A stretch of DNA of 64,000 nt. It comes from Asparagopsis taxiformis. Its lineage: Eukaryota; Rhodophyta; Florideophyceae; Bonnemaisoniales; Bonnemaisoniaceae. The notes below the pieces were generated by a model. The model was not told where the DNA came from and did not search any database. It worked only from the letters and a program-made list of their open reading frames with translations. The stretch lies in NCBI GenBank assembly GCA_030407315.1, contig JALQPE010001972.1, forward strand, positions 36,106 to 100,105, in the 5' to 3' direction. Positions 1 to 64,000 of the stretch are shown here, one piece after another; the stretch's first letter is position 1; every line of letters begins with the position of its first letter. A program made the position numbers and the translations under genes.

Positions 1-2437
1 TATTCTCGAGGAGGTGGGGAGGTGGACTCGGCTGTTCGTCCTCGTACCGGTGGACCAGAAACCCCTTCGAAGTCACCTTCGATTTCGTGGGGGTTTCTTC
101 CTCCTCCTCACTCTCACCTTCATTGTCACGCTCCTTCTCACCCGAAGACGGGGGTTGACCAGGAAGCGGAAGGGAGGGAGGAGGGGAAGAAGTGCTGCCA
201 AGAGCGATGAGCTGCTCTGCAACGGCAGCACTTCTGGTCTTCGACCGAGTAACCCGGGCCGGAAGCGGACTAAAGGTATCGTCCCTTTTCCTCTTTTCCC
301 CTCGGCGGGTACTCTTGGAGGGCTTCTTGACCTTGCCCAGAGATATGGGAGTCTTCTCTCCTACGGTGCTCCTCTTGTCCTTGACACCCGCTTCACCCTT
401 GTCCTGTTCCACCGACTCGGTCGTTGAGCCTCCTTTGCGAAAAGGATTGAACTCATCCCCATCCCACGCTTCTTGTAACGTGACCCCTGCAGGAGGGGTC
501 CAAGAAGGGGGGTCATTGGGTTGACGACCATCATAGCACCGACGGGAGCAGACGAAGACCATGTCTCGCTCACCTTGATTCAGGTACTTGATGGGGATGA
601 GATGGTGGACGCGGGGATAGTCGCACAGGTTGTGAACTGGCTTAGAGTTGCACGCTGTGCATTTGTGCACAGCGGCAGAGCCGGGAAAGCGACAGTGCGG
701 TCCAAGAGAGCAAGGGAAGGGGCGTGGAGTAGTTTCGTCGGCCGGAATGCGAATGGCACGCGAAACGGGATACTCCGCACCACCCCCCAGCGGTTCAGAG
801 ACTTCCGCAGTTTCGGGGTTCTGCTGTTCCCCCATAGGAGTGGGGGGAACTGGAGCAGGGGAGGGTGGTGACACAGCCATAGGAGACTTGGGGGGAGAAG
901 ATGGAGCCCGGGCAGCGGAGGGTGTTGAGACAGCCATGGGAGACTGAGCAGGAGAGGGATGAGGAGAAGGGGTGGTGGGATTGGCAGGAGGGGTGGTGGG
1001 ATTGCCTGAGGACCCGGGAGCATTCTGCTGCGTTTGTTCAGGTGGAACAGCAGCAGAAATGTCCAAGGGACCAGTTTCATCCTCTGGGAGGGGCTCAGAG
1101 GGAAGGGGGACAGGGAGAGGCTCGATGATAGTTTCTCCGAACTGTGTCGGAGAACGATCCTTGCCAGGCACTTGCGATGGTGATCCTGGCGGAGGGACAG
1201 GTGCAGGAGGAGCACTCGTTGAAGCCCTCGCACCCTCCTCCATTACCACGTCATTGGCGGGAGTGGTATTCGCAGCAGAGTCCAACGGCTCAGTACGAGG
1301 AGGAGTCTGTTGCTTCGGTGCAACATTGAAACGATGCTGGATGACCGAACGGAAATCTTCTATACGAAGATCTTGGTTCTCCGTTCTCTTCGGCACCGGC
1401 TCCTCCTCGTACTGAACCATACGCTTGAACACGGATTTCCAGGTCGGGATCATTTCCTTTCCATCCGGTTCAAGGTCTTCCAGGTCTGCCAATTGCTCCG
1501 TACTGAGGTCAACCATGGGTGCTAGTTCACGGATGACCTCGTAGAAATCTCTAACGTAATTGAGATATGTACGGAGCTGGAGACCTGGGATACGTCCAAA
1601 CGAATGCATCAGCAGCACAGACCGGTAGTGAAGGCATTTGACCATCAATTCACTAGCACGGTCTTCAGCCTTCGTGAATGCTGTGTCTTTTAGGACCAGA
1701 AGGCTGATGCCGACCTCGTTCTCCTTCCTCCCGGAAGCCATCTTGTAGGCTGCGTACGTGCGAGGCGAACGTCGCATATTCATAGCTACATTGACGATGG
1801 ACGTCACGGTACTCTTCCGGAGGATGCCAGAAAAATGACGTTGGAAGAACCAATTAGACAGCTGCGAAGCCGTCATGTTGGCCAGATTCCTATCCCCAGG
1901 TTGAGCGTACTTGAGGTTGCAATTGTATATGCTAATGATAGCATGTATACGATCCCGGATGGTGGTTGGCAAAACAGTGTGAACAAGCTCATTCAACCGC
2001 TGACTGAGGTAAAGGACATCCTCCATAGTCATTGGCGCACCATCCGGCCTCAAGGCTTCCTGGACAGGAACGTTGTCCACAACGGAAGCTAAACGCTCAA
2101 CCTGTTCCTCCTTCGCCCGCACCAGAGCTCCACGACGATGAAGACCGTCCGCTATGTAGTAGCGTGTTCCATCGGGCCCAAATGGTAGATTTACCACAGT
2201 CATGGAGCCCACAGAAGAGGTCTGAAAGCCTTCGAGAACCATCTTCTGGAACAGCACTTCAACATGAGAGACATCAACCTCGCGGGATGTTTCTTCCGTG
2301 ACATGAATGTCAGCGATCGGAAGTTTCGTTTCCCTGAACAGGTAGTTCGAAAGCGAGGTGCCAGTGCGGGACATGGCAGGGATGGTGAGCTCTCGAGCTG
2401 CACTGGTGGTCGACAGAGGGATAGTACGCGGAGGCAT
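1..2437 (-). CDS. ParB-like domain protein with Pro-rich linker and Cys/His cluster (3' end outside window)
   Basis: I read one uninterrupted minus-strand frame of 812 codons from an ATG at 2437 to the left edge; it has no stop in the window. Residues ~42-112 resemble a ParB/sulfiredoxin-type fold: a hydrophobic strand, then YYIADGLHRRGAL, matching the family signature of a small hydrophobic run, D-G-x-x-R and A. A helical region of unknown type follows (~115-350). Then comes a Pro/Ser/Thr-rich linker (~380-555) and a Cys/His cluster (~565-625: C-x5-C, CTAC, HNLC, CSRRC) that could bind zinc. The tail is charged, with a basic patch (GEKRKRDD), suggesting nuclear location. ParB-like domains bind DNA or CTP or act as nucleases; which applies here is unknown. 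Its neighbour on the same strand is a DNA methyltransferase-SET gene, and ParB-like domains often accompany DNA methylases in phages. The domain call is by eye only. Confidence 0.6.
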   Translation of the reverse strand, partial: MPPRTIPLSTTSAARELTIPAMSRTGTSLSNYLFRETKLPIADIHVTEETSREVDVSHVEVLFQKMVLEGFQTSSVGSMTVVNLPFGPDGTRYYIADGLHRRGALVRAKEEQVERLASVVDNVPVQEALRPDGAPMTMEDVLYLSQRLNELVHTVLPTTIRDRIHAIISIYNCNLKYAQPGDRNLANMTASQLSNWFFQRHFSGILRKSTVTSIVNVAMNMRRSPRTYAAYKMASGRKENEVGISLLVLKDTAFTKAEDRASELMVKCLHYRSVLLMHSFGRIPGLQLRTYLNYVRDFYEVIRELAPMVDLSTEQLADLEDLEPDGKEMIPTWKSVFKRMVQYEEEPVPKRTENQDLRIEDFRSVIQHRFNVAPKQQTPPRTEPLDSAANTTPANDVVMEEGARASTSAPPAPVPPPGSPSQVPGKDRSPTQFGETIIEPLPVPLPSEPLPEDETGPLDISAAVPPEQTQQNAPGSSGNPTTPPANPTTPSPHPSPAQSPMAVSTPSAARAPSSPPKSPMAVSPPSPAPVPPTPMGEQQNPETAEVSEPLGGGAEYPVSRAIRIPADETTPRPFPCSLGPHCRFPGSAAVHKCTACNSKPVHNLCDYPRVHHLIPIKYLNQGERDMVFVCSRRCYDGRQPNDPPSWTPPAGVTLQEAWDGDEFNPFRKGGSTTESVEQDKGEAGVKDKRSTVGEKTPISLGKVKKPSKSTRRGEKRKRDDTFSPLPARVTRSKTRSAAVAEQLIALGSTSSPPPSLPLPGQPPSSGEKERDNEGESEEEEETPTKSKVTSKGFLVHRYEDEQPSPPPHLLEN

Positions 2438-2940
2438 GTTGTTTTTGCCGAGTGGGTAGCGCGGAAGTGTAGTGAGAAAGAGAGGGGGATAGGAGAATAG
2501 AGATGGTTGAGGAGAGATAGACTGTCGCTTTAGAGAGACAGTGGGAGGGAGAGTGTGGTGGATAGTGCCAGAGAGATTGGCAATGAAGTGGTAGAGAGGA
2601 TCCCTGAAAGGTTGGCAGAGAGAGGTAGGTAGAGGTGGAGAGATTGGTGTAGGGAGTGAAAGAGAGAAAGAGAGAGAGAGAGAGCGGAACAGTGCGTCTC
2701 GTAGGGGGAAGTCCTCGATCGGGATTGCTTTTCAGGTGCAGAAGAAGCAGAGAGAGTAGCAGATGAGTAGGAGCCGAGAAAGAAGAAGTGGATGGTCGTG
2801 TAAGGTATGCACTTGAAGGTTGTCCAAACAGGACCGTGGGACAGCGCAATATAACAACTAATGCGCATAATATCCGCCGGTTGCGTCCTAATCAATCAGA
2901 ACTCATATTGAACGGTCATGGAGAGAATGGAGGATGGGCA
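2438..2940. promoter_or_regulatory. Upstream region of the ParB-like gene with GA/CT-rich tract
   Basis: No gene is supported here. The stretch is rich in GA on the plus strand (run at about 2645-2690), so it is CT-rich on the coding strand of the minus-strand gene starting at 2437. Pyrimidine-rich leaders are common upstream of eukaryotic genes. Overlapping minus-strand frames through this tract look like low-complexity artefacts. Confidence 0.3.
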
Positions 2941-3062
2941 TTAAATTTGGTAATTTTTTTCGCTCTGAAATTACTGCAGTAAAAAGTGATCTAGCTTTGT
3001 GCACTTAGGTAGATCACTTTTTACTGCAGTAATTTCAGAGCGAAAAAAATTTCCAAATTTTA
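2941..3062. repeat. Palindromic repeat P, copy 1
   Basis: A ~120-bp near-perfect inverted repeat. Each arm runs from AAATTTGG through TTACTGCAGTAAAAA to GATCTAGC, with a short centre containing GTGCAC. Four related copies lie within the next 6 kb. A MITE-like or hairpin element is the simplest reading. Confidence 0.85.
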
Positions 3063-3447
3063 AGCGCATCTTGAGCTGACCCGTGGCGCCTTTTCGGCGA
3101 CTGCTCTAGCCTGCACTAAACGCGACCGTTGCTTCGATGATTTTATTGAGCAAAACAGAATGGCTTACGTTTACTTTCTACAATAAACGGTCTTTGACGC
3201 AGCTTGACTGTGTCTATCAAGTTGTATGCGTCACTGCCAATGTGCCCATTTCAGCTGGCTCAGAGTAATTCATCGAGTACGGACACGAAATACTGTTCTG
3301 TGTAACCAGCACCCTGTCAGGAGAAATGTTGAGAAGTAAATGTTTTCCCATCTTCCTTTACACCCTGTTCATAGAATTCAAATAAGTGTATGCGAGACAG
3401 GATGTAAATCCTTGCACAGGTCCCCTAAACGACGTAAAATACGAGCG

Positions 3448-3569
3448 TAAAATTTGGTAATTTTTTTGGCTGTGAAATTACTGCAGTAAAAAGCGATCTA
3501 GCTTGTGCACTTAGGTAGATCGCTTTTTACTGCAGTAATTTCAGAGCCAAAAAAATTACCAAATTTTAC
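3448..3569. repeat. Palindromic repeat P, copy 2
   Basis: Same family as the copy at 2941-3062: arms begin TAAAATTTGGTAATTTTTTTGG and pair across a GTGCAC centre. It lies at the edge of the inverted duplication. Confidence 0.85.
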
Positions 3570-4039
3570 AGTCTAGCTTGTGGCGCCTGTGGCACTTGCC
3601 TTGCACATCTCCCCTCATACCGCGGACCAATACCCTCTGTTTCGGGCATCTCAACCATCGGAACGGAAGCCAGCGAGCAATGCAATGTAGTTGTTCCTCT
3701 ACTTTTCCATCGCTATATTCACCCGGATGTACATGAACTAATCTAAATGCACCGTATGGTAATGCACGAAGCATGACCACGAATACATGTTCTGGTCTGT
3801 CCCTCCCTTAGTGGAGCTACTTGCGCTTGCGAGCAAACAATCGTGACACCCACAAGGTGTGGTACAGAACCATCATACACAGTCGAGCTGCGTCAAAGAC
3901 CGTTTATTGTAGAAAGTAAACGTAAGCCATACCATTTTGCTTAATGACATCATTGAAGCAACGGTCGTGTTGAGTGCAGACTAGAGCTCAGACTAGAGCA
4001 GTCGCCGAAAAGGCACCACAGGCGCCACAAGCTATACTG

Positions 4040-4160
4040 TAAAATTTGGTAATTTTTTTGGCTCTGAAATTACTGCAGTAAAAAGCGATCTACCTAAGTG
4101 CACAAGCTAGATCGCTTTTTACTGCAGTAATTTCACAGCCAAAAAAATTACCAAATTTTA
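4040..4160. repeat. Palindromic repeat P, copy 3
   Basis: Same family. It separates duplicated block A' (3880-4028) from block B' (4161-4397), just downstream of the stop codon of the methyltransferase-SET gene. It may act as a 3' hairpin for that transcript; that role is inference. Confidence 0.85.
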
Positions 4161-4308
4161 CGCTCGTATTTTACGTCGTTTAGGGGACCTGTGCAAGGAT
4201 TTCCCTCCTGGCTCACATACACGTACTTGAACTACAATTCTATGAACAGAGTTTAAAGGAAGATGGGAAAACATTTACTTCTCAACATTTCTCCAGACAG
4301 GGTACTGG

Positions 4309-5565
4309 TTATACGGAAAAGTATTCGTGTCCGTACTCGATGAATAACTCTGAGCCAGCTGAAATGGGCACATTGGCAGTGACGCATACAACTTGATAGG
4401 TTGATACAGAGGTCTCATCAAGAACTTCTTGTATGGGGGAAGAGAAACTAACATTAGCAGAACGCGACGGACGCTCAGTTCCCTCCGCTGGGTCCACAAA
4501 CGTTGGGTCGTTGATTTTCGATGCCGCACAATACTCGAATGGAACAATGAAGATTGGACTTGCAGACGTGGATGGCATCAGACATTTCACATTTGCATCC
4601 TTAATTTGAACAGCGTACTTCTGGAAACGCTCAATCGAGAAGGAAGTAGGTCCAGTACCGAAAGTCTTCAACTTCGCCTTGTACAAATCCTTGTAAACCA
4701 CAGACCCGAAATAGTACCCTACGATATCTCCAGGATCAATATCCACTCTTGCAAACAGACCGTCACCAGCCGAAGGAATCGTTGACGCTGCGACGTATAC
4801 ATTGTGTGCCATCGCGTCTATTGACAGCAGGGTTTTAATATCCACGGTAGACAACAAACCCAGCAGCGATTGTGGCCACTTATCAATGGGTTGGTCTGTC
4901 AACTCCTTGTGCTGGTCCGGAATGCACCAGATGCCAGTAAGAAAGCTGATGAGGTGGGGCGGAAGTTTGGTTGAAATGGGCACTTTTGAGGTTGTCTTCA
5001 ATGATGAACTCTCTTCCGAAGTTCCCAGACGAGCAGAAGCCAGCTGCTGTAGGGCAGTCGTGGACTGCTGGGCAAAGTTCCCAATAGAGACCTGGTGGAG
5101 AAATGCGACGTTGACTCTAGGAAGAGACAGTTCGTAGCAATCCTTGAACTTCTCACACCCGACAAACCTCCTGTACTGACCATGGTGCATTGTCAGGCAT
5201 GCAACAGCAGTGGAGAAAGTTCCAGCAAACATGTCAACAACCAGGTCGCCCTGGTTTGAGAAACGCCCAATGAGCTCTTGCATGAGAGCGACGGTCTTCT
5301 GCTCGGGGCGCAACGTAACCTTCTTCTTGTCCTTGTCCATATATTTCACCGTCTCCGACGCAGTGATCCGCGGGATGTTGTCGATGACATTTGTCCAAGC
5401 CTTGAATCTAGAAGGTATGTATCCGGCATTTCGGTAATTAACCATCCCCCAGCCTTCTCTCCCCTTGCCGAGCTTGGTGGCATGTACGACCAACTCCACC
5501 ATATTCAACAAACTTGTCGTGATACGATACGGGGGGATGTGAAATGTGTCGGACTCCGAGTACAC
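4309..5565 (-). CDS. DNA methyltransferase C-terminal part (motif I) fused to a SET domain
   Basis: This is the downstream half of the gene whose upstream half ends at 5505. There is no ATG at its start: the frame opens at a GTG inside the overlap, so it is not a separate gene. The first ~150 codons complete a beta-type adenine methyltransferase: RPEQKTVALMQELIGRF, then the SAM-binding motif VVDMFAGTFSTAVA and VGCEKF. A SET domain occupies the last ~170 codons: AGDGLFARVDIDPGDIVG at its start, a KINDP...NVSF element, and AGSELFIEYGHEY at the C-terminus, matching the usual SET end (G-x-E-L-F-x-x-Y-G). SET domains methylate protein lysines, typically histones. The classical NHSC motif is not evident; the IND...N form is an alternative seen in some SET proteins. 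Fusion of a DNA adenine methylase to a SET domain is unusual. Confidence 0.75.
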   Translation of the reverse strand: MYSESDTFHIPPYRITTSLLNMVELVVHATKLGKGREGWGMVNYRNAGYIPSRFKAWTNVIDNIPRITASETVKYMDKDKKKVTLRPEQKTVALMQELIGRFSNQGDLVVDMFAGTFSTAVACLTMHHGQYRRFVGCEKFKDCYELSLPRVNVAFLHQVSIGNFAQQSTTALQQLASARLGTSEESSSLKTTSKVPISTKLPPHLISFLTGIWCIPDQHKELTDQPIDKWPQSLLGLLSTVDIKTLLSIDAMAHNVYVAASTIPSAGDGLFARVDIDPGDIVGYYFGSVVYKDLYKAKLKTFGTGPTSFSIERFQKYAVQIKDANVKCLMPSTSASPIFIVPFEYCAASKINDPTFVDPAEGTERPSRSANVSFSSPIQEVLDETSVSTYQVVCVTANVPISAGSELFIEYGHEYFSV

Positions 5566-7793
5566 ACAATAGGCTGCGAATCAACGGCAAACATAGGATA
5601 GCCGGCAGAGTACTTCACTTTGCGGAGCTCGTAAACCCAATTGTAGAACAGAGCAGCAGATGTGAATATGAGAACATGACCACCCTTGCGCGTCACCTTG
5701 GAAATTTCAGCTACCGTGTCTTCGATTTCTTCCTGACGGAGGACATCGTAACCAGAGTTTCCTCTGCCGGACATACGCCTAGTATTGTACGGCGGGTCAG
5801 TGAGGACCAACTGAGCACCTTCCCGGATTTGCGGCTTACCAGGATTGTCAACGGCGTCGTAGTTTTTCAGAAGGTCTCGGAAACTACAGTTGAATGTATG
5901 TAGGAAACATCCTTTCATGTCCTCCAGTTCCGCAGGAATTAACACTTCCTCTTCGACCCGCATGGAGTTCACATCAGCTTCGTTTGGACCGGTGCTGCTG
6001 CTAGCCGGGTTAGCCCCTGAGCTTGCTGCACCGATCGTACTGACCTCTAGACGCCTACGCTTATTCGGGTTCGCGGCCACGGCTTCCGACACCTGTCGGG
6101 TTACCGAAGATTCCCGCACTGGAGAAGCTGTCGTCTCCATTTCTCTGAACAGCTCCTCATTTGGGTCGGGCGTTGATTGCGGCTCTTCTGTGAGGCTGAA
6201 CGCTGTGAGCTGCCTTTCCACCATCGCCAGTGCCGGAATAGTCGTGAACCTCCCGGAAACCGGGGAACCGGGGGACGGCTGGAAGCTCTGTATGAACGGT
6301 ATATCTTGCGGAGCCGAGACAGATAGGTCGAACAATTTGTCATTGCGACATATTGCCATTAAGTGTTCCCAGAATGACTTTGCACAGAGGCGCATCTGAG
6401 CGTCTTGCAGCAGCGTACGATGGACAGCAGCACTTGAAATGCTTGCCGAGTGTTGCACTCTTCGAACAGCTCCTCTGCCATGCAACAAGGTCTTCAGCTC
6501 TCGAAGCGGTGAAAAGCCCCTATTTTCCGAGTCCAGGACGTGGTACGTAAACAGTCTCTGGTCGTAAAGAAGGTAAGGTTGTAGGAGCTCTTCTGCACCG
6601 CCTGACCCCAAGGATTTTGCCAACTCATCCCATGCTGCCAGAACCTGATGAACCCCATATCCCAGACGCTGTGCCGTAAAAGGACTGTCCTTTTTGATTA
6701 GCGCTGTCAATCTAGCCGCAGACCTGGTTCTTGTCCGTTGTCGTGGGCGCGTTTCTACTCGCAACTTCCAGTCTCGATCCATCTGAATCAATCCCATGAG
6801 AAATACAACTTTCCGGAAAGACGGGGAATATCTTGGAGTTGCCCAGTTACCATGATCTGTAGCCCTTTCCTGAACGTGTGAAACAAAGAATTGACAAGCC
6901 AGAGTTTGCCTGGAGTACGCATCTCGTCCAATAGCTGTCCTTTCCTGTGTGTTATGGTTTTGGTATTCATAGAACACTGGACCTGAGGGACGAGGACTCT
7001 GGGAGGTTTTCGTTGAAATTTCTACACCCCTTGGCTCATCACGCTCATTGATGTACACCGGAATAAAGAACGATACCGACAAATCCTGCATCCCACAGCT
7101 GGTAAGAAACAGATCCCATACTCTAGTATCAAGCTCTGTATTGCCATCATCACCAGTACTCGTGAAGTTCCGCACTGATTGCACAATGTTAAACGTGTGG
7201 CGGTGGTACGCATATGAAAACCACCTGTCAACGATTACGATGGCTTCTAGAGATGGTAGATTGAATCTGTACAGACTGCCCACAGCCCTTCGGAACGCTG
7301 AGAGTGAACGTTCTTCGAGTGGAACGTTATCTTCGTCCTTCTCTCTATTATGCCAGCAGTCCCGCATGTAAGCTACAATTGACACACTTTCGTAGAACGG
7401 AATTGTCCTTTCGCTCTCCAGAATGTGATACAGAATCAAGGCAAGCGTATGCGGTTTCGTGGAAATAGACTCATAGCACATGCGGAGTAAATACCTTGAA
7501 GTCTTGGTTCGGGGGCGTGACAATACCTCTTCGCACACGTCCATACCTCCAACCAGGGTAACGTCCCCGTTTTCCGCTATGGTACCGTACAGATAGAGAG
7601 CATCGAAGTTTAGGTGCGTTCCGCGGGGAATATCAGAGGCAGGAGTGGCAGCCCCTTCAATCGCTGGAATTGAAACAACGCGCGCCGGATCCACCCAGAG
7701 AATTGTTCCGTCTCCGTACAAATCATGCGGTTCTGTTGGTCCATTTTCGCTGCGTGTTACGACGAGCCCATGTCGCCGTCGTACTTCCGCCAT
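5505..7793 (-). CDS. DNA adenine methyltransferase, N-terminal and catalytic part (DPPY)
   Basis: I prefer the ATG at 7793 (MAEVRRRHG) over one 37 codons upstream, because the upstream stretch is a hydrophobic translation of what looks like leader. The first ~550 residues are not recognised. A short stretch near residues 15-80 (VDPARVVSIP ... DVTLVGGMD) may be a degenerate ParB-like fold. After a Ser-rich linker with a basic patch (NKRRRLE) comes the methylase catalytic motif LVLTDPPYNTRR (codons for DPPY at 5787-5798), then GGHVLIFTS. This is motif IV placed before motif I, as in beta-class N6-adenine or N4-cytosine methylases. The frame stops at 5505, but the family-like sequence continues without a gap in another frame from about 5565. 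The switch coincides with GTGTGT at about 5562-5568, where one GT more or less restores one frame. Either this is a disabling indel, an assembly error, or a frameshift site. Confidence 0.75.
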   Translation of the reverse strand: MAEVRRRHGLVVTRSENGPTEPHDLYGDGTILWVDPARVVSIPAIEGAATPASDIPRGTHLNFDALYLYGTIAENGDVTLVGGMDVCEEVLSRPRTKTSRYLLRMCYESISTKPHTLALILYHILESERTIPFYESVSIVAYMRDCWHNREKDEDNVPLEERSLSAFRRAVGSLYRFNLPSLEAIVIVDRWFSYAYHRHTFNIVQSVRNFTSTGDDGNTELDTRVWDLFLTSCGMQDLSVSFFIPVYINERDEPRGVEISTKTSQSPRPSGPVFYEYQNHNTQERTAIGRDAYSRQTLACQFFVSHVQERATDHGNWATPRYSPSFRKVVFLMGLIQMDRDWKLRVETRPRQRTRTRSAARLTALIKKDSPFTAQRLGYGVHQVLAAWDELAKSLGSGGAEELLQPYLLYDQRLFTYHVLDSENRGFSPLRELKTLLHGRGAVRRVQHSASISSAAVHRTLLQDAQMRLCAKSFWEHLMAICRNDKLFDLSVSAPQDIPFIQSFQPSPGSPVSGRFTTIPALAMVERQLTAFSLTEEPQSTPDPNEELFREMETTASPVRESSVTRQVSEAVAANPNKRRRLEVSTIGAASSGANPASSSTGPNEADVNSMRVEEEVLIPAELEDMKGCFLHTFNCSFRDLLKNYDAVDNPGKPQIREGAQLVLTDPPYNTRRMSGRGNSGYDVLRQEEIEDTVAEISKVTRKGGHVLIFTSAALFYNWVYELRKVKYSAGYPMFAVDSQPIVCTRSPTHFTSPRIVSRQVC

Positions 7794-8151
7794 TACTTGT
7801 GAGGTGAAGAGAAAAGGGAGAGCAGGGAGAATGGAAAAAGATGAGTGGGGAAAGTTTTCGACGATCAAAGGGCGGACTGGAAGTCCACGCCCTCCAAAGT
7901 CCACGCGGCGCCAATAAATTCGAAATCGGAAATTCTGGAACCGACACGCCGCCGATATCTCGCGAGGGGACGTGAGGATGGCGACAGAAGCCAGAGTTGT
8001 ATTGCAGGGATTAGAGTAGGGGTTTGTACTAGTTTGGAAGGGGTGCGTAAGTCGCTTGCACTCTGTGCCAGTAAACTAACTTCAACGAGCGCGAATGGCA
8101 AGGAGATAGTAGAGAAATAATAGTAGCAAGACTCGTTCTCGATTCACAATT

Positions 8152-8269
8152 GAAATTTGGTAATTTTTTTCGCTCTGAAATTACTGCAGTAAAAAGTGAT
8201 CTAGCAAAGTGCACTTGGCTAGATCACTTTTTGCTGCAGTAATTTCAGAATGAAAAATTTCCAAATTTA
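8152..8269. repeat. Palindromic repeat P, copy 4
   Basis: Same family as the copies at 2.9-4.2 kb, slightly more diverged (one arm reads TTGCTGCAG). It sits ~360 bp upstream of the methyltransferase gene start, in the divergent promoter region shared with the plus-strand gene at 9165. Confidence 0.85.
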
Positions 8270-8811
8270 AAGCACCGCTCTAATCGTTCATGCTTTATTC
8301 CAGAACTAACCAACTGAAACGTCTGACTAGTTTATGGAACGATAATCATCAGATTCTTCTTTTACGAATAAATCTTGCTGGGAATTCCTAGTTTTGGATA
8401 TCGATCGTTAAACTAGTCTAGACTTTTAACTAACTTCGCGGACGTCCTACGATACATTCCAGCGCATGATGATGGCGTCGTACTGCTGTTCAGCATGCTG
8501 ACAAGTGCACTAGTGTGTAAAATTGCGCAATGTTATACATGTGTGCTGCAGAGTAAGGGGGCTATCACTTGCTCTGCTTATTGCACTCTGCGCATATTGG
8601 AATGCACAGAGCAAAAAAGTTAGCTTTGCTGTCGTTAACATTGCGGGGCACCAATGTGCTCTGCTACGTACAAATTCCCGGTCGTGTATTACCAAAGTAT
8701 ACGGCCGAAAAGCTCACCGAGTTTCCCAGTGCCGCACCTTCACAGTCTCTGAGCAGAATAAGCGGTGGTAAAATACTACGTCATGTATTGTTGGCCGTCA
8801 TGGTTTGTACA
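8270..8811. other. Intergenic stretch between two P palindromes
   Basis: No gene is supported. Short frames on both strands at 8510-8830 have no recognisable domain and overlap each other. Likely part of the divergent control region between the genes starting at 7793 (minus) and 9165 (plus). Confidence 0.4.
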
Positions 8812-8935
8812 GTTGAAATTTGGTAATTTTTACGGCCTGAAATTACTGCAGTAAAAAGCGATCTAGCAAAGTGCACAATGGTAGATCGCTTTTTACTGCA
8901 GCAATTTCAGACCATAAAAATTACCAAATTTCAAC
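8812..8935. repeat. Palindromic repeat P, copy 5
   Basis: Near-perfect inverted repeat of the same family, with GTTGAAATTTGG at its outer ends. Arms pair through TTACTGCAGTAAAAA to the GTGCAC-containing centre. It lies ~230 bp upstream of the plus-strand gene. Confidence 0.85.
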
Positions 8936-9164
8936 TCGAGCCTACATTGCTGGTTTCACTGCTTCTCAGTATGCCGAGGACCGTTACAGCCCTCATATTT
9001 CGTAACGGCACTACCATTGCACTTGTCCGTTACATGATTGGTCTGCTTACGACAGACATTTCCCTCGAGTCTTTCTATTTATCTTTCCCGTTGGATAATC
9101 AATTTGCTCGTGCACCTCAATTCTCCTCTCCCGGACGTGGAACATCCCATCATTTCGAGCTGAA

Positions 9165-10846
9165 ATGCGAGATGAATTATCATTGTCAAGGTTTGCAAAG
9201 TTTGAGGAACAGTTTGCATCCCTCGAACAGTATATGCGCGACTCCCTTTCGTCCATTGAAATGGAGCTTGCTTGCATTCGGTACATGACCTCGGCTGCTG
9301 CAGGGACAAACACTGTACCTTCAGTAGTTCTCGAGGAGAGATCAAGAAGATCAGGTCAAATTACCACTCTAGTGTCCTCTTTGTTCAACAATAGGCATGT
9401 GACATCTAGATTCGTCGCTTTCCGAACCGTTGCAGAGCTTACCAAAACTTCAGTGGATCCCAGTTTGTTCAGGAACTTGAATGCAAGGTCTGACGAAACC
9501 GCGCAAGTGAAGTCCTGTACAACATTGCTACTTGCTGCATTGTCGTTTTCGCAGACTTCCAGTTCTAATGCAGAGGTAAGACAATCCAAGAAATCTCTAA
9601 TTGGCACTGCGGTTGGGAAACGGCATATATTCTTAAAACGCTCTATTGTCGGAACAGCATTTATTTCGATGGCGAATGACAGAATTGTACGATGGAAGGA
9701 CTCGGCCACCAGGAATGCCGGCATCCTGGACCCCGGCGAAGAAGAGGACTTGAACAGCAATACTATCTCGAGAGATTATGCACTACGGAATGCAACAATT
9801 GTGCCCATCGATAAACCATCTTGGCTGCACATTTCGCAGCGCGCTCTTTTGCATGCTATGGATATTTCGATGCCCACGGAGGCGGAACGCAACATAGAAC
9901 AGACCACGAGTTTGCAGGTTGGATCTTCGAAGCGTCGGCGACTGTCTGGTTCAAAAGGAGAAGCACGCCGTGCATCTACGTCCTCCTCTTCGTCTTCCGC
10001 TATGCCCAACCTGTCACCGTCTGATATACAATCCATTCCGATCATTACCTCTGCTCTACGGCAGCTCACCCAGTTCTTCAACAGTTCCCGTAAGCAAATG
10101 AAAATGGAATTGGTCAAGCAAGCATTCTTCCTCATCCACCGAGATATGAAGGCAACTATTGCTGTTCCACTCGACTCTGATGTGTCAACGTCGGACATGT
10201 GTCCACCTGACTCGATTCCGACAACGTCGAAAGCTTACGGAACAGGAGAAGACGCTCTGAAAGTGTATTCAAAAATGATTCCATCTTCTCAAATTTCATT
10301 CTCAGCCGTCCCGAGCTCCACGTTCAGGTTACTTACAAAGTTCAGGTAAGCGGCGGTATCGGTAATGGAAACATTACAACTGCGCAGAATCCGGTGGAGA
10401 AATTGGCTGTATGTTCATTCTCTTTTCTTACTTTAGCTATGATATTGTTATGCAGTTTCTGTCAATGCACACAACTGGAGATGCTTTGTCATGAGCCCCA
10501 TGCCATTCAAGCTTGTTATCAGATAGCAATATGTCTCCAAGGTTTATTCAATGCGGCCCTCAGCAAGTTACCTACACCTCAATTCGGGAAAGATGGATTC
10601 CCTTTGCGAGTTGCATGGGGGCATCTAGAGCTGCGGGACTACCTCATGGGAGGTGATTGCCTGTTCGGAATCATCAGAAAGAAGAGAAATCTCACTGCTG
10701 AAGAATATGAGTCTGTACGTTTCGATTCAAGCATCGTACAAACCGAACTTTCCTTTGAAAACACGGCAGACAGGCGCGTTTCCAATCCTGATTGCGTCCC
10801 TCTACAGGAGGATGACGAGCTTGGTATTTCTCTAATTGATGTGTAG
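9165..10846 (+). CDS. Unknown two-exon nuclear-type protein with N-terminal coiled coil
   Basis: Exon 1 runs 9165-10345 and exon 2 10456-10846, joined across a GT-AG intron (donor GTAAGC at 10346, acceptor TTATGCAG ending 10455). An earlier AG at 10436 also fits, but it leads to a stop within 20 codons, while the later one opens a ~130-codon frame. The product is ~523 residues. Residues 1-45 are charged and heptad-like (LSRFAKFEEQFASLEQYM). Near 260-285 is a basic patch with a Ser run (KRRRLSGSKG), likely a nuclear signal. The rest is unrecognised. It is divergent from the methyltransferase-SET gene and convergent with the Tudor-like gene. The N-terminus could lie further upstream if another exon exists. 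Confidence 0.6.
10346..10455 (+). other. Intron of the coiled-coil gene
   Basis: A 110-bp intron with donor AG/GTAAGC and acceptor TTATGCAG. Splicing moves the reading frame from that of exon 1 into the open frame after 10456; no stop-free frame crosses the interval unspliced. An alternative acceptor at 10435-10436 (TTACTTTAG) would give a short C-terminus. Confidence 0.55.
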
Positions 10847-10983
10847 TACTGCTTTGATTAGAAACTTTATATCGGTATGGTTCATTAGTAGTTCTAGGAA
10901 AAGTCCCAACGCTCAACTAGTTCTGCTTTGCAATGCATGCATCATCTGCATTAAAGTATTTCTGATTCATCCAACTGCTGGCA

Positions 10984-11217
10984 TCATTTAATGTACTCCT
11001 CTGCCTTTTTCTCTGACGCACTATACCCTACCACGTCGTTCACTACATCTTCTGTTATCAACTTGTCTATACGACAAGGTTCTTCCACACCACGGAATAC
11101 GACGTACGGCATATGAACTCTCAGAGATCCCCACAGTACATCCCCGCCTTTCCTCGCTTTCTTTGCATCGCAGGCTCCCATTCTATACGGAAACATTTCT
11201 TTCCTTCGCTTTTCCAC
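10984..11217 (-). CDS. Possible alternative C-terminal exon of the Tudor-like gene
   Basis: An open minus-strand frame overlapping the end of the 518-codon ORF (stop at 11121) in another frame. Its later part, WGSLRVHMPYVVFRGVEEP followed by an acidic/basic end, reads more like a folded protein than the competing frame. It could be joined by an intron or a frameshift, but I could not identify a convincing splice pair. Not recognised. Confidence 0.25.
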   Translation of the reverse strand: MEKRRKEMFPYRMGACDAKKARKGGDVLWGSLRVHMPYVVFRGVEEPCRIDKLITEDVVNDVVGYSASEKKAEEYIK

Positions 11218-12677
11218 CCTTCCAGACTCCCTTCACCGTCGCTCCTCCCGTGCACATCACATGTCAAAGGACATTTCTGCAGCTCCATTCCGTGCACGTA
11301 TTCACCTTGGACCACAGCACTACTTTTTCGAATTAGACACCACACGTTTGATGTTGTTTCCGCACTGCAGAATGAGCTACTGCCAATTGCAACAGATGTC
11401 GACTGTGCTTCCATCATTCCCGAGCACAATATCGTACCAAACAACCGCAAACCACATGACCTCGCCGAACCGTTCATGTAACTACACTCTTCATTGTCCT
11501 CCACTTCCGAGTTGCTGATGTTACGCCTTTGAACCAGACACTCGGTTCGCCATCGGTGCCCCAATCCTAGCAGATCTGATAGTGTTGCAAAACTGGAACA
11601 CGTAATGTTCAAAGCTTCCCCACCAGTTCCAGCTACTGCCGCGTGAAGCCCTGGGTACACTTTGTAATACCCCCCTCCATAGATTTCTGCTGTTCCCTTT
11701 AGCATTTCCCGGAATAACTCAGTGCTCAATGAGATGGGAATCTGCACCGGTCCGCTAATAGCCGTTCCACTTGTACATGCACCGTCAATCTCACTATGTG
11801 GGTAGCCGCCACCTGAGTTTGACAAAGTGCTTCGATTAACCTGTTCCACAACTTTCTCTACCGCACGCTGTAAGAGCATCAATAAAACCTTACCAGCTGA
11901 TACTGTTGATCCACAATTTCGAACCATTCCGCTCCAACCAAGCCGACACTCGCTACCATTTCCAGAAAGCATTATATTTTCTAGTGTTCTCAGCCTTGTC
12001 TCCATACTACCGTATGTGTTGGCGTCAAGTGCTGATTCCACTTTTTGCTTCTTCCTATGCGGTGATATCGCTTCAGATTCTCCATCTGATTGTTCATGAA
12101 ATTCTACTCCCACCGCTTCGTAGTCCACAACCTCTCTGTTGCTCCTTCGCCACTGTGTCGGTGGCTGACCCCCGGACATTAACTTACTTCCCATCAGAAA
12201 TTTTACATGTTCGTAGGAAACACAAGGGTAATTCCTTTCAGGGATAGCATCATATAACAATCTGCCTTCCGCAACCACCATTTCATCGTGCCTTGGCTTC
12301 ACAGCATCCGAGTACCGCCACTTTGATACTTCCATCACTGCAATATCCTTTTCCTCCGTCGTCAACCTCACAATTGCATCACCCACATCCTGTCCATTGT
12401 GCTCCACCACACCAGGCGTGTACACGCCATCTCCTCTGTCTACATCGATGCGGTCTCCCACTGACGGCTTACCACTGCAGACAGGATACTGCTCAGGAAG
12501 TTTGATTTCCACAACAGTAGCCTTCCACCATATTGCGTCATCACCCACTTGGAACCATACGTCTATTTGCGAGCCGACACAGGGAAGTGCATCTACGGCC
12601 GCTGCTCGCTCACGCTCACGGCCAGCTTTCGCTTTTTCGCTCTGTCGCCTAATTCGCAATGATTCACGCCTAGTCAT
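11121..12677 (-). CDS. Protein with two Tudor/Agenet-like segments
   Basis: A 518-residue frame from an ATG at 12677. After a basic N-terminus (RRESLRIRRQSEKAKAGRER) there are two short beta-barrel-like segments typical of Tudor/Agenet/PWWP-type folds: IDVWFQVGDDAIWWKATVVE (~38-58) and VGDRIDVDRGDGVYTPGVVE (~72-92). Such folds read methylated lysine or arginine, or bind DNA. A nuclear signal (HRKKQKVE) lies near residue 205. The remaining ~300 residues are Ser/Cys-rich and unrecognised. The gene is convergent with the coiled-coil gene ending at 10846. Its proximity to a SET-containing gene suggests a reader of the mark, which is inference. The true C-terminus may use the frame at 10984-11217. 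Confidence 0.55.
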   Translation of the reverse strand: MTRRESLRIRRQSEKAKAGRERERAAAVDALPCVGSQIDVWFQVGDDAIWWKATVVEIKLPEQYPVCSGKPSVGDRIDVDRGDGVYTPGVVEHNGQDVGDAIVRLTTEEKDIAVMEVSKWRYSDAVKPRHDEMVVAEGRLLYDAIPERNYPCVSYEHVKFLMGSKLMSGGQPPTQWRRSNREVVDYEAVGVEFHEQSDGESEAISPHRKKQKVESALDANTYGSMETRLRTLENIMLSGNGSECRLGWSGMVRNCGSTVSAGKVLLMLLQRAVEKVVEQVNRSTLSNSGGGYPHSEIDGACTSGTAISGPVQIPISLSTELFREMLKGTAEIYGGGYYKVYPGLHAAVAGTGGEALNITCSSFATLSDLLGLGHRWRTECLVQRRNISNSEVEDNEECSYMNGSARSCGLRLFGTILCSGMMEAQSTSVAIGSSSFCSAETTSNVWCLIRKSSAVVQGEYVHGMELQKCPLTCDVHGRSDGEGSLEGWKSEGKKCFRIEWEPAMQRKRGKAGMYCGDL

Positions 12678-12726
12678 AGTTGCTCCACAAAATAAAGATA
12701 CTACAACGCACTATCTGCAATTTTGT

Positions 12727-12912
12727 TTAGGACAAGTCTTCGTCGACTTCTTCACTAGATACTACTTCACCCATGTCTGTAACGTCCAATTTTTTCATTT
12801 TTATAGTATGATACGAAATCACTACCTTGTTCCCTACTGCCATACAAGTTGTCAAACACTCTACTACTGCGTTCAAGATACTAGTCACGCTTAAAGCCAG
12901 GCCGGAACTCAC
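12727..12912 (-). CDS. Short open frame, possible 3' exon
   Basis: A 61-codon frame beginning at a GTG and ending with an acidic tail (GEVVSSEEVDEDLS). It reads as plausible coding sequence upstream of the Tudor-like gene but has no ATG near its start. It may be the last exon of a gene I cannot otherwise find, or chance. Confidence 0.2.
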   Translation of the reverse strand: MSSGLALSVTSILNAVVECLTTCMAVGNKVVISYHTIKMKKLDVTDMGEVVSSEEVDEDLS

Positions 12913-13664
12913 TATTCAGGTCAATCTTGTGTATGCAGGAGTGACTTTATTACAAAATTTAGCGACTTTGATAATAACTATGCTGTAGTATCTGTGCTAA
13001 AAATCTACATAGATGGTGCCATTCTTTACTAAGTAATACTAGAAAAACTAAACTCAAGTACAATTATCTACTCTTTCGACCGTACCCTACCTATGGTACA
13101 ACAATGGCCATATCGAGATTAGCTAGTTAACGTCATACACTCTGCATTTCGCCTCTTCCATATGATATATTATTCCTCATGGACGCCCAAAACGTGACGC
13201 TATCGAAGGGTATGGCGCGTTGGAACAGTCAGTACCAGTCCATCACTCTAGCCTCACTACACTGCTACGAATGCCATCTGTACTACAGACCGGCGTAACC
13301 ATCCAAGTTCATGGTTCGAGTCCAACATGGTACTGTCACACATATGGTTCCCTCGTTTCGTCATTCCAGCATGGAAATTATAAAAATCGTGGAATATGCC
13401 ACCTCCGGTCACTGTCATGACCAACGCGACGTGTCCTTGTCCTTTCCATTGTTATTTTTCCGTACAGTACTGGAAAATTCCACCATGTCACGGTGATTAT
13501 ACCCACTCCCACGGCGCAGTTTCATTCCACTATATTCTTTACGGTATTTCCACTACTTATCTATGGCACGGCGCCGGTAATTTCTGGGATTTTTTGATGG
13601 TTTGTCATTCCACTAATTTCTAATGGTCCAGACCATGAAATTTGCTGGTTTTTCAAAAAATTGC
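12913..13664. other. AT-rich intergenic DNA
   Basis: I see no gene, long repeat or RNA here. Composition changes abruptly at ~13,670, where the GC-rich block begins. Confidence 0.5.
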
Positions 13665-15056
13665 TTATCCTGTGATAACCCGATACTCCGGCCCCAACGC
13701 AAGGGCGCCGCGAACCTCAGCCAACGCGCTGGTAACGGAGACGAACGTGTCGGAACCGTCCACCGGGATTGCACGAAGCATCTCGTAGTCGGCCAGGAAG
13801 TCCAACGTGGACTCCGGCAGTAGGCACGCGCGCCCGAACACACGACGTTCCACGAACAGCGAGCATGCGAGCATCGCTGCGTGTTCGATATCCACGGCCA
13901 TGAGGAATCGTTCCTTCACGGGGGCAGGCGCGTCCTTCACGGCATCGGTAAAGTAGTGCACCACGCGTGGTAGCAACGTGGACGACCCACGGGGGTACGG
14001 AAACTCCTCTACTACGTCCGGCAACGGCGGGAAGTAGAGCTCGCTCGGGACGACCCACGGAGCCGACGCGTGCGACACACGGTAGTCGTCCGCGTTCACG
14101 TGGCGGAGAGCGAAGTGGTCATCGTACGACACGACGCTTTTGGAGATGACGCTCAACGAAAGAGCAGTCTTCCATTCGGCACGTTGCCTTTCGGAAAGTG
14201 TCCGCGGACATACGAATACGGACGCCACCGAGATGAACGGCGGTTCCTCGGGCGTCCCCTTCCACAGGAAGGCGTCCATACGATCGACGTAGATCGCGTC
14301 GTTGACGTCACGCAACCACGAGCGGTCGCAACGTATCGACGCCGGGATCTGGTAACGTTCCGATCCCGGTGGCCCGTTGGCGAAACGACGCCCGGCTGCC
14401 CGCCCCCACGTATCTTCGGCGGAACGCATATAGTCGACGACCGCGCGGGCGTCCAGACGATCTCTGGCCAACGTGGCGAGATCGTCATCCGTGATACCCA
14501 CGCGAGGCAACGCAGCCCACGCGTGGGTCAGGACGCCTACGTTGAGCGCCGCACCGCCACGTGAGGCGGTGCCGACCGTCCCAACGGGGTCACCACCCTC
14601 CGGCGAGGGATCCTGGTGAGGGGAGCGCGGCGAGCCACCACGACGAGGCGCGCCCGTGCGGGCCGCCGCCACAGCACGACGCGAACGAGCGGCCGCTGCC
14701 ATCGCGGCTACCCCCATCGACGGGGCCGCGGCATCCGGAATGACGGGTGACGAATTCCCCGAGTCGGACGCCGTTGCGTCATCATCACGTGGGGCGACGG
14801 CCCTAGCAGCCTCGGCAGGCGTCACGGAAGCCACCAGGCGAGACGGAGCCATGGGGCGAGACGAAGAGGCGACGGCCTGAGGAGCAACGGCTTCTCCCGC
14901 CCTAACGGATGGGGCGGGCGCGACAGACGCTTCCGTCGCTGGCGGCGCACCGGCCCCGACGAGGGAGGGAGCGCCCTGCGAAGGGTTCCTCGCTCCACCT
15001 CCAGCAGAGCCGGCGGGCCGCGGGGTGTTAGCATCGGTACTACGAGTCGTAACCAT
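13665..15056 (-). CDS. Unknown Ala-rich protein of the GC-rich block
   Basis: A long minus-strand frame. I prefer the ATG at 15056 (MVTTRSTDANTPRP; 463 residues), because such a start is typical of retroelement gag-like proteins. An upstream ATG at 15200 would add 48 residues with a strong membrane segment (ARVALVVVLVALIVIIVYSV), so a membrane form cannot be excluded. Residues ~15-190 are low-complexity Ala/Pro/Ser. The C-terminal ~270 residues look globular (WGRAAGRRFANGPPG, DAIYVDRMDAFLWKG, AEWKTALSLSVIS) but are not recognised. The stop codon lies within 10 bp of the AT/GC composition border, suggesting the gene belongs to the inserted GC-rich block rather than the host. It is divergent from the gypsy element gag at 16342. 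Confidence 0.5.
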   Translation of the reverse strand: MVTTRSTDANTPRPAGSAGGGARNPSQGAPSLVGAGAPPATEASVAPAPSVRAGEAVAPQAVASSSRPMAPSRLVASVTPAEAARAVAPRDDDATASDSGNSSPVIPDAAAPSMGVAAMAAAARSRRAVAAARTGAPRRGGSPRSPHQDPSPEGGDPVGTVGTASRGGAALNVGVLTHAWAALPRVGITDDDLATLARDRLDARAVVDYMRSAEDTWGRAAGRRFANGPPGSERYQIPASIRCDRSWLRDVNDAIYVDRMDAFLWKGTPEEPPFISVASVFVCPRTLSERQRAEWKTALSLSVISKSVVSYDDHFALRHVNADDYRVSHASAPWVVPSELYFPPLPDVVEEFPYPRGSSTLLPRVVHYFTDAVKDAPAPVKERFLMAVDIEHAAMLACSLFVERRVFGRACLLPESTLDFLADYEMLRAIPVDGSDTFVSVTSALAEVRGALALGPEYRVITG

Positions 15057-16341
15057 CGTGGTTACGCTGTACACGATAATTACGATGAGTGCAACGAGCA
15101 CGACGACGAGAGCCACGCGGGCTAGACGAAACAAGAGAACGAAAGGAACGGAGGAAGTAGTACCCAGCGGGGGAAAGAGGTAAGGGATAACGAAAGGCAA
15201 CGGCCTGGATGACGATGGTGAGACGAAGGGTGAGCGACGATCGCTATCACGTTAAGCCGCCGCTTAAATATCCTTCGGTCGACCGTTGTCGACATGCCCG
15301 CTGGCAGATTCACGAAAAGGCCGCGGCCTGCGCACGTATCGCGCTGAATTGAAGCACACCCGCGTGGTGGAATTGGACACTGCATCCGTTGCAGGGAGAC
15401 GCCTAAGCGAGGCATTGACGTACGACGCCAACGGGCGGGCCGCGATGATTACGAAAGAGCCGGAGCGCACGCGCGCGCTCCGGCGCCGTGGCGATTCGAT
15501 CAGCCAACCGGGCCATGTACGTTTCAACGAGATTTTTCGGGACAACTGCCATGTCCGCAGTTGTACCCGAAAAGGCGCCACGGCCCCGTGTCTCAGGCGC
15601 GTCCTGACAGGCCTCGCGTGGCCGGGACGTCCACGTGTGGGGGTGGGGCTGTGTAGTATACGTGGCAATTCCGAAATTGCAAATATTTACGTTTTCCGCG
15701 GAATTCGAATTTCGGCGGATACGACCGGCGACAGCAATGCACGAACATTGCTGGCGCATGCGCGCGCGCAACCGGCACACGTGTGCAACGAACGTATTGG
15801 CAACGGCCAACGGACCAACGGGTCCCTACGTGTGACCCACAAGGTCCTTTCCCATTCGGGGACGTTACGAGCAGTGTTTACACTGTAAAGCGATGCCATC
15901 GTGGCTATATAGGTATTGGCATCGTGCCGGGAGGGAAAGGGGAGAAGACAACGATCGAGCAACGGCTCTAGTCTACGACTGACTTCTACGTTTTACGTTT
16001 ACGTTTTGCCTAGCGAGGCTTCGTCTCCGTCGAGCTGCGTACTCCCTACCCATCGCCGCACGTAAGGCTGATTGCGTGTAGTGCCTCCGGGCTTGGTTGA
16101 GAGCGCCTCCGGTGACGTACCACCTCGTTTGCTAACGTAATCCTCGCGTGGATTGTTGCGTCGTGACGCTCGTGTCTACTCGCTAACCACTCTACCTTCT
16201 ACCGTCTAACAATACAGTCAAACACCAGCGGGTGGACTGCTCGTTTCGTTTCGTAAGGACAGCGTGTCCGTGGCTCGTACCAGCTACTTCTAGAACTAAC
16301 GTTGTTCCACATCCAAGACAGCTCGCCAACTCAAGCATGTC
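15057..16341. other. GC-rich leader or LTR-like region upstream of the gypsy gag
   Basis: No plausible gene: several frames exist because GC-rich DNA has few stops. A TATA-like site lies at ~15,904, followed by ~430 bp of untranslated sequence up to the gag ATG. This would be the place for a 5' LTR, but I could not find a matching copy downstream of pol, so LTR limits are undefined. No convincing tRNA primer-binding site was seen. Confidence 0.35.
15901..15920 (+). promoter_or_regulatory. TATA-like element upstream of gypsy gag
   Basis: GGCTATATAGG in otherwise GC-rich DNA, ~435 bp upstream of the gag start and in the right orientation. Its role as the retroelement promoter is inferred. Confidence 0.3.
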
Positions 16342-17052
16342 ATGACGGTACCCATATTTACCGGTGAGGACCCGATCGCCGTACTAGCTTTCCTCAAAAA
16401 CTTTAAATTCGCATGTGACGAAACGGGCGTGGCCGAGGGTGCTGCCCTGCCCCTCATGAAATACTTCATGGGAGGCGAAGCCCGGGAGACAATGCTATCA
16501 TATGTGGGCCGTGGCACTGGCTTCGAAGACGCCCGCCCCGGGGTGGATGTGATCTACTCTTACCCCGAGGCCGTTAACTGGCTACTTCTCGCTTATGCGA
16601 AGGAATCGGTCCTGCAGGCATCTTTCCGAGAAGTCACGCAAATGCGTCAGGTTGTCGGTGAAAGCGAAGACCAATTTGCTTTCCGCCTCAGGAAAGCGGC
16701 ACTCCGTTGCGGGGACGCATTCCAAGAACGTTCACTGATGGCCGCATATATCGACGGGCTTTCGTCATATTCGCAGCACGTGGTCCGCGACGATGTCGCG
16801 AGGAACCCCCGCATGTCATTTCAAGATGTAAGAATGAGAGCCCAGAGTCTCGGCGACACCGCTCGGGAAACTCACCGCATTCATAACCGTTTTCGGACGA
16901 ACTTGCCGCCAGTCAAAAGCGCAAGGCGAGTTAACACCATTTCGCTGGACTCCGAGGACTATCCCATGGGTAACGAAAATGCGATACTAACAGTAGGCAT
17001 GGGTACCGGCACTCCGGCATCGTCGGAGTCGCCGCCCGACAACGGCACCTAG
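16342..17052 (+). CDS. gag: Gypsy gag, capsid part
   Basis: A 236-codon frame that starts TVPIFTGEDPIAVLAFLKNF, typical of retrotransposon gag capsid domains (F-x-G-x-x-P...F...F). It continues with helical sequence through SFREVTQMRQ and EDQFAFRLRKA to the disordered end. It has no zinc knuckle of its own. The next frame is open from 16997, so the two overlap by ~55 bp and a +1 shift there would join capsid and nucleocapsid. Whether that shift is programmed or a mutation cannot be told from one copy. Confidence 0.75.
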   Translation: MTVPIFTGEDPIAVLAFLKNFKFACDETGVAEGAALPLMKYFMGGEARETMLSYVGRGTGFEDARPGVDVIYSYPEAVNWLLLAYAKESVLQASFREVTQMRQVVGESEDQFAFRLRKAALRCGDAFQERSLMAAYIDGLSSYSQHVVRDDVARNPRMSFQDVRMRAQSLGDTARETHRIHNRFRTNLPPVKSARRVNTISLDSEDYPMGNENAILTVGMGTGTPASSESPPDNGT

Positions 17053-17401
17053 GGACCCGGGAGACAACGAGTTACGCCAAGACGAGATACCCGCAAGACA
17101 GCCGAAGCCCGTGAATTTCGCCGAACAGGGCGGGGCTTATAATGGCGTGAGTTTCGCGCGTCGCCCAAGCCAGCAAAAGGAACACGCTCGCCCGGGCTAC
17201 CCGCCGAAACCGCAAGGGGGCGCCACCAGGCCGCCGTTAAAGTGTCTCATTTGCCGCAAGATGGGCCACGTGATGACCCAATGTCGGATGTTGCCACAAG
17301 AGTTACGCATGGCAATAAGAGATGCACAGGAGAACTTCAGTAGCGGGTCCTCCTCCGACTCTATCGCGTTGACGGAAAACGACCAGCCGGAGAACCAGTA
17401 G
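16997..17401 (+). CDS. Gypsy nucleocapsid zinc knuckle
   Basis: A frame open from 16997 to a stop at 17399-17401, with a CCHC knuckle CLICRKMGHVMTQC (C-x2-C-x4-H-x4-C) near its C-terminus preceded by basic sequence. It is the RNA-binding part of Gag, in a different frame from both capsid and pol. Its first possible start is a GTG at 17111, so translation more likely enters by frameshift from the capsid frame. Confidence 0.65.
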   Translation, partial: AWVPALRHRRSRRPTTAPRDPGDNELRQDEIPARQPKPVNFAEQGGAYNGVSFARRPSQQKEHARPGYPPKPQGGATRPPLKCLICRKMGHVMTQCRMLPQELRMAIRDAQENFSSGSSSDSIALTENDQPENQ

Positions 17402-17418
17402 GGGAGGGGGCTCCGGCT

Positions 17419-20400
17419 ATGGTGACTCAGGAAGAGATAGGGGTCACCGAGGGGGACGAGGATTCGCCGGCGACTCGTCCTCCTATCCCCACCACACAGG
17501 ACCAAGAGGTTGCCATCTCATCCGATGCATCGCCTCGGACTGATGTTCCTGTCCTAGCCGTCGGAACAAAGAACTACCGCGTGGACGTCCTTTTCGCTCT
17601 CAAGAGTGAAAAATACGCACACGTACCAGCAATTCTGGACACTGGTGCTAGCTTGAGCGTGTTCAAGGAGTCATGCCTACCGGCAGACTGGAAAGAACGC
17701 TATCCGTTGGATTTATTACCCGCAGGGGTGCACGTCCTGGACGCTAATGGGAAGCGCATGCCGCCGATCGCGTTAGCAACAATACCAATCCAAGTCGGAA
17801 GATCGTCTCTGCGTCAACGTTTTATCGTAGTGGAGCAGCTATCGGTGTCCTGCATCCTAGGCTGCGACTTCATTAACGCAGCTGTCGAAGCCATACTACC
17901 AAAACAGAAGGTAATGGTACTGCAGCGGACTCAAGAACGGGTGCCGATAGGGTGGACGAAGCGCCCAGAACGGCTAAGGCCCAATACCGCAAGGACGAGA
18001 AACGACGGTGTTGACAGGGCAATACGAATCGCCAAGAGGACTCTCCTGCGCCCTGGAACCGCCACAAGAGTACCAGTTGTTGCCCGTACGCAGGGACTCC
18101 AAGTCATGGTGCCCTATAAGGAATTATCGGATATCCGCCAAGTACAAATGCTGAATGGCATCGCAACCATCCGGCCATTGGTGCCCTTTGGAGTGCAGGT
18201 TATGAACTTCGGCGGCCGCGACGTATGGCTACCGAAAGGGATGGTCATGGGACATACTGATGGTCCACCACCTGCCATACTCACCCTACAGGGCCAGAAA
18301 CCCAAAGGAAATCCAGCGCCAGACGAGCAGCCGAAGGAAACCTCTAGGCTAGGAAAGCCGAATGATGCAGATGACTGGGAACAGAACCTACTCACCGACA
18401 TGAAACTGAAGGACAAATCATTGAAGAACCGTATCCTCCAAATGCTGCGGCGGCACTCTACCATGTGGAGCGGCCACCTGGGAGAAATAGCCGCCACGGA
18501 GCACCGCATTCAGCTCCACGCCGGTGTCCGCCCAATTCGCCAGGCACCTTACCGAGCCGGTCACAAAAACCGGGAGGTGATTTCCGCCCAGATACAAGAA
18601 ATGCTCGATGCCGGAGTCATCGAACCGGCGCAATCAGAATGGGCTAGCCCGGTGGTAGTGGTGCCCAAAAAGGATGGATCCTCCCGCTTTTGCGTCGATT
18701 ACCGGAAACTAAACTCCGTTACGGTGAAAGATGCATACCCCATACCCCGGATGAATGACTGCATCGATTCGCTTGGAGAAGCATGCATTTTCACAACCTT
18801 GGATTGCAATAGCGGCTATTGGCAAATCCCTGTCGCGCCGGAAGACCGTGAGAAGACTACCTTCACGGCCCACGTTGGGTCCTACCAGTTCCTCCGAATG
18901 CCTTTCGGACTAACTAACGCACCTGCGACCTTCCAAAGAGCGCTGGATATACTGCTCTCGGCGGTAAAATGGCGCTTTTGTTTGGTCTATCTGGATGATG
19001 TTATCATCTTCTCCCGCTCAGAGGAAGAGCACCTGACTCATGTAGACGAGATACTAACGATATTACGAAAAGCGGGAGTGACCTTGAAGTTCAAGAAGAG
19101 CGAATTCTTCAGGCGCAAGGTCGACTACCTAGGCCATCGCATCCGACCCGGACGCCTAGAAGTCTTGTCACAGGGCTTGAATGCGATACAAGGGGCAGAG
19201 TACCCCACCACGCAGACTCAACTGAGAAGTTTCCTGGGTTCTTGTAATGTATATCGCAGATTCGTGAAGTCTTTCGCTAAACTCGCCGCCCCGCTGACAG
19301 AATTGCTGAAGAAGGGAGCTCCAACTAGCCTAGGGGTCCCATCGGTCGAACAGCAATGTGCGTTCAACGCACTGAAGGAAGCGCTAATATCCCCGCCGAT
19401 ACTATGTTTACCGAAACCGGGAATGCATTACACCCTCGACGTGGATGCTTCGGATTACCAGTTGGGTTGCGCGCTACTCCAGGAGCAAGAAGACAAGGTT
19501 CTCCACCCGGTTGGTTACTGGAGTAAAACCATGAATGACGCGCAAAGAAGATACTCTACAACGGAGAAGGAGTGTCTGGCGGTATTCTGGGCCATATCAC
19601 TACTGCGCCCGTACCTCAAGGGGACAAGGTTCACCGTCAGAACGGATCACAACGCCCTGACGTGGATCCTATCTATCACCCCCTCAGAGGGGAGGCTCAC
19701 TCGATGGAGGTTACGCCTAGCCGAATTCGACTTTGACATCGAATACCGTCCAGGCGTCAAGAAGGTAGTCCCCGACTCACTCTCGCGCTTACGGACAACC
19801 GGAACGGATAAGTACCCCATCGAAGAGGAGATTCCAACCTTCCTGATCGACGAGCAGTTGGACGCAGGTGCGTCCAACAGCGAAGAATGGGGAGAAGAGA
19901 TGTATCCCGCACTGTTTCGTGAATCCGTTCCGTGTTTTGTAAATCTCACAGAGGCCCTACCAATCGCTATTTCACGCGACGAATGGGTAGTCGAGCAAAG
20001 CAGAGACGACCTATGCCAGACCATCCAGGGAAGGATGGAACGGGGAGAACAAACCGAATACGCTTTGACGACAGAAGGGGTGCTGGTTCGCACCCACCCG
20101 AGGACCCGAAGCGTTCAAGTCGTGGTCCCAGAATCACTTCGCCCTCGCTTACTCAAGGCATACCATTTTTCGGCCATTGCAGGACACCCTGGGATACGGC
20201 GAATGTACGAAACCCTTAAGCAAAACCTCTATTGGCCGTCAATGATCGTTGACGTGTATGCGACAGTGAGGGGTTGCGAGACCTGCGCAAAAGACCGTAT
20301 CCAATTGTCGCGTCATACCAATCCGCTGCAGTTATTTCCAGCGACGTATCCCTTAGAGGAGATCGCAATTGACATACTAGGACCTCTGCCTAGGACCGCA

Positions 20401-21990
20401 AAGGGAAGGGTGCACGTCCTTTTCATAACGGACCGATTCTCGAAATTGTGCCGCCTGGTACCGATGGCGTCCATCAAGTCTCATCTAGTGGCGAAAGACT
20501 TTGTGGAGGAATGGGTGTTTGTATACGGAGCGCCGAAATCCATTTTATCCGATAACGGCCCGCAGTTCACGTCTAAACTATTTTTGGACATGTGCCGCAT
20601 GCTGAATATCAAGCCGATAACCACGACTACCTACCACCCGCAGACAAACGGGCAGGTAGAGCGGTTTAACCGCACGCTCGCATCAATGTTACGACATTAC
20701 GTTTCAGAAGATCAGAAAAACTGGGACGAGTATCTCGCTATACTCGCATATGCGTACAACCGATGCGTTCATCGGGCAACAAATACTACTCCCTTCGAGT
20801 TGACGCTAACACGAGCCCCACCGAGTCTGGGTGTGGAGGACCTCCAATTGGAGGAGGACCGCAACGCTTGGACGAGAGAAACCTGGAGGGGGCGTTTCGG
20901 AACTATGCTGGCAAAAGCAAATCGCTCTCTGAACAAGGCTCAGGAACGCTACAAGAAGGACTTCGACAAAAACGTCCGCTCACCTAATCGGAATTTACGC
21001 GCAGGGGATCAAGTGTATCTAGACCTGAAAGGAACCTCGCAGGAGATAACTATTCTGGGACGCGCTCGCAACAAATTGGACTTCCAGTCATTCGGTCCAT
21101 ATCCGGTGATAACCAACAACGGTCATACGTTGGACATTCTCATAGACGATATCCCGGGACGGGTCAGTTCCGACCGCGTGAGGCCAGCCCCGAATCCCCT
21201 TACAGACGCAAAGGTTACGGAGCCTGAGAGGGACGAGGTAACGAATCCCACAAGGAATGAGGCGGACAAGAAACCGGAGAGCGCTGTGGATATCGACCAT
21301 GGCCCAAATGGCATTACGCACGAAGAACTGAGCCCAAAAGGCTTGAACAAAGCGGAGGGCCCAAATGACTTTTCTATGGGCTCGGGAGATCACCAGCATT
21401 TTACCACCTTGGGAGCGTCGCGGGTAAACAGCCGAGCCGAACGAGAAACCATAATGGATAAGGAGATTGCGGAAGTACCTATCCCTACATGCCCATCTTT
21501 TACCACAATGGGGGAAGAATTGTCCAAAACCTCGAAGGGTAACTTAAGCTCCGAACTCGAGCGCTCGCAGGCCAACCAACACGAAGAAGGCAGCGTACGG
21601 CGAAGCCCTCGGAATATTGTGCGACAGAACACACCGTTGCGCCGGAGCGCCCGCACAGGCAAGTCGAAAAAGAGGGTGGCGCAGCCCACACAAGGTGTAA
21701 GTAAGACACAGACGGGTCGCAGCGGAAGCCGTCGCACGGAAACCGAATATCCTATAGAGAGGCTCTTGGAAGAGAGAAAGGGGGAACAAGGTGAAACCCT
21801 GTTCAAGGTGCGGTGGTACGGTTACACGAAAGCTGATGATACCTGGGAACCCGCAGCTAGCATCCCACCGGCATTTGGGGCTCGCTTTCGGCACAAAAAG
21901 CGTAATCAAGAAAAGTCGCGCCAAAAACTGCGAGGCGAGAATAAGCGAAAAGTTGGGTTTTCTCTCGTTTCGACGATGACAGAGGCGTAA
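17419..21990 (+). CDS. pol: Gypsy pol polyprotein with chromodomain
   Basis: A 1523-residue intact frame. Order by approximate residue: aspartic protease (ILDTGASLSVF, ~72-82); reverse transcriptase (FCVDYRKLN; TTLDCNSGYWQIP; catalytic YLDDVIIFS, ~523); RNase H (LDVDASDYQLG, ~673); integrase HHCC zinc region (H..H..C-x2-C, ~915-960), then catalytic D (AIDILGPL ~984), D (LSDNGPQF ~1044) and E (NGQVERFNRT ~1080). A chromodomain sits near the end (~1445-1495: IERLLEER ... FKVRWYGYTKADDTWEP). The chromodomain and protease-RT-RH-IN order define a Ty3/gypsy chromovirus, and the chromodomain usually guides integration into chromatin. The frame is open upstream of the ATG, so expression as a Gag-Pol fusion by frameshift is possible. 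All catalytic residues appear present. Confidence 0.92.
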   Translation: MVTQEEIGVTEGDEDSPATRPPIPTTQDQEVAISSDASPRTDVPVLAVGTKNYRVDVLFALKSEKYAHVPAILDTGASLSVFKESCLPADWKERYPLDLLPAGVHVLDANGKRMPPIALATIPIQVGRSSLRQRFIVVEQLSVSCILGCDFINAAVEAILPKQKVMVLQRTQERVPIGWTKRPERLRPNTARTRNDGVDRAIRIAKRTLLRPGTATRVPVVARTQGLQVMVPYKELSDIRQVQMLNGIATIRPLVPFGVQVMNFGGRDVWLPKGMVMGHTDGPPPAILTLQGQKPKGNPAPDEQPKETSRLGKPNDADDWEQNLLTDMKLKDKSLKNRILQMLRRHSTMWSGHLGEIAATEHRIQLHAGVRPIRQAPYRAGHKNREVISAQIQEMLDAGVIEPAQSEWASPVVVVPKKDGSSRFCVDYRKLNSVTVKDAYPIPRMNDCIDSLGEACIFTTLDCNSGYWQIPVAPEDREKTTFTAHVGSYQFLRMPFGLTNAPATFQRALDILLSAVKWRFCLVYLDDVIIFSRSEEEHLTHVDEILTILRKAGVTLKFKKSEFFRRKVDYLGHRIRPGRLEVLSQGLNAIQGAEYPTTQTQLRSFLGSCNVYRRFVKSFAKLAAPLTELLKKGAPTSLGVPSVEQQCAFNALKEALISPPILCLPKPGMHYTLDVDASDYQLGCALLQEQEDKVLHPVGYWSKTMNDAQRRYSTTEKECLAVFWAISLLRPYLKGTRFTVRTDHNALTWILSITPSEGRLTRWRLRLAEFDFDIEYRPGVKKVVPDSLSRLRTTGTDKYPIEEEIPTFLIDEQLDAGASNSEEWGEEMYPALFRESVPCFVNLTEALPIAISRDEWVVEQSRDDLCQTIQGRMERGEQTEYALTTEGVLVRTHPRTRSVQVVVPESLRPRLLKAYHFSAIAGHPGIRRMYETLKQNLYWPSMIVDVYATVRGCETCAKDRIQLSRHTNPLQLFPATYPLEEIAIDILGPLPRTAKGRVHVLFITDRFSKLCRLVPMASIKSHLVAKDFVEEWVFVYGAPKSILSDNGPQFTSKLFLDMCRMLNIKPITTTTYHPQTNGQVERFNRTLASMLRHYVSEDQKNWDEYLAILAYAYNRCVHRATNTTPFELTLTRAPPSLGVEDLQLEEDRNAWTRETWRGRFGTMLAKANRSLNKAQERYKKDFDKNVRSPNRNLRAGDQVYLDLKGTSQEITILGRARNKLDFQSFGPYPVITNNGHTLDILIDDIPGRVSSDRVRPAPNPLTDAKVTEPERDEVTNPTRNEADKKPESAVDIDHGPNGITHEELSPKGLNKAEGPNDFSMGSGDHQHFTTLGASRVNSRAERETIMDKEIAEVPIPTCPSFTTMGEELSKTSKGNLSSELERSQANQHEEGSVRRSPRNIVRQNTPLRRSARTGKSKKRVAQPTQGVSKTQTGRSGSRRTETEYPIERLLEERKGEQGETLFKVRWYGYTKADDTWEPAASIPPAFGARFRHKKRNQEKSRQKLRGENKRKVGFSLVSTMTEA

Positions 21991-22125
21991 TAGGCAGAGT
22001 CGCCTGCCAAGGAAGAAACCGCTGGTACCCCACCTTTCAGTCATTCCCACGACCGTCGGGTAGGTCGCCGCTTTTGCTTCCTCGATGCTGAGAAATGAAG
22101 AAACATTCAAACGAAGCTTGATCTG

Positions 22126-24650
22126 CTACATCCTGGTGGTCGAGGCCAGAAAACTGCTGTCAGATGCTCCGTTTAATGTCTCTGTAATTGATTTCTTTAT
22201 CTCTCCAGATCCGTCCCGTGTCACGCGTTCCGCATCGCCTGTTTGATATCGCACTGCCCTAGTGTTTTGATGCCCAGATTGGAACACCCTAGTACTGGCC
22301 GGTGATTGGATAGACTCCACACTTTTTCTTTTGTTTTTATTTGTTGTTTTGCGGTTGCCACTGTCACGCCCGTATCACTAGTGGACCGCAATACGTCATC
22401 CAATTCGCGTCTACTCATACCTCGTTTCGGAAGCACAGACTCTTCATACGTTTCAAGTCTATCGAGTTGCGCGGCCTCAAATCCCGCAGGACCGATGAAC
22501 GCCGAATTAACCCTCCCTTGTCTTCTTGCTAGACCCTTTGTTTCCACAGAGGGTTCAGAAAATATGGGCGCCTGCTTCGGAGGCGTTTCTTCAGATGTGT
22601 TGCTTACCAAGTCTATCCTATGACCTCTACCATCATGTCTTCCCCACATTCACATGGTTGCAATGCAGCGCCATACGACGATGCGGCGGGGTGCCGTTCC
22701 AATGTACCGACGGCATGTGCATTGCCCCGATCCTGAAGAACGACACGGAAGGTTCATCGTTTCCCCTGTAGACTATGCGAGTCGCAGGCAAGATTTCACC
22801 GTCACCGTCGAAACTCTTTCCGAGTCGCTCTGTATCTGCTGAAAACTTTTGATCCCCTGTCAATGTACTCCATGCAAAATCCCCGACCCGATCAGTCTTG
22901 AAATTCATCACTTTCGCAACCAAGCATGTTCCATCATGATTGAAGCGCACTGCGGTTGCACGAAGTGGCTCAGCTGATTGCTCGTCCTGGCCTGCTTTCA
23001 CTGCTTGCAACTGATTGTTCAACATTTGTAGACGCTGAGCTGTCCCTCCGTTGCATACATCCACGACGTAGATCGCTGAGTTCTCGAAGCTGCGTTCGCC
23101 GGGCAAATACAATATCGCTGGGATGTGAGAATTGGAACGGCTCGGATTCATCTTCGCTAAGTAACAGCGAAACTACTCTGGTCATGAGACGATCCCGTAA
23201 TGAATACATGAGATCGGCGCCGTTTGACAGGTTGCTCACACTCCAGACGTTGATGACATGGAGTCCACCCGGATAGAGCACTGTCCCGTCTCTTCTGAAT
23301 ACGAGAGAATCCATCCATCCCGAGTTTGGAGCTTCCAGCGAATGGTATTATATGAGGCGGAAGCGATTAACTTCTCTGTACCTTCTGTCGCCAGATTTAG
23401 TATAACTCGGTCACCAGAAGATATACTCCTTATAATTGTACCACTGTCGATGTTCAATATCTTCTGCTGCCCCAGACTGGTACCAAGCACGATAGTCCCC
23501 TGCTTCTGCAACAGCTACATACAGGTAATCTCGCAGGCAGCACTGTTCCTTGACTGTTCAACACCATCAGATATGACCCGTACTACCCGCTCGCATACGT
23601 AATCTTTCCACAAGATCAACCCGCGCTGCAAAAATGCATTTTTCTCGAACTAGTGTCAACACAGATGCCGACCATATGGTCGTCATGTCCGTTGAAGTCA
23701 TGAATTTCCGACGCATACCTTCTGTCAATAACAAGACGTTTTATCCTGCTCTATTGAAATGCCTCGTCTTGGCAAACGAATCGAGGTTCAAATGTCCTTG
23801 GTACATCTCTGTACCCAATTCGCGACAATATTTTTCAACAATCATTGCATGCCAATGACGGTGCCTTCGTTCTCCACGGCTGGAACTGTGCAAACCTTTT
23901 GCATTGCCATCATCGCTAAACTCGCATGAACAAAGGTTATTATCAGCAAGAAGATCGATCTGCTCGATCGAGGATGCTCTCCGCACGCGAGTGATCGACC
24001 TGCTACATTGTGGCGAGATCATCCAACGGGATCCACATTTGCTTCTGGAGTACACATGGCGACGAGACGACTTGTCGAATTGCGAATTCTACACCGCCGC
24101 ATTTGGTGGCCAGAAACTGCACGCTGGATTTGAGCGATGCGAACAATTCATCATGATCGGGTCCAACGCCATTTCCAAGTTGTGCAATGTTTCTTCGCAG
24201 ACTGGAACATTATTGCACCCAGAAGTTCTGTTCGTGTTTTTGTGCTGCTGTGTGATTGCCAGACGAACAGAGGTTCCAGCAACTGCAAGCGCGAGTGGGA
24301 GACAGTGGCATCTGGCTATAATGTATTGAATTGCTTCGCTGATTGTTGGAGAAAAATCGCCAGTGGCAGATATGTCAATCGCAGTAGAATGGCAGAGGAT
24401 TTTCCTGGCGGTCTCGTGACCCACTGGCGCATTGACGTATACAATCTTATCGTGGATAGTGTTGAGAATGACTTGAACGGATCTGGTAGGTGTGAGAACT
24501 TTGAAACGATTTGTGCGTAATGAGCACACCTGCGAGCAGAACTTGGCCACGAGTTTTTAAACGCAGTTTCGGTCATCGGCGACATTATCGAAGATGACTA
24601 GAAAATGCTTGGCTGATAGACGGTCGACTAGGTCGATGAGCAGGGTGTCG
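22126..24650 (-). pseudogene. Decayed NB-ARC/WD40 (STAND) gene
   Basis: Minus-strand fragments in several frames align by eye with the intact gene at 55409-59152. At 24,575-24,650 is a Walker-B-like LVIFDNV. At 24,089-24,550 is an NB-ARC segment with FKVLTPTRS and CLPLALAVAGTSVR (compare CAGLPLALSVAGSGVR in the intact gene). At 23,236-23,511 is a WD-repeat-like stretch (KLIASASYNTIRW), and at 22,633-23,314 later WD-like fragments (RATAVRFNHDGTCLVAKV). The P-loop is missing: the sequence is cut at ~24,650, where a Sel1 fragment begins on the other strand. Between 23,520 and 24,080 no clear match remains. Multiple stops and frame changes make it non-functional. Confidence 0.65.
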
Positions 24651-25090
24651 TGCTGCTCCTCCGACGTGTACATTTGTTCAAAATGTGGAAACCAGCATGG
24701 GAAGGTACGCTAGACTTGTGCACGGAAATGAAGAAGAAAAATGACGAGACGGCCATGATGACGCTGGTTGAGATCTTCCTAAGTGGAGCCCCAGGTATCG
24801 AACGAAACGTTGATCGCGCGATAGACTTGTGTGAAAAGTCATTGAGCCTGGGATTCGGGGTATTCCAATCCTGTCATGATATAATTGGTCTTGCGAAGAT
24901 ATTGATCTACAAAAGATTCGGTACAAGTGAAGATATGGCTGCTGCATTGCAATTATGTGAGGTGTGTATCGAGAAGACGAATGAAACTGATGCGATGCTG
25001 TTGCTAGCTGAGCTGCTATCGACGCAATGTTAATGTTGAAAACATGAATAATCGTGTGATTAGTCTGTGTCAGAAGTATCTGTAAATAGA
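24650..25090 (+). pseudogene. Sel1-repeat gene fragment
   Basis: The frame to 25033 carries two Sel1-type repeats (TAMMTLVEIFLSGAPGIERNV, then AIDLCEKSL; AALQLCEVCIEKTNETDAML). The similarity continues in another frame to ~25,090 (RVISLCQKYL), as in the Sel1 gene at 44.96 kb. Sel1 repeats are short helical hairpins that scaffold protein complexes. The fragment lacks a start region and a C-terminus and is head to head with the NB-ARC remnant. Confidence 0.6.
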
Positions 25091-25968
25091 CAGATCCTGC
25101 TACGGGTTGGCTGCTCTCGTGAAGAAGAAGTTGACGGAAATAACTTGCAGAGAACCCAATAGCGCGATTCTCCGGTCCGGAACCGGCGATGACGAAGCGA
25201 ACGTTTTTTTTGCTTTCATGGTGCGAAGTGTTTCGCGGTGGGCTCTTGTTGCTGTGGCAGTACGGACTGCTATCAGTGTTATGGTATCGTAATTTTCAAA
25301 GCGGGATGCGGAAAACGCTAGGTGGTGTGAATCCAGAGTATCTATTGATGGCATTGTTGCGACATACATTGGGTTTCCAGCTGTGGTTGTTGAAGTTGCG
25401 ATAGCTTTTTTATTTCATAAATGCGCATCGAGAGATCGCACTTAAGTACTGATTCTGGAGTACCAAATGAACGTGCCGCCACTGACGGCACTACTAGTTG
25501 GTGTACGTGAAGAGAATTGACTGACACATTTGCTTGCAGGGTGTCGTCACTGTAGGTAGATACAAGCGCTACAGCAATGACAGAAAGTCAATATCGTTCT
25601 TGCCAAAATTACTTCAAGCCGCTGCATCTATTACCGTTACAATAAAATGCAAGCTGGCTACACCAGCGTTTATGCTACTTGGTTTTTTTTGTGTGCAAGC
25701 AGCATACATCTCAATGTAATCCCTTCTCAGCGACCTACTTAACCACCAATCCCACACCGGCCTCAGCTGAACCAACAATCCATCACCGTACATGCACACA
25801 CCTACAGGAAATTCCTCCAAATACTCTTCCCTGTGCTGCTGCTCCACGCCGTTCACGCGGCATCCATCCCGAACCTAAGCCGGAGTGTGCAATGTCCCGT
25901 CATACACCTGATTGACCAACCAGCCAATGCCACGGCTTCACGCCAAATCCGCGCCGACTAAAAGCTTG
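25091..25968. other. No recognised gene
   Basis: Short frames on both strands, none with a domain I recognise. It may contain further decayed Sel1 sequence or the upstream part of the broken trypsin-like gene found on the other side of the retrotransposon. Confidence 0.3.
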
Positions 25969-25972
25969 CATC

Positions 25973-26340
25973 TGTAGCAAATCTTTGTTCCTCTCTTCGC
26001 AATATCCTGTGACCTTTCTTGACAATGTTCGATACACTGTGGAGTTAGTTTAATTTTTGTTTATGACCAGAGTTTTTTGATCCTGGTCAAAGTTGATCAT
26101 TTCAGATGATGATCTGATATTGCCTCCTCTGATGATCGCTCTCTCTCTATTAGAGGGCATTTCATCTCCACTTAAATGTTGTTTGTGGAGTCAATGTTGA
26201 TTGTTCTCAACATTATCTATCCGTTTGTGATATGTCTGAAGTATTCTATCTAATTATTTCAACGGTAGTTCAAGTTGTCTGTTATTTGCATTCTGCAAAT
26301 ATTTTGTAGCTTGTATCGCTTCAAGCCACAAATGGCTACA
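25973..26340 (-). repeat. 3' LTR
   Basis: A 368-bp terminal repeat, TG...CA, same sequence as 31314-31681. It is the downstream LTR relative to the minus-strand coding region. Confidence 0.92.
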
Positions 26341-26351
26341 CCGCCCCATGC
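26341..26351 (-). promoter_or_regulatory. Polypurine tract
   Basis: GCATGGGGCGG on the minus strand, directly next to the 3' LTR, where plus-strand DNA synthesis would be primed. Confidence 0.55.
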
Positions 26352-26523
26352 TCTGGGACAGAGTATCATTATGTCATTTGCTTTGATCAAGTTGTCTGAT
26401 GGCTTCCTTGGCGGTCTTCGTCCGATGTTTTGATAGGAATGTTTTCAACATTTCAGGAACGTCTTGATGTATGTTTTGTAGTGGCTCCCATGTGTGATCT
26501 TTTTGATCAGGTAGTCCATCCCA

Positions 26524-29500
26524 TTAAACATAAATGTAGAATCTTCCCATTCTTTTCTTCACGTCCTTGAGATGTTTTATGTCCTCATATTCTGCCTCTG
26601 TATGTGATGCATGTCGTATGAGGTCTGGTGATGCATCAACACCATCCATATCATTTCTGTATAGCATGAGCCTTACAGCGTGTACTCGTTGAGTTTTGTT
26701 ATTAGTGAGGCTTGTTACTTCATATACCCAATCGCTAATTATTCTGGTGATCCTTTGTGGTCCTTGCCATTTGAAAGATAGCTTATGACCTTTCTTCTGT
26801 GCTCGATGCACTAAAACAAAGTCTCCAGTAGTAAATGTGGGTGTGACAAGTTTCGTTTGCTTGTTATGTTCTATGATATGCCGTTCCCTGTTTTCTCTGA
26901 CAAGTTTTTCCACATCTTGGTGCATCTTGTCGATACATCTTTGTAGTTCGTCAATGTTGACAACTTGTCTGCAGCGAGTGTATGTCATTCTGTCTCCTGT
27001 ATCTTTCATATAACCAATTGTTCCTCTGTTTGGTTTTGTCCCTGTCATAACTTCCAGAGGGGACCTGTATGTTCCGTCCTCTCTTCTTCCGAGTCTTTGC
27101 AGTGGAGATTCGTTCATGACACGTTGTATGATGTGTACAATCGTCGGCCAGTCTTGAGGTGCAAGACGTAATTCGGAAAGCAGTGCAGATGCTGCTCGTA
27201 ATACTTCTTTGCAACATCTCTCCACAGAACCGTTACTCCATGGGGAGTATGCAGTAGTGAAATGATGCTTGATACGATATTCTCTGGTCAAATGTCGTAT
27301 GACCTTGTTTTTGAAGTGGGAACCTCTGTCGGATACAAATACATCCATCGTTGAGAATGTCTTTATCCACGACAGGATTTGTTCAGCAACGTGTTCAGCC
27401 TCAGCTACTTTTGCAGGGCAAAGCCAGACGTAGCTTGATAGATTGTCCTTCAATATGAAAATGTACTTCAATTCATCTATTCCTCTTCCCATGTAGAGGT
27501 AGTCAAAGTGCAGGACTTGATTCGGTATTTTTGCCATTATGCTATGTCCTAGTGGTCTGGGAACTCTTTCACCGCTTCTTGATAGGATGCAGTGTACACA
27601 GTTCTGTACAAATACCTTGGTGTCATTGGTCATGTTATTCCAAAAGTACTGTTCTTTGAGTGTGCTCTCAGTGGCAGCAGCACCTCTGTGACCTCCAGTA
27701 CCGCAGTGTGAAATGACAAGTAGTTTCATCTGCAATTCAATGTCATCGTCAGGAATCCATAATTTCTTCCTTATTGTCACCATTCCATCATTGTCTGCAT
27801 GAACATGTTGTGGTGCATGTTTTCTGTAGTGTATTTGTGATTTACGAATGGTTGAAATGTCAGGCCAGGTGAATGTTTCCTTGAATGGTGATTCCACAAT
27901 GTCCATGCTTTTCAATGTTTCTCGTATGGAGCGTATTGCGGAATTGCGCTTCTTCCTGTATCCAACAAGCCATCTAGTCATGATGTCTGCCATGACGTTT
28001 TCGTTTCCTGCTATGTGCTCGATGGTGTATTGAAATCTGGACAGATAGAGTGCCCATCTTTGAACCTTATTGACAATGTGTCTGCCAATTGTCGGCTCTA
28101 TTGATAGCGGATTGAATATGAATAAGAGGTTTCGGTGGTCTGTGTAGATGTGTGTGTCATGTTGTTCAACCAATAGATAGTCGAGTTTTTTGAAGACTTG
28201 GTAAACTGCAAATCCTTCTTTTTCGAAAGTGGTCCAATGCAGTTCGTTGTTCCTGAAAGCTGAGCTGATGAATGCGAGTGGTTGGTGTCGTTGCGACATG
28301 GTGGGTTTTTGAAGTTCGTCTGCGTCACATTGTGTGACAACAGCAGCCCAGTGAGTGTCAGACGCGTCCGTGTATATGCACGTCTGTTTGTTTGGGTGAG
28401 GATGAGCAAGTTTGACTGAGTCGCGAAGGCTGTTATGTAATGAAGTGAATGCGTTCACGTGTATGCGGCCCCATGACAGTCTAGCGAGAGGTATGCTTGC
28501 AATAGACTTTCGGGTGCGCTTGCCAGCTAATTTGTATGCATCTTCGATAATTTGTTTGAGTGGTTCTATCCGGCTGGCGAAGTCCGGTATAGAATAGGAC
28601 ATCCATTGTAGGCAGTGGATGAACTGTGATAGTTCTCCAGCGTTCTCCGGTGTAGTGATGTTCTGTAATCCATTCAAGTTCTTTGGATCAAACTGAACTC
28701 CTGCGGCGTCGATTATTCTTCCACACCATTTGATAGATGTGCTGTATAGCTCGCATTTTGTTGCAGAAACTTTAAGGTTTCGTTGACGGCATATTTGTAG
28801 GAATTCTCGTAGTGTCTCGAGTAGGCCATGTTCCGTACTATGATGTAAGATAAAATCGTCTTGCCAGGCTTTGACATTATTTCTTAGTGATGCAAAGCAT
28901 GGTTCAACTCTTGATTGAAAGTTGGAAGCGGAGTTTTTCGCGCCTTGTGGTGAGCGAGTTGGAGAAAATATGCCTTCGTGGGTAGTGAAACTTAACACGT
29001 CCATGCTTCCTTCATCGAGGGGTAATTGCCAATATCCCGAGCAGAAGTCAATCGAGGCAAAATGTTTGCTACCTGCAAAGTCGGCGCACTCGCTGTCGAT
29101 ATGTGGCATGGGCCATCCGACTGCCAGAGTGGCAGCATTGACAGGTCTATAGTCGAAAGTGATGCGATATTTCTTCGACTTTGGTTTTAGTACCAATAGT
29201 GGTGCAGCAGCCCATGTGGCGTTGTAGTTAGGCTTGATAAATCCGTAGCTCTGTGCACGATTCAGGAAGGCAGTGAGGTATTTCCGTTGTTCAGGACTGT
29301 ATCTCCTAGTTCGTGTGAGAATTGGTGTGGCATCTGAGGTGATCTGCACCTTCATTGGTTCCACGTCTGCTGGTGGGTCGTTTCCTAGTCTGATCCTGAA
29401 TACATCTCTATACTCGCGCAGCATTTCTCGCATATGCTTATCGCCTGTATGAGAAAGACCGTTGTTACTTGACTTTATCACCAGTTCTTCTAGTGCCATT

Positions 29501-31068
29501 TTGATATCCTCTTCCTTGTCTTGCCCAAGTTCGAGGTATATGGAGTTGTCATTTTCATTTTCATCAGCTGTCCCTCTGTCGCAATGGTATACGCCATTCT
29601 CGGACAGGAGTCTTGCAATGCTTCCATTAACATGGTTGTCGTCGGGATGCAATTCATTCGCATCTACCGATCCATTGTATTTGTCGCACGCTGCAGCCAG
29701 GGCTTTCTTGGCGTCTAGGCCGAGTGCCGTCAGTAGTCCTCTGCTCAGCAGTGGATCGCTTGCATTTTGTGTTGAGACATACCAAGTGACATTTCGAATG
29801 GTGAGTGTTGTCGCGTGTCTGACGATTATCTGTATGTCCAATGTGACCATGTTGTCGCATTCGACAAATACGTTTTGCCCATTGGAGTCTTCCTTGACTG
29901 CCATTTCGAATTTTCGTGGCACTTCTAGTCGCTGTATCTGCATATTTGCATTTCCGGAGCGGAGAGTGTGGAAGAGATCAGGTGGCATTAGATTGATACA
30001 ACTGCCGATGTCCGCGCAGGTTGGTCTGCGCTCAATTCCTGCAAACACTGTGTCAATCATTGAATTATCTTCTGCCTGTGTTCCTCTGACATGTCTCGTC
30101 AGGTTTCCTTCCGGTGTCGCGTTTGAGCTTTCTCGATTCTTGCACTCTTCTCTCCATTTACGGATGATTCCGGGTTTTTCTTCCTTCGGTGTCATCTTGC
30201 AGTCTCGTAGATAGTGTTTCATGGAACATTTCTTATTCAAACATGCTGGAAGTTCGTTCATATTATTCCCATTCATGCTGCTTCCGTGAGATTTGTAATC
30301 ACGGTTGGAGTTGTTTTTTCTCTGGTTCCTTCTGGAGTTACTGTTACTCCTTCGTGATCGGCTAGACGACTGGTGGTGTTTTTGGTTGGCGTTTGTTTCG
30401 GAATTCGAAATTCGTTCGCTCATTTCTTGTATGCTTTCTGCCTTCTTGGATGCATATTCCAGAAACTCCTTCCAATTCTCGCGCAGTTCTTCGTTGTATG
30501 TGAATGCGTCGGTCACGTATTCGCGCAGAGTCCGGGGGTGAAAGCGCTGAGTGATGAGTTTGATAGCCATTTCTGTGTTTTTTTCACGAAAATCCTTATA
30601 TCCTATCTCCTCCATTTTGTCTTCGAAGTCGGCAGCTAGTTGATACACTCTGCATCCGGCATCATCAATTGTCGTGTCCATTTTTAGGCTTGATACTGCA
30701 TGATTGATCTTCCTTGAGCAAATCTTCTCTTCGCTTCTTGGACCAGCAATCTTCTGTATGCACTGCTTAATATGATCCCCAGTGATTCTTCTGAGATCCA
30801 CATTTGGTGCTATGTCGTCGAAGTATCCAAATCCGTGCATGGACTTGAGAAGTCTTGGACAGAGTGATAATCGCATGGAAACTGGTTGTATTGGTTGTCC
30901 ATCTCTTTCTCTCAATGCGATTTCTAGTTCATATTGGTGCCTTTCCCTGAGAAATCTGACAGCGTTGGCTGGGTCGATTTTCTCTAGTTTAGGATGCGCA
31001 ATGGGCTCAAATATTAGAGGAGCCCGGTTGTTTGTGTTTTTGTTCCTGCTTCTTGTAGCTTCAGCCAT
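26524..31068 (-). CDS. Gag-Pol polyprotein of the LTR retrotransposon
   Basis: A single 1514-residue frame with no break. Approximate residues: gag-like helical region 1-240; one knuckle-like motif CLNKKCSMKHYLRDC (~270-290); aspartic protease CADIGSCINLM (~352, DIGS in place of DTGA); reverse transcriptase ~590-790 with FASIDFCSGYWQLP and catalytic WQDDFIL (~734); RNase H CIYTDASDTHW (~899); integrase HHCC region ~1110-1165 (H..GHRG..C-VHC), catalytic D (HFDYLYMG ~1187), D (VSDRGSHFKN ~1246) and E (NGSVERCCKE ~1279), then an SH3-like end (FKWQGPQRITRI). Order RT-RH-IN places it with Ty3/gypsy-type elements. W-Q-D-D instead of Y-L/V-D-D marks a divergent lineage. Gag and Pol in one frame implies control by processing rather than frameshift. 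Confidence 0.92.
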   Translation of the reverse strand: MAEATRSRNKNTNNRAPLIFEPIAHPKLEKIDPANAVRFLRERHQYELEIALRERDGQPIQPVSMRLSLCPRLLKSMHGFGYFDDIAPNVDLRRITGDHIKQCIQKIAGPRSEEKICSRKINHAVSSLKMDTTIDDAGCRVYQLAADFEDKMEEIGYKDFREKNTEMAIKLITQRFHPRTLREYVTDAFTYNEELRENWKEFLEYASKKAESIQEMSERISNSETNANQKHHQSSSRSRRSNSNSRRNQRKNNSNRDYKSHGSSMNGNNMNELPACLNKKCSMKHYLRDCKMTPKEEKPGIIRKWREECKNRESSNATPEGNLTRHVRGTQAEDNSMIDTVFAGIERRPTCADIGSCINLMPPDLFHTLRSGNANMQIQRLEVPRKFEMAVKEDSNGQNVFVECDNMVTLDIQIIVRHATTLTIRNVTWYVSTQNASDPLLSRGLLTALGLDAKKALAAACDKYNGSVDANELHPDDNHVNGSIARLLSENGVYHCDRGTADENENDNSIYLELGQDKEEDIKMALEELVIKSSNNGLSHTGDKHMREMLREYRDVFRIRLGNDPPADVEPMKVQITSDATPILTRTRRYSPEQRKYLTAFLNRAQSYGFIKPNYNATWAAAPLLVLKPKSKKYRITFDYRPVNAATLAVGWPMPHIDSECADFAGSKHFASIDFCSGYWQLPLDEGSMDVLSFTTHEGIFSPTRSPQGAKNSASNFQSRVEPCFASLRNNVKAWQDDFILHHSTEHGLLETLREFLQICRQRNLKVSATKCELYSTSIKWCGRIIDAAGVQFDPKNLNGLQNITTPENAGELSQFIHCLQWMSYSIPDFASRIEPLKQIIEDAYKLAGKRTRKSIASIPLARLSWGRIHVNAFTSLHNSLRDSVKLAHPHPNKQTCIYTDASDTHWAAVVTQCDADELQKPTMSQRHQPLAFISSAFRNNELHWTTFEKEGFAVYQVFKKLDYLLVEQHDTHIYTDHRNLLFIFNPLSIEPTIGRHIVNKVQRWALYLSRFQYTIEHIAGNENVMADIMTRWLVGYRKKRNSAIRSIRETLKSMDIVESPFKETFTWPDISTIRKSQIHYRKHAPQHVHADNDGMVTIRKKLWIPDDDIELQMKLLVISHCGTGGHRGAAATESTLKEQYFWNNMTNDTKVFVQNCVHCILSRSGERVPRPLGHSIMAKIPNQVLHFDYLYMGRGIDELKYIFILKDNLSSYVWLCPAKVAEAEHVAEQILSWIKTFSTMDVFVSDRGSHFKNKVIRHLTREYRIKHHFTTAYSPWSNGSVERCCKEVLRAASALLSELRLAPQDWPTIVHIIQRVMNESPLQRLGRREDGTYRSPLEVMTGTKPNRGTIGYMKDTGDRMTYTRCRQVVNIDELQRCIDKMHQDVEKLVRENRERHIIEHNKQTKLVTPTFTTGDFVLVHRAQKKGHKLSFKWQGPQRITRIISDWVYEVTSLTNNKTQRVHAVRLMLYRNDMDGVDASPDLIRHASHTEAEYEDIKHLKDVKKRMGRFYIYV

Positions 31069-31313
31069 TTTGGCGTGATCGGAGGTGGCTCCGTTTTTCC
31101 TGTGTGCTGCCGTGACAGATCAATGTGTCTGTTCGAGATCCTTCCTTTTGGTGATTGTCGGAGGATGTTTATGCTTTATGCTCAACAGTGTTCTGTTGTC
31201 TGGTACGGTTTTTGTCTTGAAAGAAACGTCAGATTGGTGATGTCAAACTGAACAGTTCAACAAGTGTTAAGGGTCAAATGTTGAGAAGTTCCAGTCAACA
31301 ACAGATATATGTC

Positions 31314-31681
31314 TGTAGCAAATCTTTGTTCCTCTCTTCGCAATATCCTGTGACCTTTCTTGACAATGTTCGATACACTGTGGAGTTAGTTTAATTTTTG
31401 TTTATGACCAGAGTTTTTTGATCCTGGTCAAAGTTGATCATTTCAGATGATGATCTGATATTGCCTCCTCTGATGATCGCTCTCTCTCTATTAGAGGGCA
31501 TTTCATCTCCACTTAAATGTTGTTTGTGGAGTCAATGTTGATTGTTCTCAACATTATCTATCCGTTTGTGATATGTCTGAAGTATTCTATCTAATTATTT
31601 CAACGGTAGTTCAAGTTGTCTGTTATTTGCATTCTGCAAATATTTTGTAGCTTGTATCGCTTCAAGCCACAAATGGCTACA
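31314..31681 (-). repeat. 5' LTR
   Basis: A 368-bp terminal repeat identical by eye to 25973-26340. It lies upstream of the minus-strand gag-pol and should hold its promoter. Confidence 0.92.
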
Positions 31682-31704
31682 CATCGCAACGCGCCGTTGC
31701 ACCG

Positions 31705-32235
31705 CGCATTGTCGGCGGCGATTTGACGACGTCGCGGTCGTTGAACGACATGCTCGTGTAGCTTTTGTCCGACTTCTCGGCGTGTACTGGCAGTCTCATC
31801 TCCGCGCGATGGGTGCTTTCCGCCGTGCATTGCGAATTCGACACGACCTAGGTGGCGGAAGTGGGCACCTCACTAATTGAGGTGGACTGCACTGTCATTG
31901 GCATTAGTCTCGCCATCAATCACCTGAAATACACCGATGATACGCGCAAGTTCGACATTGCTATATTGGGACTCGTGCAACCGGCGCCCACAAATCGGTT
32001 CATGCTTATTAATGGAAACCCAGCACTGCCATTATACAGGGACCTGAAAGCCCAGGCTTTGTGCGCGTGACCGGGTATGGAAAGGGGGAATTCGAGGAGC
32101 CGGGTGAAACTAAGGCCAGTGCTCCCACCTCGCAGAATAAGGCAGAGCGATTAGGCATGAGCGATCACATGGTTTTGTTCGATGTGGTTGCATCTAAAAA
32201 CATTGCGTGCAACCTTCGCAACTACAGGTCGTAGA
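31705..32235 (+). pseudogene. Trypsin-like serine protease (S1) pseudogene
   Basis: Translated fragments follow the S1 family order. RIVGG, the zymogen cleavage and new N-terminus, is at 31705-31719. After one stop comes CTGSLISARWVLSAVHC, with the catalytic His. After a second stop comes KFDIAILGLVQPAP, with the catalytic Asp (DIAL-like). After a frameshift comes VTGYGKGEFEEPG (WGxG-like). The catalytic Ser region (GDSGGP) was not found. Two in-frame stops and a shift make it dead. The LTR retrotransposon lies immediately upstream, so the insertion separated the mature part from any leader. Confidence 0.7.
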
Positions 32236-32288
32236 TGGTCAGCAGATTATAGCTAAATCGCTGTCGCGACTTCAAGATCTGGCGTCTG

Positions 32289-33008
32289 GTGATAGCAGCG
32301 GTCGACCCTTATGCAACCGGTAACTATTTGCGAAATGATTTCCCATCACAACGGAGAAAGCTTTCCCTTTATGAGAGGGCCAGATGCCCGAATGGGACGC
32401 CATCGCACCACATCTTATCAAACGGTCTTGCGCATACTATTCGCAATCGGGGAGCCAATTTCGATTCGGAACTTGAGTTTACACGCTTTATGGAACCGTT
32501 GCGACGAAAACTGGAACTATTTGTAGGCTTCCCGAACAAAGATGCATTCCGCAGCGACCCGCCAGTTACAAGTGCTGTCATAGGCGTATTGCGAGGTTTG
32601 AGAGGTGTTGTTCCCACTATTTTGAACAGGAAAACGTACTCACTGTTTTTCGACTGGCTGTAACCCGCGCACTCACACGTTCTTTTGAAGATTTGTGAAG
32701 TGTTTTCAGAAGCCGGTGTACTTGAGATCACCAACGTTCTACTCAAGTTTTATGCGGAATTCGTGTTCAAGAAATCTCAAAGGATTGTGTTTGATAGTTC
32801 GTCGCCAATTGCATTTTACTGTTACGCGAGACTTCAAAAACCCTGGTCACTTACGGAAACTGTACTCTGCAAAATTGGGATAGAGTTGGAGGAGCGGCAG
32901 TGGTCGAAAAGAACGCTTCCTCATCTGACACAGATACACAGCGAGCAGCACATTGGCCTGAATCTGCGAAGTTCCATAGGCGATTTTGTGCGCCAACAAA
33001 GCCGTTGA
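32289..33008 (+). pseudogene. Unrecognised coding remnants
   Basis: Two plus-strand frames (32289-32663 and 32685-33008) read like former coding sequence (LRRKLELFVGFPNKDAFRSD; ITNVLLKFYAEFVFKKSQR), but no family is evident. Together they could be one broken gene. The competing minus-strand frames look less protein-like. Confidence 0.25.
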
Positions 33009-33042
33009 TAGTGAATACTCCCAGCGAACGCTGGCGGCTCGT

Positions 33043-33864
33043 TCAAACAGACGTATCACACATGCGGCGTCTCTCGCGACGCTGTGCGCCGCTCAGAAGA
33101 ATTTCCGCGAGTGGTATTATTGCATCGCAGTCGTCCCATCGTTCCACACATGTCTGTACCAAGCACGCAGCTAGTGCCGCGTCTCGTGGGAGATTGGAAG
33201 ATCTGTACATCAGCTCGTTGCATATTTCGATAATCGGCGTCTGCTCTTCACATCGCTCGACATACATGGTGCACAGACGCTTTGCGCGCGACACATCGCG
33301 TTTCGGCCGCATGACATCAGAGATGAGTAATCAAGCGAGCCAGAACATTGCCTCCAGATGTTGACCGACGTCAATGCTCATTTGATAATAGTTCATCGCG
33401 CGCAAGGCGTCCATTGGAACGTCTTTCTCGCCGACGTCGTAGATCATTGCCAGCTAGACAATCGCGCACGCGTCATTGTCTAGTTGTATAGCGCGTTGAT
33501 ACAGATCGACGGCTCGTACGAAATACTGCTCGCAGAACTTACCGTCGGAGTACATGCGTGCCAGATCGAACATGGCGCCGGGATGGTTGCCTTCGACGAC
33601 GCAGCATTGGAACAGTTGCATGGCGCGTCTGCCGTCGTGTATGTTATCGGAGACGCGTAGAATGGTTGCGAGACCATACATGGCTCCGATATGGTTCTGC
33701 TCCTCGACACAGCGCTCGTACAATTGCTCGGCGGCGTACATGTCGGTTGCGACGCGAAGATTGTCGCCGGGACAACGGTACGGCTGCAGTCTTTCCGCGA
33801 GGGAAAACATGGTGCTTGCACGCTGGCCAACGATTGCACGGCGTTGCTTTCGTCGGTTTGGCAT
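33043..33864 (-). pseudogene. Sel1-repeat protein, interrupted
   Basis: Best start is an ATG at 33864 (MPNRRKQRRAIVGQ). The frame to 33454 contains Sel1 repeats: AEQLYERCVEEQNHIGAMYG, RAMQLFQCCVVEGNHPGAMF and RAVDLYQRAIQLDNDACAIV. Sel1-like sequence continues past the stop (MNYYQMSIDVGQHLEAMFWL) towards ~33,340 and then degrades. It belongs to the helical repeat family also at 24.65 and 44.96 kb but to a different subgroup (33-38-residue spacing). The longer frame upstream of 33864 runs antisense to an ABC-transporter remnant and is unlikely to be translated. Confidence 0.55.
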
Positions 33865-33913
33865 CGTTTTAACATGATACTTGTGCAGTTGATATGGTCG
33901 GGATCGATGCAAA

Positions 33914-34380
33914 ATGTATTTCGACGATGCAGATCCAGAAACGGGTACGATGGTTGCCAAAGCACGCGAGGTGACTGGAGATGAAATCATTACGGCTGAT
34001 AAAATAGCCAATGCGCATACGTTCACCACCCGACTACCTGAGGGCTATGACAATATGCTTGGAGAGCGCGGCCGCGCTTTGCACCGGTGCAATGCTCAGT
34101 GAGGGACAAAGGCAACGTATTTGTAATTCCCGTGCACTTGTTTGCAACCCCAAAATCCTGTTATTGGACGCATCTACCGCCAGCGGGAAAATCGCACAAG
34201 ATGCTCTCGAAAAAGCATCCGAGAACCGGGCTACAATAACCATCGCCTCAGTAAAGTGAGGAACCCTGACAGAATCTCCTGCACTCAACGAAAAAAGGTC
34301 ATTGAGATTGGTCCTCACGACGATCTCGTTAAGCGAGAGAGAGGCTTCTATTGTGGACGCGAGCGAAAACGGACAAAGGG
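33914..34380 (+). pseudogene. ABC transporter nucleotide-binding domain remnant
   Basis: Three frames together follow the C-terminal half of an ABCB/MDR-type ATP-binding domain: [22 protein letters not shown], then a decayed signature region [24 protein letters not shown] (Walker B with the usual DEAT end lost), then the switch His region [13 protein letters not shown] and KKVIEIGPHDDLVKRERGFY. Walker A is absent, so this is a 3' fragment. Stops and two frame changes make it non-functional. Confidence 0.7.
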
Positions 34381-34998
34381 GTCTGAACTCCATTATCCTT
34401 TGTGGATAGGAAATAAGAAACTGATTACCCCCATTCGTAATCGGAAAACCGTACCGCCAGCTCCACGCAGTATAACGATTTGGCGCTTGCCATCGAGTAG
34501 CTCTACCAGGACTCCCGGACCACATCCTGGGAAAGTCATCCGAGCTCCCGAAACGACGTATTAGGGAATCTGCCAAGGTTTCCCCATACCGTGGGGTTTT
34601 TATCCAGCCAGATTCACGGAAGCTTGGTAGCCAGGAACCTGCTAAGAGAAGCAGACAGTGTACGGACAAGAGATAGCAAGCACTCGCAGGGGCTCGAAGA
34701 CTGGAAAGGGGGAATGTGAGACAAATACTTGAGACAGGCGGGCATTTGCGACTATCCGAAAAGCCGATCGGCTACTTGGTTGTAGGAGCAAAAGAAGCTA
34801 CCGAAACGCGATGACGTGGCGACACACACGTGTCGCGTCATGCGAGCGTGATATGCGCCACATGTAGAACGACTGATACCTGTACACGTAGTATAGGACC
34901 TCCGCGGCCGCCGGCGCGGCCCGCCCCATTGGGCCGTCGGGGCGGACCACTCGGCCCCGGTGCGCAATTACAAGTAGTGACCCTTCTCCAATGAGTAA
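34381..34998. other. No gene recognised; GC-rich tract with short inverted repeats
   Basis: No coding signal. Around 34,900-34,960 the DNA is strongly GC-rich with short palindromes. The CACTA-like end starts at 34,999. Confidence 0.4.
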
Positions 34999-35023
34999 CA
35001 CTACGGTGTTGAAAAGGGGGCCT

Positions 35024-35240
35024 CAGACAGTACTGCGAGACAGTGATTTTTACTGTCTGAGACAGTAAAAATCACTATGCGGCAAATGAAAATTAATGCC
35101 ACACTTGGAGACAGTGATTTGCACTGTCTGGCAGACAGTACGGAACACTGTCTGCAGACAGTAAAAAACACTGTCTCACAGTACTGTCTGAGGCAGTGAA
35201 TGGAGACAGTAAAAATTAATGATTTATTCAATAGTTGGAT
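35024..35240. repeat. Left subterminal ACAGT-type repeats
   Basis: At least eight copies of GACAGT/ACTGTC in both orientations, often paired into short palindromes (ACTGTCTGAGACAGT). The same motif array occurs in inverted orientation at 49,872-50,216. Confidence 0.8.
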
Positions 35241-35334
35241 ATGATGTAATTTACTGTACTGGGCAGTGTTGGCGGATAGTGTTTTGTATTGGCCAAGGCA
35301 ACATGGCCGGATAGTGAAATACGCTGCCTGGGAC

Positions 35335-35775
35335 AATAGATGGAACCAACACGGTGCACTGTCCTGGGCAGTACCTGGAGACAGTGATTTCCACTGTCCT
35401 GGGCAGTACCTGGAGACAGTGATTTTCACTGTCCAGGGCAGTACCTGTAGACAGTACTTTGTGCTGCCCTGGGCAGTACCTGTAGACAGTATTTCGTGCT
35501 GCCCTGGGCAGCACCTGTAGACAGTATTTCGTGCTGCCCTGGGCAGCACCTGTAGACAGTACTTTGTGCTGCCCTGGACAGCACCTGTAGACAGTACTTT
35601 GTGCTGCCCTGGACAGCACCTGGAGACAGTATTTCGTGCTGCCCTGGGCAGCACCTGGAGACAGTATTTCGTGCTGCCCTGGGCAGCACCTGGAGACAGT
35701 ATTTCGTGCTGCCCTGGGCAGCACCTGGAGACAGTATTTCGTGCTGCCCTGGGCAGCACCTGGAGACAGTAAAAG
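35335..35775. repeat. Minisatellite with ~35-bp palindrome-bearing unit
   Basis: About a dozen tandem units of ~35 bp, each with GAGACAGTATTTCGTGCTGC followed by CCTGGGCAGCACC; the core TGCTGCCCTGGGCAGCA is itself a palindrome. Left units are diverged (GATTTCCACTGTC); right ones are almost identical. Because the unit has no stops in several frames, long repetitive open frames appear on both strands; these are by-products. Confidence 0.85.
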
Positions 35776-36474
35776 TAGTGTCCTGATATAGTAAAATTCG
35801 GCGTCTGGGAGTGGTGGATGAGATGGAGCGTCACGCTGTCGTGGGCATCTTTCTGGGGTAGAGGAAGGCAGTTCTAGCGCTATGAGGATGGGGCATGGAC
35901 GGTATTCATATGGGAATGGACAGAATAGTACGGCTAGGAATTTTTATTTCGTAGTGACTATGAGCTAGCGAGAGGTATACGCGGTAGGATAGGTAGCAAT
36001 CTAAGAGGGTGCGATATGGGAAGCTTCACTCTGGATTTGTTTATTTGCGCAGGCTACATTGAGAATAAACAATCCCTATGTTAAAAATGCTACTACAACT
36101 AACACTATTCCGACGAGTAAAACTAAAACTACTAGAAAAGTCTAGAAATCTATCAACTGATTGAGCTGCATGAATAAGCTAGGAAATGAAGAGAAGAAGA
36201 AAAAATGATGTATAGAAAGGAAACAAGTTAGTGACGTTGAATTGGAGAGGGAAATTGATGGTGATTAGGAGACTAACGTACCTTAACAAATACCATTGCA
36301 TCCCAAATTGAGATATGTACTCACAGGCAGAAAAGAAAAGTAGTGGAGAAGTGGTAAGAGAGAAAGATAAATGAAAGTAGAAGTGGAACACTCACCTACT
36401 GGAAACCTGAGAAAGAGAAAACAAATAGAAAACTGGGTTAGTGGCGTGAGTTGTGGAAACGTACCATCATGGTT
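35776..36474. other. No gene recognised
   Basis: AT-rich purine/pyrimidine-skewed DNA with short low-complexity frames only. Confidence 0.4.
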
Positions 36475-36611
36475 CATATCCGTCGGAGACAAAGCAACAA
36501 CTTTGGCGGTGGAAGCAGTATTGATGATCTAAAACTTACGCTTTGGAAGCAGTTTAGATGATCTATACGGCTTCCACGGCCAGGGTTGTTGCTTTGTTTC
36601 CGACGGATATG
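36475..36611. repeat. Hairpin-type inverted repeat
   Basis: Two ~41-bp arms (36475-36515 and 36571-36611) beginning CATATCCGTCGG and ending GTGGAAG are inverted copies with a few mismatches, around a ~55-bp loop. MITE-like. Confidence 0.75.
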
Positions 36612-37581
36612 AAGATGGAAACAGGGATTTCCAGAATCTGTTGTTTAAGTAGTACTCTACGGGCGGAAAAGACGTGTAGGAGAACAAAAGAGGGATAATT
36701 TTGAAACGGAGCGGTGCGATGGGAGGCCCAGTAAAACGATGCCTAGGGTGCGAATTACGCTTTGAAGCACATGACCTGGCAGAACAGGCGCAAAATTATT
36801 GTATTCTACCGCCTTCTCTAGTCTATAATGACGTCATCACTACAGAAATATAGGAAAAACACTAGCATATGGGGCCTACTGGAAAGGGGGAGGCGAGGAG
36901 TAGGAAAAATGGCGCACTTTCCTGGACGAGGAGTCCGCGCTTCCAGTGATGATTTGGACGGTATATATCGATGACGTCATTGCATGCTCTGAGCACACTT
37001 GGCAGGCAGTCAAAGCGGGCCACGTGGATGTGGGCGGCTAGGAAACAGCAGTGTGGGAGAAATTTTATGATTTTCATGTTGCAAGCGAACAGTGAATCTG
37101 CAGTTTAATAAATAAATGTATGCTAATTTAAGATATCACACCGAGTACGATTAAACGAGAGATCGTGTTTTCACCTCGTGAATAGGGCCTAGAATATGGT
37201 AGAGTATACAATTAGGAACTACGTGTATGAGAAAATCAGATTCAGTATTAGCGCTTAGAGCATCACCGCCTAATAAACGGAAATGGATACGTCTTTGACA
37301 GGTTTGTCTTGAGTAAATGCGATACAAGATAGCAAAACCATTTTGAGTAGGTCCAGCGCGGATAAAATAGCAATAATTCAGCAGAAAGTAATAAACATAG
37401 GACAAATAATTGTGGTGAACCAGTTCATCTGATCGAATGAAACCCTGGAAAGGTTTTATTAGGGTTGAAAGTAGTGGCAGAGAAGTAGTGGAGAAGATTA
37501 ATTCTCCCTCAGCTAGCGAGACAATCATCACTACTGCTCAGTACAGTTAGCCTGAAATGCAAGTTGATCCTCGCAAAGTGA
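36612..37581. other. No gene recognised
   Basis: Short frames on both strands without domain similarity. A 126-codon minus-strand frame at 37151-37531 has no supporting feature. Confidence 0.35.
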
Positions 37582-38565
37582 ATGTCAGAAGTCGTTCACA
37601 AGTGGTTGAAGAAGTCTGCAAAGATGAAGCAATACGTTCGAACGGATTTGGTAGCAGAAAACTCAAAAGAGGTCGGGGATGCTGATCATCGCATTGAAGA
37701 GCGCACTTTATTCGTCCTTATTGACTTTCATGACGACTTGATAGACAGAAGAAGTCTGAGAACCAAGAACGGGATGTTTACAAACAGTTTTTATGACAAA
37801 CTGGAATATGCTACGGGGACAAAGGCAATTCATCTTACTATGGCCGAAGAGGAAAGAGAACGAAGTCGTATGACCCCCAGAGAAATAGAACAAGCACTTG
37901 TTGTTGGTGCAAAAAGGAAAAGAGTAAGAATCTACTGTCGCAGAAGTAGAACAGGGCAATACTTCTACAGAAAAGGAAGAAGTGAAAACTCCTTATTTTC
38001 CTCAAGCAGAAGAGAGACTACCTGCATAAGCCCAAGTAGAACAGGAAGTTTCTGCTCTTGTGGAGCAAGAACAGGAAATCACTCCAATTGTCGTGGCTGA
38101 AGAGTTGATCCTGCTGTTGCCAAAGCGGTAGAAGAGGCACCTCTCAGCACCTCAAAAGAAGCAGCAGACTGTCTTGCTGCAGCAGAAGTCGGAGAACAGA
38201 AAGGTCCAGCTAAACGTCTTGCTGTGCTCCAAAAAGAACAGGAACGTCTTTCTGCTTTGAGGACAGAGCGAGACCGTCGTGCTAGGGATAACTCTCCGGG
38301 AAGGATTGTCAGAGAAGATCGTCCTAAGGGAAGGAAACATAGAAGCGATACGCAAAGCGTGGAAATCAACTTGGACAATAGTGGTCGCATGGACATAGAC
38401 ACGGCTGGAAAAGGAGACCATGTTGAAGTTGTGCAGAACCGCTCTGTGATACTGAAACTTCGAATCAGGACGCCAGATATTAACAGCACTAGCCCGGAAA
38501 AGGAAGGAAATGAAGATGCTGAAGTTGACGAGGATAAATCGAGGAGAAGCAGGGGTTCTGGTTGA
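37582..38565 (+). pseudogene. Highly charged unknown protein, broken
   Basis: The first ~115 codons from an ATG at 37582 read as coding sequence (LFVLIDFHDDLIDRRSLRTK; EEERERSRMTPREIEQALVV). Coding-like sequence then continues in a second frame with one stop (VEQEVSALVEQEQEITPIVV) and in a third to 38565 (AKAVEEAPLSTSKEAADCL; QKEQERLSALRTERDRRARD; ILKLRIRTPDIN). It is Glu/Lys/Arg-rich and probably coiled coil. A GTAAGA donor at ~37,924 could instead mark an intron, with the middle part excluded. Lying ~2.6 kb inside the CACTA-like left end, it is a candidate element-encoded protein, but no known transposase motif is visible. Confidence 0.4.
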
Positions 38566-39235
38566 AGCGATGAAAACAAGTCCAGGCTGGATAAGAAGCG
38601 AAGAAGATAACCCAAGATTCTCTGAACCGGGTACGCCTGATAAAAACAATGAGACTGAGCCTCCCCGGGAAAAGAATAGGAGATTCAATGCAGGGAAATG
38701 AACGACTGGAAAAGGAGCACTACTTTTCATTGATGAGCGAGAAAACTCCCTTTCAGACGGCAAATTTGCTGAAAAACTATTTGGGAAGTTGCCTTTATGC
38801 ATTCCTTCTAGTTCGAGAGTGAAGTATTGTATCGCAGGAGATATACAATACTGAGTTCCTTATGAGCAATAGAGGAAACGATGGCGGGCGGTACTGGAAT
38901 AGAACAAGAAGGCGATGAGCGTAATGACGCAGCCGTCTTCGTCTGCAACATTGAGAGAATGAGGAAGTCTTACAAAGGGGGCAGTTTCGGCGGAGCGCTA
39001 ACAGAAAAGTCATGGTAACGATCGTAGCGATGACTTTGCTGTGAGGCAACAAATCATTACAACAGTCACGATTTTCTTATCCCGTAAAAAAATTCTTGGT
39101 GATTTTTACCCGGTAAAAATTCTGCCACCACTGCAAGGAAACAAATCATTACAGCAGCCACGATTTTTACCCGTTAAAAAATTCTTGGTGATTTTTTTAC
39201 CCGGTAAAAATTCTTCAGTCACTGTAATGGCAACG

Positions 39236-41035
39236 GTTCCTTACAGCAAAGCCATCGTTACGATGACTTTGCTGTAAGGAAACGTTTCATTACAGCAGCC
39301 ACAATATTTTACCCGGTAAAAAATTCTTTCGGCCACTGTAATGGAGACCTTTCCTTACAGCAAAGTCATCGTAACGATGACTTTGCTGTAAGCATCTCTT
39401 GTAAACGGCTTCTGCTGTAAGCGGTAGGGAGTTTAGTCCCTCTCCCAGCTTGGGAAGGATAGGAAGGGAAGTGTGAAATCCGGAACATCACGAGCGGTTA
39501 GTTTGGACGGGTGTTGACGGCTCTGGGGAGCACTCCGCGTTACGCTCAACCGGGTCTGAGCTGGCTGCAATACATGGTATTGCAGCAAGAGTGCACAAAA
39601 TTTGTGCCACCATTTCTCACGGCAGAGACTCGGACGGCCGAAATCCGACTTCGCTGAAAAGAGCTAGAACAGGTCTGGAGTACATCCAAGACCGCTGGAA
39701 AGGTACTATCAGAAATTTTACTGAGCATGCGGGGGGCTTTCCTAACCGAAATCGAGCATAGCGGTTCTGCGACCAAAGCTTACTCATGAAGGAGGTAGGG
39801 TGCTGGGTACCACACCAACCATACCTAATTACATATGCAGTGTACTCCAGCGACCTACTTAGTATGCTACTTCCTCACTGTACAATGATTTTCAGGAAGT
39901 AGGATATGCTCTGGGCCTCAGGCCTGCTAGGCTAGCACGGGAGAGGAAGAAGGAAGGGTAGGCATGCAGAAGTATAGAGGCAGTAGTATGTGAAGACTAT
40001 GGCAGTGGTAGAGAAGTATTTCATGCACCAAAGGGGCAGGCAGAGTGACACTAGAGACGTGGTGCGCAGGGCGAAGGGAGGTGGAGATGATGGAGGACAA
40101 CAGACATGAGAGCGAGGGTTGAGACCAACGGCTTACAGATGGAGCAGTTTACTAGGGATGCTTACAGCAAAGTCATCGTTACGATGACTTTGCTGTAAGG
40201 AAAGGTTTCATTACAGTAGCCATGATTTCTTTACCCGGTAAAAAAATTCTTCGGCCACTGTAATGAAAACGTTTTCTTACAGCAAAGTCATCGTAACGAT
40301 GACTTTGCTGTAAGCATCCCTGGTAAACTGCCTCAGCTGTAAGCGGCTGGGAGCCTGGTCCCTCCCTCACCTTGGGAAGGGTGAGATAGGAATTGTGAAG
40401 TCGGGAACATTGTGGAAGGATGGTTTTGACGGCTTCGGGCGGCTTTGAAGAGCAATCTGTGTCTTGCTCACCCGGTCTAAACTACCTAAAAAGTTCAGTA
40501 TTGCGAGAGGAGCACGAAAAATTACAACCACCATTTTCTCACAACAGAGATCCTGGCGGCCGAAATTCAAACTCGTTAAAATGGACTAGAGTTGGTGTGA
40601 ACACCTCCAGGACCTCTGGAAAGGTACTACCTGCACATTTTCCGAGGCTACAAGAGGCTGTTCTCTCCAATATCAAGCATAGATTATCGGTGCGCAAAAT
40701 CTACTCCTGGTGCTGTGTAGCACATTGACTATACAAAACCGTCCGTTTCCCATTATAATAAACTATACTCTCAAGTAGGTAGGAATCTAGATATTCACTT
40801 TACATCGATGGTTATGAAGTAGGTTAGCCTAGGATTGAAGAACAGAAGGTAAAGGATAGGATGGTAGGCACGGGGTAAAATAAAGGCGGTGGTATGAGTA
40901 GAATATGGAAGTGGTAGACAGGAATTTAATGCACAGGAGGGGCGTGTGAAGTGACACCAGAGGCGCGGTGCATCACAGGAAGGGAGACTTGAATGATGAA
41001 GGACTAGAGACATGAGAGATAGGTTGTTGAGGCAA
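39236..41035. repeat. Tandem duplication of a ~900-bp unit
   Basis: Unit 1 is ~39,236-40,135 and unit 2 ~40,160-41,035. Each begins with the 37-bp palindrome TTACAGCAAAGTCATCG...TTGCTGTAA, then a TTTACCCGGTAAAAA tract, a second palindrome, a TGTAAGCGG...GGGAGC segment, and ends with a CATGAGAG tract. Identity is moderate, with many point differences. Related TTTACCCGGTAAAAA sequence precedes unit 1 at 39,060-39,230. I see no gene inside. Confidence 0.75.
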
Positions 41036-41230
41036 GCTTCTAGCTCTAATATATAACTACATTGCTCCTCTATATGCTACGCAATCCATTCGAGCAGTCC
41101 TAGTTAAAAATGGACTATATGAATGTTTCATTTCAATATCAGCATTGTGCAGTTGAGCCTCTTCAAGGTCCGAAAACTTGTCCAGAGTACGCTTCCAGGC
41201 CACTTGAAGGCATCCAGAACACTTGCACTT

Positions 41231-41745
41231 CGTTCCTACAAAGTTCAATTTTGGCTATCACATCTCCAGTTGTGAGAATCTGGTGACCAAAAATCGATAC
41301 ATTCTTTCATCCCTACCTCGCAAGCCAGAAGCTTTGAGAGAAATTAGAGCAAGTTTCAGTGCTCCTCAGAGCCACTCTATCCCTTCTAGACCACTTCCAC
41401 GTCGTTCCGAAAAAGTTCAATTTTGGCCATCACATCTCCAGTTGTGGGAATCTGGTTGCCAAAAATCGATGCATTCTGTCAGCCCTAGCGCGCAAACCGG
41501 AAGCTTTACAAACGCATAGAACACTTTTCCGTACTCCCTAGAGCCACTCCAAACCTTGCAGACCACTTGCACATCATTCGGACAAAATTCAATTTTGACC
41601 ATCACATCTCCAGTTGTGCGAATCTGGTGACCAAAAATCGATAAATGCTACCAGCCCATCCACGCAAGCCAGAAGCTTTGAGTGCAATTAAAACTCGTTT
41701 TAGTGCTCTCTAGAACCACCCCAACCCTTTCAGACCACTTTGCAG
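41231..41745. repeat. Three tandem copies of a ~172-bp satellite
   Basis: Copies begin near 41231, 41404 and 41575 with a CGTTCC/CATTCG then AAGTTCAATTTTGG segment, followed by CATCACATCTCCAGTTGTG and CCAAAAATCGAT. Period is 171-173 bp, with moderate divergence between copies. Confidence 0.8.
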
Positions 41746-41844
41746 CCTTTTTCGCGGGGTCCGAAATCGTCTCCTTCTTCTTCCCGAGTGAGAAACATCA
41801 GTCCCTCTCAGATGCTTACAGAAAAGTTGGTTTACCATGGTTTC

Positions 41845-42126
41845 TTACAGCAAAGTCATCGTTACGATGACTTTGCTGTAATGTTTTGTTTTCTTACAGC
41901 AAAGTCATCGTTACGATGACTTTGCTGTAATGTTTTGTTTCCTTACAGCAAAGTCATCGTTACGATGACTTTGCTGTAATGTTTTGTTTCCTTACAGCAA
42001 AGTCATCTTAACGATGACTTTGCTGTAATGTTTTGTTTTCTTACAGCAAAGTCATCGTTACGATGACTTTGCTGTAATGTTTTGTTTTCTTACAGCAAAG
42101 TCATCGTTAAGATGACTTTGCTGTAA
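41845..42126. repeat. Six tandem 37-bp palindromes, 49-bp period
   Basis: TTACAGCAAAGTCATCG plus its inverse complement forms a 37-bp palindrome repeated at 41845, 41894, 41943, 41992, 42041 and 42090 with a constant TGTTTTG-type spacer. Half copies follow at ~42,200 and ~42,280. The same palindrome occurs singly in the duplication at 39.2-40.3 kb. The spacers are all alike, so this is not a CRISPR array. Confidence 0.9.
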
Positions 42127-42379
42127 GCAGCCGGGTAAACTGCCTTTGCTGTAAGAAAACCGAATAGCAGTTCCGACAGCTTGTCCAGAGAAAGCAAATC
42201 CGCCTTAACGATGACTTTGCTGTAAGAAAACAGAGTACTTACAGTTCTGACAGCTTGTCCTGAAAAAGAAAATCCGCCTTAACGATGACTTTGCTGTAAG
42301 AAAACAGAGTAATTACAGTTCCGACAGCTTGTCCTGAAAACCCATCCTCCTACACAAGTTTATTGTCTGTTACCTACCC

Positions 42380-43230
42380 TAGAGCTCTATTGACGTTCCC
42401 AGTCCCAGCTGTTGTACCACTTGAACACTCGTGTAATATTTTCGTATGGTGGAACACATTAGAATCATCATTGAAGGACAGCATCGATTCCTTTTATTGT
42501 TGCTGATAAATCTGCACCGAGGGTTCAAACGCCGCAGTACCATAGTTGACCATAAAGCTGTTGTGAACAGTTTCATACAAATACCTCTTCTCAAATGCGC
42601 GCAGTGCGGACATGAACTCCAATCTCAATATGTTGTTATCACTCGACGTGGCGACCAGCAATCCTTCTTCGTGTTTTGCGAATCTTCAACCGCATTCTTC
42701 GTGATGTACGGTGTAATAATATTTACATAAGCCCTGGCACCTGGTAACAACATCGCCTTTAGAAGCAGATCCAGAATACAACATCGATTAGTTTCGCAAT
42801 GCCACAATCCATCCAGACGATCCTCATCGGCGAGCAACAAGGATATTTCCATACACCCTATCGACACAACGACAACCGCTACTACTTGGTAGGCAGATAG
42901 TTTGCGATGAATTCCATTAGGCGTATTCGGAGTCAGAGTCCAGCACTCCCAAACATCATCCACTGCAAGAAACGCCCTTTCATCGCTAGCTCTCAAACAT
43001 TTTGCAAATAATTGCGAACAGCCGGACACAACGACGTTGCATGTCGCATCAATTCGTCGGCATTTGCATTTCACAGGGCGTACACAACCTCTGCAGTCGC
43101 ATGATGAACGGCATCCAGGTCTGGCGTGTCCCACGCGGCATAGAAAGCAGAGTTGAGTTACGTGCAAATCATGTGCAACAGGTGATGGAAAGTTTGCTAA
43201 TAACCGATGACGTCGCGACGTCATCGGTTA
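42380..43230 (-). pseudogene. NB-ARC remnant
   Basis: The minus-strand frame 42625-43224 contains FLAVDDVWECWTL, a Walker-B/kinase-2 motif of NB-ARC ATPases (compare LLLFDDVWDAN in the gene at 55.4 kb). Sequence C-terminal to it (ISLLLADEDRLDGLWHCETN) and the next frame (42379-42594) are coding-like but diverged. The P-loop and GLPL motif were not found. It faces away from the Sel1 gene at 44.96 kb, as the remnant at 22.1-24.65 kb does from its Sel1 neighbour. Confidence 0.45.
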
Positions 43231-43235
43231 TTAGC
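43196..43235. repeat. Perfect 40-bp palindrome
   Basis: Arms 43196-43215 and 43216-43235 are exact inverse complements (GCTAATAACC...). The centre, GACGTCGCGACGTC, carries two CRE-like half sites. It lies upstream of the NB-ARC remnant start. Confidence 0.85.
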
Positions 43236-43662
43236 ATTAGTGCGCGCACAGTGCGGCATGTTCTGCAATTTGCGGAATACCAATCACGGCGATCATCGCC
43301 GCTCATGATGAGTGTCGGCAAAATGGCTGAGTCGCTTGAATAGGCCTGCTAGGCTTGCAAACAAGAGTAAGCGGTACGAGCAATACGCAAGGCCGCATGG
43401 TCGAGATGGGCGGGAATATTGGCCTGCAACCTGGCCAGCATGGAGAGAGGCGTCTGCAAAACAACGTGTGCATTTCGGGTACCAAAGCGGTGCAAAAGCT
43501 GCGTCTAGGCTCGTTGAAACTCGAGCATGACAGCCCACATTACATATATGTGCGCATATATGCACATATGGTCCACCTGCGAAGATCTTTGACGCACATT
43601 TTTCTTACGCGGAGCGCAGCAACGTGGAATATGCGATGGGGCTTGGAAGACATGGGAATTGG

Positions 43663-44443
43663 TCACGGTCGTGTCGTCGCGATCCAGTTTATTCTTCGAA
43701 GTAAGGTGCAACAGAGTGGGTAGGTCGACAAGCTTGTCCACGTGAACAGCACGAGCACTCCAGGAAGGGCGGTTTGGCTGGGATGCTGAGTTGGGTATTG
43801 TTGCAGTGGTTGTAATAGGGGGTCAGTTTCGGAGAGAGAGATTTCATCTGCCGGTGTCAAAAAGGTCGTCAATAGAAATTTGTGGGCCGGCATCTGACGA
43901 GAAGGACAGGTATTTGTTAGGTGGGTGTCACGTCGAGGGAATTGCGAGAAATACATTTTCCCCTTGGACGACGCTTTCTGCCCGCAGAACGTGTTCTTCA
44001 TCTAATGAAAGTTACTTGAAAGCCAGATTCCGGATGGTCTATCACGGCGGGATCCTGTTCGTCTAGAATCCTGCCACTTGAGGCGTCCCTTCTTCAACCA
44101 TCACTTCGTGGAAGTTCTGAACTTGCGCGTTCGCGGTCGGTGTGGGTGAGATGGACGGCACGTTCGCGGTCGGTACCACGTAGCCATGCGCGGAGACGGG
44201 TGTGAAGCTTACGGAAGGCCGCTCGATAGTGAATGTCATGGGTGGAGGTGGTGGGTGCGACCGAGCTCCGTCACTAGGGAGGCCCAAGCTGTGCAGTCGA
44301 AGCGATCGGGATGTGTAGGAAAAAGGGTGAGAATATGGAGGGCAAAGCAGACTGGTCGGGGTCGAGGAGAAAGGCAACAAGTGGTTTGCGGCTGTCAGCG
44401 AGCAGACAAGGCCAGTCAGGGCAGCATAGCGAAAGATAAACAT
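43663..44443 (-). CDS. Possible small secreted protein, two open segments
   Basis: An ATG at 44443 opens a 126-codon frame with a signal-peptide-like start (MFIFRYAALTGLVCSLTAA), a Pro-rich middle (ARSHPPPPPMTF) and a stop at 44063. A second minus-strand frame at 43663-44001 (EISLSETDPLLQPLQQ) could be a downstream exon. No family recognised and no splice sites assigned; it might be chance. Confidence 0.25.
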
Positions 44444-44959
44444 ACGTTTATCTTAAAAAATGAACGTTCATTTTTGCCAAATCATTGCATATGGTGCCAC
44501 GTTTTACACATAGCATTTTGTATATTTACAAGTCTTGTTCACTATAAAGCGTACCTTGCAATTTGTTGGAACGTCGATGCATGCCCCGACGTTGCCAAAG
44601 TATGCATACTCTTGAACATCTCCCACCATGGCTGGTATCGTGCACAATACCCACAAGATGATTTACCGACCTTCCTTACCCTCGCATTCATCTACCTATG
44701 GATGCCGTTTCTGGACATGGCTACTACGCGATTATGAGCGATTGGTAGAGACAATGAGAAATATACAACGAAAACTGTCCACGCAATGGAGCGCAGTCTC
44801 TAGCCCATTTCCTCTTACTCTCGCCCCTCTTCAACAACTTTTCCACTCCTTGATCACTCCCAATCTCAACAGGCGCTCAGATTGATCGCGTCGCTGAGGC
44901 GTAGAAACGCCTCCATTATCCGACCATTCTGGCGTTGAAAGAGGTGTTTACAATGCGCA

Positions 44960-46474
44960 TTGACGCGCGTCAATTTACCAAAAATGCTTCAGCCGCTTTT
45001 TTCCGATGTTGTTATCACAATTGGGAGGCATATGATGCTCGGGCCGCGACGTTCTTTCCAGGATATGTCTACTGCTGTGCGTTTGTTTGAGTTGTGTATC
45101 GATCACACAAATGACCCTGAACCTATGATGATACTCGCTGAAATACTAATCACTGGACCTGCAGGAGTAGACAAAGACACAAGTCGTGCCATGGAATTAT
45201 GTGCAACCGTTGTCCATGATTCTGATGGTTGTTACCTCGTATGTGATCTTGCAAGAAAATTGGCAGATGTAAGAATGGGAAAGCCCGCAGATATGCGACT
45301 TGCAATAGATCTATGTGAGATGTGTATTGAACAGAACAACCATCCACGTGCCATGGTGGACCTTGCTGAAATTTTTCTCACTGGCGGTCCAGGCGTGGAA
45401 AAAGACGTTAATCGTGCGATGGAACTATGTGAAATATCCCTAGATGGAAGCGAAACCAGTTTCTACATTACTAGAGCTGCCAAAAAGTTGATGCATGTCG
45501 GTTCTGGAAGGCCCAGAGACATTCAGTCTGCAGTGCGTCTTTGCGAGATGTGTATAGAGAAGAAAAATAATACAAGAGCTATGAAAATGTTGGCCAAATT
45601 GTTCATGACTGGGGCTCCTCACGTTGAAGAAGATATTGATCGAGCGATGGAGTTGTGGGAGAAGTACCTCGACCGAGGTGGACCATGTGAAGCGCTGACT
45701 AAGTTTGCACGTAAGATAGTGGATGAAGCGTGTGGGATAACGAAGTATGTGCGATCTGCAATACGATTGTGCGAGATGTGTATAGACAGAAGGGATGATT
45801 TGGTTGCGATGATAATTCTAGCCGTATTGCTCATGGTTAAAATTCCAGGTGTCGAAAAGGAAGTCGATCGTGTGATGAGTCTCTGCAAAAGTTACCTTGA
45901 AAGAAGCGGAGACTGTGGTGCGTTGATCAAGTTTGTGAGAAGAATGGCATTTGGAGATTGTGCAATATGTCATGATATGCAGGTAGCCGTGCGGCTATGC
46001 GAGATGTGTACAGATATGAGAAACAAGCTACCCGCGATGGGAATTCTTGGTGAACTACTTATCACTGGATCATCGGGCGTAGGAAAAGACATTAGTCCTG
46101 GAATGGAACTTTTCGACAAGTATCTCCTTGCAAATGGATCAAGCGAAAAATTAACCCACTTGGCAAGGAACATCGCTGATGGAACAGATGGTTTAACTAG
46201 GGATGTGCAGCTGGCAGCACAGATATGTGAACTGAATATCGACAAGAAGAACGACCTAGGAGCTCTGTTGCTTTTGGCCGAGATACTTCTGACTGGAGAA
46301 CAAAATGTAGAGAGAGTTGTTGATCGTGCAACGGAGCTCTGTGAGAGATATCTGCTTGAGAATGGGTCCAGGGAAGAGTTGAACAAAATAGTATGGAGAA
46401 TAGGACAAGGAATATTTGTGGTACTACCACTGACTAGTAGTCATGGATGCTCGGCCTTTAATGCAGCTATTTGA
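44960..46474 (+). CDS. Sel1-repeat protein
   Basis: A 504-residue frame made almost wholly of a ~71-residue repeat, about six copies, each with two Sel1-like helical hairpins. Typical units are AIDLCEMCIEQNNHPRAM, then VDLAEIFLTGGPGVEKDVNR and AMELCEISLDG. The consensus is A-x-x-L-C-E-M-C-I-x-x-x-N-x-x-A-M. Sel1 proteins are solenoid scaffolds, often in signalling or ER quality control. No signal peptide or membrane segment is visible. The start is a GTG-type opening with the first ATG at residue 9 or later, so the true N-terminus may be upstream or lost. Similarity continues in another frame after 46443, so the C-terminus here is due to a frameshift. Confidence 0.75.
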   Translation: MTRVNLPKMLQPLFSDVVITIGRHMMLGPRRSFQDMSTAVRLFELCIDHTNDPEPMMILAEILITGPAGVDKDTSRAMELCATVVHDSDGCYLVCDLARKLADVRMGKPADMRLAIDLCEMCIEQNNHPRAMVDLAEIFLTGGPGVEKDVNRAMELCEISLDGSETSFYITRAAKKLMHVGSGRPRDIQSAVRLCEMCIEKKNNTRAMKMLAKLFMTGAPHVEEDIDRAMELWEKYLDRGGPCEALTKFARKIVDEACGITKYVRSAIRLCEMCIDRRDDLVAMIILAVLLMVKIPGVEKEVDRVMSLCKSYLERSGDCGALIKFVRRMAFGDCAICHDMQVAVRLCEMCTDMRNKLPAMGILGELLITGSSGVGKDISPGMELFDKYLLANGSSEKLTHLARNIADGTDGLTRDVQLAAQICELNIDKKNDLGALLLLAEILLTGEQNVERVVDRATELCERYLLENGSREELNKIVWRIGQGIFVVLPLTSSHGCSAFNAAI

Positions 46475-46799
46475 TATGTCTATAGAGAAGAACGATGGAA
46501 ACTCCATGGTGATTCTGGCCAAGTTACTCTTTGCTGGAGTACCGAATGTCGGCAGAGACGTTAACCGTGCAATTGGTCTTTGTCAGAAATATATGTTTGC
46601 GAATGAATCCGGGAAAGCGCTTATCTCCCTTACGACGGAGATAGTGAACGAAAGACATGGAGCTATTTCGGATATGGGTTTCGCAATACAGCTATGTGAG
46701 ATCTGTCCAAAGAAGAAAGAGTATGAGGAGCCTATGCTGATTCTGGCCAAGATCTTTATTAGTGGAGATTCCAACGTCGAGAAGTTAATCGTGCATTGA
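46443..46799 (+). pseudogene. Out-of-frame continuation of the Sel1-repeat gene
   Basis: A 118-codon frame with further Sel1 repeats (LMQLFDMSIEKNDGNSMVIL; VNRAIGLCQKYMFANES; AIQLCEICPKKKEYEEPM). It takes up the repeat register where the 504-residue frame loses it at ~46,440, so one indel separates them. It ends in VEKLIVH before a complete unit is reached. Confidence 0.65.
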
Positions 46800-48608
46800 A
46801 GCTTTGTGAAAACTTCCCCTACAAGCAATAACTCAGGGCATGTAAAAGCTGAATGTTTATCCCATATAGCGATGGAAGTGATGTTTGAAAAATGAGGAGA
46901 GCTGAAGATGGAAAAGGGGAAGTGATGGCAAGATGTGCAGGTGGACGGACGACCGGGCACGGAATGTTGAACTAGTTGACGAACGGTGGCGCTTTTATGG
47001 TACTGAAAGATCTTTTACCTGCAGGTAACGCCATGGCGTTATGGACGGCAGTTGTTAACGAACGCGGTCCAAGTACAGGGCAGAGAGGAAGTTTTGTACA
47101 AGACACGTTTAGAGTGCGATTAGCAGGTGTTTTATGTTTGTGAGGGAGTTGGACGTTGTGGTTATGCACTAAGCGAAAGAACGGATAAGTGGATTTTGTG
47201 GCAATTTTTTATGTTGGAGTGACGAGTTGAGTGTCAAGATGGTTTAGTAGAATTAGGGGCAGAAAGGGGGCGTGAAGAATATTGGAAGATGATAACGCAG
47301 TATATAAATTTAACTGCTACTCGTACAGACCGTAAGTCAACGCATTTGCTGCAACAGAATAGAGCGCTGCACTACAGTTATCAGGCTCTATAGGACCCAT
47401 CCAACAAGCGGCACATAACTCGCAGCAACAACCACCCAAATCAGCACCAGCGCATCAAGATTACAATCTCACCGACCGTAGTAGTAGTTCTAAATATGAT
47501 ATCGCGTCTCCGTCTCTCGCGCCCCCACTTCTCCCTATCGTCCCTCCGTGAAACCAAGCGAGCGCTTTCCCACCGCCTCCTCACTAGGCACGCTGCGCAT
47601 GCTCGACTATCTCGCCACCGTTTCCTTTGCACACTCGGGCGCCATCCTGGCCGCGACGGCCGGTCTGTACGTTTCCAGCATGCGCATGCCACAACAATAT
47701 CAGCGCTGATATTGTTGTGGAAGACTACCGCGAGTAATTATATTGATTGATAGGTAGTGAGGGTGAGCACGGGAATTGAAGTACTTGCATCACTTTGCAA
47801 CTTTTCGCTCCCATCTCCCTCTGTCATACTGACAGTTACAAGATAGATAGATTTCTTTTGCATTAATTAGTGGCGGGGCGAGAATCGATGTAGATTAATC
47901 TACCCAATTAATTGGGACGGCGGCTGAGTAACAGTGTTCAATGCAAATGTGAGCCCACAATATTCGGCGATAGTGCTAATATGGTTCATTCGGATCGTCC
48001 GGGTGCCGAAACAGCAGATTCACCATTCATTCACTTGTTCATTACTACCTCATGTTTCGTGTGATGTGCACTTCAATGCTCCAAATCATCACACCTACCC
48101 AGCCACCTTCCTTCCCCTCCCGAATCCACCCCAATAATTTCAACACTTCTGCCGAACACACAGAACTCTCCTCTATCTGCTCTGTATTTAACAGACGCCT
48201 CAGCCCAGCTCGAATACTTTAACCTATCCAACCATGGTTGGGTAGGGTGCTAAGGTGCACCCTACCAAACAACCACTTTCTACCACTTCAGACGTATCCC
48301 AAACTTTCCTTCTCACTCATCCCCACCCGACTACCAACTCCGCAGCACCCATGACAACGATATACAACACGTCATCTTGCCGTTCCCAGACCTCTCCCAG
48401 GTCGTTGTACACACCGTCGCAGTGGACATTTCTGCGACGCACGCCTTCTGTCCCCATCATCCCCTGCCACGCAGTACATCAGCAAGCTGCCTCCGCCACC
48501 ATAAAAGTAAAAAATGCCGAAAAAAAGATTGTAGAAGGGTGGAGCAATGAAGCTGACATTAAATAGAAGAATCCGCACTAAAAGGAGGCCGACTCGCTCA
48601 AGACTGAC
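46800..48608. other. No gene recognised; palindromes present
   Basis: Contains a perfect 32-bp palindrome at 47689-47720 (CCACAACAATATCAGC arm) and an inverted repeat at ~48,240-48,265 (GGTAGGGTGC arms). A 103-codon plus-strand frame at 48255-48566 ends in a Lys/Glu-rich stretch just before the DUF202 gene and might be an upstream exon, but this is unsupported. Confidence 0.4.
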
Positions 48609-48911
48609 ATGGCAGCAGAGCGCGCATTTCTCAAATGGCTATGGACGGCGATGCACATCGAGGCCATCAGTACGTTTGCCATGGAGAAGGGCCACAGGCG
48701 GGCGGGAACTGCAGTTTTCAATGTCGCATTGGTGGCCGCCTTCACAGTTGTTGTGCTCGGCACTTTTTTGTATTACCGAAGTCGAAAGGCGCTGCCCACC
48801 GGAGAGATGGCACACATTCCAGTGGTGTTGAGGGAGCACAGAGCGTTAGTTCTAGTGGGAGCTCTGGCTGTTGTGATTTTGTGTGCATCGGTGAATGGGG
48901 CCATGGGATGA
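48609..48911 (+). CDS. DUF202/VTC1-type small membrane protein
   Basis: A 100-residue frame from an ATG at 48609. It starts AAERAFLKWLWTAM, the DUF202 signature (E-R-x-F-L-x-W). Three hydrophobic segments follow: around residues 8-28, 36-56 (FNVALVAAFTVVVLGTFLYY) and 78-97 (ALVLVGALAVVILCASV). A short YYRSRKAL loop follows segment two, as in the VTC1 subunit of the vacuolar polyphosphate polymerase. DUF202 proteins are three-helix membrane proteins; in VTC complexes they form the channel part. Length fits a complete domain. In-frame sequence upstream is short (KEADSLKTD) after a stop, so the ATG is acceptable, although an upstream exon could exist. Confidence 0.65.
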   Translation: MAAERAFLKWLWTAMHIEAISTFAMEKGHRRAGTAVFNVALVAAFTVVVLGTFLYYRSRKALPTGEMAHIPVVLREHRALVLVGALAVVILCASVNGAMG

Positions 48912-49871
48912 TGGTACACGTGGCGGGCAACGCGTAAACATGACAGGGTGCGGAGTTTTTATACGTGTGGAAGATGTTGTGGAGAGTGTTTGCAGGAGAG
49001 GTGGATGGATGAATGTGTGTGGGTTTGAAACATGTCACGATGGAAATCATTGGGAAGGGACTGCTAAGCAATGGGTTGTTTCTTGATCTCGAGCGTGCTC
49101 CTCTCCCTAACAAGCGCAGTCGCGTTCTTCGTCAGCATCTACGCGCAGCTAGCACTCTACTTCTACCACATCGTGGCCTATCCAAGCTGCGTTGACACCA
49201 ATAACGAGCTCTTGATTGCCCGAATTGTATTGGATGTCCTCGTGTCCACCGTTGTGTGCGGATAGGTAGTTGGTGCGTAGTTGGGTTAGGTCACGGAGTT
49301 TGTAAAGGACTCGTAGCTCTTCGGGTGTGGAATCACGAGAATGGGAAGCCCGGCCAAAAAAGGTGATGTTTTGTGGTGCAGGGGCAGGAGTTGATCGGGT
49401 GCATGTTCGGCGTAAGTGATTGTAGCGTGGAAACGCGCTACAAGCAGATGGTCAGGTGGCCGACAAGAGTCAGAGTGGAGGTCTATACTGGCGCGATGAG
49501 GTTGTGGAGATTACAACAGAGTGAAAGGGTAGTTTGGTAGGCTGTTCGTGCCTCATCTGTCTGGGGCTCAGCGGCGAAGTGTAGTACTTGTTCATGACAG
49601 CTATTTTCTTTATTCCCATTGAAAGCTTTACTATTAACAGAACTACTAAATCAACTCAACGAAAATCTCAAACTCGAACTGTCGCTGCCAACGTGCATCA
49701 GTAGTGTCAATCTTTCTTTCTACGACGTCCTATTCAGCATCTAGGTTCCCTGCATCCAAATATCTGTAAAGCTCCATCACAATTACTATAGTCGTATACC
49801 ACACACCATTCCAATATTAACCTTCAAACTAACCCATTGCTCCTTATTTCCTCTCAAGTCTACTCCACCAG
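48912..49871. other. Mostly non-coding; one short hydrophobic frame
   Basis: A 64-codon plus-strand frame at 49071-49265 is very hydrophobic at its start (FLISSVLLSLTSAVAFFVSI) and may be a tiny membrane protein or chance. Nothing else is supported. Confidence 0.3.
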
Positions 49872-50216
49872 ACAGTGATGTCAACCAATGTACGTTACTA
49901 CCCGCAGACAATACAATTTGCTATCTACACTACTGTCTACAGATTTCCCCAGACAGTGCAGTAATACAGTACAATGTACTGTCTCAGACAGTAAAATGTA
50001 CTGTCTGCACATACTGTCTGGCGGCAACACTTCCGGACAGTAAAATTTACTGTTCTGGACAGTAAATTTTACTGTTTTTGGTACTGTCCAGATTTCGTGC
50101 CATTTTATTGCTGCAGCAGTATTCTGAAATTTCCAGACAGTAAATTTTACTGTCTCCGCGCACTGTCTTGGCCAGACAGTAATTTTTACTGTCTCAGACA
50201 GTAAATTTACTGTCTT
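49872..50216. repeat. Right subterminal ACAGT-type repeats
   Basis: More than ten GACAGTAAA/TTTACTGTC motifs in both orientations, many as short palindromes. In inverted orientation they match the array at 35,024-35,240. Together with the CACTA-like terminus at 50,239 they define a transposon end. Confidence 0.8.
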
Positions 50217-50239
50217 TTTTCATTCCCAACACTGTAGTG

Positions 50240-51746
50240 AAAAGGTAACAAACCCCCTCTAAGGTACCGATCCAAGTCAATCCTAGAGGTGACGCATTGT
50301 TTTCGACACTTGTGTCTATCGTTTCCGTCTTAGGGATTGTTCCGTTCCGCATCACGGCGTGGGTGCGTAACGTACCGTGGTCCCCGGGTTGCCACGGAAC
50401 GCCAACACGACGTCTACGCGTGTGAGGCTGATCAAGGTCAACGGTTTCGTCTAAGCGTGAGTGCCCGGAACCGACATACACTGTGTGTCGCGCCGTCCGT
50501 TCTGAGTTGACTAACCGCTAAAACGCCCGCCTGTTTCCGTGATCCGACCTAGCCACCGTTGGCTCGTGTGTCGCCCTGGTGGATTTTCCTCTAAGGGTGA
50601 TCAAGATCCTTCCGATTCAAACCGCTCTACCACCTACCGAGTCGAGGCCAGTGGACGGTCGTCGGCAGTGCGACTACGCTTTACCGCTTCGGGTTAACAA
50701 AAGCCAGGAGTGCGAAGCCGCCTCTCCGGCGACTACTCGAGACGTTTGGACGACTACCTAAGTCATTACGTCTAAGCGCCAGTTAAGTCCTACAGGGGGT
50801 CTCTTTCTTCATTGATCTTTCTGATTATTATCCGCAAACGTAGATTTACCATTGAGTTCAATTCATACTGTTATACATATTTAAAAGCTTCTTCCATCAT
50901 TGCTACACTTCTTTCGTACTGACGCTCTCGAGCGTTGGATTTGTTTGGGTGAAATGTCAATCCATCAGTAGCCTCATGGAGACAACACGGATAATGAATA
51001 TTTCTATACACGAATCTACTACATTCATTACAAATCTATGTCAAATTTCCATTACAGTTCATTACAGATTAAGAGACACTTTATCCCCATCTATGGTAAA
51101 GCTGACGAACTTCGAGGTGCAAAACTTTAGCAATCGTTTTTTCGGTGAAGGATAGAGCTTTGGACCCTGTTTTATTACATCGTTTGGAGGGGTATCAAAA
51201 ATGAAAATAGATGTGTCACAATGGAACACAAACCCATTTCTACAATATATTGTCGTGACACTTATCCATTCATGTGCTGCTGTCAACATATTGCGTACTG
51301 GATCTCCTTTGTTGAGTATAGAATTCGCCCCTTTGTAGCACTGGTGCTGGAATGTACAATTCTCTAGATGTCCACCCTTCATCAGGCCACCACTTGTGAT
51401 TGGCCACTCCACCTTAAATTAATGCATATGAAAATAATTTAATTGTCACGTTCACTGAGGACCGTTCAAATTCACGAACCAATCATCCCCTAGTACGCTT
51501 GGGTTTAACCAATGGTTGGACTTTATTTTTTCCACGTGGCACATGTGGTGATTCAAGCACTGCTGGCGTCACTGTACAGTACGCCAGCGGTGTATTCTCC
51601 ACTCTCCCCTGTGCTCGCCGTGGCGCGCCCTTTCGGCAAAAAAATTTGGCCACAGCTGCACGGTTCCGACCGTTCAGCTGTGGCCGAAATTTCTGATGCC
51701 GGCGGGAACAATCGCCGATTGCGCCGCAACGTAGAAAGCTAGAACT
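50240..51746. other. No gene recognised; GC-rich patch then AT-rich DNA
   Basis: The stretch ~50,250-50,790 is clearly more GC-rich than its surroundings and could be a remnant of an element such as the one at 15-22 kb, but I found no sequence match. The rest is AT-rich. A 116-codon minus-strand frame at 51062-51412 has no recognisable feature. Confidence 0.35.
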
Positions 51747-51763
51747 CTAGTGTCTATCGGACA
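51747..51763 (+). repeat. Left terminal inverted repeat of piggyBac element
   Basis: CTAGTGTCTATCGGACA; its exact inverse complement is at 54572-54588. Confidence 0.85.
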
Positions 51764-51807
51764 AGTGGCCTCATATGAGGTCAAATGACCTCATATGAGG
51801 CCACTTT
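51762..51807. repeat. Left subterminal palindrome of piggyBac element
   Basis: Two 21-bp arms (AAGTGGCCTCATATGAGGTCA and its inverse, given here by position and core only: CCTCATATGAGG) with a 2-bp centre. It holds two copies of the 12-bp palindromic core, a likely transposase binding site. Confidence 0.8.
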
Positions 51808-51883
51808 TTACCACTGTAGTTTAAATTGAAAAAATAAACGAATAGCTCCAATTTTACCACTAGAAGACTCGCCGGCGAGATTA

Positions 51884-54073
51884 ATGATATGGCAGGGCAG
51901 AGTGAATGCTGAAATTTTAATCCTTCCATCAGCAAACTACGTCAACTCAATCTCGATCCTGAAATCACAAAAAATGGTGAAACCAGTTGATTGTCGCCAA
52001 GTTGTCGGAAACAGGGTTCTCGCCCCTGCCAGACAACTGACATCTATCTCCAAATGTCGCAGGATGTATGGCGCCGGATGGAAGACAAAGATGATATCCG
52101 GAACTGTCATTCGAGTCATTAAGGAGAGAGGCAACAAGCGAATGATGACATCTATCGAGGCTGAGTGGGAGCTGGCCGATGGTAACAAGGTGACATCCCT
52201 GCGTCTCTGCAGTGTGAAGGCACCTGCAGGTGATGAAGAAGACCGTGTGACCGAAGGAGGAGATCAAGCTCAAGACACCGGGAGTGACGGGAATGAGGCC
52301 GAAAAATCAGATGCAGTCACGCCGCAAGAGCGTGACTTGAGTACGAGTGTTAATACTCAGCCATGTGACACTGGGTCAACCGATGAGCCGGTTGTCATAT
52401 GCAATGACGTGGAATGGATTGTATCTGATGTATCTATGCAAATGAATGGTTGGCGCCCCAATCGGTCGTGGAGGGTGATTGGGCCATTGGATGAGATAAT
52501 ATCTGAGGGGCACGGTCCATCAGATATGACACCATATGACTATTTCCAGTGGATGTTTCCGATGGGATTTTTAAGTACTATCGTGTCATACTCCAATTAC
52601 GAGCTGGAAAAGCGGAATCTCAAATCGACCTCGCTGGGAGAGATTTTGAAGTATTTTGGAGTCATTGTACTCATGTCACGATTTGAGTTCAGTGGTAGGC
52701 GCTCTCTCTGGAGTAGTCAATCCGGGACTAAATACATCCCCACACCAATGCTCGGGCACATCATGTCACGCAAACGGTTTGAAGAGCTGAGGCAATACGT
52801 GACATACTCCAAGGTTCGTGACGAAACTGACCGGTGGGGTGTCATATCTGAGTTTATCACCGCCATCAATGACCACAGAAGCTCTCAGGTATTCCCTTCA
52901 GATTCTATATGTGTGGATGAGAGTATGTCAAGGTGGTATGGTCTGGGAGGTGACTGGATCGACATCGGACTCCCACATTACGTCGCGATGGACCGTAAGC
53001 CTGAGAATGGATGTGAGCTGAAAACTGCATCATGTGGCAATAGTGGCATCATTCTCAGGATGGATGTTGTGATGTCAGCTGAGGAAACACGTGGAAAAGC
53101 ATTCGAGTCCGAAACGACGCATGGTGCTGCCGTCACATTAAGGCTCGTCGAACCATGGTTTTATACTCATCGCCTCGTGTGTGCCGATTCATACTTTTCC
53201 TCTGTTGAAACGGCAGAAATACTCTTCAAGCATGGGCTACGTTTCACTGGTGTAGTCAAGAATGCTACAAAGGGATACCCGCTCCAGCATTTGTCCCACT
53301 TGGAAGTCACTGGAAAGGGTGAACACGTGTCTATGGTTGCTAAAGATAGAGATGGTCCGGATCTGATGGCAGTGATGTGGATCGACCGTGACAGAAGGTA
53401 CTTTATTAGTACAGCCGGTACTACTCAGCCTGGGACGCCAATATTCCGAGAGCTTTATCGAAGCAGGAATGGCAGGACATGGAAGGAGGAAATTGACATT
53501 CAGATCCCGCAAGTATGTGAAACATATTATGCGACGTGTTCGCAGGTGGACCGTCACAACCGATGTCGCCAAGATGACCTTATGCTGGAGAAGAAATTTG
53601 AGGTCAAAGAATGGTCGGCACGTGTCAACACGTCACTTTTGGCCATATGCGTCGTGGATGCCTGGAAGCTGTACTGTGGAGCCATGCATAACAGGGGCAG
53701 GATGACACCTCATCAGTTCTATACCCAATTGGCTGAAGGACTGATTGACAACTCCATGGATGCAATTGGATTACGTCAGCGACAATCAGATGCACCTGAT
53801 GTGGAAGAGATGGAGAGCGGTAGTGGCATTGGAACTCATTTGACGCCGACTACTCGCACTCGCAGGACTTCCAATGGTAGGGATAGCAATGCTATCTATC
53901 AAGGTCGTTGCGATATTTGCAAGGGAACGAAGAAGTCGAAGTTCGTATGCTCCACTTGCAAACGACTATACCGAAAGGATGTCTTTATCTGTCACCATCA
54001 GACAGGTCGTGATTGCTTTAAAAAGCATGTCGAGATGTGTCACGATCTTTCCTACGAAGGTCCTTTTTACTAA
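51884..54073 (+). CDS. piggyBac-type transposase
   Basis: A 729-residue frame; ATGs at residues 1 and 31 (MVKPVDCRQ) are both possible. Residues ~32-110 form a basic N-terminal region (KTKMISGTVIRVIKERG) that could be a small beta-barrel. The DDE_Tnp_1_7 core starts near TPYDYFQWMFP (~216). Candidate catalytic residues are D345 in CVDESMSRW, D435 in CADSYFSS, and the later Asp in SQVDRHNRC, as in the piggyBac DDD triad. The C-terminus is a cross-brace zinc domain (CDICKGTKK, CSTC, CHH, C, H-x3-C; ~668-720), matching the family's Cys-rich DNA-binding domain. Reading frame and motifs are intact, so the element may be active. It lies wholly between the inverted repeats. Confidence 0.9.
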   Translation: MIWQGRVNAEILILPSANYVNSISILKSQKMVKPVDCRQVVGNRVLAPARQLTSISKCRRMYGAGWKTKMISGTVIRVIKERGNKRMMTSIEAEWELADGNKVTSLRLCSVKAPAGDEEDRVTEGGDQAQDTGSDGNEAEKSDAVTPQERDLSTSVNTQPCDTGSTDEPVVICNDVEWIVSDVSMQMNGWRPNRSWRVIGPLDEIISEGHGPSDMTPYDYFQWMFPMGFLSTIVSYSNYELEKRNLKSTSLGEILKYFGVIVLMSRFEFSGRRSLWSSQSGTKYIPTPMLGHIMSRKRFEELRQYVTYSKVRDETDRWGVISEFITAINDHRSSQVFPSDSICVDESMSRWYGLGGDWIDIGLPHYVAMDRKPENGCELKTASCGNSGIILRMDVVMSAEETRGKAFESETTHGAAVTLRLVEPWFYTHRLVCADSYFSSVETAEILFKHGLRFTGVVKNATKGYPLQHLSHLEVTGKGEHVSMVAKDRDGPDLMAVMWIDRDRRYFISTAGTTQPGTPIFRELYRSRNGRTWKEEIDIQIPQVCETYYATCSQVDRHNRCRQDDLMLEKKFEVKEWSARVNTSLLAICVVDAWKLYCGAMHNRGRMTPHQFYTQLAEGLIDNSMDAIGLRQRQSDAPDVEEMESGSGIGTHLTPTTRTRRTSNGRDSNAIYQGRCDICKGTKKSKFVCSTCKRLYRKDVFICHHQTGRDCFKKHVEMCHDLSYEGPFY

Positions 54074-54330
54074 GTATGCTCTCTCTATGGGTGCTTTAAT
54101 CGCCCTTTAGTCACGCATTGATATCCAAAATAGAAAAATGAGATACTCCTTTAGCCCCCTCCGATTCTGACTGGCGTTCTCGACTTGCTCAGTAAACTTC
54201 TGCTTATGGCGGAATTCCCCTTTATGAAATGTCACCTTATACTGTCTCATGTTCAAGTGGGCGCGTAAGCATCCTAAAGCAGAAGTTGCAACTAAGAATC
54301 GGCGAGTTCTCCGAAGAGAATTTTCGAGCT

Positions 54331-54410
54331 GCCCAAGCAACTCAGCGAGGAGTCGAACCTCCGCCCTCTGGCTTTCCCGAGAGGTGCCAACCACTCAGCC
54401 ATGTGAGGAC
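54331..54410 (-). tRNA. tRNA-like sequence, probably degenerate
   Basis: On the minus strand TGGCTGAGTGG matches an RNA polymerase III A box and GGTTCGACTCC a B box, ~35 bp apart, as in a Ser/Leu-type tRNA. The T arm pairs partly, the acceptor stem pairs at only about four of seven positions, and the anticodon loop cannot be placed with a normal U33. I read it as a tRNA-derived or SINE-like remnant inside the transposon rather than a functional gene. Confidence 0.35.
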
Positions 54411-54531
54411 ATGTGTCCGAAAGGCAAGCAATGCTTTATACAATGCAATGCTTGCGTTAGAAGTTTTATAAAAGCGATATAAAGAGGGAATGCTAAATTT
54501 TAATAATTTCTAGTAGATTTTTTTTCTGCCT

Positions 54532-54563
54532 CATATGAGGCCAGGGTTGACCTCATATGAGGA
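54532..54563. repeat. Right subterminal palindrome pair of piggyBac element
   Basis: Two copies of CCTCATATGAGG separated by a short spacer (CCAGGGTTGA), mirroring the two copies at the left end. Confidence 0.8.
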
Positions 54564-54571
54564 AATTTTAA

Positions 54572-54588
54572 TGTCCGATAGACACTAG
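54572..54588 (-). repeat. Right terminal inverted repeat of piggyBac element
   Basis: Exact inverse complement of 51747-51763. Confidence 0.85.
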
Positions 54589-55408
54589 GATAAGCTATAA
54601 AAAATTGGTTACTCAACTAGCTTTACGTAAAACTAGGAACGACCGGAAACGGACTACTAAAAGTACAATTATTTTTAATTCTCCAATGTCGTTCGTTAAC
54701 TGTGTCGGACTTTAGTTACCCTACACGTGGCGCTCGTCATGCTCGCATGTGCGCCCGCCAATTCTACACAATTTCGAAAATTTCCAAATTACGCTAGGAA
54801 ACTGCTGGAGAGAAACAATCGCTACTGGCGGTTGCATTGAGTGCTCGCGCGTTTCGACTTTTGCCCCACAAGACCCTCAATGGTCCACCCTTCTGCGTGA
54901 CTTAGCCAACTTCCACAATTTCCGTCAAGGCCAGCGACCTTCCCTTGAACTCGTATTCAACATGCTCATAGAACATGAACGAGCTGCACCCAACTCCTCT
55001 CCCAATCCAAGCCTCCCCCTGGTGCACGCCGCTAGCACTCTGTGCGCCGTGACAAGTGCTCCCTGCTCCTATTTCAACACCGTCCAATTAACGTAACTTT
55101 GTATGGCAATTTTTGGCACGGCGCGTTTTACACATTGTTAATTGGCTGTTGTAATGATAGTGGCAGGTCAAGCTGCCCTATCGATATTCATTATCGATCT
55201 GAACCTTTCATGCCCTACGAAGGCTGGCAAGAGTCGCCCTGCGTACCTTGCCCTTGCAATAATGTTTTCTGTTCTTGTTTTGCGTTTGGGATCCAGGGAA
55301 CAAGGGAACTAGAAGGAATATATATATCTAGCTTCTTAGGTCAGGACCTCGAGAATAAAGGACACCATCGTAGCGACATTTATTGTTCTACATGCCAGCA
55401 AAAACGTC
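54589..55408. other. No gene recognised
   Basis: Short frames only; a 115-codon plus-strand frame at 54749-55096 and an overlapping one at 55042-55518 have no recognisable domain and partly overlap the 3' flank of the NB-ARC gene. Confidence 0.35.
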
Positions 55409-58400
55409 TCAGACTTTATCTGCATCGGTATCTGTGCATATGTTTTGTGATGGGTGTGGAAGGGATTGGGAGAGAAAAGGTATGGGAGGAGGTTCATCGC
55501 GTGGTGGGAGTTGGGTGATGTCCGTTACGAGATCGATGTAGAACATGCCTTTCTCCCGTGTTAGAAGGTGTAATCGAGATGAGTCGGCGATGTAATGGGC
55601 TCCCCACACATCGCCCTCCACGGTGGCAATAATGGAAGATGATGCGCCTTGGCGGTATATCACATTAGGTGAATATCGGAAGAACAATTCGTCAAACTTC
55701 TTGTTGCAGACCAAGTGAGGAGATATGGTGCTGCTCATTGTGGAATTTTCGCCATCCAGTTGTGCTTCATCCAGCGCTTCTCCAGACTGCACATTCCAGG
55801 ACATGGATTTCTTACGGACGACCGACTGGATATTGTCTGGGTTCGGGTTTGCTGCTGCAGAAGCTGAGATAATGTTCCCATCTGCACTGAACGACAGTGT
55901 CCCAATACCCTGCCTCAGTGCACCGGAACTAGGAGAATTCGATGCCTCATCCTGTTCATCGGATGCAAACGATAGCGCCCATTCTTCTAGATCTGGAAGC
56001 GAATGCAAAACTTTCTTGGTCTGGCTGTCAACGATGTAAACAACACAACTGTAGTAACAAGAATGTGCGACGAATCGCTGGTCGTTTGACACGACGTGTG
56101 TCGCAGGCCAATGCAGCCCATCGGAAATTGGGACACTCGAAATAACGCGATCGATGCGCTCTGACACGTCACACACGTTCCGTATCTCCATCAATCTCGA
56201 CTCTCCATTGAACGTCAACATTGTTGACCCATCCTCAGAAATGCCGAACGTGCGCACTTTCGGAAGAAATGGAGAGACCGACTCGGTGGGGCTGCCGAAT
56301 TGTCGCACATCCCAAACTTCCACTTGATCTGTACGCAAGGCGAATAGATCCGAGCCATCTCCCAGACATAGAGATCGTACCACATAATGCGACACATTGG
56401 GACGGGTGTCCACGAGTGACAACTCTCGACCATCGCTGATCACCCGCCATACACTCGTCTTCGATAAATCTGCAGAATATAACGAGCGCCCATCGCCACT
56501 GAACACAACACATTTCACCGAATCATGATGTCCGTCTGGCGATTTCCACAGTTGCTCGCCACTATGCACTTCCAAAACCCGAACACTTCCATCCTTCGAC
56601 CCTGACGCAAGTAGTCTCCCATCAGCGCTCAACGCCACGCTATTCACTGGTTGTGTGTGCCCTTCGAACACAGTACCGTTGTCCTCGAAACTTTCCGTAT
56701 GCCATACACGGATCGTTTCATCATATGATGCAGACACCATCACATGTTCGCTTCCTCCGATGGCCAGCGAACTTACTCCATTTCGATGTGCGGCGACAGT
56801 TTGTTCTACTCTCCTGCTCGGTATGCCCATCACTAGAAGTCGTCCTTTACGAGTACCCAGAACAACTTTCTTCAACGATGGCAAAACTTGCATGCATAAA
56901 ATCCCATCTTCTACGCCTTCTAGTTCCCCTTGCATCGTTTGCCATTTCTCTTCATTGTTCCATATCGTAACTTGCCCGGTCTCATCGCACGAATACATCA
57001 ACCCAGTGTTGCGGGCGACGAATACAGACACAACAGCGGAGTCTTCGTGATGAACTAGAGTCTTCTTCACCGTCCCATCACCTCCATCCAACACCCATAT
57101 CTTTCCTTCCTCCCCTCCCACTACAACTTCTCCCGTACCTACACATATGCAATTCCCTCGACCTTCCAGCTTCAGTACTCGCCTCAACCAGTTCCCCCCA
57201 CTCTCCAGCACCCCAGGCCCACAACGAGCCCAAGGACGCTCCCCATATCGCTCTATACTATCAACTATTCGCTCTACTATTACGCTCTTGCTCTCTACAT
57301 CTCGTAGTCGCCCAAATAGTTGATACGTACATTCATCTCGATTCTTCATACAGTACGGTATCATGCACAGCTCCATTGCCCTAACTACTACGGGCAAATC
57401 ACGCACTATTCTTCTCACACTCTCCGTCTTCTCTTCTTCTTTTTCCACATGCTTTCGCAACATCTCAATCTCGGTGATTACCTTTCGAAACGGTGTTCGC
57501 TCTTCATCCTTGTTTATCTCTTCGATCCAGCGGTAATCCGTTAACAACTGTACCGCATTGTAGACGCGCCGAGCTCCGAGCAGGTGTCGAACCAAATGCT
57601 CCCTCATATAAGTCTCGCTCTCCGTCTTCTTCAACTTCCACCATTCTTCTTCGACCTCACTCTCTCCCGTCCTCCCATTCCTCGACACTTCGAATGAATC
57701 AACCAGCCTCCCATGCCATTTCATCACACCACCTTCTCCCTCACTCATCTTCACACTTAGGTCCAATACCAAATCGTGTACACGCACTCCCACTATCCCT
57801 TGGCCCTCTTCTCGAACTTCTGACACAAGACTGTTTCGCGATAACATCATCACTCCAGCCTCCACATCACTCACTCCCCACAATCGCTCAATCACACACA
57901 CTGGCAGAATCATCTGTTTCTCCATGATGCACAACGACCGAAACATGTCTCTGGCACTCAGCTCATCTCCCAGTTCTTCTGTCTTCTTCGTCGACTCCCA
58001 CCTCTCCTCGAGGAACTGTAGACTCGTCTCTAGTGCATTGGTCAGGCCTTTGTGCCCATCTCCATGTTCTGCACCAGCAACTTGTCGAGGCCTCGTTTTC
58101 AATCGCTCCCAGTACAGACTGAAAGCACTCTCGTCACACCCACTCGAGCTTGGGTCCATCTGCTGCCTCACTCCAGAGCCAGCAACACTCAATGCAAGTG
58201 GCAATCCAGCACATGTTCGGACAATGCTGTTCAGCGCATATAGGTTGTGAGGTGACGAGACATCAGAAGTTTCAATGCGTGCATGGTGGCAGAATATGCG
58301 GAGAGTCTTGTTGGTGTCCAATTTTTCGGGGTTGATTGATACAGTAAAGGTACGAAGGCCATCAGCTATATCCCTGCTCCTTGTCGATGTCAGCATCTTC

Positions 58401-59152
58401 AACGATGAGTAAGGATTGGTTTGCACAGCTTTGTTCATTGCACAGACCAAGTGGTATACACTTGCATTGGCATCCCAAACATCGTCAAAAAGCAACAGGT
58501 AATGTTTCGTCGCTAGATGTTGCATGAGCTGAGTGATCATCGTGCGGTGTGTGTCCTCAGAAGCGGCCAGTTTTATGAAAGCCTCCAGAAACTTTGGGAG
58601 TGTCGATTCCACAAATGTCTCTAGATGACGGATAAACGAGGAGAGCGTAATGTCGTGGCCAAGCTCAAAAAACCACACACCATCATAGTGTTTGTCCATG
58701 ACCTCACTGTCACTACTAAGAGCACAGAGAATGGTAGTCTTCCCTGCTCCGCCCATCCCAACAAGTGCGATAGAGCTTTTCGATCGGTCATCGGACAGAA
58801 GGGCGCGCTTCACAACACTCTCGGGCGCGGTGGAGGATGGTAACAGATCGAGTATCGGGGCCAGAATAGACGGAACATAGTATGATCGGTGGACGACGTG
58901 TACTCGGGGGATAGCAAGCGAGGCTAGAGAAGCAGATTGGGCTGGAGAGGACTGTGACGGTGGGGAGGACGTCGGAGGTGCTGGCGAGACGGGCAGTGCG
59001 GTGGCTGATATGGGGGACGCGGCAGGGGAGTCGGCGGTAGGTTGAGGCGTCGGTGGGCTTGGGTCGCTGGAAACAGGAGCTTGGTTAGAAGGTGGAGCGG
59101 AGGTTGCAGGATTGGGAACAGAAGGGTTTGTTCGAGAGAGGCATTTACCCAT
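55409..59152 (-). CDS. NB-ARC/WD40 STAND ATPase
   Basis: A 1247-residue intact frame. It starts MGKCLSRTN: Gly2 with Cys4 and Ser6 fits an N-myristoylation/palmitoylation signal, suggesting membrane attachment. A Pro/Ser-rich disordered segment (8-75) follows. The NB-ARC ATPase has a P-loop GMGGAGKTT (132-140), kinase-2/Walker B HYLLLFDDVWD (217-227), an LTSTRS sensor (254-259) and CAGLPLALSVAG (314-325). A helical and winged-helix-like part runs to ~640 (MVGVRVHDLVLDLS-type). WD40 repeats fill ~690-1230 (VVSVFVARN...VTIWN; VSSLAIGGSEHVMVSASYDETIRVW; VNSVALSADGRLLASGSKDGSVRV; VKCVVFSGDGRSLYSADLSK). This is the Apaf-1-like architecture: a nucleotide-switched oligomeriser whose WD40 part senses a ligand. 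An N-terminal effector domain such as CARD or TIR is not visible. Decayed relatives lie at 22.1 and 42.4 kb. Role as an intracellular sensor is inferred. Confidence 0.9.
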   Translation of the reverse strand: MGKCLSRTNPSVPNPATSAPPSNQAPVSSDPSPPTPQPTADSPAASPISATALPVSPAPPTSSPPSQSSPAQSASLASLAIPRVHVVHRSYYVPSILAPILDLLPSSTAPESVVKRALLSDDRSKSSIALVGMGGAGKTTILCALSSDSEVMDKHYDGVWFFELGHDITLSSFIRHLETFVESTLPKFLEAFIKLAASEDTHRTMITQLMQHLATKHYLLLFDDVWDANASVYHLVCAMNKAVQTNPYSSLKMLTSTRSRDIADGLRTFTVSINPEKLDTNKTLRIFCHHARIETSDVSSPHNLYALNSIVRTCAGLPLALSVAGSGVRQQMDPSSSGCDESAFSLYWERLKTRPRQVAGAEHGDGHKGLTNALETSLQFLEERWESTKKTEELGDELSARDMFRSLCIMEKQMILPVCVIERLWGVSDVEAGVMMLSRNSLVSEVREEGQGIVGVRVHDLVLDLSVKMSEGEGGVMKWHGRLVDSFEVSRNGRTGESEVEEEWWKLKKTESETYMREHLVRHLLGARRVYNAVQLLTDYRWIEEINKDEERTPFRKVITEIEMLRKHVEKEEEKTESVRRIVRDLPVVVRAMELCMIPYCMKNRDECTYQLFGRLRDVESKSVIVERIVDSIERYGERPWARCGPGVLESGGNWLRRVLKLEGRGNCICVGTGEVVVGGEEGKIWVLDGGDGTVKKTLVHHEDSAVVSVFVARNTGLMYSCDETGQVTIWNNEEKWQTMQGELEGVEDGILCMQVLPSLKKVVLGTRKGRLLVMGIPSRRVEQTVAAHRNGVSSLAIGGSEHVMVSASYDETIRVWHTESFEDNGTVFEGHTQPVNSVALSADGRLLASGSKDGSVRVLEVHSGEQLWKSPDGHHDSVKCVVFSGDGRSLYSADLSKTSVWRVISDGRELSLVDTRPNVSHYVVRSLCLGDGSDLFALRTDQVEVWDVRQFGSPTESVSPFLPKVRTFGISEDGSTMLTFNGESRLMEIRNVCDVSERIDRVISSVPISDGLHWPATHVVSNDQRFVAHSCYYSCVVYIVDSQTKKVLHSLPDLEEWALSFASDEQDEASNSPSSGALRQGIGTLSFSADGNIISASAAANPNPDNIQSVVRKKSMSWNVQSGEALDEAQLDGENSTMSSTISPHLVCNKKFDELFFRYSPNVIYRQGASSSIIATVEGDVWGAHYIADSSRLHLLTREKGMFYIDLVTDITQLPPRDEPPPIPFLSQSLPHPSQNICTDTDADKV

Positions 59153-59805
59153 GGTGCGATGCGTGTGTGAAGACAGTGGAGAGAGTGGAGAGCGTTAGTA
59201 GAGGAGACGGTTGGAACAAATAGAACAAGTAGAACTAATAGAACGATTGAAGAGCTGAAGACGGAAGCGGTAGCAGAGGGCGTTTCGGCGATACGAGAGT
59301 GGAAGAGCCGACGGCGCGCACAGTTGCAGAGAGGACGGGTCCGATGTTGAGGTCGTGGGAATGACGATGACGTCAAAGTTTCCCTCTTCAGATACGGTGC
59401 ACCGTGCACGTGTAGAACCGGAGTAGAAATGTCGGCATTGTTGTCATCAATTCAAAGTAGAGTATGTGTTTTGTGCAATGAACATCTGCCAAGTGGCAGT
59501 CAATCATACCCAACCGGAATATTGTGATGCAGATCCTACAGTGTCCGGATAAGAAAGACGGTAGATTATCTTGGATCGACGTGTTTAGTTCTCTGCAGCA
59601 GCGGCAAGGAGCAGTATAGGGAAGACTGGTTTCAGAGAAAGGTTGATCGGGAGCTAGTCCGATGATCCGTTTATTTGCTAGCATAGTATCTTTGTTCTAA
59701 ATAGTGTTTAGATATCCTGTTGTCAATGCATTGCGGAGAGCGGACAATTTCAACACCGGGTCAGCAGTACAAAAGTTCTGTATCAGCAATTCAAAAGATC
59801 TTCAG
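59153..59805. other. Upstream region of the NB-ARC gene
   Basis: No gene supported. Minus-strand frames at 58924-59409 and 59388-59684 are, respectively, a shadow of the NB-ARC N-terminus and an unrecognised short frame. Confidence 0.35.
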
Positions 59806-60418
59806 TCAAAGGATTGATAGCTTTGTACCCCGTACCTTGGGAAGCAGTGGTTCTCTAAGGGGAGGGGAGAGATCAAAGATCAAATAATCAGAAAGTATAT
59901 TGCGCCAATCACAGACACGGAATATGATATTCATACCGGAAGCCAGAGCAGAGCCAAGGATCGTGAATTGCAGCGGGTGGGCAGGATTGATAGAACAGGG
60001 GCAGCGAAGGGGTGAGTGCTGGTAGATGAGGAGTCGGTGAAGCGGAGGGCAAGGAGTCCGCGGCAGCGGTGTCGAAGACGACAGTGTGAAATGTCTGGTA
60101 ATTTTCGGGAGGAGTCGAATTGACATTTGAAGTGGATTAAATTTGTGGCTTGAGATAGTAGAAAGTCATTGCTTGGAAACACTGGTTACAATCATGCTGC
60201 ATCGTGTTGAGCATCTGGCACAAGCTGCGCCACGAATCATAGTTTATGGTGCCGCGTGCCGTGGTAAGCGCCCTCCTGTCGTGGATGGAGAGGCATTGTA
60301 GGTCACTGTAGTCGGCCGTGTAAAGCAGCGCAGCGATCAGATCCGTGGGCAGTGGATGAACTAGTGTGGGCGTGGAATGGCTGACAATATGGGGCGTGGG
60401 TGACGATTGTGGACACAT
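59806..60418 (-). pseudogene. Possible F-box-like protein, broken
   Basis: An ATG at 60418 opens a 93-codon frame with an F-box-like stretch, LPTDLIAALLYTADYSDLQC followed by DSWRSLCQM (pattern L-P-x-D-L-I...L...W). It stops at 60137. Coding-like sequence continues in other frames to ~59,806 (LIHFKCQFDSSRKLPDIS; SGMNIIFRVCDWRNILSDYL). F-box proteins link substrates to SCF ubiquitin ligases. The match is weak, and introns or decay are both possible. Confidence 0.3.
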
Positions 60419-60965
60419 TGAAAATGATCAACATTTGCTGAGTGAGTGTCACGGCTGCTTCTGTCTAGTCAACGCGTTCATTGTTTGTGGTGCAGTATCA
60501 TATGGTACAAACTGCACGCTGTTGTGGCACTGGGAAGAAGACTGGTGCGAAGGAAAGTGGAATAAACGATACGGTCCTCAAACAAGGATTAATAGACTAG
60601 TTACGATGTTCAATAATATTAATTAGCGCTACAAGTCTAAAGCGGGCAGTCGGATCGGATGTGGAAATAGCTGAGGAGTGGACGTATCTCCGCATGAGCC
60701 GTGGGTAGAACGTACTGCGCAGCGTGGTATACCACACATGGATCACGCACTCGCAAGTGTTCAGTGCACAACCTGACAAATGCAAGTGTTGCCACAACGA
60801 AATCAACACACATATCAGTCATATGTCGCAACTAACGTACATCTTCAGACATGGTTGCTCCAAATAGTCCAAGCGCGTTGCATACATACTATTGGCACAT
60901 GCCACACGTTCCCGACGCGACGCAAAGACGGTAAGATAAACTTATTCAATGCACGCCAGGATCCG
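60419..60965. other. No gene recognised
   Basis: Short frames on both strands without features; nothing supported. Confidence 0.35.
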
Positions 60966-61652
60966 TTAGCAACTGCACCCGAACACTACCGCACTCTCCG
61001 TCCGTCGCCACAACGCCGAGAGGCAAACTTTGATGCCGTATCGCACGCACACGCGCGTTTCGACACATCGGGAATGCTCAGCCAGAGTAAAGCGACTGCC
61101 CCTACAGTTGGAGTTTGTGACGATTCGACGCTCTACAGGGGTGGTGGGATGATCACGAAGCATTACAAGCACAGAGTTACGGCAATTATCATAGCACAAC
61201 CAGTACTGGACTGGCGCCGCCGGGGCGGCAGCGACCGAGAAAAGGTAGACAGTTCCCCTCATCGTTAACACGGATTGAGTAGTGAATGGGGGCATCTCAG
61301 TGGGCCAATTCAAAGTCGCCAAATATTTCACACTATTTGCAGTTTCTATACTTTCCCACTTGTTTCCGCCAAAACTTTCAAACGCTTTCACAAGTAATTC
61401 AATTCGACTGAAATCGATCGCACTGTCCATCAGAGTAACAAGTTTACAGATTTCAGTATTTCATTTTACACATTTCTGGAATGAGCTCTGACACGTATGC
61501 AACGTTGCTGGAAAAGTATCATACGGTGTGACTATTGTTTCTGAAATCCGACAAAATAGCGAAATCCATTCAGTATTCCCACTGCGTTTCCCTCCTTCAG
61601 CTAGCAATAATCCGACCAAGTATCGATACTGACAACTAGAAGACGAGCGCAT
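60966..61652 (-). pseudogene. Unknown coding-like sequence with one in-frame stop
   Basis: Two minus-strand segments share one frame, separated by a TGA at 61461: 61461-61652 (LVGLLLAEGGKRSGNTEW) and 60966-61430 (FSRIELLVKAFESFGGNKWE). Amino-acid use looks protein-like up to ~61,280, after which it reads as noise. It could be the end of a gene with an intron, or a decayed copy. No family recognised. Confidence 0.25.
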
Positions 61653-63716
61653 TTTCCGAGTGCGATGTTCTATTGCGCGTTCTCAGTGGCTCCACACGAC
61701 GATGAGGCCGGCTGCTGCAACGGACCATTGCGCACTCTACCCTCCCCTACAACGTTACATACACTACCTCCAATCTATGTATCACATACTTCCGTACGCT
61801 TTCCATGACCTGCGCCCACAACCAATGGTTTCTGTGCAATAATAAAGGAAGCTGAAGAGTGCATGAATGGGTCGGCACTTGCACCGGTTCCCAGCCGCAT
61901 CCTGCCCCCCACAATCGCATTCCCAATCGTGTCTACAAACGTGTTCTGTTCCTCCTTCATTCTGCGCTCTTCCCATCCTGCACTTCGCTCTGTTGTTTTC
62001 TGGTCTAGTCACATTGCTACCCATTCCCACGTCTTGTACCAGATCAGCCACACGCACTCACACGCTGTTTCTGCTCTCTCCAGCTGTCGGTCCTGCGCCA
62101 CACCTACTCTTGCAGATAATACCACAAACGCCGCTCTCGATATCTCAATATACAATCTCCGGATACACAGACTTGTCGCATTCCCATTGGCACACGCCAC
62201 AGCGCCCGAGCCCCACCAACTTGCAACGCGCCAGCAATGCGCACAACTCATCCAGTTTCTCTACCACTTGATGCACTCGCTCGATTCAATTCCCGACCTC
62301 CCACATATTTTCCCGACAGCTGTCCAAACACCGTTCGCCATCGGACGACTCGCGACCAACTCGACCCGCTCATCGATACTCGCAGGCTGCGAACCACCAA
62401 AGCATCGAGTCACAGTCGCACCCGCAATGGCGCACCCGACGCCTGCATCAACATCCCGCCGTCGCCATGCAGTGGGGCGTACTGATTGCCACATGATCGA
62501 CTGTCCATCACTGCGGAAATTCCATCGCCAAATACCGACCGTTTCCATTGTGTGCCGGCCATATTGCGCGTAGCTGTGTCTCAGCTTGTATCAGGCGCAA
62601 TTTGAAACAGACAGACCCATGATGCGAGAAGGCACGTCTGAACGGGTCGTCGCGACTGCCGTTTGGGGGCATCCGATCGGAGCGATGTGGCGGCATACAA
62701 CTGCACTGCGTGATGTCTACGGGCTGGTTGTTTGTTTTCCATGTCGGTACAGCAAGCGCAACGATCGTGATCATGTGCAAGAGGGGGCAAATGTGATCGA
62801 GTTGGGTGGTTGCAGTGTTGTGTCTGAACATGTCTACTGTCGAGATATGCGACTCATGGATTACCGATGGGCATGGGTGGCGTTGATGAAATGGAGCGGG
62901 GTACGGGTGGCTGACAATGGGGCACATGACGTTCCATCATGGCGAGTGGTGTCGATTTTTCGCTTGCACTCGCGTAGAATACTGCGGAATTTTTTCTCTG
63001 ACATCGATGAGCCCTGGACACTGGGCGCGAATGCCTTTGATAAGTTGCAACTGTCTTGCAACTGCATCTGTTCGCTCAGACACGCGACCATATTTGATGA
63101 CATCTGTTTCACGAACAAATCGCACATCAACGGAATCGCATCTCACCCATTTCATACGTTTGTCAATAAACATGACTACAACTTTACCAACAACACGATC
63201 ATATGCGCTATACCCTTTCTAGGAATGCCTCTGCGGCCGAGAAAATAGTCAGCCCGTGTGACATCCCTTGTTGCCGGTGCATTCTTGTCACCTGAAATTC
63301 TCGAATGATGGGTCTTCATCACTGTTCATCTTCCCCATCTACGATTTCTCATCGTTGCCTGATGCCATCGACAAATTTCAGATGCCCGCCTTCTCCGCAC
63401 CGCTATCTCCAGTCACTGCGGTTTTCCCAATACCCTTTGCATTGCCCAGTGACTGCAGCGTCCTCAACACATCCCTTACCCCTTACCCCGTGCCCCGTCA
63501 TCGTCACTCCGCCGTTCGCCCCAAAAGTCCTTCCGCCTGCGATATTGACACCAGCGAGCACAATCACAGACTGCAATCTAAGATTTTCACCGATGGGCAC
63601 TTCCGTTTGAGCAGATAGCGTGCGGTTCGAAAGCTCGAGGGATGGGAGGTGAAAATGAATGTGCTTGGTTACGAGGAAATGCACGCTGCAGTAGAGTTGA
63701 TATCGTTCAACGCACA
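61653..63716. other. Unresolved region with scattered coding-like frames
   Basis: On the minus strand several short segments look protein-like (VEKLDELCALLARCKLVG near 62,200; ANGVWTAVGKICGRSGIE near 62,300; ENLRLQSVIVLAGVNIAGG near 63,530), in different frames. A 220-codon plus-strand frame at 62586-63248 competes. A multi-exon minus-strand gene is possible, but I could not assemble it and claim no product. Confidence 0.25.
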
Positions 63717-64000
63717 TTATTGAGATTCTGATGGAGCCAACAGTGGTGCATTCATCGTTGTGTAATTGATGGTGAAATAGTCGTGGATGGAATGGCGGGA
63801 GCACGTTTTCAGTGCACCGACACAACGCCACCACTCCTCCGCTTTGCTATACGCACTGTCTATCGTCCTCGACAAACGCTCGACTGTCGTCAATCGCGCT
63901 GGAAGTAGACCTGTGCATGGTCCGATAAGCCTCTGGTCCGGACTGGTCCATTTGTCTTGGTCCCATGCATCCCACGTAATCTGACTGCGGGAGAGGTCCG
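63717..64000 (-). CDS. C-terminal part of an unknown protein (5' end outside window)
   Basis: A minus-strand frame enters from the right edge and stays open for 93 codons to a TAA at 63717-63719. Its content looks like real protein: ITWDAWDQDKWTSPDQRL, RLSRTIDSAYSKAEEWWRCV, SIHDYFTINYTTMNAPLL. No family is recognised. A competing minus-strand frame at 63403-63834 overlaps its end and could be a further exon. Confidence 0.4.
   Translation of the reverse strand, partial: DLSRSQITWDAWDQDKWTSPDQRLIGPCTGLLPARLTTVERLSRTIDSAYSKAEEWWRCVGALKTCSRHSIHDYFTINYTTMNAPLLAPSESQ

Follow-up and report, generated by a model that had tools for sequence, protein, structure and literature searches.

Results

Genes at the locus

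The window (the whole 64,000-nucleotide stretch of DNA analysed) opens with four adjoining genes, all present where the initial annotation had placed them. The second of these, at 4309-7793, had been described as a single gene joining a DNA methylase to a SET domain, and both domains are matched above their cut-offs (PF01555 DNA methylase, E 2.2e-10, 41.3 bits against 26.7; PF00856 SET, 26.5 bits against 22.4). Its reading frame in the window is not single, with a first half (5505..7793, minus strand, 762 aa) comprising an N-terminal region of unassigned type and then motif IV, DPPY, and a second half (4309..5565, minus strand) comprising motif I, FAGTFST, a linker, and SET, with homologues P0001-P0008. 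The frame shift falls inside 5505-5565, and all 10 distinct copies of the window subfamily share the same split into 762 + 397 aa. An intron between the two frames was ruled out, as a second subfamily, C1000, reads straight through.

In beta-class amino-methyltransferases the catalytic DPPY lies before the FxGxx motif, and the order of DPPY and FAGTFST here, together with the PF01555 match, fits a beta-class N6/N4 amino-methyltransferase. The residues that matter in SET domains are GxG, N, and ELxxxY, with NHS the usual form of the second; the motifs GxGxF, ND, and ELxxxY are retained in most rows of our alignment, with ND replacing NHS, and the SET profile matches include EZH2, KMT2, and KMT5A types. 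Compared with subfamily C1000, dN/dS is 0.08 for the second half, 0.07 for the DPPY part of the first half, 0.24 for the region upstream of it, and 0.06 for the SET domain, where a dS of 1.2 is near saturation; dS between the two subfamilies is mostly 0.6-0.8 (0.25-1.2). These values fit purifying selection on one protein that joins the two methyltransferase domains. The methylase also has phage relatives, with the phage methylase profile phrog_67 matching P0006 at E 3e-29, 89 phage records matched, and an IMG/VR scan yielding 185 relatives, among which 80 loci were kept. A 3′ remnant of the SET gene lies in the opposite orientation at 3214..3289 (plus strand) and, being 99% complementary to 4324-4399, is by its sequence the scar of an inversion or duplication.

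The first gene, at 1..2437 (minus strand), is present but represents the N-terminal two thirds of a longer one, a single open frame of 1,180 aa that continues beyond the window to position 8895 of the left flank L009 (window -1105) and adds PHD-like and 2OG-dioxygenase-like motifs to the ParB-like fold originally proposed. Evidence for that fold (residues ~38-124) is modest, with the phage ParB profile phrog_1033 matching the window protein at E 0.06 and its homologue P0009 (55% identity over 95% of the protein) at 7.8e-5, and with 0 of 2000 shuffles reaching the window protein's score against a phage ParB-like protein that had been picked by a search at E 8; no Pfam or NCBIfam match to the domain was found. 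A basic linker and a PHD-like C4HC3 cluster (residues 576-634) are also present, with the eight ligands of the cluster identical in both sequences compared and its first spacing longer than in the PHD consensus. The 2OG-dioxygenase-like domain (residues ~820-1145) lies left of the window, its candidate HxD..H..R residues H1012, D1014, H1095, and R1122 likewise identical in both sequences. Neither region has a Pfam or PDB match to such domains, with a PDB search using the protein returning one unrelated match at E 0.85 and structure prediction giving a pLDDT of 28.6. The gene is intact in one of the five copies covered whole; the C1900 copy, which reached the end of the analysed stretch, is open across the 955 codons covered.

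Gene X (9165..10846, plus strand) is split in the window but forms one frame of 560 aa in four of the six copies covered whole, a count that leaves out C1900 and C792, where the gene is cut by the ends of the analysed stretches; its dN/dS against C1000 is 0.13 over 287 codons. Gene Y (11121..12677, minus strand) is truncated in the window and encodes 562-564 aa in three of the eight copies examined, which were located through exact tags in frames no shorter than 100 aa. The Tudor-like fold proposed for gene Y found no backing in profile and sequence searches, as no Tudor or Royal family match was obtained in Pfam (E ≤ 5), NCBIfam, PHROGs, or PDB sequences.

Intergenic palindromes

The palindromes noted between the genes are near-perfect hairpins, several per element, and include GATC and CTGCAG sites. 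A palindrome scan and alignment place four of them in the window at 2942..3060, 3446..3570, 4038..4162, and 8811..8936, with a fifth, less perfect one at 8149..8273 missed by the generic scan and recovered from palindrome cores and in a separate scan. Intergenic palindromes of C1000 align to those of the window at 80-88%, while the remaining C1000 intergenic DNA has no match in window intergenic DNA except for the stretch before gene X. Conserved co-location is seen within this genome, where C1000 keeps the methyltransferase-SET gene, the palindromes, and gene X together.

A large multicopy element with its own transposase

The whole unit spans window -9016 to 13674, larger than the one initially described, with a left inverted terminus, CACAGGATAAGCAA, starting at -9016 in the left flank and a right inverted terminus, TTGCTTATCCTGTG, at 13661..13674 (minus strand). 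The termini are of the 5′-CA..TG-3′ type (CACAGG...CCTGTG). A 2-bp target site duplication is found at six of eight distinct loci (C86, C635, C1000, C1844, C1837, and C1986) and is absent at C1847, the window copy, and at C384/C98; a duplication of 5-8 bp was looked for and not found. Empty sites for the element are found as well. The distance between ends ranges from 21.8 to 36.2 kb across copies, which are not all uniform, with similarity stopping on the left at ~-2290 and -2194 in C2552 and C1900, next to a palindrome, and on the right at 12583 in C1598.

The methyltransferase-SET gene occurs at at least 100 genomic loci (33 + 67 from two genome searches, in which 40 of 299 and 67 of 3331 candidates were scored), although contigs may include both alleles of one locus, as with C384/C98 and C86/C730. 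Terminus matches were counted from the 100 places listed among 225, and palindromes from the 100 listed among 419, with some of these 100 standing alone. Divergence counts left out alignments shorter than 400 bases and those below 97% (one count) or 93% (another) identity. The multiple copies, termini, and empty sites rule out a static host gene cluster.

Directly left of the window, at L009:3388-7524, lies a gene whose product is predicted by a structure model to adopt a RAG1/Transib-like transposase fold, with modest Foldseek TM-scores of 0.32 by query and 0.48 by target. The CMCT clade of transposases comprises EnSpm/CACTA, Mirage, Chapaev, Transib, Plavaka, ESTA, and Lanisha, and is characterised in PMC12730594 by CA..TG termini, a 2-5 bp duplication, a C(2)C motif between the second D and last E, a RAG1/Transib-like fold, and H(3-4)H before the last E. 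In all 13 transposase sequences compared, C711-x2-C714 is invariant between invariant D685 and E1065, and an invariant H1040-x3-E1044 stands where CMCT has H(3-4)H; the catalytic identity of these residues is inferred from their position in the structure model. No Pfam transposase family matches any of the 13 family members at E ≤ 1, the search giving three weak hits, all unrelated and each in a single member (E 0.14-0.3), and a KDZ/Plavaka identity, judged by eye, was unsupported by Pfam and was replaced by the RAG1-like fold. The locus seems to be a large, many-copy, cut-and-paste DNA transposon with its own transposase and epigenetic-type cargo genes.

Discussion

The initial annotation had suggested that a mobile system here might couple the modification of DNA to that of histones. 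At the level of sequence, its mobility is well supported by the inverted termini, 2-bp duplications, empty sites, and adjoining RAG1-like transposase, and the coupling by purifying selection on a single predicted protein in which the two methyltransferase domains are joined. Of the two profile matches whose absence was to count against that annotation, the ParB one was obtained, if modestly, and the Tudor one was not. We consider it probable, though by no means assured, that the element is a giant CMCT-clade transposon whose epigenetic cargo keeps it expressed and lets it escape silencing. The transposon part of this explanation rests on the termini, duplications, empty sites, and predicted fold, and the functional part on domains, selection, and layout. 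The RAG1/Transib-fold transposase would move the unit bounded by CACAGG...CCTGTG, making 2-bp target duplications, while the methyltransferase-SET fusion most likely methylates DNA adenines and nucleosome lysines over the same DNA. For the ParB-like protein the likeliest role is to bind the element, read chromatin, and take off the host's silencing marks, with the conserved palindromes as likely docking or methylation sites, and together the cargo proteins would maintain expression and permit escape. Counted against the explanation are the methyltransferase frame shifted throughout a window subfamily that has nonetheless amplified, the missing target duplications at the window copy and C384/C98, the non-uniform copies, the rarity of intact ParB-like genes, the modest TM-scores of the transposase model, and the motif-based nature of the dioxygenase-like and PHD-like calls.

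A bolder extension, which we regard as unlikely, is a self-contained, transposon-borne epigenetic inheritance module, in which the ParB-like protein would load on the palindromes and spread along the element, the dioxygenase would strip host marks, and the methyltransferase-SET protein would copy a DNA mark and a histone mark onto one stretch of chromatin. A single protein would then couple DNA-borne and histone-borne memory and license the element and its neighbours for expression. Equally improbable is that the cargo represses, with the fusion writing a repressive mark that limits copy number or silences rival elements. The nearest studied analogue, N4CMT, is a captured PF01555 enzyme that is proposed to work with a histone methylase and marks transposons for silencing (PMC8885841), and the span of SET profile matches allows more than one type of mark; however, purifying selection on genes inside the element and its spread to at least 100 loci fit promotion better than restraint. 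The phage-like methylase and the match to a phage ParB profile suggest a further role, in which DNA methylation and binding by the ParB-like domain would serve to protect or handle the element while it is excised or replicating, with no chromatin editing, but the conserved fused SET domain (with the near-saturated dS given above) and the PHD-like cluster in the partner protein make this a decidedly poor prospect.

Large size, several genes, and phage-like enzymes might also recall an endogenous virus or virophage-like element. This is highly improbable and already disfavoured, given the RAG1-like transposase, the inverted termini, and the 2-bp duplications, with neither the transposase nor the ParB-like/dioxygenase-like protein finding a relative in pattern-based IMG/VR scans. 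The palindromes raise a separate question, as they may be no more than small hairpin elements, or repeats homogenised by conversion, that serve no role. Their near-perfect hairpins, several per element, would allow conversion among them, and some stand alone in the genome, yet they match between window and C1000 while other intergenic DNA is mostly unmatched, at the synonymous divergence reported above, and we find the role-free interpretation rather doubtful.

Under the preferred explanation of a CMCT-clade transposon with anti-silencing cargo, a conserved protein joining a bacterial-type DNA methyltransferase to SET on a transposon with a RAG1-like transposase would amount to a natural epigenome editor. 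The ways in which mobile elements introduce non-native DNA marks (6mA or 4mC) into eukaryotes, and overcome silencing, would become open to test, and the transposase clan that gave rise to RAG1 would gain an apparent algal lineage.

Among the titles listed by literature searches, none concerned a DNA methyltransferase-SET fusion borne by a transposon, and the term “red alga” is absent from the available text of PMC12695648. With CMCT transposons the element has in common the CA..TG termini, 2-bp duplications, C(2)C motif, and RAG1-like fold, and differs in lacking a Pfam transposase match, in its size of ~22 kb or more, and in a cargo unlike any named for CMCT in the accessible part of PMC12730594. 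According to the same paper, fungal DNA transposons, some of them CMCT, bear a TET/JBP gene proposed to undo silencing. These are likewise DNA transposons with a proposed anti-silencing gene, whereas the present element carries a methyltransferase-SET writer and a ParB-like/PHD-like/putative dioxygenase protein, and its host is probably a red alga. Phytophthora HarbingerS and MuDR families, as cited in that paper, also carry SET genes; in the present element SET and a DNA methyltransferase form one protein, and the transposase is of another class. Algal-virus mariner-type transposons carry methyltransferase genes of other families with another transposase, with no SET named in the portion of PMC3627910 available. 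Bdelloid N4CMT, proposed with SETDB1 to silence transposons, is likewise a prokaryote-type PF01555 enzyme that a eukaryote has linked to histone methylation, but is fused to a histone-reading chromodomain (PMC8885841), in contrast to the transposon-borne fusion to SET, a predicted writer, described here. Phage ParB-like proteins (phrog_1033) and N6/N4 methylases (phrog_67) resemble the corresponding domains of the element, with the similarity limited to those domains and excluding the SET, PHD-like, and dioxygenase-like parts.

Transposon structure and genomic copies

The unit extends from about −9016 (negative positions lying left of the window on the same contig) to 13674, and is a transposon, because its termini are inverted, 2-bp duplications and uninterrupted sites are found, and a reverse transcriptase frame is restored in contig C86. 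The inverted ends read CACAGGATAAGCAA on the left, with the complement on the right, and the terminal 14-mer has 225 exact occurrences in the genome versus 0 for the reversed control. At the 8 distinct loci with both ends read, the termini are separated by 21.8 to 36.2 kb; a 2-bp duplication is present at six (TG in C86, C1000, and C1844, TC in C635, TT in C1837, and GA in C1986), and absent from the window copy (C1847) and from C384, which is the same locus as C98. The joined flanks of C635 match an uninterrupted site at one place (98%, two bases shorter), and those of C1000 match at six (91–97%), while in C86 the element interrupts a reverse transcriptase that regains an open frame once the element and one duplication are removed. 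By eye, the left flank of the window copy resembles a retroelement polymerase and the right flank an unrelated frame, and the borders of this copy seem to have arisen by recombination or misassembly.

The right border forms the same sharp edge at 13674 (±1) in five of the seven other contigs compared, with C792 ending just short of this position, and C1598 losing similarity at 12583. The left border was observed in C792 and C1837. Similarity in C2552 and C1900 is lost at about −2290 and −2194 (about 7710–7806 of L009, the stretch left of the window), thus left parts of the element vary; these stops lie beside the leftmost palindrome, as if the palindromes were breakpoints. Three 45-bp tandem units (L009:1745–1879) lie close to the left terminus. 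Two oppositely directed element ends, separated by about 555 bases, occur at C86:15061–15616 and C730:15639–16194, with flanks common to both contigs, which are probably alleles.

In the assembly searched (141.5 Mb, 3,156 contigs; the window being C1847:36106–100105), the DNA of 4309–7793 is full length at at least 33 places, window included, with 40 of 299 candidates scored. In a comparison of six copies from the window's subfamily, 6 differences were counted over 21,000 compared bases of the block 4500–8000, while the parts outside differ by up to about 4%, which suggests that either the copies are mosaics or this block was the latest to spread. The older copy C1598 shows larger divergence in the block too.

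Cargo genes

The methyltransferase-SET gene (4309–7793, −) encodes, in order, an N-terminal region without an assigned domain, DPPY, FAGTFST, and SET. The methylase is of phage type, matching phrog_67 and 89 phage records, with DPPY pointing to adenine as the putative target base. Eight relatives share 28–36% identity, the only named homologues being from Pyropia and (a shorter piece) Gracilariopsis; a Pfam scan of four relatives placed both domains above the cut-off in three, with the Pyropia SET slightly under it. These two named homologues, together with thirteen phycobilisome-linker matches, indicate that the host is probably a red alga. Comparison of the window with subfamily C1000 (one pair, own script) gave dN/dS values of 0.07 and 0.03 for the methylase parts, 0.06 for SET (dS 1.2), 0.08 for the whole second half of the gene, and 0.24 for the region upstream of the methylase domain, with the low values of methylase and SET indicating that both catalytic domains have been kept by selection.

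All 10 distinct copies examined of the window's subfamily carry a frame shift within the methylase domain; among other genomic copies, 50 of the 67 scored have a frame that stays open, with no stop, for 1,200 codons or more. Despite this shifted methyltransferase frame (window 5505–5565 and the 10 copies), the subfamily has spread to at least 33 near-identical full-length copies; it may be helped in trans or may shift frame during translation.

The ParB-like gene (1–2437 and leftward, −) crosses the window's left edge as one 1,180-aa frame, 55% identical to its homologue P0009. The ParB profile phrog_1033 matches P0009 with an E value of 7.8e-5 and the window protein with 0.06. Against a phage ParB-like protein, itself picked by search at E 8, 0 of 2000 shuffles reached the score of either protein, with the margin for the window protein being small (56, against 54 for the highest-scoring shuffle). 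The window protein and P0009 share a C4HC3 cluster (576–634), suggestive of a PHD-like finger, and an HxD..H..R set (1012, 1014, 1095, 1122), suggestive of a 2OG dioxygenase; neither assignment was confirmed by Pfam or PDB sequence search. Of five copies spanned whole, one, on the window's contig, has the gene intact, whereas C2552, C792, C1837, and C544 carry broken versions.

Gene X (9165–10846, +) encodes 560 aa in four of six copies spanned whole, with a dN/dS of 0.13 against subfamily C1000, and gene Y (11121–12677, −) encodes 562–564 aa in three of eight copies examined. Neither has a convincing match in the Pfam, NCBIfam, or PHROGs profile libraries.

Elsewhere in the window, a 1,247-aa frame (55409–59152, −) has NB-ARC followed by WD40 repeats, an NLR-like architecture in a red alga, and a 729-aa frame (51884–54073, +) gives a full-length profile match to the DDE_Tnp_1_7 (piggyBac-type) transposase. 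Two retroelement polyproteins in long open frames, with reverse transcriptase, RNase H, and integrase, lie at 17419–21990 (+), this one with a C-terminal chromodomain, and 26524–31068 (−).

Palindromes and inversion

The ParB-like and methyltransferase-SET genes are surrounded by seven palindromes, each about 120 bp long and centred at −2280, −1390, 3001, 3508, 4100, 8211, and 8873. Six were recovered by a generic scan over 74 kb, which yielded nothing else of such quality; that at 8211 was missed by the scan and detected through its cores and an inverted-repeat comparison. A half core lies at −6970. The core occurs 207 + 212 times in the genome and, among 100 listed of these 419 places, many appear by eye to recur at intervals matching the element, whereas some are solitary. 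All nine palindromes, including two from C1000, contain two GATC, two CTGCAG, and a central GTGCAC, and a 1,117-bp intergenic stretch of C1000 matches the window's intergenic DNA only in the palindromes (80–88%) and the stretch before X (76%). The methyltransferase-SET gene has the same orientation as X in C1000, and is inverted in the window, adjoining palindromes, with a SET scrap in the old direction at 3214–3289.

Proposed function

We propose that the unit would be moved by its transposase, with the methyltransferase-SET protein writing one mark on DNA and one on histones, its ParB-like partner potentially binding, reading, and erasing, and the palindromes as candidate sites. The purpose of such a system would most likely be escape from silencing. 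Less probably, the cargo could act with the opposite sign, in repression, as has been proposed for bdelloid N4CMT and SETDB1 (PMC8885841). Earlier work has described transposons that bear genes for TET/JBP, for SET, or for other methyltransferases (PMC12730594, PMC3627910). Among the titles listed by literature searches, none dealt with a DNA methyltransferase-SET fusion or with ParB-like cargo of a eukaryotic transposon.
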